Below, piece by piece: positions 1 to 64,000 of a stretch of 64,000 nt of DNA (position 1 is its first letter; each line of letters opens with the position of its first letter). The notes under the pieces were generated by a model. It saw nothing but the letters and a program-made list of their open reading frames with translations, was not told the origin of the DNA and ran no database searches. Origin of the DNA: Bradyrhizobium sp. NAS80.1 (GTDB taxonomy: Bacteria; Pseudomonadota; Alphaproteobacteria; Rhizobiales; Xanthobacteraceae); assembly GCF_001908205.1 (NCBI RefSeq), contig NZ_LGHL01000005.1, positions 1 through 64,000 on the forward strand. The letters are read 5' to 3'. Made by a program: the position numbers and the translations under genes.

Positions 1-150
1 TACCGAACTCGCTTTCCACGGCATCCACACCTCCCGCAGAACAAAAGCGGAAAGTGTAACCCATGTGTCCGGTACGTTCTGTCACCTATGTCTCGGGCCG
101 CTCAAAAGGCTTAGTCGGGAATCGTTCGCTGGGTAGCGCGTACCGTCCTG

Positions 151-760
151 TCATTTGCCAGCCAGCACGTGTTCGCAGAGCGGTTGGATCATGGCGCAAA
201 TTGCGTCCGGATTCCTTTCTGTCGAGTTCAGCATCTGGAACATGGCGTAGCTGGTCAGAGCAAAGAGTGTATCGACGACGTCGCGCTGACATTGTTCGTC
301 GCGCCCGCCTTGCCGACGAACCAATACAGTCAAAGCCTTGCGACGACGCTCGTTTCGCGCGGCCAGGCTGTTGGCCAGCTCCTTGTCGATAGCCGCCGCT
401 GCGTAGAGCCCGGCCAGAGCGTCGTCGGAACTCCAGAAGCCACAGAACACCATAACTAGTCGCGCCAGACCACCTTGAGGATCTGCGATCGCCATTGCGC
501 TCGCGAGATCGTTCATTCCTCCCGCGACCGCAAGTGCGTCAAAGGCGGCTTCCAGCAGCCCATTCCGCGAACCGAATTGATTATAGACCGTCAGCCGCGT
601 CACGCCGGCTGCCGTCGCCACTGCGTCGAGCGAGAAGCCCTCATTCTCCGGCCCACGCAGCAGCGCCAGAGCGGCCTGAAGCAGCCGCTCGCGCGTTTCA
701 GCAGCCTTGGCATCCCGCTTGGTGCGCGAATACGACCTAGGGGGGGCGATCTTGAATCAT
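151..760 (-). CDS. TetR/AcrR family regulator, frameshifted in a G7 run
   Basis: TetR-type repressor. The helix-turn-helix is visible (ATAAGVTRLTVYNQFGSR), followed by an all-helical ligand-binding region. Upstream of the GTG at 621 the frame stays open with family-typical sequence (ETRERLLQAALALL) but meets a stop at 757 without a good start. An ATG at 760 opens MIQDRPP and stops at 737. Removing one base from the seven-G run at 740-746 joins the two frames into one protein of about 200 residues, the usual TetR length. So the gene is either broken or carries a sequence error. It is divergent from a membrane-protein fragment at 823, with a perfect palindrome between them. Confidence 0.75.
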
Positions 761-763
761 GAC

Positions 764-778
764 TATACACTATGTATA
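764..778. promoter_or_regulatory. Candidate TetR operator palindrome
   Basis: Perfect inverted repeat TATACA-CTA-TGTATA lying in the 62-base gap between the TetR start (760) and the divergent ORF at 823. The position and symmetry fit an autoregulatory TetR operator; binding is inferred. Confidence 0.5.
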
Positions 779-822
779 TGTAATTTGATGCTGCGCCAAC
801 ACTCAAATTTTGGAGCCAATGG

Positions 823-918
823 ATGCCGTACTGGCTGATCGCGATTATTGCCCTTCACGTACTCTCATCCATTTTTTGGTCAGGCACGACATTTGTGCTG
901 GCGTTGATGCAGGCTCAT
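823..918 (+). pseudogene. 5' fragment of an inner-membrane protein gene
   Basis: ATG at 823 preceded by GGAG at good spacing opens a hydrophobic segment (MPYWLIAIIALHVLSSIFW) followed by a few more residues (SGTTFVLA), typical of the first helix of a polytopic membrane protein. From about 905 the reading runs into sequence that is coding on the opposite strand for an AraC protein. The rest of the gene is missing, so I call it a truncated remnant. It was probably the divergent target of the TetR gene next to it. The parent family cannot be named from one helix. Confidence 0.5.
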
Positions 919-1581
919 GCCGCGCACCTTGGTCACAGCGCCGCCGAGCGTCCGGATCGAGACGCCGAATTCATCGGCGAGATTGGCCGTATAGATCGGA
1001 GCGATTGGATCGGCGGCGATGTAATCGTCGATCTGCTGCACCAGCCTGACGGATCGCGCGCTTGCACTCGGGGCGTGGGGATCCGACAGCGGGTTAAGCC
1101 GAAACAGATCGTCGAAGGCGAGCAGCAGGCCCTCTTGGAGATGCGCGGCGACCTCCGTGGTTTCGAACCTATGCGGCTCGGCCGACGCGGTCCGCAGGAT
1201 GTCAAGCACAAGCTGTCGCGCATAGAGATGAGCGGCGGGGTCGGCGATGCGAACCCATAATGTATCGGCGCGATCAAACCAGCCGCGATCCCTGAGCGCG
1301 GGTGAGAACATGATCAGCGCATGATGATTGATCTGGGGCTCGACGAAATGGCAATGATGATTGCCGCGCAAGGCGATGAAAAAGCGCGAGTCGAGGTCCA
1401 TCCCGCTCGAGCTGGCCCGCAGATCGTCGGTCATCGGCAGGATCACCATGCCGCCCGGCGCGCGATAGACCGTATCGAGGATGCGCGCAAATGACCTTGC
1501 GACGATGATCCGGCACGCAGGCGAAGGACTCGAAGCTCCGGCCCTCGAGACTTGGCTGCTTCTCGAGGTGCGTCTGCACAT
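880..1581 (-). pseudogene. AraC family regulator, 3'-truncated
   Basis: The middle resembles the N-terminal sensing domain of AraC-type regulators and continues into the first helix-turn-helix (VRLVQQIDDYIAADP, then TANLADEFGVSIRTL). The protein should then carry a second HTH of about 50 residues. Instead it breaks after GMSLHQ, near 905-912, where the opposite strand begins the truncated membrane-protein gene. The 5' end is also unclear: another frame reads MADFIVFRCPQTGMNVQTHL from 1624 and may be a remnant of a separate small gene. Probably inactive, since the DNA-binding domain is incomplete. Confidence 0.6.
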
Positions 1582-1657
1582 TCATGCCCGTCTGAGGGCA
1601 TCGGAAAACGATGAAATCCGCCATCAGCGTAGAATGACGATTCGGTGAATTTCATCT

Positions 1658-1671
1658 TTGATCTAGATCAG
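1658..1671. promoter_or_regulatory. FixK/FNR-like box
   Basis: TTGATCTAGATCAG matches the FNR/FixK half-site arrangement TTGAT-N4-ATCAA in 13 of 14 positions. A second palindrome with the same core, GATCTAGATC, sits at 1708-1717. Both lie between the AraC remnant and the secreted-protein gene ending at 1772, so the regulated promoter is unclear. Confidence 0.35.
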
Positions 1672-1771
1672 ATTTGGAAACGCTCCAGGCGAACTGCTGA
1701 CGCAACTGATCTAGATCTGGGCAATCCATGGTCTCGCAAAAGCGAAGGGGCCCCGAGGGCCCCTCCAGAAA

Positions 1772-2074
1772 TCACCATCGACGATAGCCGTAGTAGTGGG
1801 GCCCATGGTGGTGGTGGTGGTGACCATAGTAACGGGGGCCATAATCGCGCGGTCCATAGTACCTGGGGCGGTAATACGGCGCCGGCGCGTAATACCCATA
1901 ATAGTTCGGACGCCGGAAACAGCGCCCCCAGGCATCACAGACCATGTGGGCCTGCTCGACGTCAGAGACCTGCGGTGTCGCAGGCACTGGCGCGATAGGC
2001 ATGGCGGACGCCGCCGGCGATGCCATGATGGCACCGAACAAGGATGCGGCGACGAGGCCAATCTTAAGCTTCAT
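1772..2074 (-). CDS. Small secreted Tyr/His/Gly-rich protein
   Basis: A 100-residue protein with a signal peptide (MKLKIGLVAASLFGAIMA, cleavage near ASA-M). The mature part has a VCDAWGRCF segment with two cysteines and then a low-complexity tail of repeated YYG/RYYGP units. The tail includes a natural run of six histidines near residue 88. It is probably a periplasmic or surface protein able to bind metal through the His cluster (inference). No catalytic domain is recognisable. Similar short His/Tyr-rich exported proteins are frequent in Bradyrhizobium. Confidence 0.7.
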   Translation of the reverse strand: MKLKIGLVAASLFGAIMASPAASAMPIAPVPATPQVSDVEQAHMVCDAWGRCFRRPNYYGYYAPAPYYRPRYYGPRDYGPRYYGHHHHHHGPHYYGYRRW

Positions 2075-2382
2075 GATGTCTTCCTCTACTTACGCGATAC
2101 AGGTTTATCGAAGATGTTCTGATCAAATTGTGGCGGGACGGAAATGTAATGCTGATGAACAAACCTTCAGCCAGTCCGCCGCAGGCCCGACTTCAACTGC
2201 GCTAGACTATTCTGGGTCGAACTCTTGACCGATGCTGTGCTTGCGTAGTTGCCTCGCAGGACGTCGTCGCCATGCTTTGATCCTGCGCAATTCGCCGGCA
2301 CCGCTTCGCCCGTAGTCTTGCCGTTGTGGGCAGTTCTTCGAGGAATTCGAAGAGCAGGCTCATAGGTGTTTGGAGCTGTGCA

Positions 2383-2844
2383 ATGGACAAGATGAGAATC
2401 GACAAGGGTGACTGGCTGGTCGTGTGCGACGGTCGTAAGGCGCTCATTCTGGAGAACCTCGGCGACGAGATGTTTCCGAACCTTCACACCAGGGAGGTGC
2501 ATGAGCAGCCCAATCCCTCGACCAGCGCACAAGGGACCGATGCGCCGGGCCGGCTGCATGCCGCAGTCGGCGGCGCGCGTAGCTCGGTCGAGCAGACCGA
2601 TTGGCACGATGAGGCTGAACGCGCCTTCCTGCGGAGCTTGGCCGGCCGGCTCGATGCCGCCGTCAACTCGGGCGAGACCTCGGCGCTAACCATGGTGGCC
2701 TCGCCACGCGCGCTCGGCATGATCCGCGCCGACTATTCGGACGTCGTGCGCAAGGCGCTTCAAAACGAGATCGGCAAGGACCTCGTCAAGCTGCCGGTCT
2801 ACGAAATCGAGAAGCAGTTGCTGTTGTCGGGCGCCCCTAGGTAG
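2383..2844 (+). CDS. Host attachment family protein
   Basis: A 153-residue cytoplasmic protein of the 'protein required for attachment to host cells' family (Host_attach, related to the baeRF fold). It starts MDKMRIDKGDWLVVCDGRKA and carries the diagnostic conserved end, with the basic segment RADYSDVVRKAL and KDLVKLPVYEIEKQL. The ATG at 2383 follows GGAG; the ATG at 2392 is an alternative. The family's biochemical role is unknown; the name derives from an Agrobacterium attachment phenotype. Confidence 0.8.
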   Translation: MDKMRIDKGDWLVVCDGRKALILENLGDEMFPNLHTREVHEQPNPSTSAQGTDAPGRLHAAVGGARSSVEQTDWHDEAERAFLRSLAGRLDAAVNSGETSALTMVASPRALGMIRADYSDVVRKALQNEIGKDLVKLPVYEIEKQLLLSGAPR

Positions 2845-2868
2845 GACGCCCGCGGAGGTCGGCGCCCC

Positions 2869-3132
2869 TCAGAAGCAGGGGTGCCGGCGGCCGTCCTGGC
2901 CGATATAGGCGGCCGAGCCTCGGTAGCAGTGGTTGGTCGACGGGCCATCGTAATAGGCGAAGGTGCCGGGGGTGATGCCGGGGCCGTAATTGTGCAGATA
3001 GCTGATCGGGTAGGGCAGCGCGTCGGCGTAATGGCGGTGGTACCGGTGATGTCCCCGCGCCTCCGCAAACGTGGGGGCTAGGATTGCAGCCGACAGGGCA
3101 GCAACCGCGGCTACAAGCTTCAACTTGCTCAT
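2869..3132 (-). CDS. Small secreted protein of unknown function
   Basis: An 87-residue exported protein. The start at 3132 (MSKLKLVAAVAALSAAILA) is chosen because a GGAGA ribosome site precedes it; an in-frame start at 3156 would add eight residues. The signal peptide ends near FAEA. The mature part is His/Tyr-rich at first (RGHHRYHRHY) and has one Cys at NHCYRGSAAYIGQDG and a C-terminal HPCF. No domain is recognised; the two Cys suggest one disulfide in the periplasm. Confidence 0.7.
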   Translation of the reverse strand: MSKLKLVAAVAALSAAILAPTFAEARGHHRYHRHYADALPYPISYLHNYGPGITPGTFAYYDGPSTNHCYRGSAAYIGQDGRRHPCF

Positions 3133-3434
3133 CTCGATTCTCCGGAGCCCGCGCAAATAGGTCAGCCGTTTATAGCCATTTCGGCCGGCCAGGGCACCCG
3201 TCCGGCCTCCGGAAATCGGGGCTGACCCCGCAGATTTCCGGGTGGGTGTGACAGAATTGCCGGAAGTGCCGTCCAGGCCTGCCCATTTTTGGCCTTTTCG
3301 GGATGCTTAACGAATTCCCCACATAAGTATGACCAAAGAGAGTTCGGTTAAGAATCCTGTCGCCGGCCCCTGCACGTTTCCTTGGGGGTCTTTCGAGGCC
3401 GGTCCATTCTGAAGGCTTTCGTCGTCACGTCATC

Positions 3435-3881
3435 ATGCGCATCACGCTCCTGAGCCTGCTGTTGCTGTTCGTCGCCGCCGCCACGCCGGCGCGGGCCCAA
3501 TTGCACATCACCCGCGACCACGGCGGCTATGTCGAGGAGTACAAGGCCAAGTACAAGCGCGCCCGCGACAAGGGCGAGCGGGTCATCATCGACGGTATCT
3601 GCAATTCGGCCTGCACGCTGGTGCTCGGCATCGTGCCGATGAACAAGATCTGCGTGACGCCGCGCGCCAGCCTGGGCTTCCACCAGGCCTACTACGACAA
3701 GGCCTTCACCTTCGGCATCAAGGTCACCAGCGCGGAGGGAACGTCCGACCTGATGTCCTACTACCCCGACACAGTGAAGGACTGGATCCGCCGCAATGGC
3801 GGGCTCACCACCGACATGAAGAAGATCAAGAACGGTGTCGAGCTCTGGAAGATCATCGACCCCTGTCCGGAAGAATGGTGA
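3435..3881 (+). CDS. Secreted ClpP/crotonase-like hypothetical protein
   Basis: A 148-residue exported protein with a clear signal peptide (RITLLSLLLLFVAAATPARA). The core has IIDGICNSACTLVLGIVP followed by PRASLGFHQAYY, which recalls the oxyanion-loop Ser and the following His region of ClpP-like periplasmic proteins (COG3904 type). A protease activity is therefore possible but not shown. Three cysteines remain in the mature part (ICNSAC, ICV) plus one in DPCPEEW. It stands alone, with about 280 bases of non-coding sequence before it. Confidence 0.7.
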   Translation: MRITLLSLLLLFVAAATPARAQLHITRDHGGYVEEYKAKYKRARDKGERVIIDGICNSACTLVLGIVPMNKICVTPRASLGFHQAYYDKAFTFGIKVTSAEGTSDLMSYYPDTVKDWIRRNGGLTTDMKKIKNGVELWKIIDPCPEEW

Positions 3882-3985
3882 GCGGCTGAGCTGAGCCGCC
3901 GCTTCCGCCGTCTGTCGCGGCGCAACATCGCTCGGGCAGAGATTCGCATTGCCGCATGGGCCCCGGTCGGGCAAGGAAGGCGGCA

Positions 3986-4858
3986 ATGAATCATAATCAA
4001 GAAGCCCTGACCGCCCGCGCGGCGCCGGTCCTGTTCGTGGTGCTCTGGAGCACCGGATTCATCGGCACCAAATACGTCATCAACAACGCCGATCCCTTGA
4101 CCTATCTCGCCATCCGCATGGCGGTGGTGGTCGGCCTGATGGCGATCTTCGCGGCGATTGCGCGGCCGAAATGGCCGGACCGCATCGGCATCGCGCATAG
4201 CGCGGTTGCCGGCATCCTCGTCCATGGCTTCTATCTCGGCGGCACCGCCATCGCGATCGCGCATTCGATCCCGGCCGGGCTCTCGGCGCTCATTCCTGGC
4301 CTGCAGCCGATCCTGACCTCGACCATCGCCAACCGCTGGCTCGGCGAGCGGGTGACGTCGGTGCAATGGGCAGGCCTCGTGCTCGGCCTCGGCGGCGTGG
4401 CGCTGATCCTGCACGACCGCCCTATGACCGGCGAAGCCGGGCTCGGCTGGCTTGCCTCGGTGGTTTCGCTGATCAGCATCACGCTCGGCACGCTCTATCA
4501 GCGCCGCTACTGCAATCACATCGACTGGCGCGCCGGCAATCTCGTGCAATACGTGTCCGTCACGATCTTCTTCACGGTCGGCGCCTTCCTTTTCGAGGAC
4601 CGCGCGGTGCACTGGACGCGGGAGTTCGTGCTCGCGCTCGGCTGGCTTGCCGTGGCGCTCTCGATCGGATCGATCGGGCTGTTGTACTGGCTGATCCGCC
4701 ACGCCGCGGCGACGTCGGTCGCGAGCCTGTTCTACCTGGTGCCTGCCGTCACGGCGCTGATGGCCTATTTGCTGTTCGGGGAAAAACTCGACCCGCTCGC
4801 GATCGCCGGCATGGCGATGTGCGCGGCGGCGGTGTTCGTGGTCAATCGCCGCTTCTAG
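3986..4858 (+). CDS. DMT superfamily (EamA) exporter
   Basis: A 290-residue polytopic membrane protein with two EamA repeats, about ten hydrophobic segments. The N-terminal WSTGFIGTKYVI and the end-of-repeat LGERVTSVQWAGLVLGLGGV and FGEKLDPLAIAGMAMCAAAV motifs are typical. Members export metabolites or amino acids; the substrate here cannot be told. The start at 3986 (MNHNQEAL) follows an AAGGAAGG ribosome site, which rules out the 30-base upstream extension. Confidence 0.85.
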   Translation: MNHNQEALTARAAPVLFVVLWSTGFIGTKYVINNADPLTYLAIRMAVVVGLMAIFAAIARPKWPDRIGIAHSAVAGILVHGFYLGGTAIAIAHSIPAGLSALIPGLQPILTSTIANRWLGERVTSVQWAGLVLGLGGVALILHDRPMTGEAGLGWLASVVSLISITLGTLYQRRYCNHIDWRAGNLVQYVSVTIFFTVGAFLFEDRAVHWTREFVLALGWLAVALSIGSIGLLYWLIRHAAATSVASLFYLVPAVTALMAYLLFGEKLDPLAIAGMAMCAAAVFVVNRRF

Positions 4859-4986
4859 GCAAACGCGGCCGGCTGATCTCGAAGACCGAGTATCACCCGG
4901 GCTGGCGCGCAGCCAAACGGCGAGGGTAGGGTATCGCGAGAGCGGTCTCCGGGCGCGCCGCCCGGATACCTGCTCGGGCGCTCCGA

Positions 4987-5295
4987 TCAGCGCTTGGCCT
5001 TCTTCTTAGGCTTGACGGCTTTCTTCGCGGATTTCTTCACTGCCTTTTTCGCGGCTTTCTTGGACGCTTTCTTGGCCGCTTTCTTCGATGACTTCTTTGC
5101 AGCCTTCTTCGAAGCTTTCTTCGAGGCCTTCTTGGCCTTCTTCTTGGAAGGCTTCTTCGGCGCTACTTTCTTCGCGACCTTCTTGGCGGCCTTCCTGACC
5201 TTCTTGACGGCGGTGACTGCGGATTCCTTGGTCGCCTCCACTGCGGTGGTGACCGGCTCCATCGCCTGTTCGGTGATCGGCTTCTCGTCGTCCAT
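4987..5295 (-). CDS. Lysine-rich histone H1-like protein
   Basis: A 102-residue very basic protein. An acidic N-terminus of about 25 residues (MDDEKPITEQAMEPV) is followed by a low-complexity tail of tandem AKKA/SKKA units (KKASKKAAKKSSKKA), the hallmark of bacterial H1-like nucleoid proteins. It probably binds DNA without sequence specificity. The ATG at 5295 has a GGGGGA site in front; a GTG at 5307 is possible. Repeats this regular are prone to length change between strains. Confidence 0.8.
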   Translation of the reverse strand: MDDEKPITEQAMEPVTTAVEATKESAVTAVKKVRKAAKKVAKKVAPKKPSKKKAKKASKKASKKAAKKSSKKAAKKASKKAAKKAVKKSAKKAVKPKKKAKR

Positions 5296-5572
5296 ATCGT
5301 CCCCCACGGTTTGTATGGAGCGATGACGATAGCGAGTTTCAAAGTTGTGTCAAAGTAACGCTCAACCTTTGCGGTTCTTTGCGTAGGCGGCCAACGCGCG
5401 CTCGCGGCCCTTGGCGTAATCGACGCGACACACAAGCAGAGTTTCATCTGCCGCGATCATGGCGGTCGGCTCGACCGAATCCCTATGCGCAATCGCGCAT
5501 TGGGCAATTTCGCGATTCCGGGTTCGCTCGCCCCGGGATGAATTTGCGATTGCTATCCGCAACCGCAAAAAG

Positions 5573-6232
<660 letters not shown>

Positions 6233-6611
6233 GATACTACCTCATCTCTTTGAATTTACTTGAGAATTCACCTCAGGCCGCAACCGCTATTATAGGGGCT
6301 CGGCGACGCCAAGGGAACCAGTTCAAGTAAAATATGTACTTCATCTCTGACGGGCCGATTTCCTAGCACCTTTCTGTTACAGGGGCGCCTGCGGCGAAAC
6401 ATCTCCACCGGGCTTCACGGTTTCATTGCCCCGATAAAGCCTTTTATGACCCGCATCACGCGCGCCCGATGCTCTCCGGAACCAAAATGGTCCTCGCAGC
6501 GACTAATCGGCAACCATCGAGAAAAGTCGCGATCCCCGTATCGAATCATTAACCACCCCTTTACGTCCGCATGAAAATGCTGGCCGATGAGAAGAAATCT
6601 GGAAGTGAACT
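6233..6611. other. Intergenic region, no gene seen
   Basis: About 380 bases between the divergent peroxiredoxin gene and the gene at 6612. It must contain both promoters. I see no credible ORF, RNA gene or strong palindrome in it. Confidence 0.5.
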
Positions 6612-7184
6612 ATGTCTGCCGCTGCGCCTAAGTCTGCTGAGTCGCCGTCCCTCGAACCGTCCTGCCGCGATACTGCGGCCCATGCGCTGACCATCGTGCG
6701 CGACGGCGTGATCACGGGCGAAGGTCCCACCACAAAGGGCCGGGTGCATTTCTCCCGCTCGCTCGACGCCGATGATGCCGCCTGGTGCGTGCGCATCCTG
6801 ACGGCCACAGCCGTTAACGACCAGCCGGTCAGCCGCGCCGAAGCCGAGGCGCTGTTCGAGATCAACGAGGCCGCGACCGAGCGTACCGACGGCGGCCGGT
6901 TCGACGATCTGCTCGCCAAGGCGGTTGCCCACTATGCCGCAAGCGCCTCAGGCCTGAAGGTGCCGCCGCGCAGCGTCGCGTTGTCGGCCGAGTCCGACGT
7001 CGACAGCTGGGCGCCGTCCTACGCCTCCAAGGTCAACAGCGAGATGCTGGAGTGGATCGCGGGCCAGATGCGCGGCAAGCGCCAGACCAACCGTCGCCTC
7101 ATGGCGATGGTGGCGACCTTCCTGGGCGCCACCGCGCTGCCTCTGGCAGGCCAACTGCCGAACGTGTTCGACATCGGCATGTAA
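6612..7184 (+). CDS. Conserved hypothetical protein
   Basis: A 190-residue protein without signal peptide at its N-terminus. It is moderately acidic, with SRAEAEALFEINEAA and DLLAKAVAHYAASASG suggesting helices that resemble TerB-like bundles (weak). A single hydrophobic segment lies near the C-terminus (LMAMVATFLGATALPLAG), so it may be tail-anchored. Codon use matches neighbouring genes. A strong terminator follows at 7206. No function can be assigned. Confidence 0.65.
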   Translation: MSAAAPKSAESPSLEPSCRDTAAHALTIVRDGVITGEGPTTKGRVHFSRSLDADDAAWCVRILTATAVNDQPVSRAEAEALFEINEAATERTDGGRFDDLLAKAVAHYAASASGLKVPPRSVALSAESDVDSWAPSYASKVNSEMLEWIAGQMRGKRQTNRRLMAMVATFLGATALPLAGQLPNVFDIGM

Positions 7185-7205
7185 GATTTTGGTACTTGAG
7201 ATTTT

Positions 7206-7261
7206 CGCGCCCCTTGCGGGGCGCGAGAGAAAGCGGCGGGGTCACTTCCCCGCCGTTTTTT
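7206..7261 (+). terminator. Double-hairpin terminator
   Basis: The first hairpin has stem CGCGCCCC/GGGGCGCG (7206-7225). The second has stem CGGCGGGG/CCCCGCCG (7234-7255) followed by six T. It ends the gene at 6612. The second stem overlaps the stop codon of the converging gene at 7242. Confidence 0.85.
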
Positions 7262-9095
7262 GTTTGCCGGTCTCGGTCTCGAGTCCGAGCGTGCGGCCGG
7301 GGAAGCCGGCGGCGTCGAAATAGCGCTGGGTGCCGACGCGCTGGACGTTGAGCACGGTCTGCAGGCCGTTCTCGGACATCTTCGACTTCTCGACAGTCTT
7401 GAACGCCTTCGGCACGATGCCGTTGGGCAGGGCCTCCGACATCACCCGGCCGAGCAGGCCGCCGTTCTGTGAGCCGCGCAGGCCCATGAGCTGGACAGCC
7501 GTCATGCCGACGTCAGCATTGCTGACCGGCAGCTCGTCGACGAAGCCAGCTTTGAAGTCCGGTCCGATCGCGGCCATGAAGTTGAACGTGTCGCCCCGGC
7601 TGAAGCTGCCATGCATGCCCTGGCCCTGGCGCAGCACCGTGTCGGCCACCTGCACCGAGCAATTGGTCGGCGCCTCGCCGCACTCGCTGGCATAGGAGCG
7701 GAAGTTGACGACGATCGCCGGCGTCGGCGTCGCAGACTTGCCACGCAGGTTGATGCTCGACAGCGGCAGGGTGCCGGGGAAGCGGCCGAGCGAGTCGTCG
7801 ACGAACAGACCGGAGATGTAATCCTGCTCGAGCAGCGCCTTGACGGTCTTCGCCGCCAGCTTCTTGTCCCTGTTCGGCAGATAGATCAGGTCCGAGCCGC
7901 CGTTGGTGGCGATGACGAGGTCAGGCTTGGTCGGATCCTCGCCGAGCACGCCGTTGCCGGCCTTCGGGTGGGCATTGCCGGTGACGGCGGCATTCTTGTC
8001 GTTCGGGTCGAACAGTGGCAGGTCGAGCGCTTTCGCAAGGTCGAGCGCCAGGAAGCCCATCGGCAGGAAGTCCTTCGGCGTGTCGTCATAGCTGACCTTG
8101 GCCGAGGGGCTGGTCTTGCTTTCCTTGGAGATGGTCGAGAAGCCGTGGTCGGCCTGGATCATGATGTTGGTGTTGGCGGCGAGCCCGAGCTCGTCCAGCG
8201 CCTTGCGGATCTGCGCAAGGTTGTTGTCGGCGTTCTTGATGCTCGCCATCGTGCTCGGGCCGTTGATGCCCGGCATGATCTGGTTGAGGCTGTCGCCCTG
8301 ATTGTGCTGGGTGCCATCGGGATCGCGCGACCAGAACACCAGCACGAACGGCTTGTTGCGTGCCTTGAACATCGGCAGCACGACCTTGGTGGCGACGTCG
8401 GCGAGATAGGCCTGCTGGGCGACGTTGGCGACCGTGGTGCCCGGCGTCTTGGCATCGCCCGCCTTGCCATTGTCGCCGCGGCCGGGGGTGGCAAGGGCGA
8501 GACCCGCCTTGATCAGGGCTTCCTTCATCTCGTCCGATAGCGCCACGCCGTTCTTGCCGCCGGTGGAATCGTCGATCACGATCGAATGGTTGCCCGGCTT
8601 CTCGGGATGATCGGTATGGTCGAACTGATAGGTCGGGCCGACCTTGCCGATCGCCGCGGTGCTGAGGCCCTTGTCACGGGCCATCTTCAGGATGGTCTCT
8701 TCGCTCAGAAAGTCGCCCTTGAAATGCTCGTCGATGTCGCCGAGCACGGCGTCGTTCTCGATGAAGGGGACCACCGTGTCGCCGGCCGGTACGGAGGTGT
8801 AGTTGGTCCAGATCGTATTGGAGAACACGCCGGTGTCGCCGAGATAATGGCCCGTCGAGATCGCCGAGCCGTTGGCCATGGTGAAGGTCGGAAACAGCGA
8901 GTGCGAGTTCTTGAAGTTGACGCCCTTGTCGCGGACTTCGGCCATCGCCGGCGCCGTTTCAGGGGTGACTTTCAGCGCGCGCAGTCCGTCCGGAATGAAC
9001 AGGATCAGGTTACGGGGCGTGTTGTTCTGGGCAAAGGCAAGTCCGGTAGACAGCACGGTCAATCCGGCGGACAGCAACACCAGTGAGCGGCGCAT
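7242..9095 (-). CDS. Alkaline phosphatase-like / type I phosphodiesterase, secreted
   Basis: A 617-residue exported hydrolase of the alkaline phosphatase superfamily (nucleotide pyrophosphatase/phosphodiesterase branch). After the signal peptide (MRRSLVLLSAGLTVLSTGLA) come the first metal site LILFIPDGLR, the nucleophile region FPTFTMANGSAISTGH and the metal-binding DHGFS. It would cleave a phosphate mono- or diester in the periplasm. The start at 9095 has an AGGAGAG site; the 17-codon upstream extension lacks one. Its 3' end overlaps a terminator shared with the convergent gene. Confidence 0.85.
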   Translation of the reverse strand: MRRSLVLLSAGLTVLSTGLAFAQNNTPRNLILFIPDGLRALKVTPETAPAMAEVRDKGVNFKNSHSLFPTFTMANGSAISTGHYLGDTGVFSNTIWTNYTSVPAGDTVVPFIENDAVLGDIDEHFKGDFLSEETILKMARDKGLSTAAIGKVGPTYQFDHTDHPEKPGNHSIVIDDSTGGKNGVALSDEMKEALIKAGLALATPGRGDNGKAGDAKTPGTTVANVAQQAYLADVATKVVLPMFKARNKPFVLVFWSRDPDGTQHNQGDSLNQIMPGINGPSTMASIKNADNNLAQIRKALDELGLAANTNIMIQADHGFSTISKESKTSPSAKVSYDDTPKDFLPMGFLALDLAKALDLPLFDPNDKNAAVTGNAHPKAGNGVLGEDPTKPDLVIATNGGSDLIYLPNRDKKLAAKTVKALLEQDYISGLFVDDSLGRFPGTLPLSSINLRGKSATPTPAIVVNFRSYASECGEAPTNCSVQVADTVLRQGQGMHGSFSRGDTFNFMAAIGPDFKAGFVDELPVSNADVGMTAVQLMGLRGSQNGGLLGRVMSEALPNGIVPKAFKTVEKSKMSENGLQTVLNVQRVGTQRYFDAAGFPGRTLGLETETGKQKTAGK

Positions 9096-9395
9096 CAAAT
9101 CTCTCCTGCGGTGAGGCGGCATGGCCGCGACCGCGGCCTCCGGCAATCGTTTAGTTTTGCAGCATGACAGTTTTGTTACAAGGCCCGTCGGCTATGCAAC
9201 AGAGATGGGAGAGGGTGGGGACGATAGGGTCACAGTCTCATTATCGAGCACCAACGAGGCGCAATTGGCGCACGATGACCGGCGGAGCCGCCCGACTATC
9301 TATGACAAATTCCGAATTCAAACAGAATAACGTTGGGTCTCCCCGGGACTTGGATGCCTCGCCTGGCCGGCAATGCAAGCCACGTGAGCCGGCGC
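9096..9395. other. Intergenic region, no gene seen
   Basis: About 300 bases between the phosphodiesterase start and the small LuxR gene. It presumably holds the promoter of the former. Short ORFs here lack ribosome sites and family features. Confidence 0.45.
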
Positions 9396-9707
9396 TCATT
9401 TCGGCGCGATCTCCACCCGTGGATTCTGAGCCAGCGCCTGCGCTGGTTTCACCGCGACGGGATAGCCTCCGCCGTTGGCGAGATCGCGCCGCAGCGATGG
9501 CGTCGCCGCATGCAGCGCGAAGATAATCGCGATCTGAGTCCGGTTCTGGAGTCGGTATTTGCGCATGATATTGCCGATATGCGCGCGCACCGTGTTCTCC
9601 GAGATCTTGAGCTCGAAGGCGATGTTCTTGTTCTGCATTCCGCGCGCGATCAGCACCATCAGCTGGCGTTCACGTGGCGTTGGTGTAATCGAAGTTTCCG
9701 GGCTCAT
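9396..9707 (-). CDS. Small LuxR/GerE-type DNA-binding protein
   Basis: A 103-residue protein that is essentially one LuxR-type helix-turn-helix (PTPRERQLMVLIARGM, then NIAFELKISENTVRAHIGNI). There is no receiver or autoinducer domain. The start at 9707 follows a near-perfect GAGGAGG site, so the longer frame overlapping the permease gene is not used. It lies 53 bases after the MacB-like permease gene on the same strand and may be the last gene of that operon, or control the downstream curlin region (inference). Confidence 0.85.
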   Translation of the reverse strand: MSPETSITPTPRERQLMVLIARGMQNKNIAFELKISENTVRAHIGNIMRKYRLQNRTQIAIIFALHAATPSLRRDLANGGGYPVAVKPAQALAQNPRVEIAPK

Positions 9708-9760
9708 GACTAGTTCCTCCTCCCTGGCCGTTGAGTTGATGTGGCCATCCCAGCATGCTG

Positions 9761-10984
9761 TCATTCCGTCTTGAGCGCCTCGATTGGACTGAGCTTGGAC
9801 GCCTTGTGTGCAGGATAGAAACCGAAGATGAGGCCGGTCACGATCGAGAAGACCAGGGCCAGGGCAATTGCTTCGCTGTCGACTGACGTGATCCATCCGG
9901 CCATGCGGGCGACTGTCATCGACAGCGTGACCCCACCGACAACGCCGATGGCGCCGCCGAGGAGGCAGAGTACAAGCGCTTCGCAGAGGAACTGGAGACG
10001 GATGTCCCGCATCCGCCCACCGAGCGCCCGGCGAATTCCAATTTCCTGCGTTCGTTCTGTGACCGACACGATCATGACGTTCATGATGCTGATGCCGCCG
10101 ACGAGCAGCGAGACCGACGCGATAGCGACGAGCAGGAGCGCCACGGTGCGGATTGCTCCCTGCTGCGCTTCCATGGCCGCCGCCGGATCCTGGACCTTGA
10201 AATCGTCTTCCTGGCCGGCGAGGACCCGGTGACGCTGCCGCAGCAGGCTTTCGATCTCGGATCGCGCACCCGCCATTTGGCCGTCGGCGGCCACCTTGGC
10301 GACGATGTAGGCGACCGAGTCCCGGTTGATGCCGCTCGCGCTGCCGAGGAAGCGCAGCTTGGCGGTGGCGAGGGGGACGAACGCGACGTCGTCCTGCGCC
10401 GGCCCCTTGCGGTCGAGCACGCCAATCACCTCAAGCGGGACCTTCATGATCCTGATCTGTGCGCCGATCGGATCGTCGCCCGGTGCGAACAGCTCGCGCG
10501 CGACCGTACTTCCGAGGATCGCGACCTTGCCGGCGCCAGCTTCCTCGGCGCCGGAGAAATAGCGCCCAGAGGCGAGCTGCCAGTCGCGCGCCATGAAGTG
10601 CCCGGTCGTCGTGCCGTTGATCGTCGTGTTCCAGTTCTTGCTCTCGTGGATGACCTGCGCCGTTCCGGCGATCGAGCCGGCCGCGGCTTGAATCTCCGGA
10701 ATCTGCTCGAGGATGGCCTGCACGTCGCTCTCGGTCATGGTGAGCTTGGTGCCTTCCTTAAGGCGGACGCCGCCCTGATAGACTGCGCCGGGCGTGATCA
10801 TCAGCACGTTGGCGCCGATCGAGCGGATCTGCTCCTGGAGGCGAAGCTGTGCGCCGGCGCCGATCGCGAAGACGGTGACAATCGATGCGACGCCGATGAC
10901 GATGCCGAGCATTGTGAGGACACTGCGCAGCGGGTTGAGGCGCAAGGCGTGCAGAGCGATCTGGAAGCCCTGGAGCATCGTCAT
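9761..10984 (-). CDS. MacB-like ABC transporter permease
   Basis: A 407-residue inner-membrane permease of the MacB/FtsX type. It has an N-terminal helix (LNPLRSVLTMLGIVIGVASIV), a large periplasmic MacB_PCD domain of about 220 residues and three C-terminal helices (FtsX domain, with TQEIGIRRALGGR before the second). No ATPase domain is attached, so it needs a separate ATPase. That gene is the one damaged upstream (10981-11979), with which it overlaps by 4 bases, so the transporter is probably non-functional as sequenced. Confidence 0.9.
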   Translation of the reverse strand: MTMLQGFQIALHALRLNPLRSVLTMLGIVIGVASIVTVFAIGAGAQLRLQEQIRSIGANVLMITPGAVYQGGVRLKEGTKLTMTESDVQAILEQIPEIQAAAGSIAGTAQVIHESKNWNTTINGTTTGHFMARDWQLASGRYFSGAEEAGAGKVAILGSTVARELFAPGDDPIGAQIRIMKVPLEVIGVLDRKGPAQDDVAFVPLATAKLRFLGSASGINRDSVAYIVAKVAADGQMAGARSEIESLLRQRHRVLAGQEDDFKVQDPAAAMEAQQGAIRTVALLLVAIASVSLLVGGISIMNVMIVSVTERTQEIGIRRALGGRMRDIRLQFLCEALVLCLLGGAIGVVGGVTLSMTVARMAGWITSVDSEAIALALVFSIVTGLIFGFYPAHKASKLSPIEALKTE

Positions 10985-11979
10985 GATGCAAAGCTCCGTT
11001 TCGGCAGCAGCGGAGCCCGCGCCTCGTCGCTGACGATCTCTCCGTCATGCAGGCGGATCGTGCGACGGCACTGGGTCGCGATGCCGGGATCATGGGTGAT
11101 CATCACGACGGTCTGGCCGCGCTGGTTGAGCGCGGCGAACAGCGCCAGGATCTCGGCGCCGGTGCGACTGTCCAGCGCGCCCGTCGGCTCGTCGGCGAGC
11201 ACGATCAACGGGGAGGCGATCAGAGCACGTGCGATCGCAATGCGCTGCTGCTCGATCCTGCGGACGTCGGCCTGCGCGCCGTCCACGGAATAGGCATTGA
11301 GGGACACCATCACCTCAGCCTCGCGCTCCTGGGCGACGTGGGCGGTAAATTCCGTCTGAGCATCATCGACGGTCGACGTCGCCACCACATTTTGCGACTG
11401 CAGTGCGAGCTTGCGCTGAAGGGTCTTCTGCGCCGAGGCCTTGACCGCCTGGGCGCTCTCGAGCTTGGCGGCAAGCACGTCGCGGCTGCCCTTTGCGTTC
11501 TGCAGATCGATCCTGGCGCGATCGAGCTTGGCCCGCTCGATATCCACGAGGGAGTTGGCGACTTCGAGCGCCGCCTTGGCCTCGTCGACCTTGGCCGCGA
11601 AGCTGCGTGGATCGATCAGCGCGAGCGGCTGGTCCTTGCTGACGGTGTCATTGAAATCGACATAGACCCGCGCAAGCTGCCCGGACAATTGGGAACCCAC
11701 CTCGATCGTCTTGACCGGTTGCAGGGCACCCGTGACGGTCACGGTCTGCTCGATGCTGCCGCGCTGTATCGAGGCGTAGCGAAAGGCAGGTGCGTCCGAC
11801 TCGAAGATTGGGGCTTCGCGTGCACCGGGTGCGAGGAGCTGTTTTGTCGACTCGGAGGCGCGTGTGACCCCGGCAGCCGCAGTTCCGGCCGCGCCGGTGA
11901 TAGTGGCCGATCCCGCGGTGTAGACCGCGGCGAGGCCGCATGCAGTTCCAAATAAGGCAATAACTGGCGCAAATCGCAT
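10981..11979 (-). pseudogene. Chimera of MacA-like adaptor and ABC ATPase C-terminus
   Basis: A 332-residue ORF made of two unrelated halves. The first about 240 residues are a periplasmic adaptor (HlyD/MacA): N-terminal membrane helix, lipoyl half (VGSQLSGQLARVYVDF) and a long coiled coil. At about 11253 it passes in frame into the end of an ABC ATPase: QQRIAIARALI, Walker B LIVLADEPTGALD and the switch ITHD. Walker A, the Q-loop, most of the LSGGQ signature and the adaptor's C-terminal beta barrel are absent. An in-frame deletion between macA-like and macB-like genes explains this. The start at 11979 (MRFAPVIALFG) is preferred. Confidence 0.85.
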
Positions 11980-12472
11980 ATCAAGACCCCCGCCCTTGAA
12001 ATGACCTTGCTGGCGGAAAAAACTGGAATCGAGAGATGGCTGCAATTAGCCCGAAGCGATCCCGGTGTCTCAGCAGTATGTCGTCGTTCTTAAGGCGACG
12101 GGCGGGCGCGCTCTATGATCCAGAAGTAAAGTCCGCGACTGCGCCTTTTCGTGATTTGCGCAGAACCCATACCGGGCGTATTCAAATGGATCAGCACGGT
12201 ATCGAACTCGATAGCTGACTGAACGTCTCGTCTGATCTGGCGGAAGTAGTGGCCGGTCGGTGTTTAGTTTGGCGTAAGGGTGGCAACACCGTGACACAGT
12301 TGGCCATACCAGTGGCTCGACGCCGGAGTGGCGCATCCTCGAGATTGCGGCACCGAAGGAGGCCACGAGCCCCTTCGATCACGAACTCCGAAATGTTAAC
12401 TGCTTCACTCGTATCCACCGGGCGATAGCTCGTTGCCGGATCATCGAGCCCCTATTCGGGGAGTTAGCTGCG
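11980..12472. other. Intergenic region, no gene seen
   Basis: About 490 bases between two divergent genes. It must hold promoters for the efflux operon and for the FixJ-like regulator. Short frames here do not look coding. A small GC hairpin (CCCC-TATT-CGGGG) lies just before the regulator start. Confidence 0.45.
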
Positions 12473-13144
12473 ATGAATTCAAACCAAGCCGCAGTTTCAA
12501 ACCAAGCGACAGTTTATGTCGTTGATGACGAAGCCCAGATTCGAAATGCGATTGGCAGCCTCTGCGAGGAGACCGGACATCAGGTCAGGTTGTTTGCCTC
12601 AACGGACGAGTTTCTTGCCGAAAGTCTAGCTAGCGGACCATCCTGCCTGGTGCTCGACGTCCGCTTTCCCGGCACGTCGCCGACCGGCCTCGAGCTTCAG
12701 CGCAAGCTGGCGGAGTCGGGCGTGCAGATACCGATCGTCTTCATCAGCGGCCACGCGGACGTGCGCGTCTCGGTCGAGGCCATGAAGCGCGGGGCGGTCG
12801 AGTTTCTGCCGAAACCATTCCGCGAGCAGGAGATCCTCGATGCGATCAGGCACGGCATCGAGCGCGATCGCCGGCGCCTGGAGCGCGAGAGTGCGGAGCA
12901 CGAAGCGCGCCAGCGCGTCCAGACGCTGACGGCACGGGAGCGCGAGATCATGCTGCTGATGGCGGAGGGGCTCGTTGCCAAGCAGATCGCGGCCAAGCTC
13001 GGCGTCAGCGAAGTGACGGTGAAGGTGCACCGCGCCAGAATGATGCGGAAGCTGGGGTTGCGTTCGCCGATTGAGGTTGTGCGATTGATCGACAGCATGG
13101 GACTCGAGGCGGAGCGCTTCGGTGCTGGACATTCGCAGATCTAG
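12473..13144 (+). CDS. FixJ/NarL-type response regulator
   Basis: A 223-residue two-domain regulator. The receiver (residues 14-125) has the acidic pair VVDDE, phospho-acceptor Asp62 in LVLDVRFP and the conserved Lys in LPKPF. The LuxR-type HTH (about 150-215) has LTAREREIMLLMAEG and VSEVTVKVHRARMMRKL. No kinase is adjacent. It is followed on the same strand by five small secreted proteins, four with curlin repeats, so it is a good candidate for a CsgD-like regulator of that locus (inference). GGGGAG precedes the ATG. Confidence 0.9.
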   Translation: MNSNQAAVSNQATVYVVDDEAQIRNAIGSLCEETGHQVRLFASTDEFLAESLASGPSCLVLDVRFPGTSPTGLELQRKLAESGVQIPIVFISGHADVRVSVEAMKRGAVEFLPKPFREQEILDAIRHGIERDRRRLERESAEHEARQRVQTLTAREREIMLLMAEGLVAKQIAAKLGVSEVTVKVHRARMMRKLGLRSPIEVVRLIDSMGLEAERFGAGHSQI

Positions 13145-13174
13145 ATTTGCGGACGGCAAGTTATCGCGCGTCGT

Positions 13175-13192
13175 CTAGTCCGGATCGACTAG
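13175..13192. promoter_or_regulatory. Palindrome between regulator and curlin genes
   Basis: Perfect inverted repeat CTAGTC-CGGATC-GACTAG, 31 bases after the regulator stop and 120 bases before the first curlin gene. There is no T-run, so an operator is more likely than a terminator; the FixJ-like regulator is the obvious candidate binder. Confidence 0.4.
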
Positions 13193-13312
13193 CATGAACT
13201 ACAGTCTGTCGCATCGCATGAGATCAGTTCAGAGCCATCCCTATGATGTCGGCCAGCATCACGACCGGCATCCGAACCCAGTCAGACAACTTTGGCTAGA
13301 AAGGGATACTCC

Positions 13313-13705
13313 ATGCGAAAATTGCTCCTCGCTTCCGCTGCCGTGTTCGCTCTGTCCTCCGCGGCTCACGCTAATAACACCGCAAACACCTTCCAGATCG
13401 GCGCAGTAAACGCCTCCGCCGTGAACCAGCAGGGCCACGTGAACGACTCTTCGACCACCTTCCAGCTCGGCCTCGTGAATGCCGCGAGCACCATGCAGGG
13501 CACGACCTCTCCGTCGCTCAACAATGCGAGCTCGGTGACCCAGATTGGCGTCTTTGGCAACGCGGCCGCCACTGGAGAGGTTGCCACTGGCAACAACGCC
13601 AGCTCGATCAGCCAGACCACGCTCTTCGGCCTCCCGCCGAACAACGCCGCCGCCGTTGGGCAGATCGGTGGTGGACTCAACACCAGCACCATTACTCAGC
13701 ACTAA
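13313..13705 (+). CDS. Curlin-repeat secreted protein A
   Basis: A 130-residue exported protein with a signal peptide (MRKLLLASAAVFALSSAAHA). The mature part is Asn/Gln/Ala/Ser-rich, with imperfect repeats of the curlin type, Q-x-G-x-x-N spaced about 20-25 residues (TFQIGAVNASAVNQQG, TFQLGLVNAAS, VTQIGVFGN, VGQIGGGLN). Cysteine is absent. This is the composition of CsgA/CsgB amyloid subunits secreted to the cell surface. First of five consecutive small secreted-protein genes; it pairs best with the next gene. Confidence 0.85.
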   Translation: MRKLLLASAAVFALSSAAHANNTANTFQIGAVNASAVNQQGHVNDSSTTFQLGLVNAASTMQGTTSPSLNNASSVTQIGVFGNAAATGEVATGNNASSISQTTLFGLPPNNAAAVGQIGGGLNTSTITQH

Positions 13706-13846
13706 GCCAGCCCCGTATCGGGCCCGGGCGCGTCCACCGAGCGGCGCGTCCGGACGATACTCGACAGGCCATACTCGAAATCACCGCGATCAGGTTGCCT
13801 GAGCGGGGCGGCGGGTCGACGGCTGGCATTTCGCAGAGGATATGAC

Positions 13847-14239
13847 ATGCGCATGAAACACCTCTTCACGACGGTCGTCATGCTGAGCGCGCTGACCGCT
13901 GTCGAGGCCCAAGCTGCCAACTCGGTTAGCGTGTTGCAGATCGGTACGACAAATCTCTCGTCCACAGTGCAGGCCGGCCCGGTGAACAACACCGCGACGA
14001 CGCTGCAATTCGGCGCGACCAACACCGCATCGAGTTTGCAGTTGGGATCGCTGGCCTCGGTCAATTCGGCCACGATAGGGCAGGGCGGCACGACCCCCAC
14101 CGCGACTAATAACGCCGCGGTCGGCCAGGTCGGCGGCGCCAACACGAGCTTGATCGGTCAGATTGGTTTGAACAATGCTGCGGGGGTGTCCCAGTTCGGC
14201 ATTCTGAACGGCTCCATGATTTTGCAGCAGGCTCCGTGA
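13847..14239 (+). CDS. Curlin-repeat secreted protein B
   Basis: A 130-residue exported protein. Signal peptide MRMKHLFTTVVMLSALTAV...QAA, then at least five curlin-like units (VLQIGTTN, TLQFGATN, LQLGSLASVN, VGQVGGANTSLIGQIGLNN, SQFGILN). It is the same length as gene A and shares with it the block Q-x-G-x-V-N-x(3)-TT-x-Q-x-G, so A and B look like duplicates. It ends in a Gln-rich ILQQAP. Probable amyloid fibre subunit; which gene nucleates and which is the major subunit cannot be told. Confidence 0.85.
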   Translation: MRMKHLFTTVVMLSALTAVEAQAANSVSVLQIGTTNLSSTVQAGPVNNTATTLQFGATNTASSLQLGSLASVNSATIGQGGTTPTATNNAAVGQVGGANTSLIGQIGLNNAAGVSQFGILNGSMILQQAP

Positions 14240-14282
14240 CCTGAGATCGTGTTTGGCTCGGCAGATAGTGTGGAGGCATGTG

Positions 14283-14693
14283 ATGAACAAGCATCTTCTG
14301 ATCGGTGCGCTGGCAGGTCTCGTCTCCTGTTGCGCAGCGAACGGCCCGGCGCAGGCGCAAAGCGCCGACATCAAGACGATCGTCTCGATTAACGGGCCGC
14401 CAGTCGTCTTGAACCAGAGCAGTTCGACCAATATGGCCGGCGTGTTCATGATCGGCGGTAGCACCAGCGCGACTGTCACTCAGAACGGCACGAATAACGC
14501 TGTCGGCATCCTGCAATTCGGCGGGACGACATCGGCTTCTGCCGGGCAGACCGGCATGAATAATTTCGCCTTCGTCGGTCAGACCGGCCAGTCGGCGACG
14601 AGCTTCGTGTCGCAGATCGGCGCGATGAATACGGGATCGATCGCGCACTTCGGCAGGGTCAACTCGTCGACAGTGGTCCAGACTAGCCCGTAA
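14283..14693 (+). CDS. Curlin-repeat secreted protein C
   Basis: A 136-residue exported protein (MNKHLLIGALAGLVSCCAAN signal, cleavage near AQA). The first 30 mature residues lack repeats. Then come curlin units: TVTQNGTNNAVGILQFGG, AGQTGMNNFAFVGQTG, VSQIGAMNTGSIAHFGRVN. Its layout, including the QIG-x-MNTG and FGR-x-N end, is shared with gene D, so C and D form a second paralogous pair. GGAGG stands before the ATG at 14283. A Cys-Cys in the signal region is not a typical lipobox. Confidence 0.85.
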   Translation: MNKHLLIGALAGLVSCCAANGPAQAQSADIKTIVSINGPPVVLNQSSSTNMAGVFMIGGSTSATVTQNGTNNAVGILQFGGTTSASAGQTGMNNFAFVGQTGQSATSFVSQIGAMNTGSIAHFGRVNSSTVVQTSP

Positions 14694-14741
14694 GGTAAAC
14701 GCGGGCTCGCCTCGGTCAGGAACCGGCAAGGAGGAAAGGCG

Positions 14742-15248
14742 ATGAGGTTGAGGTACGGTAAGCAGCTATTGGCGCTGTCCGCGTTGCTCGTCGCCATCAG
14801 CGTTGCGTCCGATGCATCGGCCGGATCCAGGCCATCGCGATTCGCCGGATTCCAAGGCGGCGGACTCATGCAAGGCGGTGTCACGGACCCGAGCGTGAGC
14901 ATCGAGGTGAGCATCGAGACAGTCGTGGAGTTCGGCAACAATGCGAAGCCGGTCACGATCGTGGAGAACAGCAGCATCAATATCGCTCGGGTGATCCAGT
15001 TCGGCGGGACGGGAACTGTCGATGCGACCATTGTCCAGAACGGCACACGCAACTATGTCGATGTGATCCAGGTCGGTGGCACCACCAACGCGGCGATCGG
15101 CCAGTCCGGCGTGAACAACATCGCCGACATCACGCAGGTCGGCAATTCCACTAACGCGCTCCTGCTCCAGATTGGTGACATGAACACGGGGACGGTGCAG
15201 CAGTTCGGGCGGTTCAACTGGTTGTCGATCTTCCAATTCGGGCGGTAG
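14742..15248 (+). CDS. Curlin-repeat secreted protein D
   Basis: A 168-residue exported protein, the longest of the set. A signal peptide ends near ASA. A non-repeat stretch of about 50 residues (FQGGGLMQGGVTDPSVSIEV) precedes four or five curlin units: VIQFGGTGTVDATIVQNGTRN, VIQVGGTTNAAIGQSGVNN, ITQVGNSTNALLLQIGDMN, VQQFGRFN. The protein ends IFQFGR. It starts 45 bases after gene C behind AGGAGG. Probable fibre subunit and paralogue of C. Confidence 0.85.
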   Translation: MRLRYGKQLLALSALLVAISVASDASAGSRPSRFAGFQGGGLMQGGVTDPSVSIEVSIETVVEFGNNAKPVTIVENSSINIARVIQFGGTGTVDATIVQNGTRNYVDVIQVGGTTNAAIGQSGVNNIADITQVGNSTNALLLQIGDMNTGTVQQFGRFNWLSIFQFGR

Positions 15249-15268
15249 TCGAGAAGGTGAGGTGTGAG

Positions 15269-15559
15269 ATGAGGTTCACCATACTCGCGGCAGGAATGGT
15301 CATCATGGCAGCAATAACAGCCGGACCGGCCGGCGCCGGCGAGACCGGCGACGGCCATACCACCGTGGTCCAGGACGAGAACGGCACGGCCGTCATCACG
15401 CAAAGTGGTGATCCGGCACAGGCCGAGGTCAGGGTCGACAAGGAGCCCGGACGCACGACGGTCTACCGTCGTAGCGATGGAAACACCGCGATCGTATCCC
15501 AGGGCACGGGAAACGCGCAGGACTTGCTCGATTGGCTGCGCAAGCAGCAGCCCCACTGA
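15269..15559 (+). CDS. Small secreted protein closing the curlin cluster
   Basis: A 96-residue exported protein that starts 20 bases after gene D, so it is almost surely cotranscribed. A signal peptide (MRFTILAAGMVIMAAITAG) is followed by a charged mature part. Only one or two degenerate curlin-like units are visible (VVQDENGTAVITQSGD, NTAIVSQGTGNA), with a helical end LLDWLRKQQPH. It may be a minor subunit, a nucleator anchor or a CsgC/CsgE-like accessory factor; none of these is shown by sequence. Confidence 0.7.
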   Translation: MRFTILAAGMVIMAAITAGPAGAGETGDGHTTVVQDENGTAVITQSGDPAQAEVRVDKEPGRTTVYRRSDGNTAIVSQGTGNAQDLLDWLRKQQPH

Positions 15560-15856
15560 CGTACCGAGCCCATCGTCGGTGAGAGAACGACGGGCCTGGT
15601 TGCAAGCGGGCGCTACGGGAGCGTTCCGGACGTGTTCGGCTCGCGCGATCAACTCCGGTCAACTGGTTATGAAACAGCGGTCCATTGAACGAAGTGCTTG
15701 AAACCAGCCGGGAATTCCAGACGTCATGCCGCACCACGCTCCCCGTCGATCCCGCGCCTTAACCAATAATTAATTATCCGTTTGCCGGCGGGTTACGGCC
15801 CGGCTTAGCGTGCAATGGGGAGCCGCTATCGCGAAGCCAATGAGTTGGTGCGTATC
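15560..15856. other. Intergenic region, no gene seen
   Basis: About 300 bases after the curlin cluster. A short AT-rich patch (CCAATAATTAATTATCC, 15762-15778) probably belongs to the promoter of the next gene. Nothing else recognised. Confidence 0.4.
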
Positions 15857-16303
15857 ATGATGTCCAGATCACATGGGGCGTTGCTCGCCTCACTCAGCGC
15901 AACTGCGCTGCTCCTTGTTGCCAGTGACAGTTTTGCCAGGCCCGGTGGCGCGGCCGCGCATGGGCTGACCGCCGCGCCTTCCCGCGCGGTCGCGCGTCCG
16001 CCGATCGCGCCGGGTGCTCGGTTCCGCGGCCGTAACAATCCCTGGGTCTATTGGCCGGGCGGAGGAGCGTTCTTCTACGATGGCACGACCTACAGCCAGC
16101 CTTTCATCGATGCAGGGCAGCCGTTCTCCAACGACGAGCGCTACGCCTACTCGTATGACGTTCCCTGGGACTGGACGCATCGCTTCCCGCCGAACGTCGT
16201 GCCGTCCGACCGGCCCTATGTGCCGAGCTGCCCGACCGAGCAGGTGACGGTGCCCGGCCGCGGCGGCGGCGAGCACACCGTCAATATCATGCGCTGTTAC
16301 TGA
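15857..16303 (+). CDS. Secreted protein of unknown function
   Basis: A 148-residue exported protein. Its signal peptide includes LLASLSATALLLVASDSFA. The mature part is Pro/Gly/Tyr-rich (NNPWVYWPGGGAFFYDG), has two cysteines (PSCPTEQVTVPGRGGGEHTV and the final MRCY) and no repeats. The start is uncertain: 15857, 15860 or an upstream in-frame codon at 15815. It follows the curlin cluster on the same strand after 297 bases, so a link is possible but not supported by spacing. Confidence 0.65.
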   Translation: MMSRSHGALLASLSATALLLVASDSFARPGGAAAHGLTAAPSRAVARPPIAPGARFRGRNNPWVYWPGGGAFFYDGTTYSQPFIDAGQPFSNDERYAYSYDVPWDWTHRFPPNVVPSDRPYVPSCPTEQVTVPGRGGGEHTVNIMRCY

Positions 16304-16315
16304 GCGGCGCCGTCG

Positions 16316-16421
16316 CTAGAGCGTTTTCGAGCGAAGTGGATACCGGTTCGCGTAAAGAAAACGCGTCAAACCAAGAATCTAGAGCCCCGTTCCGATTCCA
16401 TCGGAACGGAAATGGCTCTAG
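16316..16421 (+). repeat. Intergenic palindromic repeat element, copy 1
   Basis: The first half contains GCGTTTTCGAGCGAAGTGG and TACCGGTTCGCG. The second half is a hairpin, AGAGCCCCGTTCCGAT with an imperfect complement before GGCTCTAG. About 100 bases match, in opposite orientation, the element at 21445-21545. It abuts the stop of the acetyltransferase gene. Elements of this type are dispersed in Bradyrhizobiaceae intergenic regions. Confidence 0.85.
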
Positions 16422-17260
16422 CCGAGCTCAAAGCTTGTCACGCCGAAGACGCGGTCGATCCGTGGCGGCTTGATCGGCCCTGTGTACATCCGCGCCGTCT
16501 CGAACACCGGCTTGAGGCCGAGCGACTCTGCGACCGCAACCGCCTCGCGATTGACGGCGGGGACGTCGAGAAAGACTTCGCTGCCACCTGCACTTTCCAG
16601 CAGGGCCTGCACAACGGCGTCCGCCGCCGCGCGATCGTCGGCGACGAGCGGGCCGATCTTGTGGCCGGTCCGGCAAGGCCGGATGACGCCCCATGCGGCG
16701 AGCTTACCATCGCGCAGCAGCGCGCGGCCGATATGGCCGGCCGTATTGAACCAGGCGCGCAGGAAGGGGCTACGCGCTGCAGGGAAGACCGTGGCGTCGT
16801 CGGCTTCAACAAGCGCGAATGGAATGTCGTTGATTGCTAGAACATCAGCGGGTGGCTTCGGCGGCGGCGCGACGATGCCGCCATAGCGGATATTCGCGTA
16901 AGCAAACTGGAAGCCGGATTTCCTGTAATTGTCCTGCTGTGCCACGACGCCGTCGAGCCCGATTACGCGAGCGCCCGCATGCGCGATCGCCGCGTTCCAG
17001 ATGCGCAGGCCGTAGCCCGAGCCACGAAGATCCGCACGCACGATGTAGAAGCCAAGGAAGGCGAAGCGATCATCGTAATTGACGCAGGAGACGGTCGCGA
17101 CCGGCTCGCCGTCGATCTCGCCAACGAAGAAGCCCTCCGCGTCGGGAAGCGCGAAGCAGGCGGCATCCGCAAGACCCGGATTCCAGCCTTCTGCCGCGGC
17201 CCAGTCGACGGCAATGGCGACCTCCTCGGGGCGCAAATTGCGGATTTGCAAATCGCTCAT
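16418..17260 (-). CDS. GNAT family N-acetyltransferase
   Basis: A 280-residue cytoplasmic enzyme. The N-terminal GNAT domain (residues 1-130) starts SDLQIRNLRPEEVAIAVDWA and has the acetyl-CoA loop RADLRGSGYGLRIW. A C-terminal domain of about 120 residues follows (Acetyltransf_18-like, containing GPLVADDRAAADAVV). Such two-part GNATs act on small molecules; the substrate is unknown. An ATG at 17260 is used; 17272 would add four residues. Its stop lies in the repeat element at 16316-16421. Confidence 0.85.
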   Translation of the reverse strand: MSDLQIRNLRPEEVAIAVDWAAAEGWNPGLADAACFALPDAEGFFVGEIDGEPVATVSCVNYDDRFAFLGFYIVRADLRGSGYGLRIWNAAIAHAGARVIGLDGVVAQQDNYRKSGFQFAYANIRYGGIVAPPPKPPADVLAINDIPFALVEADDATVFPAARSPFLRAWFNTAGHIGRALLRDGKLAAWGVIRPCRTGHKIGPLVADDRAAADAVVQALLESAGGSEVFLDVPAVNREAVAVAESLGLKPVFETARMYTGPIKPPRIDRVFGVTSFELG

Positions 17261-17373
17261 CTTACAAGTCACTCATGGATGCCTTCGACAGTGGACCTGC
17301 CGGCCGGTCCGGCTGTAGAAGGCCTCATGATAGGCCGAGCCTGCGGCTCGCCTCAACACAGGGATGATCGGTC

Positions 17374-18078
17374 ATGGCAGCAGAGAAGGTCGCACTCGTC
17401 ACCGCGGGCGGCAGCGGCATGGGGGCAGGGGCTGCGCGGCGGCTCGCGGCCGACGGATTTCGCGTTGCGATCCTGTCGTCCTCTGGCAAGGGCGAGGCGC
17501 TGGCGGCCGAGCTCGGCGGGATCGGTGTCACCGGCTCCAACAAGTCGAACGACGATCTGAAGCGTCTCGTCGACGGCGCGCTTGCCAAGTGGGGCCGCAT
17601 CGACGCGCTCGTCAACAGCGCTGGCCACGGCCCGCGCGCGCCGATCACGGAGATCACCGACGAGCAGTGGCACACCGGCCTCGATACCTATCTGCTCAAC
17701 GTGATCCGTCCGACGCGGCTGGTGACACCGGTCATGCAGGCGCAGAAGGCTGGCGCCATCGTCAACATCTCGACCGCCTGGGCGTTCGAGCCGAGCGCAA
17801 TGTTTCCGACCTCCGCGGTGTTCCGCGCTGGTCTTGCCGCTTTCACAAAGATCTTCACCGACACCTATGCCGCCGACAATATCCGGATGAACAATGTTCT
17901 GCCCGGCTGGATCGACAGCCTGCCGCAGACCGATGCGCGCCGCGACAGCGTGCCGATGAAGCGCTACGGCAAGGTCGAGGAGATCGCGGCGACGATCTCG
18001 TTCCTGGCCTCCGACGGCGCAGCCTACATCACGGGGCAAAACATCCGCGTCGACGGCGGGCTGACGCGGTCGGTCTGA
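17374..18078 (+). CDS. SDR family protein with altered active site
   Basis: A 234-residue short-chain dehydrogenase-like protein. The Rossmann motif TAGGSGMGAGAARRLA, the NSAGHGPRAP segment and the end-of-fold ITGQNIRVDGGLTRSV are normal. The Ser of the triad is present in VNISTAWAFEP. The YxxxK pair is not: the aligned stretch reads SAVFRAGLAAFTK, giving Ser and Arg in place of Tyr and Lys. It may bind nucleotide but use another mechanism, or be regulatory (inference). Single gene, divergent from the GNAT gene. Confidence 0.85.
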   Translation: MAAEKVALVTAGGSGMGAGAARRLAADGFRVAILSSSGKGEALAAELGGIGVTGSNKSNDDLKRLVDGALAKWGRIDALVNSAGHGPRAPITEITDEQWHTGLDTYLLNVIRPTRLVTPVMQAQKAGAIVNISTAWAFEPSAMFPTSAVFRAGLAAFTKIFTDTYAADNIRMNNVLPGWIDSLPQTDARRDSVPMKRYGKVEEIAATISFLASDGAAYITGQNIRVDGGLTRSV

Positions 18079-18168
18079 GCAGGCCGTTTCGAATCGGGGG
18101 GCGCATGTGACGCGGGCTTGCGCGCGTCACTGCATGAGGGCAACGCGCAGCCCTTGGGGGCACAAGGT

Positions 18169-19449
18169 TCAGAGCGAAGCCGCGAGCCGCGACAGCGCCG
18201 GCAGGATCCTATAACGGACGATCTCGTGCGGATATTCGCTGCGATTGGCGAGCAGGACGATGCCGATCTGTCGCGCCGGGACGAGGCCGAGATAGCCGGA
18301 GGCGTTGTTGAGGCCGCCCGGCTTGTCGACGATGGTGACGCCGGGAAGGTGCACATTCTCCCAGGCCATGGCCTCGCCGAATCTATCGTCGATGCGGAAG
18401 GCCTCGCGCTGCGTTATTCGCAGTGCATCGCGCAAATGCGGGTCGATCGACCGGCCGTCGGCGCAGGCCGACACGAAAGTCGCGAGGTCCCGCGCTGAGG
18501 AGAACATCTGGCCAGTCCCGGGGAAGTCAAAGTAGCTCTGCTGGTTGCCGGGCTGCCCGATCGCCTCTCCCTGATACGAATACCCTTGCACGACGCGCTG
18601 CATCCACGCCGCATCCATGACAGCGCGGTCGTCTTCACCGCGCTCGGGGACGCAGGTCGCATTCATGCCGAGCGGCCTGAGGATGCGCTGCTCGAACAGC
18701 GTTGCGATCGGGGCGCCGTAACATCGCTCGAGCACGAGCTGAAGCAGCACGTAGCAGGCATGGCTGTAAACGCGCTGCTTGCCGGGAACTTCGCCGGCCT
18801 GTGGCTTCCAGGCGTTGAACATGTCGATAAACTGCGCCCGCGTGTATGAGTTGTCCGGCCAGGGCGGATGGTCGGTCGACAGCAGCATGCCCGACGTGTG
18901 CGTGGCGAGCTGGCCGACGGTGACGCGGTGGACATAGTCGCCGGTGAGCTCGGGCAGATACTTTGACAGGCGGTCGTCGAGCCGCAGCTCGCCGCGAAGC
19001 GTGCCGAGCGCGACCAGCGTCGCCTCGAAGGGCTTTCGCAGGGAGCCGAGGTTGAACAGCGTATCCGATGTGACTGGCCTGCGTGTGGTGTCGTCGGCAA
19101 AGCCATAGTTGAAGAACTCGACAACGCCGCCGGCACAAAGCGCGGCAGCGACGCCGCCCGGCTGGTCTGGCGTCACGGTGGGCGCCAGCTCACTGGCGAC
19201 GATGTCGCGCATCTCCGCGATCATGTCAGAATCCGCGAATGCACGACGCGACCCGCCAAGCGCGATCGCAAGAGGAACGAGCGCTGCCCGGGCGAGGGCC
19301 CGGCGGGTGAGATGAAATGAGGTGACAGTAGACGGCACGGCTCTGGCGAATGATGTGATGTGCCCCCGAATCTCTTTTAACGGGGAGGGAGACGCCCCCC
19401 AATTCACGATTGCGCGTTGTGGGTTCCGCTGGTGGTTGCCCTGCGACAA
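18169..19449 (-). CDS. Secreted serine hydrolase (beta-lactamase/class C family)
   Basis: Up to 426 residues from a TTG at 19449; a GTG at 19335 would give 388 and place the twin-Arg signal (LTRRALARAALVPLAIALG) near the N-terminus, which is more likely. Numbering from 19449, the catalytic Ser-x-x-Lys is SLRK at 136-139, the Tyr motif is YSH at 228-230, and DKPGG near residue 383 replaces KTG. These are esterase or D-aminopeptidase-like variants of the penicillin-binding fold, so beta-lactam hydrolysis should not be assumed. It faces away from the ArsR operon. Confidence 0.85.
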   Translation of the reverse strand: MSQGNHQRNPQRAIVNWGASPSPLKEIRGHITSFARAVPSTVTSFHLTRRALARAALVPLAIALGGSRRAFADSDMIAEMRDIVASELAPTVTPDQPGGVAAALCAGGVVEFFNYGFADDTTRRPVTSDTLFNLGSLRKPFEATLVALGTLRGELRLDDRLSKYLPELTGDYVHRVTVGQLATHTSGMLLSTDHPPWPDNSYTRAQFIDMFNAWKPQAGEVPGKQRVYSHACYVLLQLVLERCYGAPIATLFEQRILRPLGMNATCVPERGEDDRAVMDAAWMQRVVQGYSYQGEAIGQPGNQQSYFDFPGTGQMFSSARDLATFVSACADGRSIDPHLRDALRITQREAFRIDDRFGEAMAWENVHLPGVTIVDKPGGLNNASGYLGLVPARQIGIVLLANRSEYPHEIVRYRILPALSRLAASL

Positions 19450-19455
19450 AATTAC

Positions 19456-19522
19456 TTAGCTGTTGAGCTAACTATTGTTGACGCCGGGCGATGGCGACTC
19501 TATAGTTAGCTTCATGGCTAAC
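19456..19522 (+). promoter_or_regulatory. Sigma-70 promoter with two operator palindromes for arsR-type gene
   Basis: TTGACG (19478-19483), a 17-base spacer and TATAGT (19501-19506) form a near-consensus promoter. One palindrome, TTAGCT-GTTG-AGCTAA (19456-19471), lies just upstream. Another, GTTAGC-TTCATG-GCTAAC (19505-19522), overlaps the -10 end, the expected start point and the ATG at 19514. The expected transcription start is within a base or two of the ATG, so the mRNA is probably leaderless. Confidence 0.75.
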
Positions 19523-19903
19523 CAATTATCCCAGCTCGACCAGGTTTTCGCAGCCCTTGCCGATCCCACCCGGCGGGCGATCGTGATGCGGCTCTGCGCC
19601 GGCGAGGCCTCGGTCGGCGAGCTCGCAGACCCCTTCGACATGGCGCTGCCGAGCTTCATGAAACATATCCACGTACTGGAGACGAGCGGGCTCGTTCAGT
19701 CGGAAAAATCCGGCCGCGTGCGCACCTGCCGCCTCGGCCCGGACGCGCTTGTCGGCGCGGAGTACTGGTTCCAGCAGCAGCGCGCGATCTGGGAATCGCG
19801 GCTCGACCGGTTCGAAGCCTACGTGATGAAGCTCAAGAGAGAGAAGGAGAGGGCCGCCGCCAAGCGGCCGTCCCGCACAACCAAAAGGAAAGGTACTGAG
19901 TGA
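19514..19903 (+). CDS. ArsR family transcriptional regulator
   Basis: A 129-residue winged-helix repressor. LDQVFAALADPTRRAIVMRL opens the domain and PSFMKHIHVLETSGLVQSEK is the recognition helix and wing. It has no metal-binding ELCVCDL motif, and belongs to the subgroup that sits before SRPBCC genes. The C-terminus is a basic helix (KLKREKERAAAKRPSR). It overlaps the next gene by one base and has palindromic operators at its own promoter, pointing to autoregulation. Confidence 0.9.
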   Translation: MANQLSQLDQVFAALADPTRRAIVMRLCAGEASVGELADPFDMALPSFMKHIHVLETSGLVQSEKSGRVRTCRLGPDALVGAEYWFQQQRAIWESRLDRFEAYVMKLKREKERAAAKRPSRTTKRKGTE

Positions 19904-20394
19904 TGACGAATTCTGCCAATGCTGCCCTGTCGCAATGGTCGCTCGACCGCGAGATCGTGATGTCGCGCGTGATCGACGCGCCGCGCGATCTGGTGTTCGA
20001 GGCGTGGTCCGACCCAAAGCATCTGCCGCAATGGTTCGGGCCGAAAGGTTTCAAGATCGAGACCTTCGAGATGGACGTGCGCGTCGGCGGCGTCTGGCGC
20101 TTCAACATGATCAGCCCCGACGGCACCGTCTATCCGAACCGCATGCGCTTCCGTCGCATCGAGCGGCCAAAGCTGATGGAGATGGACCACGGCGTCGACC
20201 AGGACGAGGATCCCGGAATGTTCCGCTTCACCGTCACCTTTGCCGAGCAGAGCAATGGCAAGACGGTGCTAATGATGCGGCAACTGACCTCGAGCACTGA
20301 GCAGCGCGATGGCATGATCGGCTTCGGCGCCGTTGAATACGGCTATCAGACGCTGGACAAGCTCGCGGCGTATGTGGGCGGGATGAAGAAATAA
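19903..20394 (+). CDS. SRPBCC (AHSA1-like) domain protein
   Basis: A 163-residue single-domain protein of the START/Bet v1-like fold. VIDAPRDLVFEAWSDPKHLP and FGPKGFKIETFEMDVRVGG are typical. It is cotranscribed with the ArsR repressor (stop/start overlap). Such pairs are widespread; the SRPBCC partner is thought to bind a hydrophobic ligand. Start ATG 19903; a GTG at 19900 is possible. Confidence 0.88.
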   Translation: MTNSANAALSQWSLDREIVMSRVIDAPRDLVFEAWSDPKHLPQWFGPKGFKIETFEMDVRVGGVWRFNMISPDGTVYPNRMRFRRIERPKLMEMDHGVDQDEDPGMFRFTVTFAEQSNGKTVLMMRQLTSSTEQRDGMIGFGAVEYGYQTLDKLAAYVGGMKK

Positions 20395-20404
20395 GCTCCC
20401 CGCA

Positions 20405-20440
20405 TTATTCCGGGGGCCTCGAAGAGGCGCCCCGGAATAA
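20405..20440 (+). terminator. Long hairpin after the ArsR-SRPBCC operon
   Basis: Arms of 16 and 17 bases (TTATTCCGGGG... and its complement, one bulge) around a GAA loop, 10 bases after the stop. There is no T-run, so it may act as a transcript-stabilising or factor-dependent terminator. Confidence 0.6.
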
Positions 20441-20547
20441 GCTTGGAAACGAGCGGGGAGAGCGGTCACCTTCGCGAATATGACAGCGCGCAGCGCAATT
20501 ATGACAGCGCCATAACGTAGATTTTTGTCGCGCCACGTTTCTGATTC

Positions 20548-21441
20548 ATGACAGAATTGCTACCGCTAGATGTAACATCGATTACGGCGGAGCGATTCAT
20601 GTTGCAGTGGCAGGCACGGTCAAATCCCCTCGCGTGGTGGTGGGGTTCCCTGACGCTGGTCAGCGCTGCCAACATCCTCGTCTGGTTCATGCTGTACCGC
20701 GAGTTTTATCCGACGGTTGCCGGCAGTGTTGGTGGCGGCTCGGATATCGGCCTGATGTTTCTGCTTTGCGCAGCCTATGTGTTCGGCTGTGCGTTCCGCT
20801 CGGTGCTGCCGCGGGCCGACGTACAGCGCATCTGTCTTTTCGATACCTGGCTCTCCAGCGTCTTCGTCGGCCGTACGGTCGCGACCGTGGCTGAGGTGTG
20901 CTTCGCCGCGCAATGGGCGATCATCCTGCATCAGCTTGGCGGCATGACCGGCGCGGAGACTGCCGTGAACATCGCGCTCGTGATCGTGCCCATCATCATT
21001 ATCGCGGAGTGCTTCTCCTGGTACGCGGTCGTTACCACCAACTTCCTCTACAACGCCATCGAGAACTCGCTGTGGGCGGTGACCTTTTTCCTCGCGGGAA
21101 TCGCGCTGTGCCGCCTGATGCCGGAATTCCAGGGACCGGTGCGCTGGGCGCTGATCGCCGGCATCGTCGGCATCGCCTGCTTCCTCGCCTTCCTCGTCAC
21201 AGTCGACGTGCCGATGTATCTCAGCCGCTGGCGGGCAGGGCATGCCGAGGGCAACAAATTCCTCGGCTTCCTCGAAGGGTTGCACGACGTCAGTACGCGA
21301 TGGGTGGTGACCCACGACATTGCGCACTGGAAGGGCGAGCTGACCTGGATGTTCCTGTATTTCAGCGCGGCGGTGTGGTCGAGCCTCGCACTCTGCGCGC
21401 TCTACGCCATGGAAGGCTATCTCACGCGCTATCTGGCCTGA
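20548..21441 (+). CDS. Polytopic membrane protein of unknown function
   Basis: A 297-residue integral membrane protein with about seven hydrophobic segments (e.g. GSLTLVSAANILVWFMLY, NIALVIVPIIIIAECFSW, WALIAGIVGIACFLAFLV). Charged and aromatic residues cluster between helices: RADVQRICLFDTW, YLSRWRAGHAEGNKFLGF and the His-rich VVTHDIAHWKGE. It is not a recognised transporter. The His residues near a membrane boundary could bind metal or haem (speculative). It stands alone between the ArsR operon and a repeat element. Confidence 0.7.
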   Translation: MTELLPLDVTSITAERFMLQWQARSNPLAWWWGSLTLVSAANILVWFMLYREFYPTVAGSVGGGSDIGLMFLLCAAYVFGCAFRSVLPRADVQRICLFDTWLSSVFVGRTVATVAEVCFAAQWAIILHQLGGMTGAETAVNIALVIVPIIIIAECFSWYAVVTTNFLYNAIENSLWAVTFFLAGIALCRLMPEFQGPVRWALIAGIVGIACFLAFLVTVDVPMYLSRWRAGHAEGNKFLGFLEGLHDVSTRWVVTHDIAHWKGELTWMFLYFSAAVWSSLALCALYAMEGYLTRYLA

Positions 21442-21444
21442 CGG

Positions 21445-21545
21445 CTAGAGCCCCGTTCCGATGGGATCGGAACGGGGCTCTAGATTCCTATTTTGACGCG
21501 TTTTCTTGACGCGAACCGGTATCCACTTCGCTCGAAAACGCTCTA
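21445..21545 (-). repeat. Intergenic palindromic repeat element, copy 2
   Basis: Reverse-complement copy of the element at 16316-16421. It begins with a perfect hairpin (AGAGCCCCGTTCCGAT, GG, complement) and ends in the GCGAACCGG / TCGAAAACGCTCTA block. The stop codon of the binding-protein gene at 21543 is inside its last bases. Confidence 0.88.
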
Positions 21546-22751
21546 CTTGCCGACCAGGCTGCACTTGCTGCGGTCGAGTGGGCGAAAGGCCTGGTCCGGC
21601 GGGATCGTCGCGACCAGCTTGACGAAATCCCACGGGGCCTTGGATTCCTCGGGCGTCTTGACCTGCACCAGATAGAGATCGTGCACCATGCGCTGGTCTT
21701 CGCGGATGCGGCCGTTGGTGGTGTAGGCATCGGACACTGGCGTCGCCTTCATCTTGGCCATCACGGTCGTGCTGTCGTCGGAACCAGTATCCTTCACGGC
21801 TTGCAGATAGTGGCGCACGGCGGAATAGACGCCGGCCTGGATTTGCGACGGCATCGCCTTGCGGCGTGCATAGAACGTATCGGAGAATTTCCGGGCTGCC
21901 GGCGAGACATCCTCGAAGAACGAGGTGACGATGAGATCGCCGCGCGTGGCCTTCAATCCGACCGCCTCGATGTCGACGTTCTGGAACGACATCGGCACGA
22001 TCTTCATGCCTTGGTCGGCAAGACCAAATTCTTCCGCCTGCTTGATCGCTGTGGCGTTGTCACCAGCGACGTTGATTGCCAGGATCTTGGCGTCCGACGC
22101 TTGGGCCTGGAGCAGGAACGAGCTGTAATCGGGCGTGCCGAGCTGCGCCTTGACGCCGCCGGCGACCTTGCCGCCGAGCTCGGCGATGCGGGCGCGCGCG
22201 GTCGCCTCGATCGAATGGCCGAAGGCATAGTCGCCGGTGATGAAGAACCATGGCTCCTTGCTGGTCTGCATGATGCCGGAGACCACGGCGGTCGCGGTGG
22301 AATAGGCGTCCTGGGTCCACTGCACGCTGGTCGGTGCGCAGGCGTCATCGGTGAGCTGGTTGGCGCCAGCACCGGAGACGAGGAAGATCTTTCCATTGCC
22401 GCGGACCAGCTCCTGCACCGCGAGCGCAGCGCCGGAGCTGCCGCCGTCGGCAATCGCCTGCACGCCGTCGCTGAACCACTTGCGGGCGAGCGATGCAGCG
22501 AGGTCCGGCTTGTTCTGGTGATCGGCCTGCAGGATCTCGATCGGCTTGCCGTTGATCTTGCCGCCAAATTCCTCCGCCGCCATCCGTGCCGCCTCGACCG
22601 AGCCCGGGCCCATGGCGGTCGCGAACACGCCGTTCATGTCGGTGAGCACGCCGATGCGGATGGCGTCGCCCTTGATCTCGGCATGCGCGACGCCCGTGAG
22701 CGCCAGCATGACCAGCAACGATGCGGTGAATGTCTTGCGATAGAGGCCCAT
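21543..22751 (-). CDS. ABC transporter substrate-binding protein (Peripla_BP_6)
   Basis: A 402-residue periplasmic binding protein of the branched-chain amino acid/aromatic type. A signal peptide (FTASLLVMLALTGVAHA) precedes IRIGVLTDMNGVFATAMGPG and later TSVQWTQDAYSTATAVVSG. The start at 22751 is chosen for the signal peptide. It lies in tandem with a paralogue and downstream of ring-cleavage genes, so an aromatic acid is the likely ligand (inference). No permease or ATPase gene is present in the window. Confidence 0.88.
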   Translation of the reverse strand: MGLYRKTFTASLLVMLALTGVAHAEIKGDAIRIGVLTDMNGVFATAMGPGSVEAARMAAEEFGGKINGKPIEILQADHQNKPDLAASLARKWFSDGVQAIADGGSSGAALAVQELVRGNGKIFLVSGAGANQLTDDACAPTSVQWTQDAYSTATAVVSGIMQTSKEPWFFITGDYAFGHSIEATARARIAELGGKVAGGVKAQLGTPDYSSFLLQAQASDAKILAINVAGDNATAIKQAEEFGLADQGMKIVPMSFQNVDIEAVGLKATRGDLIVTSFFEDVSPAARKFSDTFYARRKAMPSQIQAGVYSAVRHYLQAVKDTGSDDSTTVMAKMKATPVSDAYTTNGRIREDQRMVHDLYLVQVKTPEESKAPWDFVKLVATIPPDQAFRPLDRSKCSLVGK

Positions 22752-22832
22752 GATGTTTCTCGATCCTCGTTGAAGCGTGAGCGCGGCCATCGTCGCGGCG
22801 GATGGAGCCGCGCGGTGAAGCAAAGGAGTGCC

Positions 22833-24035
22833 TTAGTTGACGATCTTGCAGGCAGGGTCCTCAGGCCCAAAGGCCTGGTCGCCGGGAATCCTGGTCAGGA
22901 TGCTGTAGTAGTCCCAGGGGTATTTCGATTCCTGAGGCGTCTTGACCTGGGCGAGCCAGAGGTCGTGCACCATGAGACCGTCGGCGCGAAGCTTGCCACC
23001 ATGCGCGAAGAAGTCGTTGATTGGCGTGTCGCGCATCCTGCTTGCGACTTTGCGCGGATCGTCGGTCCCGGCTGCCTTGATGGCGTTGAGATAATGCGTG
23101 ACCGCGGAATACACGCCCGCTTGCCACATCGTCGGCATACGCTGCATCTTCGCGAAGAAGCGTTTTGACCAGGCGCGCGTCTGGTCGTCCATGTCCCAGT
23201 AGAAGCCGGTCGTCAGCAGCAAGCCTTGTGCGCTTTGCAATCCGAGCGCATCGATGTCCGTAATCAGCGCAAGCAAGGCTGCCATCTGCTGTCCTCCCTG
23301 GAAGAGGCCGAACTCGCCGCCTGTCTTGATCTCGTTGACATTGTTCGGCGGGCCGCCGGCGATGCCGATGATCTTCGCTTTCGATGCCTGCGCTTGAAGC
23401 ACGAAAGACGACATGTCGCTGGTTCCGAATGGCGGCCGGGCCGAGCCCAGCACCTTGCCGCCCTCGCGCGTGATCACATCGGTGGCGTCCCGTTCCAGCG
23501 CATGGCCGAACGCAATATCGTCGGTGAGGAAGTACCAGGTTTTGCCGCCGCGCCTGACCACTTCCTGAGCCGTACCGACCGCGAGCGCGTGCGTGTCGAA
23601 CACCCACTGCATGGTGTAAGGCGAGCAGAATTTGCCATGAAAGTCCGCCGTTCCTGTCGCCGTTACGATGAGCAGCTTCTTTTTCTCGCTCGCGACCGTT
23701 TGCACGGCGAGCCCCACCGCCGACACCGGAACATCCACGATGAGGTCGACCTGTTCGGTGTCATACCATCGGCGCGCGATGGCCGCGCCAATGTCCGGCT
23801 TTATCTGATGGTCTCCGACGATCAGCTTGATCGGCTTGTCCAATACGCTGCCACCGAAATCGTCGATGGCCATTTGAGCTGCGGTCACAGAGCCTTGGCC
23901 GGTCGGCGTCGAGGAGGGCCCCGTCATATCCGACAGCACGCCGATCTTGACCACATCGTCGGAAACCTGAGCCTGAGCGGCTGTCGCACCCAGAACGAGC
24001 GCCGTCGCGGCAAGCGCACGGACCAAGCTGTACAT
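22833..24035 (-). CDS. ABC transporter substrate-binding protein (Peripla_BP_6), paralogue
   Basis: A 400-residue periplasmic binding protein. Signal peptide (VRALAATALVLGATAAQA), then VKIGVLSDMTGPSSTPTGQG. It shares its whole layout with the gene at 21543 (e.g. YPWDYYSILTRIPGDQAF near the end against a PWDFVKLVATIPPDQAF block there), so the two arose by duplication. AGGGAGGG precedes the ATG at 24035. It sits 62 bases after the FAH-hydrolase gene on the same strand and is probably in one operon with it. Confidence 0.9.
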   Translation of the reverse strand: MYSLVRALAATALVLGATAAQAQVSDDVVKIGVLSDMTGPSSTPTGQGSVTAAQMAIDDFGGSVLDKPIKLIVGDHQIKPDIGAAIARRWYDTEQVDLIVDVPVSAVGLAVQTVASEKKKLLIVTATGTADFHGKFCSPYTMQWVFDTHALAVGTAQEVVRRGGKTWYFLTDDIAFGHALERDATDVITREGGKVLGSARPPFGTSDMSSFVLQAQASKAKIIGIAGGPPNNVNEIKTGGEFGLFQGGQQMAALLALITDIDALGLQSAQGLLLTTGFYWDMDDQTRAWSKRFFAKMQRMPTMWQAGVYSAVTHYLNAIKAAGTDDPRKVASRMRDTPINDFFAHGGKLRADGLMVHDLWLAQVKTPQESKYPWDYYSILTRIPGDQAFGPEDPACKIVN

Positions 24036-24097
24036 GTCGTTTCCCTCCCTGGTATTTCTTGATCTTGTTATTGTATTGATTGATCGAAGGACGGTGG

Positions 24098-24949
24098 TCA
24101 CGCCGCCTCAGTGACGACCTTGTTGCGCAAGGTTCCGATACCGGAGATCTCGACCTCGACGGTGTCGCCGGGGCGCATCCACAGTGGTGGCGTGCGCTTG
24201 GCGCCGACACCGCCCGGCGTCCCTGTCACGATGACGTCGCCGGGGACGAGAGGGCAGATCGTCGAGATGTAGGCGATCAGCTCGGGTATCGCCGTGATCA
24301 GGAGGTCGGTGGTGGTGTCCTGCACCACGGTGCCATTCAGGCGCGTCTGCAGAGTGAGCTTTGACGGATCAGGAATCTCGTCCGCCGTCACCAGCCACGG
24401 GCCGAAGCTGCCACTTTCGGCAAAGGTCTTGCCGGACAGGAACTGGCTGGTGTGGCGCTGCCAGTCGCGGATGCTACCTTCATTGTAGCAGGAATAGCCG
24501 GCGATGTAGTCGAGCGCGCGGCCTGCCGGGATATGGCGGCCTTCCTTGCCGATGACGAGCGCGAGCTCACCCTCATAGTCGAAATCGTCGCTCACTTTCG
24601 GCTTCACCACCGGCTGGAGATGGCCGACCTGACTGCACGGGAAGCGAACGAACAGCGCCGGCTTCTCGGTGACGGTGCGGCCGGTTTCGGCGACATGGTC
24701 GCGGTAGTTGAGGCCGACGCAGATGATCTTGCCGGGATCGGGGATGACGGGTGCGAAGGTGATCTTGTCGAGCGGATGATCGGGCGCTGCGGAGGCGACC
24801 AGCTTTGCGGCCTCGGCAACGCGATTTGCCTCAAGCAACTGCCGCAGTGTGGTGCAGCCCGCGATGCGCGTGCCGAGATCGACGACGCCGTCGTCCTTGA
24901 CGGCGCCGAAGGAGGCGCGTCCGGCGGCAATAAAAGAGAGCAGCTTCAT
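24098..24949 (-). CDS. Fumarylacetoacetate hydrolase family protein
   Basis: A 283-residue FAH-fold enzyme acting on 2-oxo/2-hydroxy-dienoate-type intermediates. The N-terminal cap (MKLLSFIAAGRASFGAV) is followed by KIICVGLNYRDHVAE, the metal-binding DYEGELALVIG and the ending TPGGVGAKRTPPLWMRPGD. In this setting it probably hydrates or hydrolyses the ring-fission product made by the extradiol dioxygenase at 27610 (inference). 24 bases downstream of the monooxygenase gene. Confidence 0.9.
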   Translation of the reverse strand: MKLLSFIAAGRASFGAVKDDGVVDLGTRIAGCTTLRQLLEANRVAEAAKLVASAAPDHPLDKITFAPVIPDPGKIICVGLNYRDHVAETGRTVTEKPALFVRFPCSQVGHLQPVVKPKVSDDFDYEGELALVIGKEGRHIPAGRALDYIAGYSCYNEGSIRDWQRHTSQFLSGKTFAESGSFGPWLVTADEIPDPSKLTLQTRLNGTVVQDTTTDLLITAIPELIAYISTICPLVPGDVIVTGTPGGVGAKRTPPLWMRPGDTVEVEISGIGTLRNKVVTEAA

Positions 24950-24973
24950 AAGATATCCCTAAGAGATGTTCGG

Positions 24974-26512
24974 TCAGGCCGCGGACGGCACATGGGTTGG
25001 AGGAGTGATGGCGGCGACGAGCCGGTCGAGCTCGGAATCGTTGCGAGCGGTGCCGCGTACATAGCGGTCGGGGCGAATGAGCGCGGCGATGATTCCGTGC
25101 GCGCGGAGCCAGTGGCCGACACCTTCGGCATCGTCGCTGGACAGGATTTTGATCCCCGCCTGCGAAAGAGCGTCCCGAAAATGAGGAGAGAGCGCCGCGG
25201 CTGTTTCGGCGAGCAGCACGTGGTTGTAGCCGCTCAGATCGTCGCTGCGGCTGCCGTCGCTGAGCGTGAACTGCGGCGCCAGATGTCCGGCCAGCGGCAG
25301 CTCCCCGAACGCAACCCCGGGGCCGAGCAGGGGCTTTTTCACCTCGAGCTTGACTGGCGCATTCTCCCGCGCTTCGCCGGCGGCAAGGCCCGCTTCGATC
25401 GCCTTGGTGTTGATAACGCCGCCGAGCCGAACGGCGAGCTCGATGAACTCGCGGACGTGCGGTATACGCTCGCTCTGATAGGTGTCGAGCAGGCTGGCAT
25501 CGGCGCCACCGCGCAGGACAGCGCCCAGCTTCCAGGCGAGGTTGGCGGCATCGCGAATGCCGGCGCACATGCCCTGGCCGAGGAAGGGCGGGGTTTGATG
25601 CGCGGAATCGCCCGCAAGCAGCAGCCGATTGCTCCGCCATTGCTGCGCGATGACGGAATGAAAGGTGTAGACCGCTGCGCGCTCGATGTCGGCATCGTCG
25701 GGCGTGATCCAGCGCGAGAGCAACTCCCAGACCTTCGCCGGCTGCGCGACCTCCTGGGAGTCCTCGTCGGGGAGCACCGTGATCTCCCAGCGTCGCCGCG
25801 TGCCGGTGCCGCGCACATACGTCGCCGGTCGCCGCGGATCGCAATGCTGGATGCTGTAGTCGCCGAGGTCGTCGCGTTCGCGCTTGAGCAGCACGTCGAT
25901 CACGAGCCAGCGCTCGTGGAAGCCGAAATCGTCCATGCCGGAACCGATGAAGCGGCGCACCAGCGAGCGGGCGCCGTCGCAGCCGACGACATAGGCCGCA
26001 CGGACTTCACTGAGCTTTCCATTGGAGAGGTCCTCATAGCGCACGCGGGCGCCGGTCTCGTCCTGGTCCAGCGCGAACACGTCGCAGCGATTGCGCAAGG
26101 TGACGTGCGGCCAGCGGGCGAGACCACCGATCAGCACATCCTCCAAATCGGGCTGATGGAATCGGTAGCTGAGATTCCAGCCCATCGGCGTGAGCGTCTG
26201 CGGCCGTGACCAGTCCAGCAGCATCCGGCCGTCAGCGTCGAGGAACAGCATCCCCGGGCTGAGGATGAGATGCGGCAGGATCGCATCCGCGAGGCCGAAG
26301 GCCTGGAACACCCGCATGCATTCGTCGTCGAAATGCACCGCGCGGGGCAAATGATAGGTTCGCGCCTCGCGCTCCAGCACCAGCGTCCGCACGCCGCACA
26401 GGCCAAGCAGGTTGGCGAGGGTGGCGCCGACCGGGCCGCGGCCGACGATCACGACGTCGAAGTCTTCAGGGGCGGATTTATCTTGCATGGGGCTATCTGT
26501 TCCCCAAGCCAT
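24974..26512 (-). CDS. FAD-dependent aromatic monooxygenase (MhpA/PheA-like)
   Basis: A 512-residue class A flavin monooxygenase. The FAD fold is at the start (FDVVIVGRGPVGATLANLLG), the DG motif in VVGCDGARSLVRR, and the ribityl-binding GD motif in LLLAGDSAHQTPPFLGQG. The C-terminal thioredoxin-like domain typical of phenol- and 3-(3-hydroxyphenyl)propionate-hydroxylases is present. It would ortho-hydroxylate a phenolic acid to a catechol. A start at 26488 (MQDKSAPE) is also possible. Resembles MhpA, but the substrate is not certain. Confidence 0.88.
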   Translation of the reverse strand: MAWGTDSPMQDKSAPEDFDVVIVGRGPVGATLANLLGLCGVRTLVLEREARTYHLPRAVHFDDECMRVFQAFGLADAILPHLILSPGMLFLDADGRMLLDWSRPQTLTPMGWNLSYRFHQPDLEDVLIGGLARWPHVTLRNRCDVFALDQDETGARVRYEDLSNGKLSEVRAAYVVGCDGARSLVRRFIGSGMDDFGFHERWLVIDVLLKRERDDLGDYSIQHCDPRRPATYVRGTGTRRRWEITVLPDEDSQEVAQPAKVWELLSRWITPDDADIERAAVYTFHSVIAQQWRSNRLLLAGDSAHQTPPFLGQGMCAGIRDAANLAWKLGAVLRGGADASLLDTYQSERIPHVREFIELAVRLGGVINTKAIEAGLAAGEARENAPVKLEVKKPLLGPGVAFGELPLAGHLAPQFTLSDGSRSDDLSGYNHVLLAETAAALSPHFRDALSQAGIKILSSDDAEGVGHWLRAHGIIAALIRPDRYVRGTARNDSELDRLVAAITPPTHVPSAA

Positions 26513-26672
26513 GCCGCCGCTTCAACGGCGCCGCGCCAAGTGTCCACCCTGCGGACGGCCCCCGCCGCCATCATGGCCGGGCTGACCCGGCGATCCTGGT
26601 CTTGCCGCGAGCTTCGGGCATGACGACGTGGAGACATCCAGCGCAAAAGAAGGCCAATCAGGCCGCCGATAG

Positions 26673-27488
26673 CTATACTTCGACCGGAATAGCCGCGGCC
26701 GCCTCCTGAAGCTGGCTCGCGAACTGCGTGATCGCCTCGTCGATCCCGAGCGCCGAGCGGATCCAGATGATGGAGATGCAGCCGAACACGGCGCCGTTCC
26801 GCACGATGGGGACGGCAATCGAGGCGGTCTTGGGATTGTATTCACCCTCGCTGCGGATCGCGTAGCCCCGCGCGGCAGTCTCGGCAATCATGCGGTCGAG
26901 GCGGCCTTCGTCGAGAAAGGGACGGTCGTCGGCTTCGTCGATGCGGCGGAGATGGTTGACGATTAGGTCGCGCTCGTGCGCGGGGCAGGCGGCAAGATAG
27001 GCGCGGCCCGCGGACGTCCGCAGCATCGGCAGGCGCTTGCCGATCATGCCGCGGTCGATCGAGAGCGGGCTGCGGGAATGGGTGGTTTCCTGCACCACCA
27101 TCGCCGCGTTCTCGTAAGTGGAGAGATCGACCGGCCAGACCAGGGCCTTGCTGAGCTCAGCCAGATAAGGCGCAGCCGCCTGGCAGATCACCACGCCCGG
27201 GTCGTAACCGTCGCCGAGGCTGAGCGCCCGCCGGGTCACGCGAAAGCGGTCGTCGCTGGCGCTGCGCGCAATATAGCCGAGTTCCTCCAGCGTTTCGAGC
27301 AGGCGATAGACGGTGGGACGGGGCAGGTCGAGCGCACGGGCGACGTCGCCGGCACGTATGCCGCCGGAGCGGTTGACCTCCTGCAGCACGTCCAGCCCGC
27401 GCTTGAAGGCGCGGACGCCCTCCGATTGCCGCGGCTGGCCGGTCCGCGTCCGCTCCTTGGACACTTCGCATTTCCTCCCTTGTGGCAC
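26673..27488 (-). CDS. IclR family transcriptional regulator
   Basis: A 271-residue regulator. The N-terminal winged helix has GDVARALDLPRPTVYRLLETL. The C-terminal effector domain has the usual SAGRAYLAACPAHER and ARGYAIRSEGEYNPKTASIA blocks. It is divergent from the extradiol dioxygenase and upstream of the monooxygenase operon, so it most likely controls both, as MhpR-type IclR proteins do in phenylpropionate pathways. The exact start is unsure: the first codons are Arg/Lys-rich. Confidence 0.9.
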   Translation of the reverse strand: MPQGRKCEVSKERTRTGQPRQSEGVRAFKRGLDVLQEVNRSGGIRAGDVARALDLPRPTVYRLLETLEELGYIARSASDDRFRVTRRALSLGDGYDPGVVICQAAAPYLAELSKALVWPVDLSTYENAAMVVQETTHSRSPLSIDRGMIGKRLPMLRTSAGRAYLAACPAHERDLIVNHLRRIDEADDRPFLDEGRLDRMIAETAARGYAIRSEGEYNPKTASIAVPIVRNGAVFGCISIIWIRSALGIDEAITQFASQLQEAAAAIPVEV

Positions 27489-27609
27489 ATCGCGGCGCGA
27501 CTATCGTCGTTGCGAACGCGAAGCGATTGCGGGACGCACCGTAGGATCGCGCGCGGCCGGTATCAAGTTCGCCGCAGTGCGACGAAGCGATACCCTCGGG
27601 AGGACGTCG

Positions 27610-28593
27610 ATGGAAATCACCGCGCTCGGCTATATTGGGATCAATTCATCGCAGATCGACCAGTGGAGCCGGATGGCGACCGGGCTGCTTGGCATGCAGC
27701 AGGTCGATCGCGGCGGCAGGATGCGCGCCTTCCGCATGGACGATCGCAAGCAGCGGCTCATCGTCGACGGCAGCAGCGATGCGGGCCTCGCCGTGATGGG
27801 CTGGGAAGTTCCCTCGACCGCGGAGCTGGACCAGTTGGCCGGGCGGCTGGAAAGCCACGGCGTCAAGGTGGTCCGTGGATCACGCGCGCTTGCCGATGAA
27901 CGGCATGTCACCGAGCTGATCACGTTCGCCGATCCCGCCGGCAACCGGTTGGAGGCTTTCTGCAAGCCTGAACTTGCGACCGAACCCTTCAAGCCGGGCC
28001 GGCCGATCTCGGGCTTTCGCACCGGCGCGCTCGGGATGGGGCATGTCGTGCTCAACGTCGAGGACGTCGAGCCGCTGTTGCCGTTCTATCGCGATGTGCT
28101 CGGCTTCCACGTCTCCGATTTCGGCCTGAAGCCCTACGGACTTTATTTCTTTCACGTCAACGGCCGCCACCACAGCTTTGCGATGGTCGGCTCGGGGCGC
28201 AAGGCGCTGCATCATTTCATGGTCGAGCTTGGCAGCCTCGATGATGTCGGGCAAGGCTACGATCTCGCGCAGATGGACGAGGGCCGCATCGCCTATACGC
28301 TCGGACGGCACACCAACGATCACATGACCTCGTTTTATGTGAACACGCCCTCCGGCTTCTTCATCGAATATGGCTGGGGCGGGCGCGTGATTGATCCCGA
28401 GACCTGGCAGCCGCACGAGACCTTTGACGGGCCCTCGCTGTGGGGCCACGAGCGGCTCTATATGCCGGAGGAGCAGCGCAAGCGCCTGCGCGACATGCGG
28501 CTCGATGCGGCGGCCCGCGGCGTGCGCGTTGCCGACCCACGCGTGCCGCCACTGAACTGCGCGTGGCTGGACTCGGTGGTCGCGCGCGAATGA
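27610..28593 (+). CDS. Type I extradiol dioxygenase (VOC/BphC-like)
   Basis: A 327-residue ring-cleavage dioxygenase with two VOC modules. The C-terminal module carries the iron ligands: His145 (GMGHVVLN), His201 or 202 (ALHHFMVEL) and Glu253 (FFIEYGWGG), with catalytic His residues in NGRHHSF and NDHMTSFY. It would cleave a catechol made by the monooxygenase at 24974, meta to the hydroxyls. Divergent from the IclR gene. Substrate class (2,3-dihydroxybiphenyl- or dihydroxyphenylpropionate-like) is inferred. Confidence 0.88.
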   Translation: MEITALGYIGINSSQIDQWSRMATGLLGMQQVDRGGRMRAFRMDDRKQRLIVDGSSDAGLAVMGWEVPSTAELDQLAGRLESHGVKVVRGSRALADERHVTELITFADPAGNRLEAFCKPELATEPFKPGRPISGFRTGALGMGHVVLNVEDVEPLLPFYRDVLGFHVSDFGLKPYGLYFFHVNGRHHSFAMVGSGRKALHHFMVELGSLDDVGQGYDLAQMDEGRIAYTLGRHTNDHMTSFYVNTPSGFFIEYGWGGRVIDPETWQPHETFDGPSLWGHERLYMPEEQRKRLRDMRLDAAARGVRVADPRVPPLNCAWLDSVVARE

Positions 28594-28619
28594 TCCTCAA
28601 GCCGTAACGCGGGCGGCGA

Positions 28620-29282
28620 TCAGGCCTCGTCGAGATCGACCTGCGTCAGGATTCCCTGACGCAACGCCAGCCGGACCAGCTCGATGTCGGATCCGACGCC
28701 GAGCTTGTCCTTGATGAGCGAGTGCAGGTTCGCCACCGTCTTCGGGCTGACGTGCAGCGTCTCGGCGATCTCCTCGGTCGTGTTCTCGGCGAGCAGCAGC
28801 CGCAGCACTTCGAATTCACGCGCGGTGAGGACGTCGGCGGCCGAGCTCTCGCCGGCGAGCCGGCTCAATGCAAGCTCATGGTCGATGTCCGGGCTGATGG
28901 CAATCTTGCCGGCGAGCACGTCCATCACCGCGCGCACCAGCGTCTCGGGCGGGCTGGTCTTGGTGACGTAACCTCTCGCGCCGGCGCGGATCGCCTGCAC
29001 GGCGAAACCGGCATTCTCATGCATGGTGAAGACGAGGATCCTTGCCGCCTTGTCCCATTTCCTGATCCGCCTGACGGTCTCGATGCCGCCGATGCCGGGC
29101 AAGCTCAGATCCATGATGACGAGGTCGGGCGCCTCGGATTTGAACAGACGATAGGCCTCAGCGCCATCAGCCGCCTCGGCCACGACGCGCAATCCCGGCT
29201 GCTTTTCGAGCACAGAGCGGTAGCCCTCGCGGACGACGGAATGGTCGTCGACCAGCAGGATCGTTGCGTCGCCTGCGCTCAT
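28620..29282 (-). CDS. NarL/UhpA-type response regulator
   Basis: A 220-residue two-component regulator. Receiver with VDDHSVVREGYRSVL, phospho-acceptor Asp58 in LVIMDLSLPG and Lys in YVTKTSPP. LuxR HTH with LTAREFEVLRLLLAEN and VSPKTVANLHSLIKDKL. Its start overlaps the stop of the kinase gene by four bases, so the two form an operon and a cognate pair. Confidence 0.92.
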   Translation of the reverse strand: MSAGDATILLVDDHSVVREGYRSVLEKQPGLRVVAEAADGAEAYRLFKSEAPDLVIMDLSLPGIGGIETVRRIRKWDKAARILVFTMHENAGFAVQAIRAGARGYVTKTSPPETLVRAVMDVLAGKIAISPDIDHELALSRLAGESSAADVLTAREFEVLRLLLAENTTEEIAETLHVSPKTVANLHSLIKDKLGVGSDIELVRLALRQGILTQVDLDEA

Positions 29283-30664
29283 GCCGCGTGCTCCAGAGCC
29301 TGCCGATCGGCCGCGGCGAGCGGAATGGCGACGCGCAACGTGGAGCCGCCATGCGGCCCGGTCTCGAAGCTCAGCCTGCCGCGCAAGGCCGCAACGCGCT
29401 CGCGCATGCCGAGCAGGCCCATTCCGGATTTCGCGGCGGGCTCGGTCGACCGTCCGTCATCGTCGATCGCAAGCGCGATCTCGTTGGCACGCATCGTCAA
29501 TTCCAGGCTGACCTTCGTGGCCCCGGCATGCTTGGCGGCGTTGGTGAGCGCCTCCTGCACGATGCGGTAAAGGTTGGCGCTGATCGTGGCCGGCAAGGTT
29601 TCGAACGCGCCGTCGAAACGGATCGAGAAACGGGTCTCGCCGCGGCTACGCCCGTTCCAGCCCGCAACCAGGCCTTCGAGGCTGGCCACGAGGCCCAGCT
29701 CCTCGACGTCGGGCGGGCGCAGCCGGAACAGTGCGCCGCGCAGCGTCTCCATCATGCCGGTTGCGGTCCGCGCGATGCCGTCGCATTCGCTGAGCAGGGA
29801 AGGGCAGTCCTGCGCGGCGGTCTGGCGGGCGGAGGACGCGAGCGCGCGGATGGCGGCCAGCGACTGACCGAACTCGTCGTGCAGCTCGCGCGCGAGATGG
29901 CGGCGTTCCTCGTCCTGAAGCGCGATCAGTTTCCGGGTCAGCTCGCTGCGCTCGGCAAGCGCGGTGTCGAGGCTTTCAGCGAGGTGATTGAAGACATCGC
30001 GAACCGCGGAGAGCTCGGCGAGATCGAACGGCGGCAGCCGCGTGGTGAGGTCATTGGCGGCGATCCGCTCGAGGCCGGTGCGGATCATGCGGGTGGGGCG
30101 CAGCGCGCGCGCCAACGCGGCATAGACCAGTGCGCACAGCAGCGGCAGTGCGATCGCAAGGGCGATCATCAAGCGGCCGGCTTCGTGCCAGGCCTCGGCC
30201 GTTTGCACGGCCGGATCGACCGAGACCACGGCCTCGCCGAGCTTCACTCCGCGCACGATCACTGGCCGTGCCGCCTCGCGGCCGGGGTCGAACAGGTTGC
30301 GATAGAAGGCCGCGAAGGCCTGCGGCGGCGGGCTCGCCGGAATAGGTGCGCCACTACAGAACCGCTGGATAATCGCGCCGCTCGTGCCACGGAATGCCAG
30401 ACACAGGCCGGGTGTCATCACGTAGGTCGAAACGGGGTCAAGGTTCGGAAAGTCCGAGCGCGGGCTGGCCACCCACTCGATTTTGCCCTGTTGCAGCTCC
30501 AGCGTCTTCGCCACGATGGCGGCGACACTGTCAACGCGCGCATGTGCTTCACGGTCAGCCGTAACAAGGAAATAGGCGGAGATCGCGGCGAAGCAGGCGG
30601 CCGATACGGCGGCCACGCGCAACGTCAGACGGACCTTGAGATCGAACTTCGGGCGGTTCCACAT
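29279..30664 (-). CDS. Membrane sensor histidine kinase (HisKA_3)
   Basis: A 461-residue NarX/UhpB-type kinase. Two membrane helices (about residues 15-35 and 165-187) flank a periplasmic domain of about 125 residues with two Cys (CLAFRGTSG, RFCSGAP). HAMP follows (LRPTRMIRTGLERIAANDL), then the phospho-acceptor His262 in ARELHDEFGQSLAA, and an HATPase end (GMGLLGMRERVAALRG). The start at 30664 (MWNRPKF) has an AGGTG site; the one at 30703 has none. It partners the regulator at 28620. Confidence 0.92.
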   Translation of the reverse strand: MWNRPKFDLKVRLTLRVAAVSAACFAAISAYFLVTADREAHARVDSVAAIVAKTLELQQGKIEWVASPRSDFPNLDPVSTYVMTPGLCLAFRGTSGAIIQRFCSGAPIPASPPPQAFAAFYRNLFDPGREAARPVIVRGVKLGEAVVSVDPAVQTAEAWHEAGRLMIALAIALPLLCALVYAALARALRPTRMIRTGLERIAANDLTTRLPPFDLAELSAVRDVFNHLAESLDTALAERSELTRKLIALQDEERRHLARELHDEFGQSLAAIRALASSARQTAAQDCPSLLSECDGIARTATGMMETLRGALFRLRPPDVEELGLVASLEGLVAGWNGRSRGETRFSIRFDGAFETLPATISANLYRIVQEALTNAAKHAGATKVSLELTMRANEIALAIDDDGRSTEPAAKSGMGLLGMRERVAALRGRLSFETGPHGGSTLRVAIPLAAADRQALEHAA

Positions 30665-30853
30665 CGGCGGACACCTGGCGCGAATGGGATTGTTGCCTGC
30701 CATTAAACGGCAGAAAGCAAGCGGCGCAAAGCGCTACGCGCTATTGCGGTGCAACGTCGTGAAATTTTCCCGGCGCTCGCCGGGACCGGCGCTGCTGCAT
30801 GGCCTGAGGCTGCCGTCCATGTTGCGGCGCCGCTCCATTACACGAGACCCCGA

Positions 30854-31729
30854 ATGCGCCGCACCCGGTTGATCCTTTCTTCTTTTGTCCTCTTCGTCCT
30901 TCCGGCGGCCTATTCGCCGGCCCATGCCGAGGCCGCCATCGGCGTTGCCATGGACGACTTCAGCTATACCGATACGTCGGCCGAGCCGGCGAACCAGACC
31001 GCCGCCCACGAGCGGCGACTGTCGGCGTTCATGTCCGCGCTCAGACGGGACATCAGCGCTGACCAGCGCTACCGGCTCGTGCCGTCTGCTCAAGACGGCG
31101 CGGCGCTCAAGGTCATCGGCGGCATCCAGAAGACGAGCACGCTGGTGCAGTGGGCCAAAGTCGCTGTGATCGACGTTGGCGCCAGGAAGATCGTAATGGA
31201 CAAGCTCTACACCTTCCGCGGCGACAATGATGAATCATGGGAGCGCGCCGAGATCTTCGTGTCCCGCGAGATCATGGCCGCGCTCGGCACACCCGCGCCG
31301 ATCGCGCTTGCCGTGTTCGATTTCGAGCTGGAGGACACGACCGCAGCCTCAGCGAACGCCTCGGCCTCCTCGGATGCGTCGTACCTCGCCGAGGTCACGA
31401 GTAGCGTGCGCGATGCCCTCGGCCAATCCGGCCGTTACCGCATCGTCGATGTCGGCGGCGAGGCGCCGAAGGCGCGCGCCCTGCGCGATTGCGACGGCTG
31501 CGAGGCGGCGATTGCGCAAAGGCTCGGCGCGGATCAATCGCTGATTGGCGTGGTGCGGCGGGTCAGCCGCACCGAATACACACTCGGCTTCCAGGTTCGC
31601 GATGCCAGAACCGGCGCGGTGCTGGCGCGCGGCGACAGCGGCCTGCGCATGGGCGCGGACTATTCATGGAAGCGCGGCGCCGTGCGGCTGGTCAGCGATC
31701 GGTTGATCGAGAGGCAGGCACAGCCCTAG
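30854..31729 (+). CDS. Secreted protein with two DUF2380 domains
   Basis: A 291-residue exported protein. After the signal peptide (RLILSSFVLFVLPAAYSPAHA) two similar domains follow. The first opens AAIGVAMDDFSYTDTS (residue about 24). The second opens PIALAVFDFELEDTTA (about 155). Both contain an SYLAEV/ERRLSAF helix and a late VMD/VLAR strand, so they are an internal duplication of DUF2380. Single-domain members are usually encoded beside histidine kinases of alcohol/methanol oxidation systems, which fits the divergent kinase here. It may feed the kinase's periplasmic sensor (inference). Confidence 0.8.
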   Translation: MRRTRLILSSFVLFVLPAAYSPAHAEAAIGVAMDDFSYTDTSAEPANQTAAHERRLSAFMSALRRDISADQRYRLVPSAQDGAALKVIGGIQKTSTLVQWAKVAVIDVGARKIVMDKLYTFRGDNDESWERAEIFVSREIMAALGTPAPIALAVFDFELEDTTAASANASASSDASYLAEVTSSVRDALGQSGRYRIVDVGGEAPKARALRDCDGCEAAIAQRLGADQSLIGVVRRVSRTEYTLGFQVRDARTGAVLARGDSGLRMGADYSWKRGAVRLVSDRLIERQAQP

Positions 31730-32757
31730 AACGTCAACTGCACCTTCATCGACTGGGAGCGATCGCTGGCGAGCTCGAAGGCGGCGACCGCGCTCTCGAA
31801 CGGCATGGTGGCGGTGATCAGCGGCTGCACGTCGATCAGGCCTTCGCCCATCAGCCGCACCGCGAGCTCGAACTCGGGGTCGAAGCGGAAGGTGCCGCGG
31901 AGCTGCAATTCCTTGGCGACGATGGTGTTGATCGGCAGTGTCATCTCGCCGCCGAGGCCGAGCTGCACCAGCGTGGCGCCGGGACGGAGCACGTCGAGCG
32001 CGGTGCGGAGCGCAGCCTGGTTGCCGGAAGCTTCGAATAGCGTGTCGAACACGCCCTTGCCCGCGCGCCAGGGATCGAGCGCAGTGGCATTGGTCGCGAC
32101 ATTGATGGCGTGAGTAGCGCCGAGTTTTCGGGCCACCGCAAGCGGTGCATCGGCGACGTCGGTGACCACAATCTCGGCGGCGCCGCCGAAGCGCGAGACC
32201 AGGATCATCAGCGCGCCGATTGGCCCGCAACCGGTGATCAGCACGCGCTTGCCGAGCAGGGGGCCGGCCTGCTTGCCGGCATGCAGGCACACCGCGAGCG
32301 GCTCGGCAACGGCGGCCTCGGCGAGCGTCAGCTTGTCGGCGATCGGCACGGCCTGCGTCGCATCGACCGTGATGAACTCGCGAAAACCGCCTTGCACATG
32401 CGGAAAGCGCATCGCGCTGCCGAGGAAGCGCATGTCGAGGCACTGGTTGCGCATGCGCTCCTCACAATGCAGGCACCGGCCGCACGGCTTGCTCGGATTG
32501 ACCGCGACGCGCGTGCCCGGCTTGACGCCGGTGACGCCGTCACCGACGGCCGCGACCACGCCGGCGATCTCGTGCCCCAGCGCCATCGGCTGCTGGATGC
32601 GCACGACTCCGAAGCCGCCGTGGTGGTAATAGTGCAGGTCTGAGCCGCAGATGCCGCCGTTTGCGATCTTGACGCGGACTTCGCCTGGGCCGGGCTCTGC
32701 ATCGGGAAAGCTGTCGATCCGCAGGTCTTTCGGTGCATGGATGACGACGGCACGCAT
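31726..32757 (-). CDS. Zinc-dependent alcohol dehydrogenase (L-idonate 5-dehydrogenase-like)
   Basis: A 343-residue medium-chain dehydrogenase. Catalytic zinc ligands in GGICGSDLHYY and ALGHEIAG, four structural-zinc cysteines in CGRCLHCEERMRNQC, and the NAD fold in ITGCGPIGALM. The sequence is closest to L-idonate 5-dehydrogenases. Adjacent SDR, dehydratase, GntR and MFS genes support a sugar-acid pathway. ATG at 32757 chosen because the protein is then of normal length. Converges with the DUF2380 gene, overlapping by four bases. Confidence 0.88.
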   Translation of the reverse strand: MRAVVIHAPKDLRIDSFPDAEPGPGEVRVKIANGGICGSDLHYYHHGGFGVVRIQQPMALGHEIAGVVAAVGDGVTGVKPGTRVAVNPSKPCGRCLHCEERMRNQCLDMRFLGSAMRFPHVQGGFREFITVDATQAVPIADKLTLAEAAVAEPLAVCLHAGKQAGPLLGKRVLITGCGPIGALMILVSRFGGAAEIVVTDVADAPLAVARKLGATHAINVATNATALDPWRAGKGVFDTLFEASGNQAALRTALDVLRPGATLVQLGLGGEMTLPINTIVAKELQLRGTFRFDPEFELAVRLMGEGLIDVQPLITATMPFESAVAAFELASDRSQSMKVQLTF

Positions 32758-32783
32758 GGCTTGCTCCCTCAACGTTTTGCGGG

Positions 32784-33551
32784 TCACATCGCGGCGATCA
32801 TGCCGCCGTCGACATAGATGATCTGGCCGTTGACGTAGGTCGAGGCATCGGATGCCAGGAAGATCGCCGCGCCCACCAGCTCGTCCGGCTTGCCCCAGCG
32901 CTTGGAGGGGATGCGGCCCATCAGCCAGTTGTTGAAGTCGGTGTTGTTGACCAGCGCCTCGTTCATGTCGGTCAGCATATAGCCGGGGCCGATCGCGTTC
33001 GCCTGGATGCCATGCTGGGCCCATTCCACTGCCATCGAGCGGGTCAGGTTCTTGATGCCGCCCTTGGCGGCGGTGTAGGGCGCAATCGTGGGGCGCGCCA
33101 GCTCACTGCCGAGCGATCCGATATTGATGATCTTGCCGCGCTTGCGCGGGATCATGCGCTTGGCAGCCTCGCGGCCGATGACGAAGGCGCTGGTGAGATT
33201 GGTCTCGATCACCTTGCGCCACTCGTCGGTGGTGAACTCCACCAGCGGCTTGCGGTGCTGGATGCCGGCATTGTTGACGAGGATATCGACCGCGAGGCCT
33301 TGTCTGTCGAAATCGTTGAACGCCGCGACGATCGCAGGCTCATCCGTGACATTGAAGGCCGCCCCCTCAGCCTGGTGGCCGGCGGAGCGAAATTCAGCGA
33401 CGGCCTGCTCGACGCGCTTGGGGTCAACGCCGTTGATGATCAGCTTGGCGCCAGCCTTGGCCATGCCTTCGGCAATGGCGCGGCCGAGGCCGCGGGAGGA
33501 GCCGGTCACCAGCGCGGTGCGGCCGGAAAGGTCGAAGAGGGCGGTGCTCAT
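32784..33551 (-). CDS. SDR oxidoreductase (gluconate 5-dehydrogenase-like)
   Basis: A 255-residue classical SDR with an intact active site: TGSSRGLGRAIAEG, NNAGIQHRKP, Ser in INIGSLGSE and the Tyr-Lys pair in PYTAAKGGIKN. The IQHRKP block is typical of gluconate 5-dehydrogenase/IdnO proteins, which reduce 5-keto-gluconate-type acids with NAD(P)H. 26 bases before the dehydrogenase at 31726 and 12 bases after the dehydratase, so one operon. Confidence 0.9.
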   Translation of the reverse strand: MSTALFDLSGRTALVTGSSRGLGRAIAEGMAKAGAKLIINGVDPKRVEQAVAEFRSAGHQAEGAAFNVTDEPAIVAAFNDFDRQGLAVDILVNNAGIQHRKPLVEFTTDEWRKVIETNLTSAFVIGREAAKRMIPRKRGKIINIGSLGSELARPTIAPYTAAKGGIKNLTRSMAVEWAQHGIQANAIGPGYMLTDMNEALVNNTDFNNWLMGRIPSKRWGKPDELVGAAIFLASDASTYVNGQIIYVDGGMIAAM

Positions 33552-33563
33552 CTCAAGAATTCC

Positions 33564-34763
33564 TCAGGCGTTGGAGCGGCGCACGGTGAGATCACTGCGG
33601 TCGAACACCGCGGGGAGGAGGTCGACGCCAAGGCCGGGGCCTTCCATCGGGAAAACGTACCCGTCCTTGATCACCGGCATCGCGGTGACGAGCTCATTGT
33701 ACCAGCCCTTGTAGAAGGCGCGCACCGATTCCTGGATCAGCGTGTTGGGCTGGCTGAACGACATGTGGATGGCGGCGATGAAACCGACCGGGCCGATGCA
33801 GTCGTGCGGCGCGAAGGGCCGGTGATAGGTCTCAGCCATCGCTGCGATCTTGCGCCCCTCGGTGAGGCCGCCGGTCCAGCACAGATCCGCCATCACCACG
33901 TGCATGGCATCGCGGTCGAGCATGTCCTTGTAGGGGAAGCGCGAGCCCAGCGTCTCGCTGGCGCAGACCCAGACGTCGGTCGAGCGCGCATATTCGGCCA
34001 GCGCCTGCGGCGAGTTCATCCGGATCGGGTCCTCGTACCAGGTCGGCTTGTACGGCTCGAGCGCGCGCGCGATCTGCTTCGCGGTCGGCAGGTTCCAGAG
34101 CGAATGGAGCTCGACCATGATCTCCATCTTGTCGCCGACTGCTTTGCGGATCTTCTCGAACGGCTCGATCGCCTGCTTCATCTGCGCGGCGGTGATGTAG
34201 AGACCCTTGTTCTCCTGCGCCGCAGGATCGAACGGCCAGATCTTCATCGCCGAGATGCCGCTCTCCAGGAGGCTTTCGGCGAGCGCATCGGCACGGTGCA
34301 TGAAGCCGTCGAGATCCTCGTAAGGACCTTTGGAGGCGCCGAGATTCCAGTTCGCGACCGGGCTGATATTGGTCGAGCGGACATATTGGGTGCCGGCGCA
34401 GGTGTTGTAGATGCGCTGCTTGTCGCGGCAGAGGCCGCCGAGCATCTGGTGGACCGGCTGATTGCAGACCTTGCCGAACAGATCCCACAGCGCGATGTCG
34501 ATCGCCGAGGCCGCGCGGTATTCGACGCCGGTCGAGGACTGCGCCATCGGCAGGTTCAGCATGTCGCGATGGATCGCCTCGATGTGCAGGGGATCGCGGC
34601 CGAGCAGGCGGCCGGCAAAGGTGTCATGGATCTGCGCTTCGACGGCGCCTGCGCCGTAGAAGGTTTCGCCGAGACCGATCAGGCCCGTGTCGGTGTGGAT
34701 GCGTACCCAGATGACGTTGGAGAATTCCTCGGTGCGCAGTGTCTCGATCGACGTGATCTTCAC
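33564..34763 (-). CDS. Enolase superfamily sugar-acid dehydratase (MR/MLE)
   Basis: A 399-residue mandelate racemase/muconate lactonizing-type enzyme. The metal ligands are visible in order: MVELHS, WYEDPIR and CASETLGS. A catalytic His lies in FAPHDCIGPVG. The capping domain opens MKITSIETLRTEEFSNVIWV. The members nearest in motif pattern dehydrate aldonic or aldaric acids; the exact acid is not deducible. First gene of the three-gene catabolic operon, divergent from the GntR regulator. Confidence 0.88.
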   Translation of the reverse strand: MKITSIETLRTEEFSNVIWVRIHTDTGLIGLGETFYGAGAVEAQIHDTFAGRLLGRDPLHIEAIHRDMLNLPMAQSSTGVEYRAASAIDIALWDLFGKVCNQPVHQMLGGLCRDKQRIYNTCAGTQYVRSTNISPVANWNLGASKGPYEDLDGFMHRADALAESLLESGISAMKIWPFDPAAQENKGLYITAAQMKQAIEPFEKIRKAVGDKMEIMVELHSLWNLPTAKQIARALEPYKPTWYEDPIRMNSPQALAEYARSTDVWVCASETLGSRFPYKDMLDRDAMHVVMADLCWTGGLTEGRKIAAMAETYHRPFAPHDCIGPVGFIAAIHMSFSQPNTLIQESVRAFYKGWYNELVTAMPVIKDGYVFPMEGPGLGVDLLPAVFDRSDLTVRRSNA

Positions 34764-34858
34764 GGCAAAAGTCCTCCCCTCGCAGGCGCGTAGCGCCTGC
34801 CTTTGTTGTCATTCCACGCTCTTGAATGAAGCGGGCCGGCGGCTGTCTTACCCCTGCT

Positions 34859-34872
34859 TGTAATATATCACA
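34859..34872. promoter_or_regulatory. Candidate GntR operator
   Basis: TGTAATATATCACA, palindromic except for one pair, lies in an AT-rich patch in the 180-base gap between the dehydratase operon and the GntR gene. It resembles the TNGTNNNACNA-style sites of FadR-subfamily regulators only loosely. Confidence 0.4.
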
Positions 34873-34944
34873 ACATGTTTTAAGGGTGCCACAAATTAAG
34901 GCGCCACCCTGCAACGAGAGCGCGGGCTGACGGGAGAGGACGAC

Positions 34945-35712
34945 ATGGCACGGCGCAAGCGCGCGCTCGAGGTGGTGAGAAACGACGATGACGGCGAGGG
35001 CAAACCCAGCCGGCGCAACCGTCTCAACTTTTTCGAGCTCGCCTATCAGAAGATCGAGGAACTGCTCGTCCACTGCGAGCTCAAGCCCGGACAATTCATG
35101 ACGATGCTGGAATTGCAGCATATTACAGGCTTTGGGCGCACACCGGTGCATCACGCCGTCAATCGTCTCTCCGCCGATACATTGATCATCATCCGTCCGC
35201 GTCACGGCCTTCACATCGCGCCGATCGATCTGTCGCGCGAGCGCATGCTGCTCGGCTTGCGTCGCGACATGGAGCGTTTTGTGATCCGGCTTGCGGCGGA
35301 CCGCGCCAGCCTCTCTCACCGCAATCAGGCGCTGCACATCGAGCGCCTCCTGCGCGAGCGCCGCGCCAGCCTGACCCTCGACGAATTCAACAGTCTCGAC
35401 CGCCGCATCGACGCGCTGGTACTGGAAGCAGCCGGCGAGCCCTTCCTGGTGCACACGATGCGGCCGTTGCACACGCTGTACCGCCGCATCGGCTACATCC
35501 ATCACCGCTTCATGCCGGGGCAGGCCGAGCTATCGGGCACGATCGACCACCATCTTGCCATTCTCAGTGCGGTCGGCGGCCGCCACGTCGAGGACGCCGT
35601 GAAGGCGAGCGATGCACTGATCGACTACATGGATTCGATGTTCGTGGGCATGGAGGCGGGGATCGACCCGCGCCTGCTCGATTGCAGCATCGAGCCGCTA
35701 CTCGACGCGTAA
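34945..35712 (+). CDS. GntR family regulator (FadR/FCD subfamily)
   Basis: A 255-residue regulator. The winged helix (residues about 28-95) has ELAYQKIEELLVHCELKPGQ and ITGFGRTPVHHAVNRL. The C-terminal all-helical FCD domain has ligand-position His and Asp residues (IDHHLAILSAVGGRHVEDAV). It separates the dehydratase operon and the MFS gene and likely controls both in response to a sugar acid. Only 24 bases before the transporter gene, so cotranscribed with it. Confidence 0.9.
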   Translation: MARRKRALEVVRNDDDGEGKPSRRNRLNFFELAYQKIEELLVHCELKPGQFMTMLELQHITGFGRTPVHHAVNRLSADTLIIIRPRHGLHIAPIDLSRERMLLGLRRDMERFVIRLAADRASLSHRNQALHIERLLRERRASLTLDEFNSLDRRIDALVLEAAGEPFLVHTMRPLHTLYRRIGYIHHRFMPGQAELSGTIDHHLAILSAVGGRHVEDAVKASDALIDYMDSMFVGMEAGIDPRLLDCSIEPLLDA

Positions 35713-35736
35713 AGAGTTTTGAAGAGAGGACCAAGT

Positions 35737-37101
35737 ATGTCAACGATGGCCATGCCACAACCGACCGCGAGCGAAGCCGCGGTTCGCTACCTCATTACGA
35801 ACTACAGCCCCAAGGGCAACAAGATCGGCTGGCTGATGATGGCCTCGATCCTGGTCGAGGCGTGGGATCTCTATTCGATCGCCTTCGTGCTGATCTTCAT
35901 CCGTGAGCAGTACAATCCCGATCCGCTGATGCTGGGCCTTGCCGCGGCCGGTACGCAGGGCGGTGCTCTTATCGGCGCACTGCTCGGCGGCTGGCTGTCT
36001 GACAAGATCGGCCGCCGCGTGATGTTCCTGGTCACGATGGTGATGTTCATCGTGCTCGCCCTGGCGCAGGCCTTCGTGCCGAGCGTCGGCTGGCTCGTGG
36101 TCATCCGCTTCCTGCTCGGCATTCCGCTCGGCTCGGACATCTCGACCGGCTACACCTACATCATGGAATCCATGGCCAAGGGCGAGCGCGAGGTCATGGG
36201 CAACCGCTGGCAGTTCATGTTCGCGGTCGGCGAGGTCCTCACTATCGGCGTCATCGTGATCTTCCTCCTGATCGACATGCAGCACGAGATGCTGTGGCGC
36301 GTGACGCTCGGCCTCGGCGCGGTGCCGGCGCTGATCATCCTGATCATGCGTCACGACGTGCCGGAGACGGCAGTGTGGCTGGTGCAAAAGGGACGCTACC
36401 GCGAGGCCAAACAAGTTGCGCGCGAGATGTTCAACGACAATCTCGACATGCTGCCCAACCACGACGTAGAGGCGCCGAAGGTCAGCACCCGCGCGTTCCT
36501 TGCCGACCTCAAGAAGGACCCGATCCGCTGGCGCGCCACGATCTATGGCTGGATCGCCTGCTTCGCCCAAGGCAGCGAGTTCTCGACCTTCGCGTTCTAC
36601 CTGCCTGTGCTCTTCGTCATGGTCGGCGTGTCGAGCGTGCTCGGCAACAATCTGGTGACGATGGCGCTGTTCTGCTTCGCGGCTCTGTCCGGCTGGGTCG
36701 GTCCGCTCCTGACGCCGAAGATCGGTCATCGCGGCATCGCGATTGCGGGCTTTGGCATCGTGCTGGCCTCGCTGCTGGTCGCGGCTTTCGCGCTCTACAC
36801 CGACAACAAGATGCTGCTGCCGTTCGCGGCTGCCGCCATGCTGTGGGGCCATTACTGGGATGCTTCGAACTGCATGACGATCCCGACCATGGTCGCCAAG
36901 CCGAAATATCGCGGCACGGCCAGCGGCTTCGCCTACATGTTCGTGAAGCTGCCGTCGTTCCTGGCGATCTTCCTGTTCCCGTCGCTGTTTGCAGCGATCG
37001 GACAGGCTGGTGCCACGCTGTTCGTCGCGATCTTCCCGCTAATCGGATTGCTCGCCGCAATCTTCATTCTGCCGGAAGTCTACGGCTACGAGAACGACTG
37101 A
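35737..37101 (+). CDS. MFS transporter (sugar-acid/aromatic-acid type)
   Basis: A 454-residue major facilitator with 12 predicted helices. The loop 2-3 motif is GGWLSDKIGRRVMFL and the sugar-porter-like segment LLGIPLGSDISTGYTYIMES follows. A cytoplasmic loop of about 60 residues divides the halves (QKGRYREAKQVAREMF). The context (dehydratase, two dehydrogenases, GntR) predicts import of a sugar acid. Start at 35737 follows GAGAGGA; the 35719 start lacks a site. Confidence 0.88.
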   Translation: MSTMAMPQPTASEAAVRYLITNYSPKGNKIGWLMMASILVEAWDLYSIAFVLIFIREQYNPDPLMLGLAAAGTQGGALIGALLGGWLSDKIGRRVMFLVTMVMFIVLALAQAFVPSVGWLVVIRFLLGIPLGSDISTGYTYIMESMAKGEREVMGNRWQFMFAVGEVLTIGVIVIFLLIDMQHEMLWRVTLGLGAVPALIILIMRHDVPETAVWLVQKGRYREAKQVAREMFNDNLDMLPNHDVEAPKVSTRAFLADLKKDPIRWRATIYGWIACFAQGSEFSTFAFYLPVLFVMVGVSSVLGNNLVTMALFCFAALSGWVGPLLTPKIGHRGIAIAGFGIVLASLLVAAFALYTDNKMLLPFAAAAMLWGHYWDASNCMTIPTMVAKPKYRGTASGFAYMFVKLPSFLAIFLFPSLFAAIGQAGATLFVAIFPLIGLLAAIFILPEVYGYEND

Positions 37102-37113
37102 CGATGCGTCTTA

Positions 37114-37144
37114 CCCGATCGCGGCCGTGATGGCCGCGATCGGG
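37114..37144 (+). terminator. Terminator hairpin after the MFS gene
   Basis: Perfect 13-bp stem (CCCGATCGCGGCC and its complement) with a GTGAT loop, 12 bases after the stop. It is followed by CTCTTCCT rather than a T-run, so termination may be partial. Confidence 0.65.
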
Positions 37145-37170
37145 CTCTTCCTCGATACGCCGCGCGACGG

Positions 37171-37407
37171 TTATGGGCTCAGGAAGAGGGGATCGATCCC
37201 GGTGCCGTGACCGAGCAGGCCGATCGCCTGAAGCTGGGCGCTGTGCAGGTCGATTTGCACGATGGCAAACAACGCCAGAAGGATCACCGCCGATAAGACG
37301 AGCAGCGGAGGGGATGTCTCGCTCTGGCCTGTACCCGGCGCGGTGAAGCCCTGAATCGAACGACGCAGGGAAAAGCTCTGCGGCAATGCCTTCGATCGGG
37401 TCCGCAT
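37171..37407 (-). CDS. Small single-pass membrane protein
   Basis: A 78-residue protein with one hydrophobic segment (LLVLSAVILLALFAIVQI) after a basic N-terminus (RTRSKALPQSFSLRRSIQGF). No catalytic motif. Convergent with the MFS gene and upstream of the ArsB-like gene's end. Role unknown; coding status rests on length, plausible composition and AGGAGG before the ATG at 37407. Confidence 0.5.
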   Translation of the reverse strand: MRTRSKALPQSFSLRRSIQGFTAPGTGQSETSPPLLVLSAVILLALFAIVQIDLHSAQLQAIGLLGHGTGIDPLFLSP

Positions 37408-37504
37408 GATGGACCTCCTCGCCGCGCCGTATGTGGCCGCGCGACAAGCTGAAGTATAGGTCTGGCTGCGCCGGCGACATTGATGCGCCGCAAATTGCGC
37501 GCGA

Positions 37505-38764
37505 TTACCGGATCGCGGCCGCTAGAGCTGCGATCAAGGCGGGCGGCGTCACCAGCATGCCGAGCTTGAGGAATCGCCAGGCGCCGACCTCGATCTTCTC
37601 GCGGCGGAGCGCGACCAGCCAGAGGATGGTCGCGAGCGAGCCGGTGACCGACAAATTGGGGCCGAGATCGACGCCGATCAGGATGGCGCTGACGACCGTT
37701 GCGGGCAAATGATCGCTGGCCGCGACCGAGCCGGCGACGAGCCCGATCGGCAGATTGTTGGCGATGTTGGTGGCGATCCCCGTCGCGATGCCGACACTCC
37801 AGGCGGCTTTCGGGACCGATTGCGCGACGGCTTCGTGCAGGAGCGCGCTGAGCTGCCCGATCACGCCGGTCTTGATCAGCGCTTCCACCATCACGAAGAG
37901 CCCGCCGACGAGCGGCAATACACTCCACGAGACGCCCTTGAGCACGGGCAGGGCTGACTGGCGGCTGAGCAGCAGGACGATGGCGGACGTTACCACACCG
38001 CAGATGAAGGTCGGCAAGCCCAGTTGCTTGTCCAGCGCAGACGCCGTGACCAGCACGACGCCGATGGCGATGATGCCAGCGGCCGTCAGCTTGCCGCCGC
38101 GGCCGAGCTTTGGATGCGGCACGCTGCGCGCAATCGTCTCTTCCTTCAGGGCGCGGTGCTGGGTCAGGCGCAGCACGACATAGGTGAGCACGATCGCAGC
38201 GGCCGAGGGCATGGCGAACAGACGCAGCCATTCGGTGAGCCCAGGCATGCGCGCGCCAAACACAACGAGATTGGCGGGGTTTGAGATCGGCAGCACGAAG
38301 CTCGCGGCATTGGCGATGAAGGCGCAGACGAACAGATAAGGCAGGGGCTTGGCGCCGGCTGCGCGCGTCGCTGCATAGACGGCCGGCGTCAGCACGATCG
38401 CGGTGGCGTCGTTCGAAAGCAGGACGGTCACGGCAGTACCGACGAGGAAGATCAGCAGAAACAGCCGCTGCGGCGAACCACCCGCATGTTCCACCGCGAA
38501 CGCTGCGAGATAGTCGAACAGGCCTTCGAGCCGCGCCAGCTCGGCGATCAGCATCATGCCGATCAGGAAGAGATAGACGTCGACGCCTTTTGCGATTCCG
38601 GTGAGTGCATCCTGCCATGGCATGAAGCCGAGAACCACCAGGGCACTCGCACCGATGACGGCCCAGATCGCCTCGGGCAGCCGAAACGGACGAGTGATGA
38701 CACCTGCGGTCGCGGCTGCGATCATGCTCCAGGCCCAGATGGCGTCATGCGGCGCGGTCGGCAC
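37505..38764 (-). CDS. ArsB/CitM-type anion transporter
   Basis: A 419-residue membrane protein with about 11 helices of the ArsB/NhaD-SLC13 group. Characteristic segments are FLIGMMLIAELARLEGLFDY, LLSNDATAIVLTPAVYAA and the second-repeat SNPANLVVFG and NNLPIGLVAG. These are arsenite exporters or related anion transporters. No ars operon genes accompany it, so arsenite specificity is a guess. Confidence 0.85.
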   Translation of the reverse strand: MPTAPHDAIWAWSMIAAATAGVITRPFRLPEAIWAVIGASALVVLGFMPWQDALTGIAKGVDVYLFLIGMMLIAELARLEGLFDYLAAFAVEHAGGSPQRLFLLIFLVGTAVTVLLSNDATAIVLTPAVYAATRAAGAKPLPYLFVCAFIANAASFVLPISNPANLVVFGARMPGLTEWLRLFAMPSAAAIVLTYVVLRLTQHRALKEETIARSVPHPKLGRGGKLTAAGIIAIGVVLVTASALDKQLGLPTFICGVVTSAIVLLLSRQSALPVLKGVSWSVLPLVGGLFVMVEALIKTGVIGQLSALLHEAVAQSVPKAAWSVGIATGIATNIANNLPIGLVAGSVAASDHLPATVVSAILIGVDLGPNLSVTGSLATILWLVALRREKIEVGAWRFLKLGMLVTPPALIAALAAAIR

Positions 38765-38866
38765 GTTTAGTTCCTGATGTGAAGTCGGTTCATTCGGCAG
38801 CGATAGCGGAAGTCGACGCCGCTGTCTTCCCCTGTTGCCGCAGGGTACCGTCGGCAGGTGTTCCCC

Positions 38867-39307
38867 TCAAAATTTCACAGCCAACAGCACCGTGCCGGCG
38901 CCGATCATGGCGATGCCGATCCAGCCCTGGGCCGTTGGGCGCTCGCCGAGAAAGGCGAAGGCGAAGAGGGCCACCAGCACGACGCTGAGCTTGTCGATCG
39001 GCGCCACCAGCGTCGCGGGCCCGAGCTTCAGCGCGCGGAAGTAGCACAGCCACGACGCGCCGGTTGCAAGTCCCGAGAGTATCAGGAACAGCCAGGTCTT
39101 CGACGAGACCGCCGACGGCGCAGCGAACTGGCCAGTGAAGAACAGCAACACCGAGAAGGCGAGCAGAACAACGATGGTGCGGATGAAGGTCGCGAGATCC
39201 GGATTGATGTTCTCGACGCCGACCTTGGCGAAGATTGCGGTCAGTGCCGCAAAGCAGGCGGAGAGAAGCGCCCAGGTCTGCCAGGCGGAGAGGAGGGCGG
39301 GTTTCAT
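38867..39307 (-). CDS. EamA-like five-helix transporter subunit
   Basis: A 146-residue membrane protein with a single EamA repeat (about five helices): WALLSACFAALTAIFAKVGV, ending GERPTAQGWIGIAMIGAGTVLLAVKF. Half-size members work as dimers; substrate unknown. The ATG at 39307 is chosen because the hydrophobic region starts right after it. Confidence 0.85.
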   Translation of the reverse strand: MKPALLSAWQTWALLSACFAALTAIFAKVGVENINPDLATFIRTIVVLLAFSVLLFFTGQFAAPSAVSSKTWLFLILSGLATGASWLCYFRALKLGPATLVAPIDKLSVVLVALFAFAFLGERPTAQGWIGIAMIGAGTVLLAVKF

Positions 39308-39357
39308 GGGGTTACCTGATCGGGTTTGACGCGTTTCATGTGTGAGAGAGGACGACT

Positions 39358-39419
39358 GCGGGGGAGGGACATTCACCGCGCCATCGACGCGGGGGAGGGA
39401 CATTCACCGCGCCATCGAC
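39358..39419. repeat. 31-bp tandem duplication at the end of a kinase gene
   Basis: Two adjacent identical 31-base copies (39358-39388, 39389-39419), each beginning GCGGGGGAGGGACATTCACC. The inner copy contains the stop codon and last codons of the kinase gene at 39404-41881; the outer copy is downstream and non-coding. Confidence 0.95.
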
Positions 39420-41881
39420 AACTTCTCCGTGATCGCCTTGCGCAGGATGCGCGACAGCGATTCTACCGAATACGGCTTCTGGATCAGCTCGAATCCGCGA
39501 TGGGCGTTTTCGGCGAGGACGTTGCTGTAGCCGCTGGTGAGCACGATGGGCAGGCCCGGATAGCGTTCGCGGATGATGCCGGCGAGCTCGACACCGTTCA
39601 TGCCGGGCATGATGACGTCGGAGAAGACGAGGTCGACGGCAAATTCGTTCTCGCCGAGGATTGCGAGCGCCGCATTGGCGTTGGCGACTCGGCGGACGAC
39701 ATAGCCGAGGTCTTCCAGGAGCTCGGTCGAGAATTGGCCGACATCGTCATTATCCTCGACTACGAGCACGCGGTAGCCGCGCCCGGTGGTGGCCGCCTCG
39801 CCGGTCAGCGCCGCGGCTTCCTTCTCGGCGGTGGGGCTCTTCGCCTGCGGCAGGTAGATGGTGAAGGTAGCGCCTTCGCCTTCGGTGCTCGTCACCGCGA
39901 TGTCGCCCTCGGATTGCTTTGCGAAGCCAAACGCCTGGCTCAGGCCAAGCCCGGTGCCCTTGCCGACCTCTTTGGTGGTGAAGAACGGCTCGAAGATGGC
40001 ATCGATGTTTTCCGGCGCGATGCCGCTGCCAGTATCCGTGACCGAGATAGCGACATAGTCGCCGCCGCGCGCCGACTGTGCGCGCAGGCTAGGGATGCCT
40101 GCGACCTTGCGCACTGCGATGGTGAGGCGACCTCCGCCATCCATGGCGTCGCGGGCGTTGATGGCGAGGTTGATCAGCGCGGTCTCGAACTGCGCGATGT
40201 CGGCCACCGTGAAGCAGTCGGCATCGTGCACTTCGACTGCGATCTCGATGCTGCTACCGACCAGCGGCCGGACCAGCTGCGCCACGCCCTCGACCTGACT
40301 GCCGACATTGAAGATCTGCGGCTTCAGCGGCTGCCGGCGCGCAAAGGCCAGCAGCTGCGCGGTCAGCTTGGAGGCGCGTTCGACGGTGTCGGAGATGGCG
40401 TCGACATAGCGGCGCCGGCGCTCCTCCGGCAGCTCGCGCCGGCGCAGGAAGTCGGTGGCCGAGCGGATGATGGTGAGGAGATTGTTGAAATCGTGCGCGA
40501 CACCGCCGGTTAGTTGGCCGATCGCTTCCATCTTTTGTGACTGCCGCAGCGCTTCCTCGCCGCGGCGGCGTTCAGTGATATCGACGGCCTCGGGCACCGC
40601 GCCGGTAATGTTGCCGTGACGGTCGAGCACGGGCCGCATGCCGAACTCGAAATCGCGCTCCCCGATGGGCAGGCGCAGTCGCATCTCCATCCGCACTGCT
40701 TCGCCCCTCAGCACGGTGTCGAAGGCCTCGCGTACGGTTGCGCTCATGCCGTGCGTTCCGGTGAACCAGGGCGTTTCCCACAGCAGCTTGCCGATCACTT
40801 CCGAAGAGCTCGCCTTGATGCCGTCGAGCGCGGTGTTGTTGGCGTAAAGCAGTTCTCCCTTGAGATTGACGAGGCCCTGATACTGGTTGCTGGTCTCCAG
40901 CATCGCGCGCAGCCGCGCCTCGTTGGATTCGAGCTCGGCGGTGCGCTCGACGATGCGCTCTTCCAGCGTCTCGTTGAGCCGGCGGAGCGCGATCTCGGCC
41001 TGCTTGGCGGCAGTGATGTCGTGGGCGACGCCGATGAAGCCGATATGCTTGCCGGTCGGGTCCCAGCGTGGCTGCGACTCCGAGCGCAACCAGCGCCACT
41101 CGCCCTTGGCGTCCTTGTAGCGCGCCTCCAGCACGAAAGGCTTGAGCGACGCCTCGCCCTGGACGGATTGCTGCAGCACATGCGGCAGGTCGTCCGGATG
41201 CAGCACCTTGCGCCAGTCGAAGGCGATGGCTTCGTCGTAGGGCAGGCCGACGAAGTCGACATAGGCCTGGTTGGCGAAAGACCGGGTGCGGTCGAGCTTC
41301 GTCACCCAGATCGGCACCGGCGCGCTGTCGGCGATCAGCCGGAAGCGCTCCTCGCTTTCGCGCAAGGTCTCGCGGACCAGCATCTGGTCGGTGACGTCGA
41401 TATGGGCGCCGACGAGGCGGATGGCGCGGCCGTCGCCGTCGCGCTCGATCTTGGCGACGACGCGGATCCAGCGGGTCTCGTCGTCGCTGGGGCGGATGAT
41501 GCGGTATTCGGCTGTGTAGTCCGCGCTGGTCCCGGCCAGCGCACCGAAGAAGTGTTTCACCGCGGCGTCGCGGTCCTCGGGATGGATGCGGCTGACCCAG
41601 TCCTCGTGAGACTCGCCGGCGGCCTCGGGAGGCAGGCCGTGGATCATCAGATATTCCGGCGAACGGCGGTTCTTGAAGCCATCCCGGAAGTCCACCTCGA
41701 GGCCGCCAACCTTGCCGATGCGCTGGATGCGTGCCAGCTCCGCCTCGCGCTCCTGAAGCGCGCGATAGGCGTCGTCGCGCTCGCGCGCGATTTCTTCGAG
41801 GTGCTGGCGAAGCCGTTCGGCGGCGCTGGTCTCGGGTAAAGGTTCGTTCAAGGCAATGGCCGTTGTGATGCGGAAGCGCAC
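39404..41881 (-). CDS. Hybrid histidine kinase with three PAS domains and a receiver
   Basis: An 825-residue soluble sensor kinase. A short coiled coil (residues 20-55) leads to PAS1 (55-165), PAS2 (175-295) and PAS3 (320-440). A HisKA domain follows with phospho-acceptor His463 in GGVAHDFNNLL, then HATPase (N and G boxes; TKEVGKGTGLGLSQAFGF) and a C-terminal receiver with Asp in LVFSDVIMPGMNG (about residue 750). There is no transmembrane segment. It would sense a cytoplasmic redox, light or ligand cue; phosphorelay partner unknown. Related in layout to the kinase at 46034. Confidence 0.92.
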   Translation of the reverse strand: MRFRITTAIALNEPLPETSAAERLRQHLEEIARERDDAYRALQEREAELARIQRIGKVGGLEVDFRDGFKNRRSPEYLMIHGLPPEAAGESHEDWVSRIHPEDRDAAVKHFFGALAGTSADYTAEYRIIRPSDDETRWIRVVAKIERDGDGRAIRLVGAHIDVTDQMLVRETLRESEERFRLIADSAPVPIWVTKLDRTRSFANQAYVDFVGLPYDEAIAFDWRKVLHPDDLPHVLQQSVQGEASLKPFVLEARYKDAKGEWRWLRSESQPRWDPTGKHIGFIGVAHDITAAKQAEIALRRLNETLEERIVERTAELESNEARLRAMLETSNQYQGLVNLKGELLYANNTALDGIKASSSEVIGKLLWETPWFTGTHGMSATVREAFDTVLRGEAVRMEMRLRLPIGERDFEFGMRPVLDRHGNITGAVPEAVDITERRRGEEALRQSQKMEAIGQLTGGVAHDFNNLLTIIRSATDFLRRRELPEERRRRYVDAISDTVERASKLTAQLLAFARRQPLKPQIFNVGSQVEGVAQLVRPLVGSSIEIAVEVHDADCFTVADIAQFETALINLAINARDAMDGGGRLTIAVRKVAGIPSLRAQSARGGDYVAISVTDTGSGIAPENIDAIFEPFFTTKEVGKGTGLGLSQAFGFAKQSEGDIAVTSTEGEGATFTIYLPQAKSPTAEKEAAALTGEAATTGRGYRVLVVEDNDDVGQFSTELLEDLGYVVRRVANANAALAILGENEFAVDLVFSDVIMPGMNGVELAGIIRERYPGLPIVLTSGYSNVLAENAHRGFELIQKPYSVESLSRILRKAITEKLSMAR

Positions 41882-41969
41882 AAGCCGGACGCATATTCAC
41901 ACAGACGGAGCGTGCTGGCCATTGCTGAAAGAGATTAGGCTGTCGGGAAAGCGCCCGCGGCCTGCCTGA

Positions 41970-42359
41970 CGCTATTATGCCGGAGGCGCTCCCCCCGGAC
42001 TGGCAGCAGAACTACGTTACGCCACGACACATCCCTGGGAGCACTTCGCCGAGACCTGGGCGCACTATCTCCACATTGTCGACACCCTGGAGATGGCCAC
42101 TGAGTTCGGCATGGAGGTGCGCCCAAAGGTCGATCGCGACGGGGAGTTGACGGCGCGCATCCGTTTCAACCCCTACGAGGCAAGGGATGTCGAGGCGCTC
42201 GTCAACGCATGGCTGCCCATCACCTTCGCCATGAACAGCGTCAACCGCGCCATGGGGCTGCGCGACCTCTATCCTTTCATCCTGTCGCCGTCGGTGGTCG
42301 CCAAACTGGGCTTTGTTCATAGCTTCATGCGAGACGCGGCCATGGCCAGGAGGCCGTAG
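41970..42359 (+). pseudogene. Remnant of a putative zinc-binding metallopeptidase gene
   Basis: The last 100 or so codons of a conserved family (Peptidase_Mx-like): ATTHPWEHFAETWAHYLHI, then EARDVEALVNAWLPITFAMN. The 5' part is gone: a stop at 41967 precedes RYYAGGAPP. The frame then shifts at a C6 run (41991-41996) into DWQQNYV, and back near 42017. The family's zinc-binding His motif lies in the lost part or just before it. Dead gene. Confidence 0.8.
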
Positions 42360-42535
42360 GCCGTCCCCGGGGGCTCGGCAGGCCGTTTCGGTCTTGTGCT
42401 GGTACGCCAGAGGGCCCGGATTTAGACCGTTGCCTCCGGCCCATTTTGATGTACCACGGGAGCCACACGGCCCGTTCCCCATAGGCCCCAACGGCCAGGG
42501 AAGGGTCCCGCCCAAGGTCGAGACTCAAGAAAAGC

Positions 42536-44551
42536 ATGTTCAAACGCATTCTGATCGCCAATCGCGGCGAAATCGCCTGCCGGATCATCAAGACCGCTCG
42601 CCGCATGGGAATTCAAACCGTTGCGGTCTATTCCGAGGCCGACCGCGATGCCCTTCATGTCGAGATGGCCGACGAGGCGGTGCTAATCGGCCCGCCGGCC
42701 GCGGCCGAGAGCTATCTGGTGATCGAGAAGATCGTGGAGGCCTGCCGCAAGACGGGCGCGGAAGCCGTGCATCCCGGCTACGGCTTCCTGTCCGAGCGTG
42801 AGGCGTTTCCGCGCGCGCTGGAAGCCGCCGGCATCGTCTTCATCGGCCCCAACCCGGGCGCAATCGCGGCGATGGGCGACAAGATCGAGTCCAAGAAGGC
42901 GGCTGCCAAGGCCAAGGTCTCGACCGTGCCGGGCTATCTCGGCGTCATCGAGGACGACAGGCACGCGGTCCGCATTGCCGACGAGATTGGCTATCCCGTG
43001 ATGATCAAGGCCTCCGCCGGCGGTGGCGGCAAGGGCATGCGCATCGCGCATTCGAAGGCCGAGGTCGCCGAAGGCTTCAACCTCGCCAAGGCCGAGGCCA
43101 AGGCCTCGTTCGGCGACGACCGCGTCTTCGTCGAAAAATTCATCGTCGATCCCCGCCACATCGAGATCCAGGTGCTGGGCGACAAGCACGGCAACGTGAT
43201 CTATCTCGGCGAGCGCGAATGCTCGATCCAGCGCCGCAACCAGAAGGTCATCGAGGAGGCGCCGTCGCCGCTGCTCGACGAAGCCACCCGCCGCAAGATG
43301 GGCGAGCAGGCGGTCGCGCTTGCCAAGGCCGTGAACTACGATTCTGCCGGCACCGTCGAGTTCGTCGCCGGGCAGGACAAGAGCTTCTACTTCCTGGAGA
43401 TGAACACGCGCCTCCAGGTCGAGCATCCCGTCACCGAGCTCGTCACCGGCATCGACCTCGTCGAGCAGATGATCCGCGTCGCCGCCGGCGAGAAGCTCGC
43501 CATCGCGCAGAAGGACGTCACGCTGACCGGCTGGGCGGTGGAGTCGCGCCTCTATGCCGAAGACCCGTTCCGCAACTTCCTGCCTTCGATCGGGCGCCTG
43601 GTGAAGTACCGCCCGCCGGCGGAAGCCAGCCACGACGGCATCACCGTGCGCAACGACACCGGCGTGCAGGAGGGCGGCGAGATTTCGATCCATTACGATC
43701 CGATGATCGCCAAGCTGGTCACGCACGCGCCATCGCGCGCCGCCGCGATCGAAGCGCAGGCGACTGCGCTGGATTCGTTCTATGTCGACGGCATCCGCCA
43801 CAACATCCCGTTCCTGTCGGCGCTGATGCACCATCCGCGCTGGCGCGAGGGTCGGCTGTCGACCGGCTTCATCGCCGAGGAATTCCCCAAGGGCTTTGCG
43901 GTGCGCGTGCCCGAGGGCGAGGTCGCGCGGCGGATCGCCGCGGTGGGCGCAGCCATCGATCACGTGCTCGGCGAGCGCAAGCGGCAGATCTCGGGCCAGA
44001 TGGGCGGCCGCGTCGTGCAGCGCGAACGCCGCCGCGCGGTCTGGCTTGACCATCAGGAGATCTTGCTCGAGGTCGCACGCGAGGAAGACGCAATCGCGAT
44101 CCGCTTCATCGATGCCGAAGGCAAGGCCGGCAATGCGCATCTGTTGCACTCGCCGTGGAAGCCGGGCGATCCGGTCTGGCAGGGCACCATCGACGGCCAG
44201 TTCGTCGCGGTGCAGGCGCGTCCGATCGCCAACGGCATCCGCCTCGCGCATCAGGGCGTCGAGGTGCCGGTCTATGTCTGGACCGAAACTGAAGCGACAT
44301 CCGCGCGGCTGATGCCGGTCACCACCGCCTCCGACACCGGCAAGAAGCTGCTCTGCCCGATGCCCGGCCTCGTCGTCTCGATCGCGGTGACCGAGGGGCA
44401 GGAAGTCAAGGCCGGCGAGACGCTCGCGGTCGTCGAAGCCATGAAGATGCAGAATGTGCTCCGCGCCGAGCAGGACGGCACGGTGAAGAAGATCCACGCC
44501 AACGCCGGCGCAACGCTCGCGGTGGACGCGCTGATTTTGGAGTTTGCGTAA
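42536..44551 (+). CDS. pccA: Propionyl-CoA carboxylase biotin-containing alpha subunit
   Basis: A 671-residue acyl-CoA carboxylase alpha chain. Biotin carboxylase domain (1-450) opens FKRILIANRGEIACRIIKTA, has the ATP-grasp loop KASAGGGGKGMR and FLEMNTRLQVEHPVTE. The C-terminal biotinyl domain carries EAMKMQN with the biotinylated Lys. The BT domain between them is of the PccA type, hence the name; acetyl- or methylcrotonyl-CoA carboxylase cannot be fully excluded. It carboxylates propionyl-CoA to methylmalonyl-CoA. The beta subunit is not adjacent. Confidence 0.88.
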   Translation: MFKRILIANRGEIACRIIKTARRMGIQTVAVYSEADRDALHVEMADEAVLIGPPAAAESYLVIEKIVEACRKTGAEAVHPGYGFLSEREAFPRALEAAGIVFIGPNPGAIAAMGDKIESKKAAAKAKVSTVPGYLGVIEDDRHAVRIADEIGYPVMIKASAGGGGKGMRIAHSKAEVAEGFNLAKAEAKASFGDDRVFVEKFIVDPRHIEIQVLGDKHGNVIYLGERECSIQRRNQKVIEEAPSPLLDEATRRKMGEQAVALAKAVNYDSAGTVEFVAGQDKSFYFLEMNTRLQVEHPVTELVTGIDLVEQMIRVAAGEKLAIAQKDVTLTGWAVESRLYAEDPFRNFLPSIGRLVKYRPPAEASHDGITVRNDTGVQEGGEISIHYDPMIAKLVTHAPSRAAAIEAQATALDSFYVDGIRHNIPFLSALMHHPRWREGRLSTGFIAEEFPKGFAVRVPEGEVARRIAAVGAAIDHVLGERKRQISGQMGGRVVQRERRRAVWLDHQEILLEVAREEDAIAIRFIDAEGKAGNAHLLHSPWKPGDPVWQGTIDGQFVAVQARPIANGIRLAHQGVEVPVYVWTETEATSARLMPVTTASDTGKKLLCPMPGLVVSIAVTEGQEVKAGETLAVVEAMKMQNVLRAEQDGTVKKIHANAGATLAVDALILEFA

Positions 44552-44574
44552 GGGCTCCAGTGTATAACAGTCGA

Positions 44575-44680
44575 CCCTCACCCTGAGGAGCCGCGCATGC
44601 GCGGCGTCTCGAAGGGCGAGGCCACCAGCCGGGCCTTCATCCTTCGAGACGCGCGCAAGAGCGCGCTCCTCAGGATGAGG
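44575..44680. repeat. Intergenic inverted-repeat element (CTCAGGATGAGG family)
   Basis: Two arms of about 45 bases in inverted orientation: left with CCTCACCCTGAGGAGC and CGTCTCGAAGG, right with CCTTCGAGACG and GCTCCTCAGGATGAGG. A GCCACCAGCCGGGCC spacer separates them. It lies between pccA and the lyase gene. The family is dispersed in Bradyrhizobium-type genomes. Confidence 0.85.
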
Positions 44681-44698
44681 ATTTAGAGTGAGGCAACC

Positions 44699-45565
44699 AT
44701 GGCCTTTCGTTCCCGTCGCGAGAAACTGCGATCGATCCTGTCGGGGGCGCCCTGCGTCCATCCGGGCTCGGTCTACGACGCCATCTCGATCCGCATTGCC
44801 GAGGATCTCGGCTTCCCGCTCGGCATGTTCGGCGGCTCGGTCGCCTCGCTTGCTGTGCTTGGCGACCCTGATATCACGTTGATCACGCTCACCGAGCTCG
44901 CCGAACAGATGCGGCGGATGTCGCGCGCGGCGGCACTTCCTGTGCTGGTCGATGCCGATCACGGCTATGGCAATGCGCTCAACGTCCGCCGCACGGTGCA
45001 GGAGCTGGAAACGGCGGGCGCCGCCGGTCTCACCATCGAGGACACGCTGCTGCCGGCCGCCTTCGGCGAAGCAAAGACGCAGCTGATTTCACTGGAGGAG
45101 GGCGTCGGCAAGATGAAGGCGGCGCTCGACGGCCGCGGCGATCCTTCGCTCGTCATCATGGGCCGCACCGGCGCGGCCTCCATCACCTCCATCGAGGATG
45201 CGATTCGTCGCGCAAAGGCCTATGAGGTGGCCGGCGTCGATGCGCTGTTCTTCACCGGCATCAAGTCGCGGGCCGAGCTCGAGGCAATCGCGGCCGCCAC
45301 GCATCTGCCGATCGTGCTCGGCGGCGCGCCGGATGAATTGAACGCGATCGACTATCTTGCGAGCCAGCGCGTGCGCATCGCGCTCCAGGGCCATGCGCCG
45401 ATCGCGGCTGCCACACAGGCCGTCTACGAGACGCAGAAGGCGTTGCGCGAAGGTACGCCGCCCAAGAACCTCAAGGGCCTCGCATCGCCAGATTTGACCA
45501 ACCTCGTCATGCGCGAAGCCGGGGTGAAAGCGCGCAGCGCCGATGTCCTGGGACTAAAGAAATGA
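44699..45565 (+). CDS. PEP mutase/isocitrate lyase family (oxaloacetate decarboxylase-like)
   Basis: A 288-residue TIM-barrel enzyme. The motif [19 protein letters not shown] carries the metal-site residues, and IEDTLLP and MGRTGA segments follow. It lacks the KKCGH catalytic block of isocitrate and methylisocitrate lyases, which points to the oxaloacetate decarboxylase subgroup. In tandem with the acylphosphatase gene, overlapping by four bases. Confidence 0.82.
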
Positions 45566-45861
45566 GCCGGGTGATCCTCCAGGTCATGATCCGCGGCCGC
45601 GTGCAGGGCGTCGGCTATCGGGCCTGGGTCGAATATCAGGCCACAACGAGCGGCCTTGAAGGCTGGGTCCGCAATCGCCGCGACGGCAGCGTCGAGGCGC
45701 TGTTTGCAGGCACACCGAAGCACGTCGCCGAGATGGTCGCGCTGTGCCGACACGGTCCGCCGTCCTCGCGCGTGGACAGCGTGACCAGCGAGACCGCCAG
45801 CACGGACGAGCTGAATTTGCGCGGGGCAGGGGAAGCGTTCTCGGTCTTGCCGACGGTGTGA
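45562..45861 (+). CDS. acyP: Acylphosphatase
   Basis: A 99-residue enzyme with both signatures: [16 protein letters not shown] with catalytic Arg20, and [17 protein letters not shown] with Asn38. It hydrolyses acyl phosphates in the cytoplasm. The start overlaps the previous gene's stop (ATGA), so the two are translationally coupled. Confidence 0.95.
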
Positions 45862-45894
45862 GAGCCAAGTCTCTTTCCGCGTGGCCGGTGCGCT

Positions 45895-46028
45895 CCCTCG
45901 CCCCGTTCTTACGGGGAGAGGGGTGGGGTGAGGGGCCTCTCTCCACGCATGAGATTGCCGCGTGACCTGTACCCCCTCACCCGGATCGCAAGAGCGATCC
46001 GACCTCTCCCCGCAAGCGGGGCGAGGTG
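45895..46028. repeat. Intergenic inverted-repeat element (CTCGCCCCG..GGGGAGAGG family)
   Basis: Left arm CCCTCGCCCCGTTCTTACGG continuing to GGTGAGGGG. The right arm is its rough reverse complement, ending GACCTCTCCCCGCAAGCGGG. A spacer of about 30 bases lies between. It fills the gap between convergent acyP and the kinase gene. Confidence 0.85.
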
Positions 46029-46033
46029 AACAA

Positions 46034-47554
46034 TCACCGCGCGAGCTTGGCAATTGCCTCGCTGAGCTCGTGGATTTCGTAGGGCTTGCGCAGGATCGCG
46101 AAATCGCCGCGCACGCCGGCGGCGACGTCGCTGTAGCCGGTGGCGAGCAGGATTGGCAGGCCAGGGCGGATCTGGCGCAGATGATGGGCGAGGCTGAGCC
46201 CGTCCATCTTTCCGGGCATGACGATATCCGAGAACACGAAGTCGACGCCGTTATTCTCGATTTCGCGCAATGCCGCCTCGGCATCGGCGACCCGGCGCAC
46301 GTCGTAGCCGAGCTGCTCCAGAAGACCGATACTGACGAGGGCAACGTCGGGATTGTCCTCGACCAGCAGCACCGTGCCGCGGCCGCGGAACGGCACTTCT
46401 CCCGCCGTCTCGCGCGATGGCGCGCCGTCTCCGCGCGGCAGGAGGATGGTGAAGGTCGTGCCCTTGCCGAGCTCGCTTGCGACCTTCACCGTGCCGCCGG
46501 CCTGGTGGGCGAAGCCGTGCACCTGTGAGAGGCCGAGACCGGTGCCTTTGCCGATCGGCTTGGTCGTGAAGAACGGCTCGAAGATCTTGTCGAGGACGTC
46601 GTCGGGAATGCCAAGCCCGGTGTCGGCGATGCTGATCGCGAGGAAGTCGCCGGCGAGGGGCGGTTCGTCGAGCACCGTGTTGCGCGCCCCGATCGTCACC
46701 GTGCCGCCGTCCGGCATCGCATCGCGGGCGTTGATGACGAGGTTGAGCAGTGCGGTCTCGAGCTCGGAGACGTCGGCCGTGATCGGCCAGGCGTCGGGCT
46801 CTATCTCGATGGCGAGGCGCACGGCGCTGCCGACGCCGGCGTCCAGCACCTCGCGGATCGAAGCGACGCGTTCGGCAAACTCGATCGTCTGCGGGTTGAC
46901 GCTCTGTCGCCGCGCGAAGGTGAGGAGCTGGTTGGTCAGCGCGGCGCCGCGCTTGGTCGCAGTCTCGATCGCCGACATGGCGCGCTCGAGCTTGGCGTCG
47001 TTGGTGGCGCTCCTCTTCAGGACATGCAGGCTGCCGCTGACGATCATCAACAGATTGTTGAAGTCGTGGGCGATGCCGCCTGTGAGCTGGCCGAGTGCAT
47101 CGAACTTTTGCGACTCGGCGAGCTGCTTCTGCATCGCTTCGAGCTTGAGCTGGGAACTACGCCGTTCGGTGATGTCGCGGGTGATCTTGGCGAAACCAAC
47201 CAGCACGCCATCCTCGTAGATCGGATCGATCACCACGCTGGCCCAGAAGAATGTGCCGTCCTTGCGGACGCGCCAGCCTTCCTCCTCGTAGCGGCCCTTT
47301 TCGCGGGCGATGCTGAGCGCCCGGGCGGGCTTGCCGGCGGCGCGGTCGGTCTCGGTGTAGAAGCGGGAAAAGTGCTGGCCGAGGATCTCCGCGGGTGAAT
47401 AGCCCTTGATGCGTTCGCCGCCGATGTTCCAGCTGGTGATGATCCCGCTGGGATCGAGCATGTAAAGGGCGTAGTCGGCAACCCCTTCAACCAGCAGCCG
47501 GAAACTGCGCTCGCTTTCGAACAAGTCTCTCTGCTGACTGAACTTTTTCGCCAT
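46034..47554 (-). CDS. Hybrid histidine kinase, PAS-HisKA-HATPase-receiver
   Basis: A 506-residue soluble sensor kinase. PAS (residues 15-130) has GERIKGYSPAEILGQHFSRF, matching PAS domains with heme- or ligand-type pockets only in general. The phospho-acceptor is His163 in GGIAHDFNNLL. HATPase has TKPIGKGTGLGLSQVHGF. The receiver Asp is in FVFSDIVMPGKMDG. The same architecture as the last 450 residues of the kinase at 39404, so the two are likely duplicates with different numbers of PAS domains. No adjacent output regulator. Confidence 0.92.
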   Translation of the reverse strand: MAKKFSQQRDLFESERSFRLLVEGVADYALYMLDPSGIITSWNIGGERIKGYSPAEILGQHFSRFYTETDRAAGKPARALSIAREKGRYEEEGWRVRKDGTFFWASVVIDPIYEDGVLVGFAKITRDITERRSSQLKLEAMQKQLAESQKFDALGQLTGGIAHDFNNLLMIVSGSLHVLKRSATNDAKLERAMSAIETATKRGAALTNQLLTFARRQSVNPQTIEFAERVASIREVLDAGVGSAVRLAIEIEPDAWPITADVSELETALLNLVINARDAMPDGGTVTIGARNTVLDEPPLAGDFLAISIADTGLGIPDDVLDKIFEPFFTTKPIGKGTGLGLSQVHGFAHQAGGTVKVASELGKGTTFTILLPRGDGAPSRETAGEVPFRGRGTVLLVEDNPDVALVSIGLLEQLGYDVRRVADAEAALREIENNGVDFVFSDIVMPGKMDGLSLAHHLRQIRPGLPILLATGYSDVAAGVRGDFAILRKPYEIHELSEAIAKLAR

Positions 47555-47671
47555 TCCAGGACCCCGCCTCGACGGTGGCAAACGTCCATGGGATGGTTTG
47601 GTTCCCATACGTGGGACGTTTTTAGGCAAATTCCGTGGACAAGTATGCAAGCCCCGGACGTCCAAAATGTT

Positions 47672-48523
47672 TCAAGCCGCCGCGCTCCGGAATGTCGCCG
47701 TCACCGCGCGCAGCGCCGCGAGCTTGGCGGGATCGCTGACCTTCGAATGCAGCATTACCTTCGAACTGCCGAGTTTCGGCAGCTTGTGGGTAGGTCCGAT
47801 GTCGACCAGTCCGGGAGGCGCGATCCGCCGTGCCAGCGGCGCGATCGCGAGCCCGGCCAGCGCAGCGGCGACCACCGCCGTGACACCGCCGCCGACAAAA
47901 CGTTCGCGCCAGGCGATGCCGGCCTTGTCCAGCGCGCGCACGGCAATGGCGCGGACCCCGCAAGGCGGGGCAAGCGTCGCGAGCGGCAGTGGTTCACCCT
48001 TCGGCAGGGCGAAGCGTCGTGACGCGAACCAGCCGAACTCATCCTCGGCGAGCTTTTCGCCGCCGCGCCGGCTGCCTTCCTGGCGGACGATCACCGCATC
48101 CAACTGCCCCGCGTCGTATGCATCCTGCATCTCGCGCGAGAAGCCGATGGTGACGGCGAGGCTGAGATTTGAGGACATCGCATGCAGCCGTTCGAGCAGC
48201 GGCACCAGATCGGGGCCAGCGGCGTGATCGGAGATGCCGAGCGAGAGCGACCGTGCGGCCGGTGCCTCGCCCGACAGCGCGCGGTCATGCGCCGCGATCA
48301 GCGCGCGGGCGCGATCGAGGAAAGCAGCGCCGTCGGATGTGAGCCGGACCGCGCGGGGCGAGCGCTCGACGAGACGCTTGCCGAGCAGCGTCTCCAACCG
48401 CTGGAGTTTCAGGCTGACGGCGGCTTGCGTCGTGCCAAGCGCTTCGGCGGCGCGCGTAAAGCTTTGGAGGTCCGCAACCAGCAGGAAGGCCTGGACGGTG
48501 GCGATGTCGAGCGTGGCTTTCAT
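47672..48523 (-). CDS. LysR family transcriptional regulator
   Basis: A 283-residue LTTR. The N-terminal HTH is standard (VQAFLLVADLQSFTRAAEALG, then TQAAVSLKLQRLETLLG). The effector domain is of the two-lobed type. It is divergent from the tautomerase gene at 48637 with a 113-base gap. That gap has ATTATGAATGATTATCA, an AT-rich stretch suited to an LTTR site, so the tautomerase gene is the likely target (inference). Confidence 0.9.
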   Translation of the reverse strand: MKATLDIATVQAFLLVADLQSFTRAAEALGTTQAAVSLKLQRLETLLGKRLVERSPRAVRLTSDGAAFLDRARALIAAHDRALSGEAPAARSLSLGISDHAAGPDLVPLLERLHAMSSNLSLAVTIGFSREMQDAYDAGQLDAVIVRQEGSRRGGEKLAEDEFGWFASRRFALPKGEPLPLATLAPPCGVRAIAVRALDKAGIAWRERFVGGGVTAVVAAALAGLAIAPLARRIAPPGLVDIGPTHKLPKLGSSKVMLHSKVSDPAKLAALRAVTATFRSAAA

Positions 48524-48636
48524 TATGAATGATTATCACTGATACCAGCAGAGATAAGATACCAAAATGACGATGGGAGGTCTAGCTTCTCACTAACGCC
48601 GCGCAGACCCCGCGCGACATTTTTGGGAGAATGACC

Positions 48637-49059
48637 ATGCCCCTGATCACCGTGTCCTACACCAGCGCGCGCCAGTCGCCCTCGCTGAAGGCCGACATCG
48701 CGAACGCCGTGTCCGAACTCACTGCAAAAATCCTGCATAAGGATCCAGAGGTCACCGCCATCATCGTGAAATCGGTCGATGCCGATGACTGGTTCGCCGG
48801 CGGCAAGTCGCTCGCCGAGCAGAAGCTCGCAAGCTACTGGATCGACATCCACGTCACCGAAGGCACCAACACCAAGGACGAGAAGGCGGCCTATCTCGCC
48901 GCGATGTTCAAGCGCATGGCCGGAATTTTGGGCCCGCTGCATCCCGAGACCTACCTGCATGTCGACGAGGTCAAGGGTGATGCCTATGGTTTCGGCGGCC
49001 TGACCCAGGAGCGGCGCTACATCGCGGGCAAGCTCGAGGTTTCGCTGCAGTCAGCCTGA
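48637..49059 (+). CDS. Tautomerase family protein (4-oxalocrotonate tautomerase-like)
   Basis: A 140-residue protein. Met is followed by Pro (MPLITVSYTS), giving the catalytic N-terminal Pro1 of the 4-OT superfamily once Met is removed. KDPEVTAIIVKSVDADDWFAG is a typical middle segment. About twice the length of a minimal 4-OT. It may handle keto-enol forms of a ring-cleavage or halogenated product; substrate unknown. Divergent from a LysR gene. Confidence 0.88.
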   Translation: MPLITVSYTSARQSPSLKADIANAVSELTAKILHKDPEVTAIIVKSVDADDWFAGGKSLAEQKLASYWIDIHVTEGTNTKDEKAAYLAAMFKRMAGILGPLHPETYLHVDEVKGDAYGFGGLTQERRYIAGKLEVSLQSA

Positions 49060-49118
49060 TGCTGCAGGCCGCCGGTGAGCGATCTCACCCGCGGCTTGCA
49101 CGTGTTGCAGCTCGATCG

Positions 49119-49832
49119 TCAGTTCGCTACCCGGAACTGAACTTCAGCCTTGTTCAGGAAACACGTCTTGTCGAACAGTGTCAGGTCCAACGGGTTTGGC
49201 AGCCTGACATCATCGAGATCGGGGCAGGGCTTGATCGACGGATCATAGGAGCGGTCGATCTGCGAGATGAAGACGACGATCAGACCCTTCTCGCGTGCGA
49301 AGGATTTCAGCGCGCGCACCTGAACGGTCAGCTCGGGGTTTTCCCGCCTCTGGTCGAGCAGTTGCAGATAGTCGACCACCACCAACGAGCCGCGAGGCAC
49401 TGCAGCCATTCGCTCGACGATGTAATCGGCGCTGATGGCATCGGAGCAGTCGACGTCGAACAGTTTGTCGAACTGCACCGGGTCCACGCCGATCGCGCGC
49501 AGGCGATCCAGAACATCTGTCTCGGTATATTCGAGCGAGAAGAACGCAGCGCGATGGCCCGACCGCATGGCCTCGACGGCAAGTTCGAGGCTCATCAGCG
49601 TCTTGCCCTGACCGGGGCGCGCCCCGACCAGCACCAGGTCACCCAGCCGGAATTGGGGGAATAGCCGATTGGCCGGCGTCACTGCGGCAGCTTTCGCCGC
49701 GAGCATGCTCCAGGCACTAAAGCCTTCCGACGTGGCCACGCGGTCAAGTGCGTCGTGGAGCGGGATGCCTTCGTCGCGGGACAGGCGCTTGGCCTTGCGC
49801 TTCAGATGATAGATCGGCGCAGACAACTTCAT
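49119..49832 (-). CDS. DnaB-like RecA-fold ATPase, orphan
   Basis: A 237-residue protein made of a small N-terminal helical part (LKRKAKRLSRDEGIPLHDAL) and a DnaB-type C-terminal ATPase. Walker A GARPGQGKT lies at residues 70-78 and Walker B at LVVVDYLQLLDQR. The final sensor region is FISQIDRSYD. The N-terminal primase-interacting domain of DnaB is missing and the length is half that of the replicative helicase, so it is not the replication helicase. Start ATG 49832 follows GGGAGG. Function unknown. Confidence 0.8.
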   Translation of the reverse strand: MKLSAPIYHLKRKAKRLSRDEGIPLHDALDRVATSEGFSAWSMLAAKAAAVTPANRLFPQFRLGDLVLVGARPGQGKTLMSLELAVEAMRSGHRAAFFSLEYTETDVLDRLRAIGVDPVQFDKLFDVDCSDAISADYIVERMAAVPRGSLVVVDYLQLLDQRRENPELTVQVRALKSFAREKGLIVVFISQIDRSYDPSIKPCPDLDDVRLPNPLDLTLFDKTCFLNKAEVQFRVAN

Positions 49833-50032
49833 CGAGAGAACCTCCCATTGCGAGCTGAAGCGCAATCCCTCCTTATGCCTGGCGCTCGAACAGTCGGCCC
49901 AATGATCAATTCGCCCGGCATGATCTGTACTTTCCCGGCGGAGGGGGGAGGCGTGGGCGGCACCGGAATCAAGCATAGCTCATTCCGCGTCAGCGGAGAA
50001 TGAGAGAGGCAGGTCGCTCTGCAGAAAGAAGG

Positions 50033-50771
50033 CTAGCCGACCGCTTCCGCCACCAGCGCGCGCGTCGGTCCGAACAATTCTTCGAACGCCTGTCGGAGCG
50101 CGATGTCGACCTCGGCCATCGTCACGATCTGGCCGAGGTCGACCAGCGAGGTGACGCCATAGCGGGGATCGGCGACGCCACAGGGCACGATGCCGGCGAA
50201 ATGCGAAAGCTCGGGCTCGACATTGATGGCGATGCCGTGGAACGACACCCAGCGTTTCAGCCGCACGCCGATCGCCGCTATCTTGTCCTCATGCTCGGGC
50301 CCCTTGTCGGGCCGCTTCACCCAGACGCCGACCCGGTCCTCGCGCCGCTCGCCGCGGACGTTGAAGGCGGCAAGGGTCCGCAGGATCAACTCCTCCAGGC
50401 TCGCGACATAGGCCCGCACATCGGGCCGGCGCCGCTTGAGGTCGAGCATGACATAGGCCACCCGTTGGCCCGGCCCGTGATAGGTGAGCTGGCCGCCACG
50501 CCCGGTGGCGAAGGTCGGGAATCGGGGATCGAGCAGGTCGGAGGCCTTGCCCGAGGTGCCGGAGGTGTAGAGCGGGGGGTGCTCGAGCAGCCAGACCAGC
50601 TCTGGAGCCTCGCCTGCCGCGATTGCAGTGACCCGTGCCTCCATGGTCGCGACCGCGTCCGGATAGGGCACGGGGGGCGTCTGAAATCCGCCATTCCACC
50701 GGCGCGCCGGCGGAGGCGGAAAACGACGTCAGATCGAGCTGTTGGCGGGGGTTTTGAGGCGAATTAACCAT
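50033..50771 (-). CDS. lipB: Octanoyltransferase LipB, frameshifted in a G6 run
   Basis: Octanoyl-ACP transferase for lipoate-enzyme assembly. From ATG 50771 the frame reads [14 protein letters not shown] to VEWRISDAP, then shifts. A second frame continues [19 protein letters not shown] to the stop at 50033, with TYHGPGQRV, the catalytic Lys near [13 protein letters not shown] and Cys in [12 protein letters not shown]. Removing one base of the G6 run at 50672-50677 joins them (DAPVPYPD), giving about 245 residues. Because lipoate attachment is needed by central 2-oxoacid dehydrogenases, a sequence error is more likely than a dead gene. Confidence 0.92.
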
Positions 50772-50853
50772 TGGCTAACCATAACGTGGTGATCATCGCG
50801 GGAGCAAATACAGAGTCCCAACTCCCAAGTCTCAAGTTGCGGCGGTCCTGACA

Positions 50854-51096
50854 GTGCCAACTCTCGATAAAGTCACCGTGGATCTCATGGTCGTCCTCGG
50901 GACGACCACCATGCCGATCCATCAAGTATTACGTCTTTCCCGCGGCGCCATCATCGAACTGGACGCAACCGAGGCCGACGAAGTCAAGGTTTTGGCCAAC
51001 AATTTGCCGGTCGCCTCCGGCGTCGTGCTGGTCGACCGCAATCGGATCGCGGTCGAGGTCAAGCAGATGCTGCCGCGCGCGGTCGGGACCCGGTAG
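50854..51096 (+). CDS. fliN: FliN-like flagellar motor switch protein
   Basis: An 80-residue protein that is a bare SpoA (C-ring) domain: LMVVLGTTTMPIHQVLRLSR, then GAIIELD and VLVDRNRIAVEV. FliN forms the cytoplasmic ring of the flagellar motor with FliM. It lacks the usual N-terminal extension and no other flagellar gene is near. GTG start. Divergent from lipB with an 82-base gap. Confidence 0.8.
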   Translation: MPTLDKVTVDLMVVLGTTTMPIHQVLRLSRGAIIELDATEADEVKVLANNLPVASGVVLVDRNRIAVEVKQMLPRAVGTR

Positions 51097-51291
51097 TGCC
51101 CGGGGCACGCGATAGCGGCCCGGGCACCTGTTAGGGCCTGGGCACCCGTTAGGGCCGATCCGGGCGGGGTCAGGATTTCCTCCCAAGCTTGTGGATTTCA
51201 GGGCCTTTGCAGGCTTGTATCCCCCTGATGGATTTGTTAGATCGGCGCCGCTGATCCGGCCAGCCGCAAGACCTCAGGCCGGTATCTCCTA

Positions 51292-51376
51292 GCGCTCGTG
51301 GCGGAACTGGTAGACGCGCTGCCTTGAGGTGGCAGTGGGTAACACCGTGGGGGTTCGAGTCCCTCCGAGCGCACCA
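51292..51376 (+). tRNA. tRNA-Leu (anticodon GAG)
   Basis: 85 nt. Acceptor GCGCTCG pairs with CGAGCGC, then discriminator A and an encoded CCA. D arm TGGCGGAACTGGTAGACGCG. Anticodon stem CTGCC/GGCAG holds loop TTGAGGT, giving GAG. A class II variable arm (TGGGTAACACCGTG) and the T loop GGTTCGAGTCC are present. Followed directly by a terminator. Confidence 0.95.
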
Positions 51377-51380
51377 ATTT

Positions 51381-51415
51381 AAAACCCAGCAAGCTCAATG
51401 GCTCGCGGGGTTTTT
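51381..51415 (+). terminator. tRNA-Leu terminator
   Basis: Stem AAAACCC..AAGC / GCTCGCGGGGTTTT with two mismatches, then TTTTTCAC. Five bases after the tRNA. Confidence 0.8.
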
Positions 51416-51646
51416 CACTCCTCAAATATTACTTCCACATTAGCAACACTTGCTCGTTGAGGCAGTGCCAATGACAACAACGTTGTCAGCGTTCCTATGT
51501 AGCAATTGTTGTTTTCTTTGAGTCTTTTCACGTACGAGAGTTTTATACTGACGCACCAGAACAATGTGTCACGCTACTTGGGTCACCAACACGTGCAGGT
51601 GAAGAGAGTTGGTGGTTGCCCAAGAGGCATTCCCATAAGAGCCCCA

Positions 51647-51856
51647 ATGACAGTCATTTGGTCTTGCCCTAAGTGTGATGAAAAGACTGCGCAGATGTGC
51701 CCTACCTGTGAGGGCCGGGGGTTCATCTCCACCGCTGGCGTAGGCATGCCTGAGGATGCCCAACAAGACATAGACAGCGAGGGTCCACGAGATCAATTCG
51801 TGACTGATAGTGGGGATTCGGGGAGACTGCGCTGGCGAAGGATGCGCTCGAAGTAG
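51647..51856 (+). CDS. Possible small CxxC protein, unsure
   Basis: A 69-residue frame with two zinc-knuckle-like pairs close together (WSCPKCDEKTAQMCPTCEGRG), like a DnaJ zinc repeat. The tail is acidic then basic and unlike any family I know. No good ribosome site. Located in the lower-GC stretch after tRNA-Leu. Might be a fragment. Confidence 0.3.
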   Translation: MTVIWSCPKCDEKTAQMCPTCEGRGFISTAGVGMPEDAQQDIDSEGPRDQFVTDSGDSGRLRWRRMRSK

Positions 51857-52021
51857 AACCCAAAGTATTCCTGGTTCCTCCCGGTGCCGTCGGCATAGGC
51901 GGCTGCCTGGGCGGTCGGCGCGCGACCAACGCCGTGCTGATGATTCCTCGCGGGGGGGCGATTAAAGGGCTCGGCGGTAGGGCAATAGAGCGGGCGTCAC
52001 GAGCAGGCCGCGCACGCCGAG

Positions 52022-52453
52022 CTACTTGGGGCGCTGAACATCGAGGATATCCAACACCGGACAATCCGGTGCGGTGCTGCCCGTGCACCGCGCGACGGTT
52101 CTTGCCAGCAAATGCTCCAGCTTGCGAAGGTCGGCGATCTTGGCGCGGATATCGTTGAGGTGGTGTGCCGAGATCTCACGTACTTCGCGGCATGAGGCCT
52201 TTTCGGGGCCGCCAAGCCGCAGCAAGGTGCGAACCTCGTCGAGCGAGAAGCCAAGTTCGCGCGACCGCCGAACAAAGGCAAGGATGCGTCGCTCAGTCGG
52301 ACCATAAACGCGCCGACCGTTGGCTGCACGCGATGGAGGCGGCAATACCTTGATCTTTTCGTAGTAGCGAATCGTTTCGATGTTCACGCCGGTCAGTTCC
52401 GAAAGCTGCCCGATCGTCAGCTGTTCCGCTCGCGAAGCCGTGATCCGGCGCAT
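52022..52453 (-). CDS. merR: MerR family mercury-type regulator
   Basis: A 143-residue MerR protein. HTH opens LTIGQLSELTGVNIETIRYY, and the dimerisation helix follows. Cysteines in KASCREV and ARCTGSTAPDCPVLD match the three metal-ligand positions of MerR; the last two are eight residues apart, one fewer than in classical Tn21 MerR. Start at 52453. Divergent from merT, whose promoter has the diagnostic 19-base spacer. Confidence 0.85.
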   Translation of the reverse strand: MRRITASRAEQLTIGQLSELTGVNIETIRYYEKIKVLPPPSRAANGRRVYGPTERRILAFVRRSRELGFSLDEVRTLLRLGGPEKASCREVREISAHHLNDIRAKIADLRKLEHLLARTVARCTGSTAPDCPVLDILDVQRPK

Positions 52454-52464
52454 GGCCAATTCCC

Positions 52465-52495
52465 TTGATCCTGTAGTCACTACAGGATGTAGGGT
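52465..52495 (+). promoter_or_regulatory. MerR-type promoter of merT
   Basis: -35 TTGATC (52465-52470) and -10 TAGGGT (52490-52495) separated by 19 bases, the long spacer that MerR untwists. The spacer is occupied by a palindrome of two perfect 10-base arms around one base (52468-52488, arm ATCCTGTAGT). Confidence 0.85.
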
Positions 52496-52502
52496 CGCTT
52501 CC

Positions 52503-52889
52503 ATGACGATCAAGCAAGAGAATACTGCCACGGAGTCCGGCCACGGGCCGGCCCTGCTCGCCTTGAGCGGCATGCTTGGAGCGCTCGCCGCTTCGTCATG
52601 CTGTGTCCTCCCGCTGGTGCTGTTCAGTCTCGGCATCAGCGGCGCGTGGATCGCCAACTTCACTCGCCTGGCGCCGTATCAGCCCTACTTCATTGCGGCG
52701 ACGATCGCTTCCCTTGGTGCCGGTTATTGGCTGGTCTATCGATCCGCAAATCTCGCTTGCGCCGATGGAGAGGCATGTGCGCGCCCGATCTCAAACCGGC
52801 TGGTCAAAGCGGCGCTTATCCTGGCGACCGTGCTGGTCCTGGCCGCACTTGGCTTCGACTTCGTTGCTCCGCTGCTGTTCGACACATGA
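52503..52889 (+). CDS. merT: Mercuric transport protein MerT
   Basis: A 128-residue inner-membrane protein with three helices. The Cys pair of helix 1 is in AASSCCVLPLVLFSLG and the cytoplasmic-loop pair in LACADGEACARP, all needed to relay Hg(II). First gene after the MerR promoter. Starts at ATG 52503. Confidence 0.92.
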   Translation: MTIKQENTATESGHGPALLALSGMLGALAASSCCVLPLVLFSLGISGAWIANFTRLAPYQPYFIAATIASLGAGYWLVYRSANLACADGEACARPISNRLVKAALILATVLVLAALGFDFVAPLLFDT

Positions 52890-52901
52890 AATGGAGGTCC
52901 C

Positions 52902-53186
52902 ATGAACAAGCTCCTCACCCCCTTGGTAATCGCGCTTGCTATGTCGGCATCGTCCACGGCGTTTGCCGCCGAAAAGACGATCACGCTTGCGGTCAAAAAC
53001 ATGGACTGCGCGGCTTGCCCGCACACCGTAAGAGCAAGCCTTGAAGCTGTACCGGGCGTGGTCAAGGTCGCTGTATCGTTCAAGGAGAAGACGGCGATCG
53101 TGACCTTTGACGAGAACAGGGCCGATGTGGCGGCACTCACGACGGCCACCACAAATGCCGGGTATCCTTCGGAGCCCAAGAGCTGA
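52902..53186 (+). CDS. merP: Periplasmic mercury-binding protein MerP
   Basis: A 94-residue heavy-metal-associated protein. Signal peptide (LLTPLVIALAMSASSTAFA) then the ferredoxin-like domain with MDCAACPHTVR (CxxC metal site) and NAGYPSEPKS end. Passes Hg(II) to MerT. 12 bases after merT. Confidence 0.92.
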   Translation: MNKLLTPLVIALAMSASSTAFAAEKTITLAVKNMDCAACPHTVRASLEAVPGVVKVAVSFKEKTAIVTFDENRADVAALTTATTNAGYPSEPKS

Positions 53187-53413
53187 TGAACGCAATGATC
53201 CCTGAATCGGTTATCAGCTGCCCGCATTGCGGCACCTCGAAGTCGGAAACGATGCCGACCGACGCTTGCCAGTTCTTCTACTTGTGCGCAGGCTGCGGCG
53301 CAAAACTCCGCCCAAAAGAGGGTGATTGCTGCGTGTTCTGCTCGTACGGCTCCGTGCCGTGCCCGCCGATGCAAGCCGAGCGTTCGGAGAGTGCTTCATG
53401 CTGCAGCGCTTAG
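53186..53413 (+). CDS. Cys-rich GDCCVxC-type protein
   Basis: A 75-residue cysteine-rich protein (13 Cys). CPHCGTSKSETMPTDAC, LCAGCGAKLRPKEGDCCVFC and SYGSVPCPPMQ are the marks of the small GDCCVxC family seen in mercury operons. Probably binds metal in the cytoplasm. Its start overlaps the merP stop. Closes the mer operon here in the position where merA is often found. Confidence 0.85.
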   Translation: MNAMIPESVISCPHCGTSKSETMPTDACQFFYLCAGCGAKLRPKEGDCCVFCSYGSVPCPPMQAERSESASCCSA

Positions 53414-53586
53414 GCTCGGCAGCCCAGGCGCCAGCACTCTGGCAGTAGCGTAGCCCAGCGTAGAAATCGGCGGGGTCGTACTCTCATCTGCGGGCTCCAT
53501 TCGCGCGGCGTCATCGGGTAGACACACTTCGGCGCAGAGCGCGAGGGCGCGCGCGGCCGGTCGGCCCCAAGCCAAGGGCTTCAGGA

Positions 53587-54249
53587 TCACTCCGGACGCG
53601 CGATAATCTGGTGATGGGCGTCAATCCCGATTTGGCCGCGCTCCGCTCCGTGCGGTTGGCCGCCACTATTGTAAATGACGAGGACGGCATTGTCGTGCGT
53701 CAGCATGCTCGGCAGAGTCACGGTGACGCTGGCGGTGCCGTCGGATTTTGCGGTGAAGCTGTTCGTCTTCCCGGTGCCGTCCATCGGAGTGAACGTGATC
53801 GGCTTCGTATCGAAATGATTCTCGAAGAGGCTGTAGCTCGCGTTCGGCTGCAGGTTCTTGAACGTCGCATTGAGCGTCACCTTGCCGTCCTTCTCCGCAA
53901 TCGTGACGGTACCGGTGGCGGAGAGCCACGACTGGAGATCGAAGCCCAGCGGGTTGTGCTCGGCGTTGAATAGCTTCGACGTCTTGGGATCCTGGTCGAT
54001 GAAAGGTGGCCGAACGCCGGCGACGTGCTTGATGCCCTGCGGACCGGTGGCTTCCGGAGCGGCAGAATCCTCGACGAAGACCTGCGGGTCGAGCGTCTTC
54101 GGCTGCTTGGTTTCCGCCGAGAAGAAAGCCGCGTGCGTGACGAACTCAAGCTTCAGGGGCGAGGCCGCGAAGACACCTCCGACGGAAGCGAAAAGCAGTC
54201 CGGCTGCTGCGGCCGCGGGGACGAGACGTCGTTCGAGCGTTTTGTACAT
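53587..54249 (-). CDS. Secreted protein of unknown function
   Basis: A 220-residue exported protein. Signal peptide (LVPAAAAAGLLFASVGGVFA) then a beta-rich region with SWLSATGTVTIAEKDGKVTL and FKNLQPNASYSLFENHF, near the CHRD/superoxide-dismutase-like exported fold in flavour but without its metal residues. C-terminus HAxx repeats AEHNPLGFD and GAERGQIGIDAHHQI. ATG 54249 chosen because a signal peptide follows at once. Confidence 0.7.
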   Translation of the reverse strand: MYKTLERRLVPAAAAAGLLFASVGGVFAASPLKLEFVTHAAFFSAETKQPKTLDPQVFVEDSAAPEATGPQGIKHVAGVRPPFIDQDPKTSKLFNAEHNPLGFDLQSWLSATGTVTIAEKDGKVTLNATFKNLQPNASYSLFENHFDTKPITFTPMDGTGKTNSFTAKSDGTASVTVTLPSMLTHDNAVLVIYNSGGQPHGAERGQIGIDAHHQIIARPE

Positions 54250-54870
54250 TGGGGTATCGTTGCCTTTAGAGGTGACCGAACGAGCACGCCGCGCCCCCCC
54301 GGCGCCGCGGAGGGCACCAGCGGACACGGAGGCCCGACACCCTCAGTTCGCTGCGTCCCGCCGCGATGTTACCAGCGGAGGCGTCTTTTTTTTTAGTCCG
54401 ACCAGAGGAGCCTATTCGCAGCAGCGGCCAGACTCCTGGGCCGGAGGACACGGAACCGTCCCATAGGAGCAGAAGACGCAGCAATCGCCGTCCGCGGCAC
54501 TCGTTCAGGTGGCGATAATACTCCGGCAGTTGTGTCCAAGGGGCGGTTACGTTCGTGCAGCTCTCGTTTCAAACCTTGCAGTGCGTCCGGCGTTTGCTCC
54601 CGTGGTCGTTGCATCTCTATTTGGACGGGAGCAATTGCGTAGCCAGCGTAGAAATCGGCGGGGGTCTTGTCCGCGATCGCTACGCGTCCGAGCTGCGATT
54701 CGATCAACCACAATTCGGCAGAGCGAGACGCGAAGCATCGCTACGTCGCGGATGACGGTTGGGCACTCGATCCGAAGCGCCGGCCCATAGCTCGGCAAGT
54801 ACGACCCCACATGCGGAGACAGACTGGCGGCCCTATCGTGTGCGGCGGTCCGGCGTGTGACGTGAATGTA
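54250..54870. other. Non-coding or decayed region, no gene seen
   Basis: About 620 bases. Overlapping short frames on both strands lack ribosome sites and family features. It shares a 19-base block (AGCGTAGAAATCGGCGGGG, 54645-54663) with 53457-53475, suggesting remnants of one duplicated sequence. An eight-T run is at 54387-54394. Confidence 0.45.
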
Positions 54871-54884
54871 TTGATCTAGGTCAA
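54871..54884. promoter_or_regulatory. FNR/FixK-like box
   Basis: TTGATCTAGGTCAA, symmetric TTGA-N6-TCAA, about 190 bases before the gene at 55077. It would fit oxygen-limited induction of that gene and perhaps the arylsulfatase (inference). Confidence 0.5.
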
Positions 54885-55076
54885 ACAGCAGAAGGGGCTC
54901 AGTGGGAACGTATGCCGCTGTTATCTCAGTGACGGTGACTAACCCGGAACACCCTGTCTCGAATGCCGTGTCCGGCCTTTGATGCCGATCCAGCGCGAAC
55001 GATTCAGGCGATCGGTGAACTCGACGCCTTCGACAACAGCGTGAAGGCGGCGTCCCATAGGGACGGGAGGCGCGTC

Positions 55077-55367
55077 GTGAGCAAGTCTCGATATCCGCTG
55101 TACCTGACTTTCCTCGTCGTCAGCGGCGTGCTGCAGGGCGGTGACTTTGGGCTATCCGTGGCCACGGCCGCCAACGAGATGCCCAAGGACATGCCCGCCG
55201 CCCAGATCCGTAGCCAAGGGATAGCTTGCGACCGACCGCTGCGCGCCACGCGCGACGTCAAGCAATCAAGGCCGGATCACGAGGTCTGGATTCTGAAATG
55301 CGATAACGAGACCTACAGGATCGCCCGATACCCCGACATGGCAGCCAAGGTAGAGCAGTTGCGATAG
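55077..55367 (+). CDS. Small exported protein of unknown function
   Basis: A 96-residue protein starting at a GTG preceded by GGGAGG at ideal spacing; the 38-codon upstream extension has no site. Hydrophobic N-terminus (YPLYLTFLVVSGVLQGG) then IRSQGIACDRPLRATRD and WILKCDNETYRIARYPDMAA, two Cys. Resembles short periplasmic proteins common in Bradyrhizobium. 46 bases before the arylsulfatase gene, so possibly cotranscribed. Confidence 0.6.
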   Translation: MSKSRYPLYLTFLVVSGVLQGGDFGLSVATAANEMPKDMPAAQIRSQGIACDRPLRATRDVKQSRPDHEVWILKCDNETYRIARYPDMAAKVEQLR

Positions 55368-55413
55368 CGGCATCTGCATCCCTGATGCAGGTGCAGCAGC
55401 AAGGGAGATGATC

Positions 55414-57918
55414 ATGAAAATATCGGCGCTGTTACTTTCTACCGCTTTGGTGTGCGTGCTCGCCATTGTGCCGGCGGCCGCGCAACAGACCACAGGTACG
55501 CCGGGTTCGCCCGCCGCCACGACGACGATCGACGGCCGCTACCTCCCGCCGCCGCCACAGCCGTTCCAAGGTGAGATCAATCTCAACGCGGCGCAGTCGA
55601 AACCTGCGTGGCCCGCTCGAGTCGTGCCACCCAAGGGCGCGCCGAATATTGTCTTGATCCTGACTGACGATGTTGGCTTTGGAGCGCCGTCGACTTTCGG
55701 CGGTGTCATCCCGACGCCCACGCTTGACCGCATCGCTGCTAACGGGCTGCGCTACACGAACGTCCACACAACATCACTATGCTCACCAACGCGCGCGGCC
55801 CTCATCACAGGTCGCAACCATCACTCGGCCGGCTTCGGCGTGATCACGGAGCAGTCCACCGGTTTCCCCGGCTACGACAGCATCATCAAGAAGGATACTT
55901 CGACGATCGGCCGGATCCTTCAGGAAAACGGCTATCGCACGTCGTGGTTTGGCAAGAACCACAACACGCCCGACTGGACCGCGAGCCAAGCCGGCCCGTT
56001 TGACCAGTGGCCGACCGGCATGGGCTTTGAATACTTCTATGGCTTCGTTGGCGGCGACACCAGTCAGTGGCAGCCAAACTTGTTCCGCAACACCACAGCG
56101 ATTTATCCCTATCTCGGGCATCCGGGCTGGAACCTGACCACCGCGATGGCGGATGATGCCGTCCACTGGCTAACCCAGTTGAATGACATCAACCCGTCTT
56201 TGCCGTTCTTCCTCTATTACTGCCCCGGCGGCACGCACGCGCCACACCAGCCGACACCGGAGTGGATCAAAAAAATCGGCGATATGCACCTGTTCGACAA
56301 GGGCTGGAACGCGCTGCGCGACGAGATTTTCGCCAACCAGAAGAAGCTCGGCGTGATCCCGCAGGACGCCAAGTTGACACCTTGGCCGGAGAATTTACTC
56401 AAGAAGTGGGACACGCTGACCGATGAGGACAAGAAGCTTTTCATCCGTCAAGCGGACGTCTACGGCGCCTATCTAGCTTACACTGACCATGAGATCGGCC
56501 GCGTCATCCAGGCCGTCGAAGATATGGGCAAGCTCGATAACACGCTCATTATCTACATCAGCGGCGACAACGGCGCTTCTGCTGAGGGAACGCCCTTGGG
56601 CACACCGAGCGAGGTCATGGCGTTCAATGGTGTCGAGGTGCCCGTGGCCGACCAGATGAAATGGTACGACCTCTGGGGATCCGACCAGACCTATGCGCAC
56701 ATGGCGGTCGGTTGGACTTGGGCGTTTGACACCCCGTTTAAGTGGACGAAACAAATTCCATCCTTCTTTGGCGGCACACGCAACGGCATGGCGATCACCT
56801 GGCCGGGACAAATCACTGACAAGGGCGGCATCCGAAATCAGTTCGGCCATGTGATCGACATCGTGCCGACGCTGCTGGAGGCGACCGGCATTCCCGCGCC
56901 GGTTATGGTCGACGGCATTGCGCAGAAGCCGATCGAGGGCGTGAGTATGGCTTACACGTTCGACAAGGCCAATGCCGACGCGCCCTCGCGGCATCACACG
57001 CAGTATTTCGAAATGATGGGCGTGCAGGGACTGTACAATGACGGTTGGATGCTCAGCGCCGTTCCGCTTCGGGCACCATGGGAATTGGTAGGAAAGGCTG
57101 TCCTTGATCCCGCCAGCGCCTATAAGTTCGAGTTGTACGACGTCCAGCACGATTGGACGCAATACACTGATGTTGCCGCCGCCAATGCTGGGAAGGTGCG
57201 CGAGATGACCGACCTGATGTTTGGCGAGTTTGCCAAGCATCAGGTCCTGCCGCTGGATGCCTCCGCAGCAACGCGCTTGGTGGCTCCGCGACCCAACGCG
57301 GCGGCCGGTCGGCGTCTCTTCACCTACTCTGGCGAGACCGTGACCGGCATTCCTCACGGGGACGCGCCAAACCTGCTCAACACATCCTATACCATCACTG
57401 CCGATATCGACGTCCCGCAGGGTGGCGCGGAGGGTGTGATCCAAACCAATGGCGGGCGTTTCGGCGGCTATGGGCTGTATCTGTTGAAGGGCAAGCCCGT
57501 ATTCGTCTGGAACCTGCTTGACCTCAAACGGATCCGCTGGGAGAGCCCGGACGCTCTGTCGCCCGGCAAGCACACCATCGAGTTCGATTTCAAGTATGAT
57601 GGTCTGGGTTTTGCGACGCTTGCGTTCAACGACATGAGCGGGCTCGGGCGCAGTGGCACAGGCGCACTCAAGGTCGACGGCAAAGTGGTGGCGACGCAGA
57701 CCATGGATCGGACGGTGCCTATTATCCTGCAATGGGATGAGACCTTTGACATCGGGGCAGACACCGGCACGCCGGTGGATGATCGCGACTACCAGGTCCC
57801 GTTTGCGTTCACCGGCAGGATCGACAAGCTGACCGTCGCGCTCGATGAGCCGAAGCTCACGGCCGACGATGTGAGTAAATTGGAGGCCGCCTATCGCGCC
57901 GCGCAGGACGCAAGGTAG
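55414..57918 (+). CDS. Secreted arylsulfatase
   Basis: An 834-residue sulfatase. Signal peptide (ALLLSTALVCVLAIVPAAAQ), metal site NIVLILTDDVGFG, and the signature CSPTRAALITGR with Cys123 to be converted to formylglycine. SWFGKNHN and SGDNGASAEG are further metal-site blocks. A C-terminal region of about 200 residues (after residue 620) is the concanavalin-like domain of long bacterial sulfatases. Cleaves sulfate esters in the periplasm. No formylglycine-generating enzyme gene is in the window. Start 55414 preferred over 55408 for spacing to GGGAG. Confidence 0.92.
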   Translation: MKISALLLSTALVCVLAIVPAAAQQTTGTPGSPAATTTIDGRYLPPPPQPFQGEINLNAAQSKPAWPARVVPPKGAPNIVLILTDDVGFGAPSTFGGVIPTPTLDRIAANGLRYTNVHTTSLCSPTRAALITGRNHHSAGFGVITEQSTGFPGYDSIIKKDTSTIGRILQENGYRTSWFGKNHNTPDWTASQAGPFDQWPTGMGFEYFYGFVGGDTSQWQPNLFRNTTAIYPYLGHPGWNLTTAMADDAVHWLTQLNDINPSLPFFLYYCPGGTHAPHQPTPEWIKKIGDMHLFDKGWNALRDEIFANQKKLGVIPQDAKLTPWPENLLKKWDTLTDEDKKLFIRQADVYGAYLAYTDHEIGRVIQAVEDMGKLDNTLIIYISGDNGASAEGTPLGTPSEVMAFNGVEVPVADQMKWYDLWGSDQTYAHMAVGWTWAFDTPFKWTKQIPSFFGGTRNGMAITWPGQITDKGGIRNQFGHVIDIVPTLLEATGIPAPVMVDGIAQKPIEGVSMAYTFDKANADAPSRHHTQYFEMMGVQGLYNDGWMLSAVPLRAPWELVGKAVLDPASAYKFELYDVQHDWTQYTDVAAANAGKVREMTDLMFGEFAKHQVLPLDASAATRLVAPRPNAAAGRRLFTYSGETVTGIPHGDAPNLLNTSYTITADIDVPQGGAEGVIQTNGGRFGGYGLYLLKGKPVFVWNLLDLKRIRWESPDALSPGKHTIEFDFKYDGLGFATLAFNDMSGLGRSGTGALKVDGKVVATQTMDRTVPIILQWDETFDIGADTGTPVDDRDYQVPFAFTGRIDKLTVALDEPKLTADDVSKLEAAYRAAQDAR

Positions 57919-58101
57919 CTGCGGTCGGTTTTCGGATGACGCGCGATCGCTTCAAATGCACTTTCGGGCCTGAAACGCACACGATGCTTTGAAGAACCCA
58001 GACAGCCCGTTGAAATCGCAGCAAATGCGATTGGCCTCCGAGTGCGCCGAAGAATGGGCATGATCGGAAGAGCGCTTCACACCCTTCCGGATCATGCCTC
58101 A

Positions 58102-58926
58102 CTAACGCTGCGAGAGACGTCTTCCAAATTCATTCGTAACCCCCCGACTGAACCGCAGCGGGGGAAAGCCGGTCATGCGCTTGAACTCCTTCGTGAAATG
58201 GGATTGGTCGTGGTAGGAGTCGTAAATCTCCTGCGCGAACGTATCGTACGGCCGCCTCTGCGCCCAAATTTGATAGAACTTTTGAAAGCGGAAGATCTCG
58301 GCGATGGTCTTGGGGGGCACGCCGACGTGATGCCTGAAAAGCAGGTCCAGGTAACGCCGCGAGTAGCCTGTGCTTTGTTCCAGATCGGCGATCGCTGTCC
58401 TTCCGCCACTGGCTCTGAGCGCGGCTACGCAATAGTCGACGACGGAGTTCTGCTTTTTGCTTCCCTGCAAGCGCCGGAGCAACTGCGCTTGGATGAAACC
58501 GACTTTTTGATCGACGCTTTTCAAGCCGTGTACTTGGTCGATGACTTGCTGTCCCCATTTGCCGAGCAACGTGTCGACAGCCAGATGGCGGTTCGTTGTT
58601 TCTGCCATCGGCACGCCAAAGATTGGAAAGGCGCCGCACGGGTGAAAGTCGATGCCGACCAGACCAGTTTTTTTGGGCTGGGTGCGCAGGAAGGCAGGGC
58701 CATCTCTAACGCCCACGAAATAGACTCCTTTCTCGCGGCCTTCCTCGACCTGTCCGTTCGCAGTCGAGATCATCGAATTTTCGTACGGGATTATAAGCCG
58801 CGAGCAACCGTTGGGGACTGATACAGTCGTGTCGTCTGGCGGCAGGCCAAAGTCGCTCTCGAATACCCACACGGCTTCGACGTGTGCACTGAGCTCGGGT
58901 CTTGGTCTGGCGAACACAACCTTCAT
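58102..58926 (-). CDS. AraC family transcriptional regulator
   Basis: A 274-residue regulator. The N-terminal domain (VVFARPRPELSAHVEAVWVF, PFxxGCSRLIIPYENS) is of the DUF6597-like AraC type. The C-terminal HTH pair is complete: GGRTAIADLEQSTGYSRRYL and SYHDQSHFTKEFKRMTGFPP. Start 58926 (MKVVFARPR) or 58971. Lies between the arylsulfatase and the Mo-hydroxylase operon, converging on the former; it may control the hydroxylase (inference). Confidence 0.88.
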   Translation of the reverse strand: MKVVFARPRPELSAHVEAVWVFESDFGLPPDDTTVSVPNGCSRLIIPYENSMISTANGQVEEGREKGVYFVGVRDGPAFLRTQPKKTGLVGIDFHPCGAFPIFGVPMAETTNRHLAVDTLLGKWGQQVIDQVHGLKSVDQKVGFIQAQLLRRLQGSKKQNSVVDYCVAALRASGGRTAIADLEQSTGYSRRYLDLLFRHHVGVPPKTIAEIFRFQKFYQIWAQRRPYDTFAQEIYDSYHDQSHFTKEFKRMTGFPPLRFSRGVTNEFGRRLSQR

Positions 58927-59437
58927 ATGAGCAACCTGTCGAACTCCTGCCGCTTCATCAGGAGTTAACACGAATGTTGCGCCTCTATTCCGCCAGACTT
59001 CCTTCGGCGCAACTCCCTGGTCTCAAGTTGCTTCTCGCGGCTGTGCCCAATCGCCGCAAGCGGAGTGTCCGACTCCAAACACGCTTGGATGTCTGGTGGT
59101 CATCTCGATATGTCACGCACAATGACGCAATTTCTAGCTGTTCTTCTAGCTCGGCGAGCAACCCTTCGGCGGACTTGCCGGCCGGAGGCTTGAACACCGC
59201 ATTCAGCGTGATAGGGAGCCGAATGCGGAGCCCCGTCAAGTCAAGAAAGCAGCGCGTTCGCCCTCATCCGATCCTGGCCGCACAGAATTTCTCATTTTTA
59301 CAATACGTCGCCGCTTGGACTTGCGAAGTTTGGGCCTGCTCAGGCGACGTCCTGCCTCGCAGAGCACGCGTCTTGGGCGCCGTTTGGGCGGAAGTCGCGC
59401 CAGGGCATCGCGCGGGCATGGGTCAGGAAAGTGTGCA
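58927..59437. other. Intergenic region, no convincing gene
   Basis: About 510 bases between the AraC gene and the Mo-hydroxylase operon; must hold the operon promoter. An 84-codon frame on the minus strand (58985-59239) has no ribosome site or family match and is not called. Confidence 0.45.
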
Positions 59438-61658
59438 ATGACGCATGAGGAACGCAGAGCGCGAGCTCCTGCCTTCATCGCGAGTTCGCGGGCGAAACAC
59501 GAAATCTCCCGGCGCGGCTTTCTTGCTGGTAGCATTGCCGTGCTGACGTCGGGCTCGGCTCTCGCGCAAGGCAGGAATGGCGTGACAAGCCGGCTCAATG
59601 CCTGGCTTCGAATTGCGGCCGACGACACGGTGACGCTGACCGTGTCGCAATCCGAAATGGGCCAGGGCATTTCGACCACCCTTCCAGTCGTTCTTGCCGA
59701 CGAGCTTGGGGCCGACTGGTCGCGTGTTCGTTTCGAGACCGCTGATTTCGATCCGGCGTACCGGCATCCACAATGCAAATGGATGTTCACTGGCAACAGC
59801 GAGTCGGTCTCGACCTTCTATCCGATCATGCGCACGATGGGTGCGGCTGCCCGCCAAATGCTAACGAGTGCAGCCGCCATGCGCCTAGGCGTCGAGGAGA
59901 CCACGCTGCGCGTCGACAACGGACGCATCCATCACGACCCCAGCGGCCGCTCAGTCTCGTTCGGTCAAGTCGCCGCGGAAGCCGCCAAGCTGCCAGCTCC
60001 CGAGGCCCCGACACTCAAATCGCGGGGCGCACTGAAGATGATCGGCAAGCCGCAGCAGCGCATCGACATTCCGTTAAAGGTCGACGGCTCGGCGGTGTTT
60101 GGCATTGACGTGAAGGTTCCGGGCATGGCGATCGCCGCAATCCGCCGGGCACCATCGCAGGGTGGCGTGCTCCTGAGCTATGACGCCGCCGCGATCAAAG
60201 CCAAACCCGGCGTCATCGCCGTCGTTGAAATCCGTTCGGGCCTTGCTGTGGTGGCGGCGCATTATTGGCAGGCGAGGCGCGCGCTCGATGGCGCGCTGCT
60301 GCAGTTTGGTCCGGGTCCGCTCGAGGACTATTCGACGGAAGTCCAGCGACAGCACTATACCGACTTGCTCAGGACGGCGCCGTTCGAGGTGAAGAAGAAG
60401 ACGGGCAATGCCGAGGGCGTGTTGGCGGCGGCCGGCATCGTTCGCGAGGCGACGTTCGAGATCCCGGCGCGGGCCCATGCGACCATGGAGCCGATGAACT
60501 GCACGGCCCATGTAACCGATGATCGCTGCGAACTGTGGATCCCCGCGCAAGGCATCGAGATGATTCACACCGTCGCAAAGCAGACGACGGGCCTGCGCGA
60601 CGATCAAATCATCATGCACCGCACGCTGCTCGGAGGTGGCTTCGGCAGGAGGCTGCTGGCGGACTTCGCGCGCGACGCGATCATCGTTTCCAGGGCCGTA
60701 GGCCGGCCGGTAAAGGTCATCTGGAGCCGCGAGGAGGACATGCGTTATGACGCCTATCGCCCGCCAATGACGCATCAGATTCGTGCGTCGCTGGGCGGCG
60801 GTGGACAGCCGGAGGCGATGACCCATCGCGTGGTCTCCCCGTCGCATATGCTCTACATCCTGCCGCGCCCGGAAACCGTAACCGACTGGACACGCCCCAT
60901 GATGGCGCCCGCGGCCTATGACCAAATGGCCGTTGAGGGACTCCTCGATCCTCCATATTCGTTGCCGAACTACAGGGTTGAGCAATATCGGGTCGAGACG
61001 CCGCTGTCGGTCTCGGTATGGCGGACCACCGGCCATGGGCCGAACCATTTCGTGCTCGAAGGCTTCATTGACGAATTGGCTCATGCGGCGCAGCAGGATC
61101 CGCTCGCCTACCGACTGACATTGGCGACGGCAGACAAGCGGGCACTGGCGGTGCTCACGGCGGTTGCACAGATGTCCGATTGGACCAGCACGCCGCCGGC
61201 CGGGCGTGCGCGCGGCATCGCGCTTGCAAAAGCCTTCAACGGGTACATCGCGCAAGCCGTTGAACTCTCGGTCTCCAACAAGGAGATCGCGGTCCATGAC
61301 GTATGGAGCGCGGTCGATGTCGGCGAAACGCTCGATCCCGGCATTGCCGCCTCGAACATCGAAGGCGGCGTGGTCTTGGGCCTTTCGGGGTTGCGGACCG
61401 AAGTGACCTTCGCCAATGGCGAGGTGCAAGAGACCAATTTCGATGGCTTCGAGCCGGTGCATCTCTGGGAGACGCCACGTATCAAAACGCAGTTCGTTGA
61501 AAGTGGCGCGAAGCCGAGCGGCACCGGCGAACTGGGGGGCGGTCCCGACCCATGCCGCAGTCTGCAATGCCATTTTCGCCGCCACCGGCGAGCGCATCCG
61601 CGCACTCCCGATTTCTCGGAGCGGGTATCGATTTGCCCCAAGCGGAACAGCGTCATGA
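59438..61658 (+). CDS. Molybdenum hydroxylase large subunit (isoquinoline 1-oxidoreductase beta type), frameshifted
   Basis: A 740-residue xanthine-oxidase-family Mo subunit carrying a twin-Arg signal ([15 protein letters not shown]), so it is exported. Mo-cofactor contact motifs include [10 protein letters not shown] and [10 protein letters not shown]. The active-site Glu motif SGTGELG is followed by a G6 run (61534-61539). As sequenced, the frame then shifts and runs into the next gene; removing one G gives [20 protein letters not shown] and a stop at 61658 overlapping the small subunit ATG. It would hydroxylate an aldehyde or N-heterocycle. Start 59438 has AGGAAAG. Confidence 0.9.
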
Positions 61659-62107
61659 CACGCTTCAAATTGAACGGTCGTTCGGTAACGATCGACGCTG
61701 AGCCGGACACGCCGCTGCTTTGGGTGCTGCGCGACGAGCTCGGCCTTACGGGCACCAAATATGGTTGTGGAATAGCGGCTTGCGGCGCGTGCACGGTCCA
61801 CGTCGAGGGCAAGCCAGTCCGCTCCTGCTCCTTGCCGCAAAGTGCGGCGGAAGGGAAGAGCGTCGTCACGATCGAGGGCCTCTCAAAGGACCGATCGCAT
61901 CCACTGCAGCGTGCCTGGATCGACGAACAGGTCCCACAATGCGGCTACTGTCAGTCCGGCATGCTGATGGCAGCAGCCGCACTTCTGGAGGTCAAGCCGC
62001 ATCCTTCGGATCAAGACATCGATGCCGCGATCACGAACATCTGCCGCTGTGGAACCTACGTCCGGATACGAAGAGCGATCCATAGGGCTGCCGGGAGCGC
62101 GAAATGA
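61655..62107 (+). CDS. 2Fe-2S subunit of the molybdenum hydroxylase
   Basis: A 150-residue iron-sulfur protein. The plant-type cluster is [17 protein letters not shown] with a fourth Cys in PVRSCSLP. The second cluster has [10 protein letters not shown] and [15 protein letters not shown]. It carries electrons from the Mo centre. Overlaps the large subunit by four bases (ATGA) and the cytochrome gene likewise, so one coupled operon. Confidence 0.93.
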
Positions 62108-62697
62108 AGGTGCATACCGCTTTCGCCTTCTCGGCCGTTGCTGGTTTGGCTGCGCTAACAATGGTTGGCCTTTTTCCGCAGCGTTCGGCAGCGCAGCCCG
62201 CCGCGCAGGAGGCGGAATCGCGTGCTGCCTTCGCGGTCGTGGCTACGGTCATCGGCAGCCCACGCTGCCAAGGTTGTCATACCCAAAGTGAGTTTCCGCG
62301 GCAGGGCGATGACCAACATCGTCACCTATTCAACGTCATGCGTGGGCCGGATGACGGGGGCGCGCTCGGACTTCCCTGTACGACATGTCACGGGCAGGCC
62401 AACAACGCCGCCAGCGGTGTCCCTGGAGCCGACGAAGCCTGGCGCCTCGCGCCGATCAGCATGGGATGGGAGGGGCTGACCACGGCTGATATCTGTCGTC
62501 ATCTCAAGGATCCCGTGCACAACGGCCGCCGCATCGGTGAGCAGGTTGTCGATCATTTGAGGACGGGTCTTGTGAAGTGGGCGTGGTCGCCTGGAACGGA
62601 CGCCCATGGTCGCGCACGGACGACTCCGAGCGTGCCTTATTTCGACTTCATAGCAGCGGCGGAAATGTGGGTACAAACAGGTGAGGCCTGTCCGTGA
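62104..62697 (+). CDS. Dihaem cytochrome c
   Basis: A 197-residue exported protein with a signal peptide ([19 protein letters not shown]). Two haem-binding CxxCH sites: CQGCH near residue 55 and CTTCH near 94. Probably the electron acceptor of the Mo hydroxylase, as membrane-linked aldehyde dehydrogenases use cytochrome c in related operons. A His/Met sixth ligand cannot be chosen with confidence. Confidence 0.88.
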
Positions 62698-62836
62698 CCT
62701 GCGGATTGAGAGTTTCGGTCGGCGCAATGGGTTGGAGCGAAGCGCTTATGCCGTTGCACGATGACGCCCAGGTATCCCTGGACAAGTCTACCCCTTGAAA
62801 AATCTATCCCTGGAAAGGTCGGCAGAGGATCCTCCG

Positions 62837-63613
62837 ATGCACACAAAGGCCAGCGTCCAATCCGTCGCCGACACAGCTCGCGGGATCGTTCTCGCTACCG
62901 TTGAAATCGCAGCACGGCCTGAACACGTATTTCGAGCACTTACTGAGCCCGATCAGGTCGTTCGATGGTGGGGCTCGGATGAAGCCTACCGCATGACCAA
63001 CTGGGAAATGGATATCGGTGTCGGTGGTCACTGGCGATCGGAAGGACGAAATGCGGACGGAACCTCGTTTCGCGCCTCGGGTAAATTGCGGAGGGTCGAC
63101 CGCCCAACGGCCCTGTCCATGAGCTGGATGTCGGATTGGGACGGAGGTCAAGCCAGCGTAGTGCATTATGCGCTCGAAGGAACGACGCGTACGACGAGAC
63201 TTACTTTATGTCACGAGGAGCTCGTAGACCGTCCAGACGCCTGCCGAGCATATGCTGAGGGCTGGAGGCTCGTGCTTGGTTGGCTGCAACAATATCTCGC
63301 GCCTCAATCGACTGAAGCGTTCTTTCTCCTTCGTCTCAATCCGCCCAGGCCGAACTTTTCGGAAGACATGTCCTCGGAAGAGGTGGCGCTTATGAAACTG
63401 CACTTCGGCTATTGGGCGACGCTCCTGCAAGCGGGAACTGCCATCGCCTACGGGCCGGTAGCGGATCCCGGCGGCACTTGGGGCGTCGCGATTGTTCGCG
63501 CTGCCGAGATGGACGCCGCATGGGTACTTACGGACCAGGATCCGGTCATACGATCGGGAAGGGGGTTTCGATACGAGATTTTCGCAATGCCCCAATTGAT
63601 GCGGGGCGAATGA
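62837..63613 (+). CDS. SRPBCC-YciI fusion protein
   Basis: A 258-residue protein. Residues 1-155 are an AHSA1-like SRPBCC domain (EIAARPEHVFRALTEPDQVV, DIGVGGHWRSEGRNADGT). From about 165 it continues as a YciI-like domain (FFLLRLNPPRPNFSEDMSSE, LLQAGTAIAYGPVADPGGTWG). The two domains are normally separate small proteins. GAGGAT precedes the ATG at 62837; the upstream start at 62795 is less likely. Ligand unknown. Confidence 0.85.
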   Translation: MHTKASVQSVADTARGIVLATVEIAARPEHVFRALTEPDQVVRWWGSDEAYRMTNWEMDIGVGGHWRSEGRNADGTSFRASGKLRRVDRPTALSMSWMSDWDGGQASVVHYALEGTTRTTRLTLCHEELVDRPDACRAYAEGWRLVLGWLQQYLAPQSTEAFFLLRLNPPRPNFSEDMSSEEVALMKLHFGYWATLLQAGTAIAYGPVADPGGTWGVAIVRAAEMDAAWVLTDQDPVIRSGRGFRYEIFAMPQLMRGE

Positions 63614-63702
63614 CTTGTTCGACCCAGGTCCCCACGCAATTCCAGAGAGAGTTGTCACACACGGTCAGAAGACCAACGCATGACGAACAGAGGAGCATCC
63701 TA

Positions 63703-64000
63703 ATGGGCGAGAAGCTTGGCCACGAAGACGTCAATCCAGTCGACCCGCGTCAGCCAAAACGGATTGCGATTGTCATCTCGAACGCAGCGATATCCGGCAA
63801 CACAGGATGGCCGGTTGGCTTCTGGTGGAGCGAGCTCACCCACACCTTTCACATGTTCATCGAGCGCGGCTACGAGGTTGAGGTGTTCAGCCCGAAGGGC
63901 GGACGCTGCGAGGCCGACCCAATGAGCGATCCACGGGACGAGAGCCGTTGGTCCGCGGGCGATTTGATATCGATGGGCTTCATCCACACGCCCGAATATG
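63703..64000 (+). CDS. DJ-1/PfpI-type protein, partial
   Basis: The first 99 codons of a gene cut by the window end. KRIAIVISNAAISGNTGWPV and the HTFHMFIERGYEVEVFSPKG block are typical of type 1 glutamine amidotransferase-like (DJ-1/PfpI, Hsp31-like) proteins. The nucleophile elbow Cys would lie beyond 64000. AGGAG stands before the ATG at 63703. Confidence 0.75.
   Translation, partial: MGEKLGHEDVNPVDPRQPKRIAIVISNAAISGNTGWPVGFWWSELTHTFHMFIERGYEVEVFSPKGGRCEADPMSDPRDESRWSAGDLISMGFIHTPEY

Follow-up and report, generated by a model that had tools for sequence, protein, structure and literature searches.

The window considered here is the whole 64,000-nucleotide stretch of DNA that was analysed; it comes from a soil-dwelling member of the Bradyrhizobium group. 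At 12473-15559 the first-pass annotation placed a curlin-type fibre locus of a response regulator followed by five small secreted proteins (here O1 to O5). Judged by gene content and comparison with relatives, this locus makes up one half of a divergent cassette that also encodes a MacAB-type transporter. The ten genes are a small LuxR regulator (LuxRs), a MacB permease, a MacB ATPase, MacA, the response regulator, and O1-O5 (Table 1). All six open reading frames of the annotated half are present, in the order and on the one strand claimed, and each of the five small proteins has an N-terminus predicted for export by a simple hydropathy rule (charged, then hydrophobic, with an AxA-type site). 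The reported absence of a kinase nearby holds among the neighbours scanned by Pfam (6612 to 20394), and neither CsgE nor CsgF was found among the neighbours scanned around the locus. The curlin-type reading survives as regards the curlin subunits and the missing CsgG; the regulator and five subunits are not the whole locus.

Table 1. Features of the cassette in the window
Feature	Position	Strand	Basis or remark
LuxRs, small orphan GerE/LuxR-type DNA-binding protein	9396..9707	-	Left-arm end; Pfam GerE 64.4 bits
MacB-type permease, 407 aa, intact in window	9761..10984	-	MacB_PCD and FtsX domains
Broken MacA and MacB ATPase, joined remnants	10981..12045	-	Comparison with relatives
Response regulator, receiver and GerE, FixJ/TtrR-like	12473..13144	+	Pfam 78.9 and 68.3 bits
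Palindrome CTAGTC-N6-GACTAG, 5' of O1	13175..13192		Candidate operator of response regulator
O1, curlin-like, exported-type N-terminus, weak repeats	13313..13705	+	Motif count, Pfam, profile comparison
O2, curlin-repeat protein	13847..14239	+	PF07012 41.2 bits
O3, curlin-repeat protein, leaning to CsgB	14283..14693	+	PF07012 37.3 bits
O4, curlin-repeat protein	14742..15248	+	PF07012 47.3 bits
O5, small protein, uncatalogued family	15257..15559	+	Marks CsgG-less curlin genomes

QxGxxN-like motifs number three in O1, six in O2, three in O3, five in O4, and none in O5. Composition shuffles (n=5000) reached these counts in 1.1% of cases for O1, 0.7% for O3, none for O2 or O4, and 100% for O5; because the counts of O1-O4 are rarely or never reached, the annotation was right to assign such repeats to four of the five proteins. 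O2, O3, and O4 exceed the cut-off (20.7 bits) of the Pfam model Curlin_rpt (PF07012), which O1 (11.8 bits) and O5 (10.6 bits) miss; a comparison of profiles links O1 with O2 (98.6%, E 5e-16). Against the CsgB model O3 scores 39.1 bits, far below the cut-off of 165, and its profile matches the autotransporter passengers of type-2 loci (E 1e-12 to 2e-16). O4 matches the solved curli subunit 8c50 (E 2.4e-21), and its AF2 model (pLDDT 61.8, strands within 56-166) suggests, with modest confidence, a beta-stranded repeat. Compared by VIA with E. coli CsgA (8enq), the model gives a Z of 12.8, yet an rmsd of 7.9, and a family missing from the VIA list is not thereby excluded; a Foldseek search with the model returned no significant match (E 0.65). 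The proteins and their curlin kinship are established directly for O1-O4, and to this extent the claim of curlin-type subunits stands; O5 is no curlin by any test run. Extra subunits have a precedent, as Dueholm (2012; PMC3521004) gives up to six csgA/B homologues for some genera.

No relatives of O5 were found in Pfam or the PDB. Profile comparison with O1-O4 reaches at most 8.8% and ties it to none of them, comparison with CsgH gives 2.3% probability, and the AF2 model (pLDDT 45.6) is too poor for use; an identity of O5 with CsgH or a curlin is therefore unsupported by Pfam, motif, profile, and PDB comparisons alike. A CsgH profile of our own matched 28 ORFs, which belong to loci of the CsgG and csgH types, and gave no match at E 10 in the cassette loci, which by this search have no CsgH-type protein.

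FixJ is the nearest model to the response regulator, as annotated; the score of 175.6 bits lies under the equivalog cut-off of 255. The LVLD(V/I)R and LPKPF motifs are kept in 28/28 rows. CsgD is itself a LuxR/FixJ-type protein, which weakens the proposed contrast with a classical csgD regulator. In the gap between the response regulator and O1, the palindrome occurs with zero to two mismatches in all 28 rows, 27 of them distinct, and may be the operator of this regulator. LuxRs, whose longest ORF extends to 9896, accompanies the cassette in 27/27 rows (26 distinct loci) and is retained in the one remnant cassette (genome G145).

The MacA/MacB genes lie directly upstream on the opposite strand and were overlooked in the first reading. 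The best PDB matches of the permease are to MacB (E 1.7e-62), and its median dN/dS is 0.06; it is the only MacAB gene intact in the window. A deletion of 1150 bp (junction about 11251-11254) fused and broke MacA and the ATPase in this strain, leaving an ORF made of the N-terminal part of MacA and the C-terminal part of the ATPase, and the missing piece was not found anywhere else in the assembly. Relatives carry MacA and the ATPase as two separate intact genes (26/26 distinct loci) and the fusion was seen only in the window genome, which rules out a conserved new MacA::ATPase transporter. The permease is intact in 25/26 of these loci; in L052 (genome G078) it is frameshifted at residue 222/223, by mutation or sequencing error. 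Walker A, LSGG, and Walker B are present in all 27 ATPase rows. In the rows listed, the MacA hairpin keeps R, mostly keeps L, and has A in place of S in the TolC-binding R-L-S motif. The cassette contains no TolC-type gene; six TolC/OEP-family loci score over cut-off in the window genome, all outside the cassette. Since the pump of the window strain is broken, fibres are probably not exported there via MacAB, unless another MacA and ATPase substitute.

Across the genus the ten genes occur all together or not at all, bounded by fixed flanks; this block inheritance is observed directly. The relatives contribute 27 rows from 26 distinct loci, each with all ten genes, and in 24 of the 26 the frames are unbroken (O4 is broken in L050 of genome G066). 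In 41/41 genomes the MacA and O5 matches share a contig at a spacing of 3.3-4.3 kb. Bradyrhizobium sp. AS23.2 and B. centrolobii are examples of carriers whose cassette is intact. At the empty sites of 13 of 20 fetched cassette-less genomes, the flanking genes PDE and w162 adjoin with no cassette gene between them. In genome G017 the cassette is complete and the usual flanks are all missing. A single deletion appears to have cost G145 most of the permease, the ATPase, MacA, the regulator, O1-O3, and half of O4. For the ten cassette genes the median dN/dS spans 0.06-0.41, in a set in which L063 and L146 are identical and the O4 value includes one erroneous row, L050, for which O3 had been used. 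On a 39-tip tree (G145 remnant scored as present, nine loci with too few flanking genes dropped, L146 omitted as a duplicate of L063), presence or absence changes about 11 times, compared with a shuffle mean of 11.7 and minimum of 8; the tree shows a patchy pattern on which loss and recombination are inseparable. As w162 (15815-16303) occurs at empty sites, and is without a Pfam match, it is ruled out as a sixth subunit.

Among the 146 genus genomes surveyed, 52 have curlins and 7 have CsgG. The 45 CsgG-less curlin genomes are exactly the set with the O5 family, which occurs in 0/7 genomes with CsgG and 0/94 without curlins. Exactly 41 of the 45 have the cassette MacA (orthologues at E below 1e-100; none in the other 105 genomes); of the remaining four, three have only a type-2 locus, in which a curlin passenger is fused to an autotransporter barrel (PF03797), and one is G145 with its cassette remnants. 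The annotation noted no CsgG nearby, and there are no CsgG matches in the window genome (9.2 Mb, 532 contigs, rated 100% complete) and none in the 41 cassette genomes. The same search is positive in 7 genus mates and 4 control genomes, and several of the 45 CsgG-less genomes are single contigs. Because it is seen across all 45, the absence, which is thus directly established, is general in the lineage and not an assembly gap.

With CsgG-type curli, including csgBAC/csgDEFG of E. coli, the cassette shares curlin-repeat subunits, exported-type N-termini, and a LuxR-type regulator; it differs in that its genome lacks CsgG and the cassette a CsgH-type protein, with MacAB and O5 instead. Curlins without CsgG are also described for csgA-csgH-csgB loci of Alphaproteobacteria (Dueholm, 2012) and as 'CsgA orphans' (Sleutel, 2023), the latter source counting 1033 of 43279 CsgA genomes in which CsgG is missing (PMC10192328). 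Of the csgA-csgH-csgB loci fetched, 20/20 have CsgH and 0/20 have MacAB within the fetched flanks, in contrast to the cassette with O5, MacAB, and no CsgH. MacAB as a general replacement for CsgG in the order is therefore unsupported, and its absence beside all 20 CsgG-less loci fetched outside the genus means that another CsgG-free route must exist. The type-2 loci have in common with the cassette the lack of CsgG, the O5 family, and O3-like repeats; unlike it, they presumably take the outer-membrane step via the autotransporter barrel. MacAB-TolC and the MacB-based dispersin pump of E. coli likewise pair MacA and a MacB-type ABC transporter with small exported substrates: PMC5985334 describes a MacB-based pump that exports dispersin, and a MacAB-TolC that carries enterotoxin STII out of the periplasm after Sec. 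The cassette differs in having separate ATPase and permease genes, paired curlins, and no outer-membrane gene.

According to Dueholm (2012; PMC3521004), curlins must leave CsgG-less cells by means of alternative proteins, and the cassette offers candidates for these. The link between MacAB and the curlins is genetic; from here on we infer regulation, export route, O5 role, and fibre formation. The preferred reading, held tentatively and close to an even call, is that curli-like fibres are made from Sec-exported subunits that leave the periplasm via MacAB and a TolC-type channel, and that O5 stands in for CsgH. The response regulator would turn on O1-O5, probably via the palindrome before O1, and Sec would take the five proteins across the inner membrane. 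O5 would be a periplasmic partner that prevents subunit assembly or caps subunits, the job of CsgC/CsgH elsewhere. MacA and the split MacB (ATPase and permease) would push unfolded subunits from the periplasm, and a TolC-type channel encoded elsewhere would form the outer-membrane exit, as when MacAB-TolC handles a small Sec-exported protein. Outside the cell, a beta-solenoid fibre may be started by O3 or O4 and built up from the other subunits.

Several points speak against the preferred reading: neighbours inherited as a block need not interact, and blocks can be shifted by recombination at their flanks regardless of what they do; in the window strain the pump is broken while O1-O5 are intact; the permease is frameshifted in G078; the cassette is without a TolC gene; and there are the A at the S position in MacA and the Foldseek null for O4. 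The cassette could thus be real and MacAB not the curlin carrier, removing an antimicrobial peptide or reporting envelope stress, with the curlins a co-regulated surface response that uses another channel or stays periplasmic. We consider this doubtful. In its favour, MacAB pumps have known roles in the efflux of drugs and peptides (PMC5985334), two strains retain curlins next to a damaged pump, type-2 loci rely on autotransporter fusion, and the CsgG-less loci elsewhere in the order manage without MacAB; against it stand the 41/41 co-occurrence and loss as a block, the absence of any genome among the 146 with the cassette MacA and no curlins, and the fact that the only CsgG-less curlin genomes without MacA are the three type-2-only genomes and the G145 remnant. 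It is improbable that the locus is a relic in the window strain, where the deletion would have ended export and O1-O5 await loss: the missing 1150 bp and the roughly 11 changes on the tree fit such decay, but O1-O5, the regulator, and the permease are intact and little changed relative to the nearest relative (L140), the deletion may be an assembly error, and the other 40 genomes are left unexplained. Ordinary curli with CsgG overlooked among 532 contigs is close to refuted by the 45 genomes and by the positive searches in genus mates and controls.

The CsgG-free cassette suggests a second way of placing curli-like fibres outside the cell. A broader proposal, possible and held with less than even confidence, is that Bradyrhizobium has two CsgG-free routes, a dedicated MacAB-type pump and an autotransporter-borne curlin, sharing O5 as a new chaperone or cap family that replaces CsgC/CsgH. 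If the preferred reading of export by MacAB is true, these bacteria, which live on and in plant roots, export amyloid subunits through an energised pump and not a diffusive pore. The cassette supplies candidates for both the exporter and the chaperone, each separately deletable, and because its presence is patchy in close relatives, natural controls are at hand.

The response regulator and the five small ORFs that follow it (O1-O5) lie where the first-pass annotation placed them. Gaps within O1-O5 are short (141, 43, 48, and 8 bases), and a single transcript is therefore plausible. The proposed curlin-type identity holds for four of the five proteins: O2, O3, and O4 score above the Pfam curlin-repeat cut-off, and O1, which falls below it (11.8 of 20.7 bits), is joined to O2 by profile comparison (98.6%, E 5e-16). 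It does not hold for O5, in which the Pfam curlin repeat, repeat motifs, and profile comparison with O1-O4 give no curlin signal. Among solved structures, O4 has a match to the curli subunit 8c50 (E 2.4e-21), identified in PMC10192328 as Pontibacter korlensis CsgA R15.5. AF2 models O4, with modest confidence (pLDDT 61.8), as a beta-stranded repeat. VIA-align ranks E. coli CsgA first against this model (Z 12.8, rmsd 7.9 across 105 residues); Foldseek by itself gives an E of 0.65 for the same chain. The case that O1-O4 are curli-like subunits is strong.

Coordinates of features in the window and in related loci
Feature	Sequence	Coordinates	Strand
MacA-ATPase fusion ORF, 354 aa	window	10981-12045	-
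FixJ-like response regulator	window	12473-13144	+
Second inverted repeat, GATGTCGG ... CCGGCATC	window	13245-13252 / 13265-13272	
O1-O5	window	13313-15559	+
w162, 162-aa ORF of the right flank	window	15815-16303	
MacB permease with frameshift	L052 (G078)	3735-4954	
Broken O4	L050 (G066)	9118-9400	
ORF near a type-2 locus	L066 (G059)	17071-19239	
Type-2 loci	L064-L069 (G066, G047, G059, G071, G117)		

Upstream of the regulator, on the opposite strand, the window also encodes a MacB permease, a remnant of MacA and the ATPase, and a small LuxR-type regulator (LuxRs), none of which the first-pass annotation mentions. In relatives the pump proteins are of about 407 aa (MacB permease), 241 aa (MacB ATPase), and 475 aa (MacA). 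With LuxRs, the response regulator, and O1-O5, their genes make up a ten-gene cassette, all members of which occur in 19/20 genus loci that were fetched and in 8/8 loci from named GTDB contigs. L146 duplicates part of L063, so these 27 rows represent 26 distinct relatives. In two of these a single gene is damaged, the permease in one and O4 in the other (see table), by mutation or sequencing error. The twentieth locus (G145) retains O5, half of O4, the permease end, and LuxRs. A MacA orthologue (E below 1e-100; next matches at 3e-27, with ATPase pieces of the same loci set aside) is found in exactly 41 of 146 genus genomes, which are the CsgG-less curlin genomes minus G145 and minus three that have only type-2 loci (described below); in all 41, MacA and O5 share one contig, 3.3-4.3 kb apart. 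That the ten genes form one unit is strongly supported. One full cassette is on a Bradyrhizobium-type contig in a record titled Frankia sp. RB7 (L142), a label that is probably wrong.

Compared with Bradyrhizobium sp. AS23.2 (L140, about 93-94% identical), the window is missing 1150 bp, comprising the MacA end and the ATPase start with its Walker A motif, and the two remaining halves read as one ORF. Among genomes with the cassette, this fusion was seen in the window's genome alone, and the missing piece is on no other contig of the assembly. The deletion reflects either loss of the pump in this strain or an assembly error; if the assembly is right, this is a natural pump-less strain.

The syntenic flank was fetched from 20 cassette-less genomes. 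In 13 a phosphodiesterase and w162 lie next to each other, separated by 0.4-4.1 kb that hold no cassette gene, and one more (L162) has w162 with g6612, the next gene out; of the rest, L164 holds the right flank only, three stop at a contig edge, and two are not syntenic. Because empty sites keep w162 without any cassette gene, w162 belongs to the flank and LuxRs to the cassette. G017 carries the entire cassette with none of the five usual flanking genes inside the fetched 19.5 kb. A tree of flanking proteins with 39 tips shows about 11 switches between presence and absence, no fewer than after shuffling (mean 11.7). The block is often lost or exchanged as a whole, and in G145 pump and subunits were lost together. 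The w162 protein, beside occupied and empty sites alike, has an exported-looking N-terminus by eye and no Pfam match.

A genome search of the window's strain gave no CsgG match; the first-pass annotation had noted none nearby. Curlin repeats occur in 52/146 genus genomes and CsgG in seven, all within the 52. Across the order (397 genomes), 83 have curlins, 40 CsgG, 31 both, and 52 curlins alone, so CsgG-less curlins are common. Twenty curlin loci outside the genus were sampled: 19 are from other families among the 52 curlin-only genomes, and the last is from G242, a genome with a weak match to CsgG. In each of the 20, a CsgH-family ORF sits with the curlins (csgH-type loci), a kind of locus described previously (Dueholm 2012; PMC3521004), and none has MacA or MacB in the flanks fetched, which extend at most about 10 kb in either direction; the Bradyrhizobium cassette, in contrast, has MacAB and O5 but no CsgH. 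A CsgH profile built here matches 20/20 csgH-type loci and 7/9 loci from CsgG genomes (the two exceptions are additional contigs from G098), and no cassette or type-2 locus. The distribution of O5 is opposite: it occurs in exactly the 45 genus genomes with curlins and without CsgG, and its profile matches outside the cassette only in type-2 loci (nine copies in six loci), with 0/9 loci from CsgG genomes, 0/20 csgH-type loci, and 0/20 cassette-less flanks. We infer that O5 is a candidate stand-in for CsgH, as chaperone or cap.

Type-2 loci, in 5/146 genomes, encode small curlins of two kinds together with an O5-family protein and a fusion of 474-494 aa, in which an O3-like N-terminal part precedes a C-terminal autotransporter barrel (PF03797; the two that were scanned score 133-138 bits). 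CsgG is absent from all five genomes, and two of them carry the MacAB cassette as well. In G066, G047, and one G059 locus, duplicate copies of the curlins and of the O5-family gene surround the fusion, and the tabulated G059 ORF resembles, by eye, a peptidase-containing ABC transporter. Among the best-ranked papers of a literature search with limited coverage, no earlier description of curlins fused to an autotransporter, or occurring together with MacAB, was seen.

Curlins of the known curli system are Sec-exported. MacB substrates are described as taken from the periplasm and driven out via TolC, not through the inner membrane; STII is exported first by Sec and then by the MacB/TolC route, and the 10-kDa dispersin by a MacB-based pump (PMC5985334). 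Passage through CsgG is described as requiring unfolded curlins (PMC10192328). MacAB would take over the periplasm-to-outside step that CsgG performs elsewhere, and the genome of the window's strain has six TolC-family loci. MacAB is a candidate exporter of the cassette's curlins, with chances about even.

By a simple Nei-Gojobori method, the median pairwise dN/dS values are 0.06 for the permease, 0.12 for MacA, 0.14 for the ATPase, 0.16 for the response regulator, and 0.24 for LuxRs; those of the small ORFs are 0.18 (O5), 0.20 (O4, one wrong row of 28 included), 0.28 (O2), 0.30 (O3), and 0.41 (O1). These sequence comparisons point to purifying selection on all ten genes, with most fibre subunits evolving faster than the pump.

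No kinase gene was seen among the ten cassette genes. Between regulator and O1, all 28 rows (27 distinct) have a palindrome, CTARTC-N6-GAYTAG, that differs from the window's copy at 0-2 positions and always has a six-base spacer, also in the displaced cassette of G017; it is a predicted candidate binding site of the response regulator. The second inverted repeat lies between the palindrome and O1, is imperfect and partly conserved, and may form a leader hairpin.
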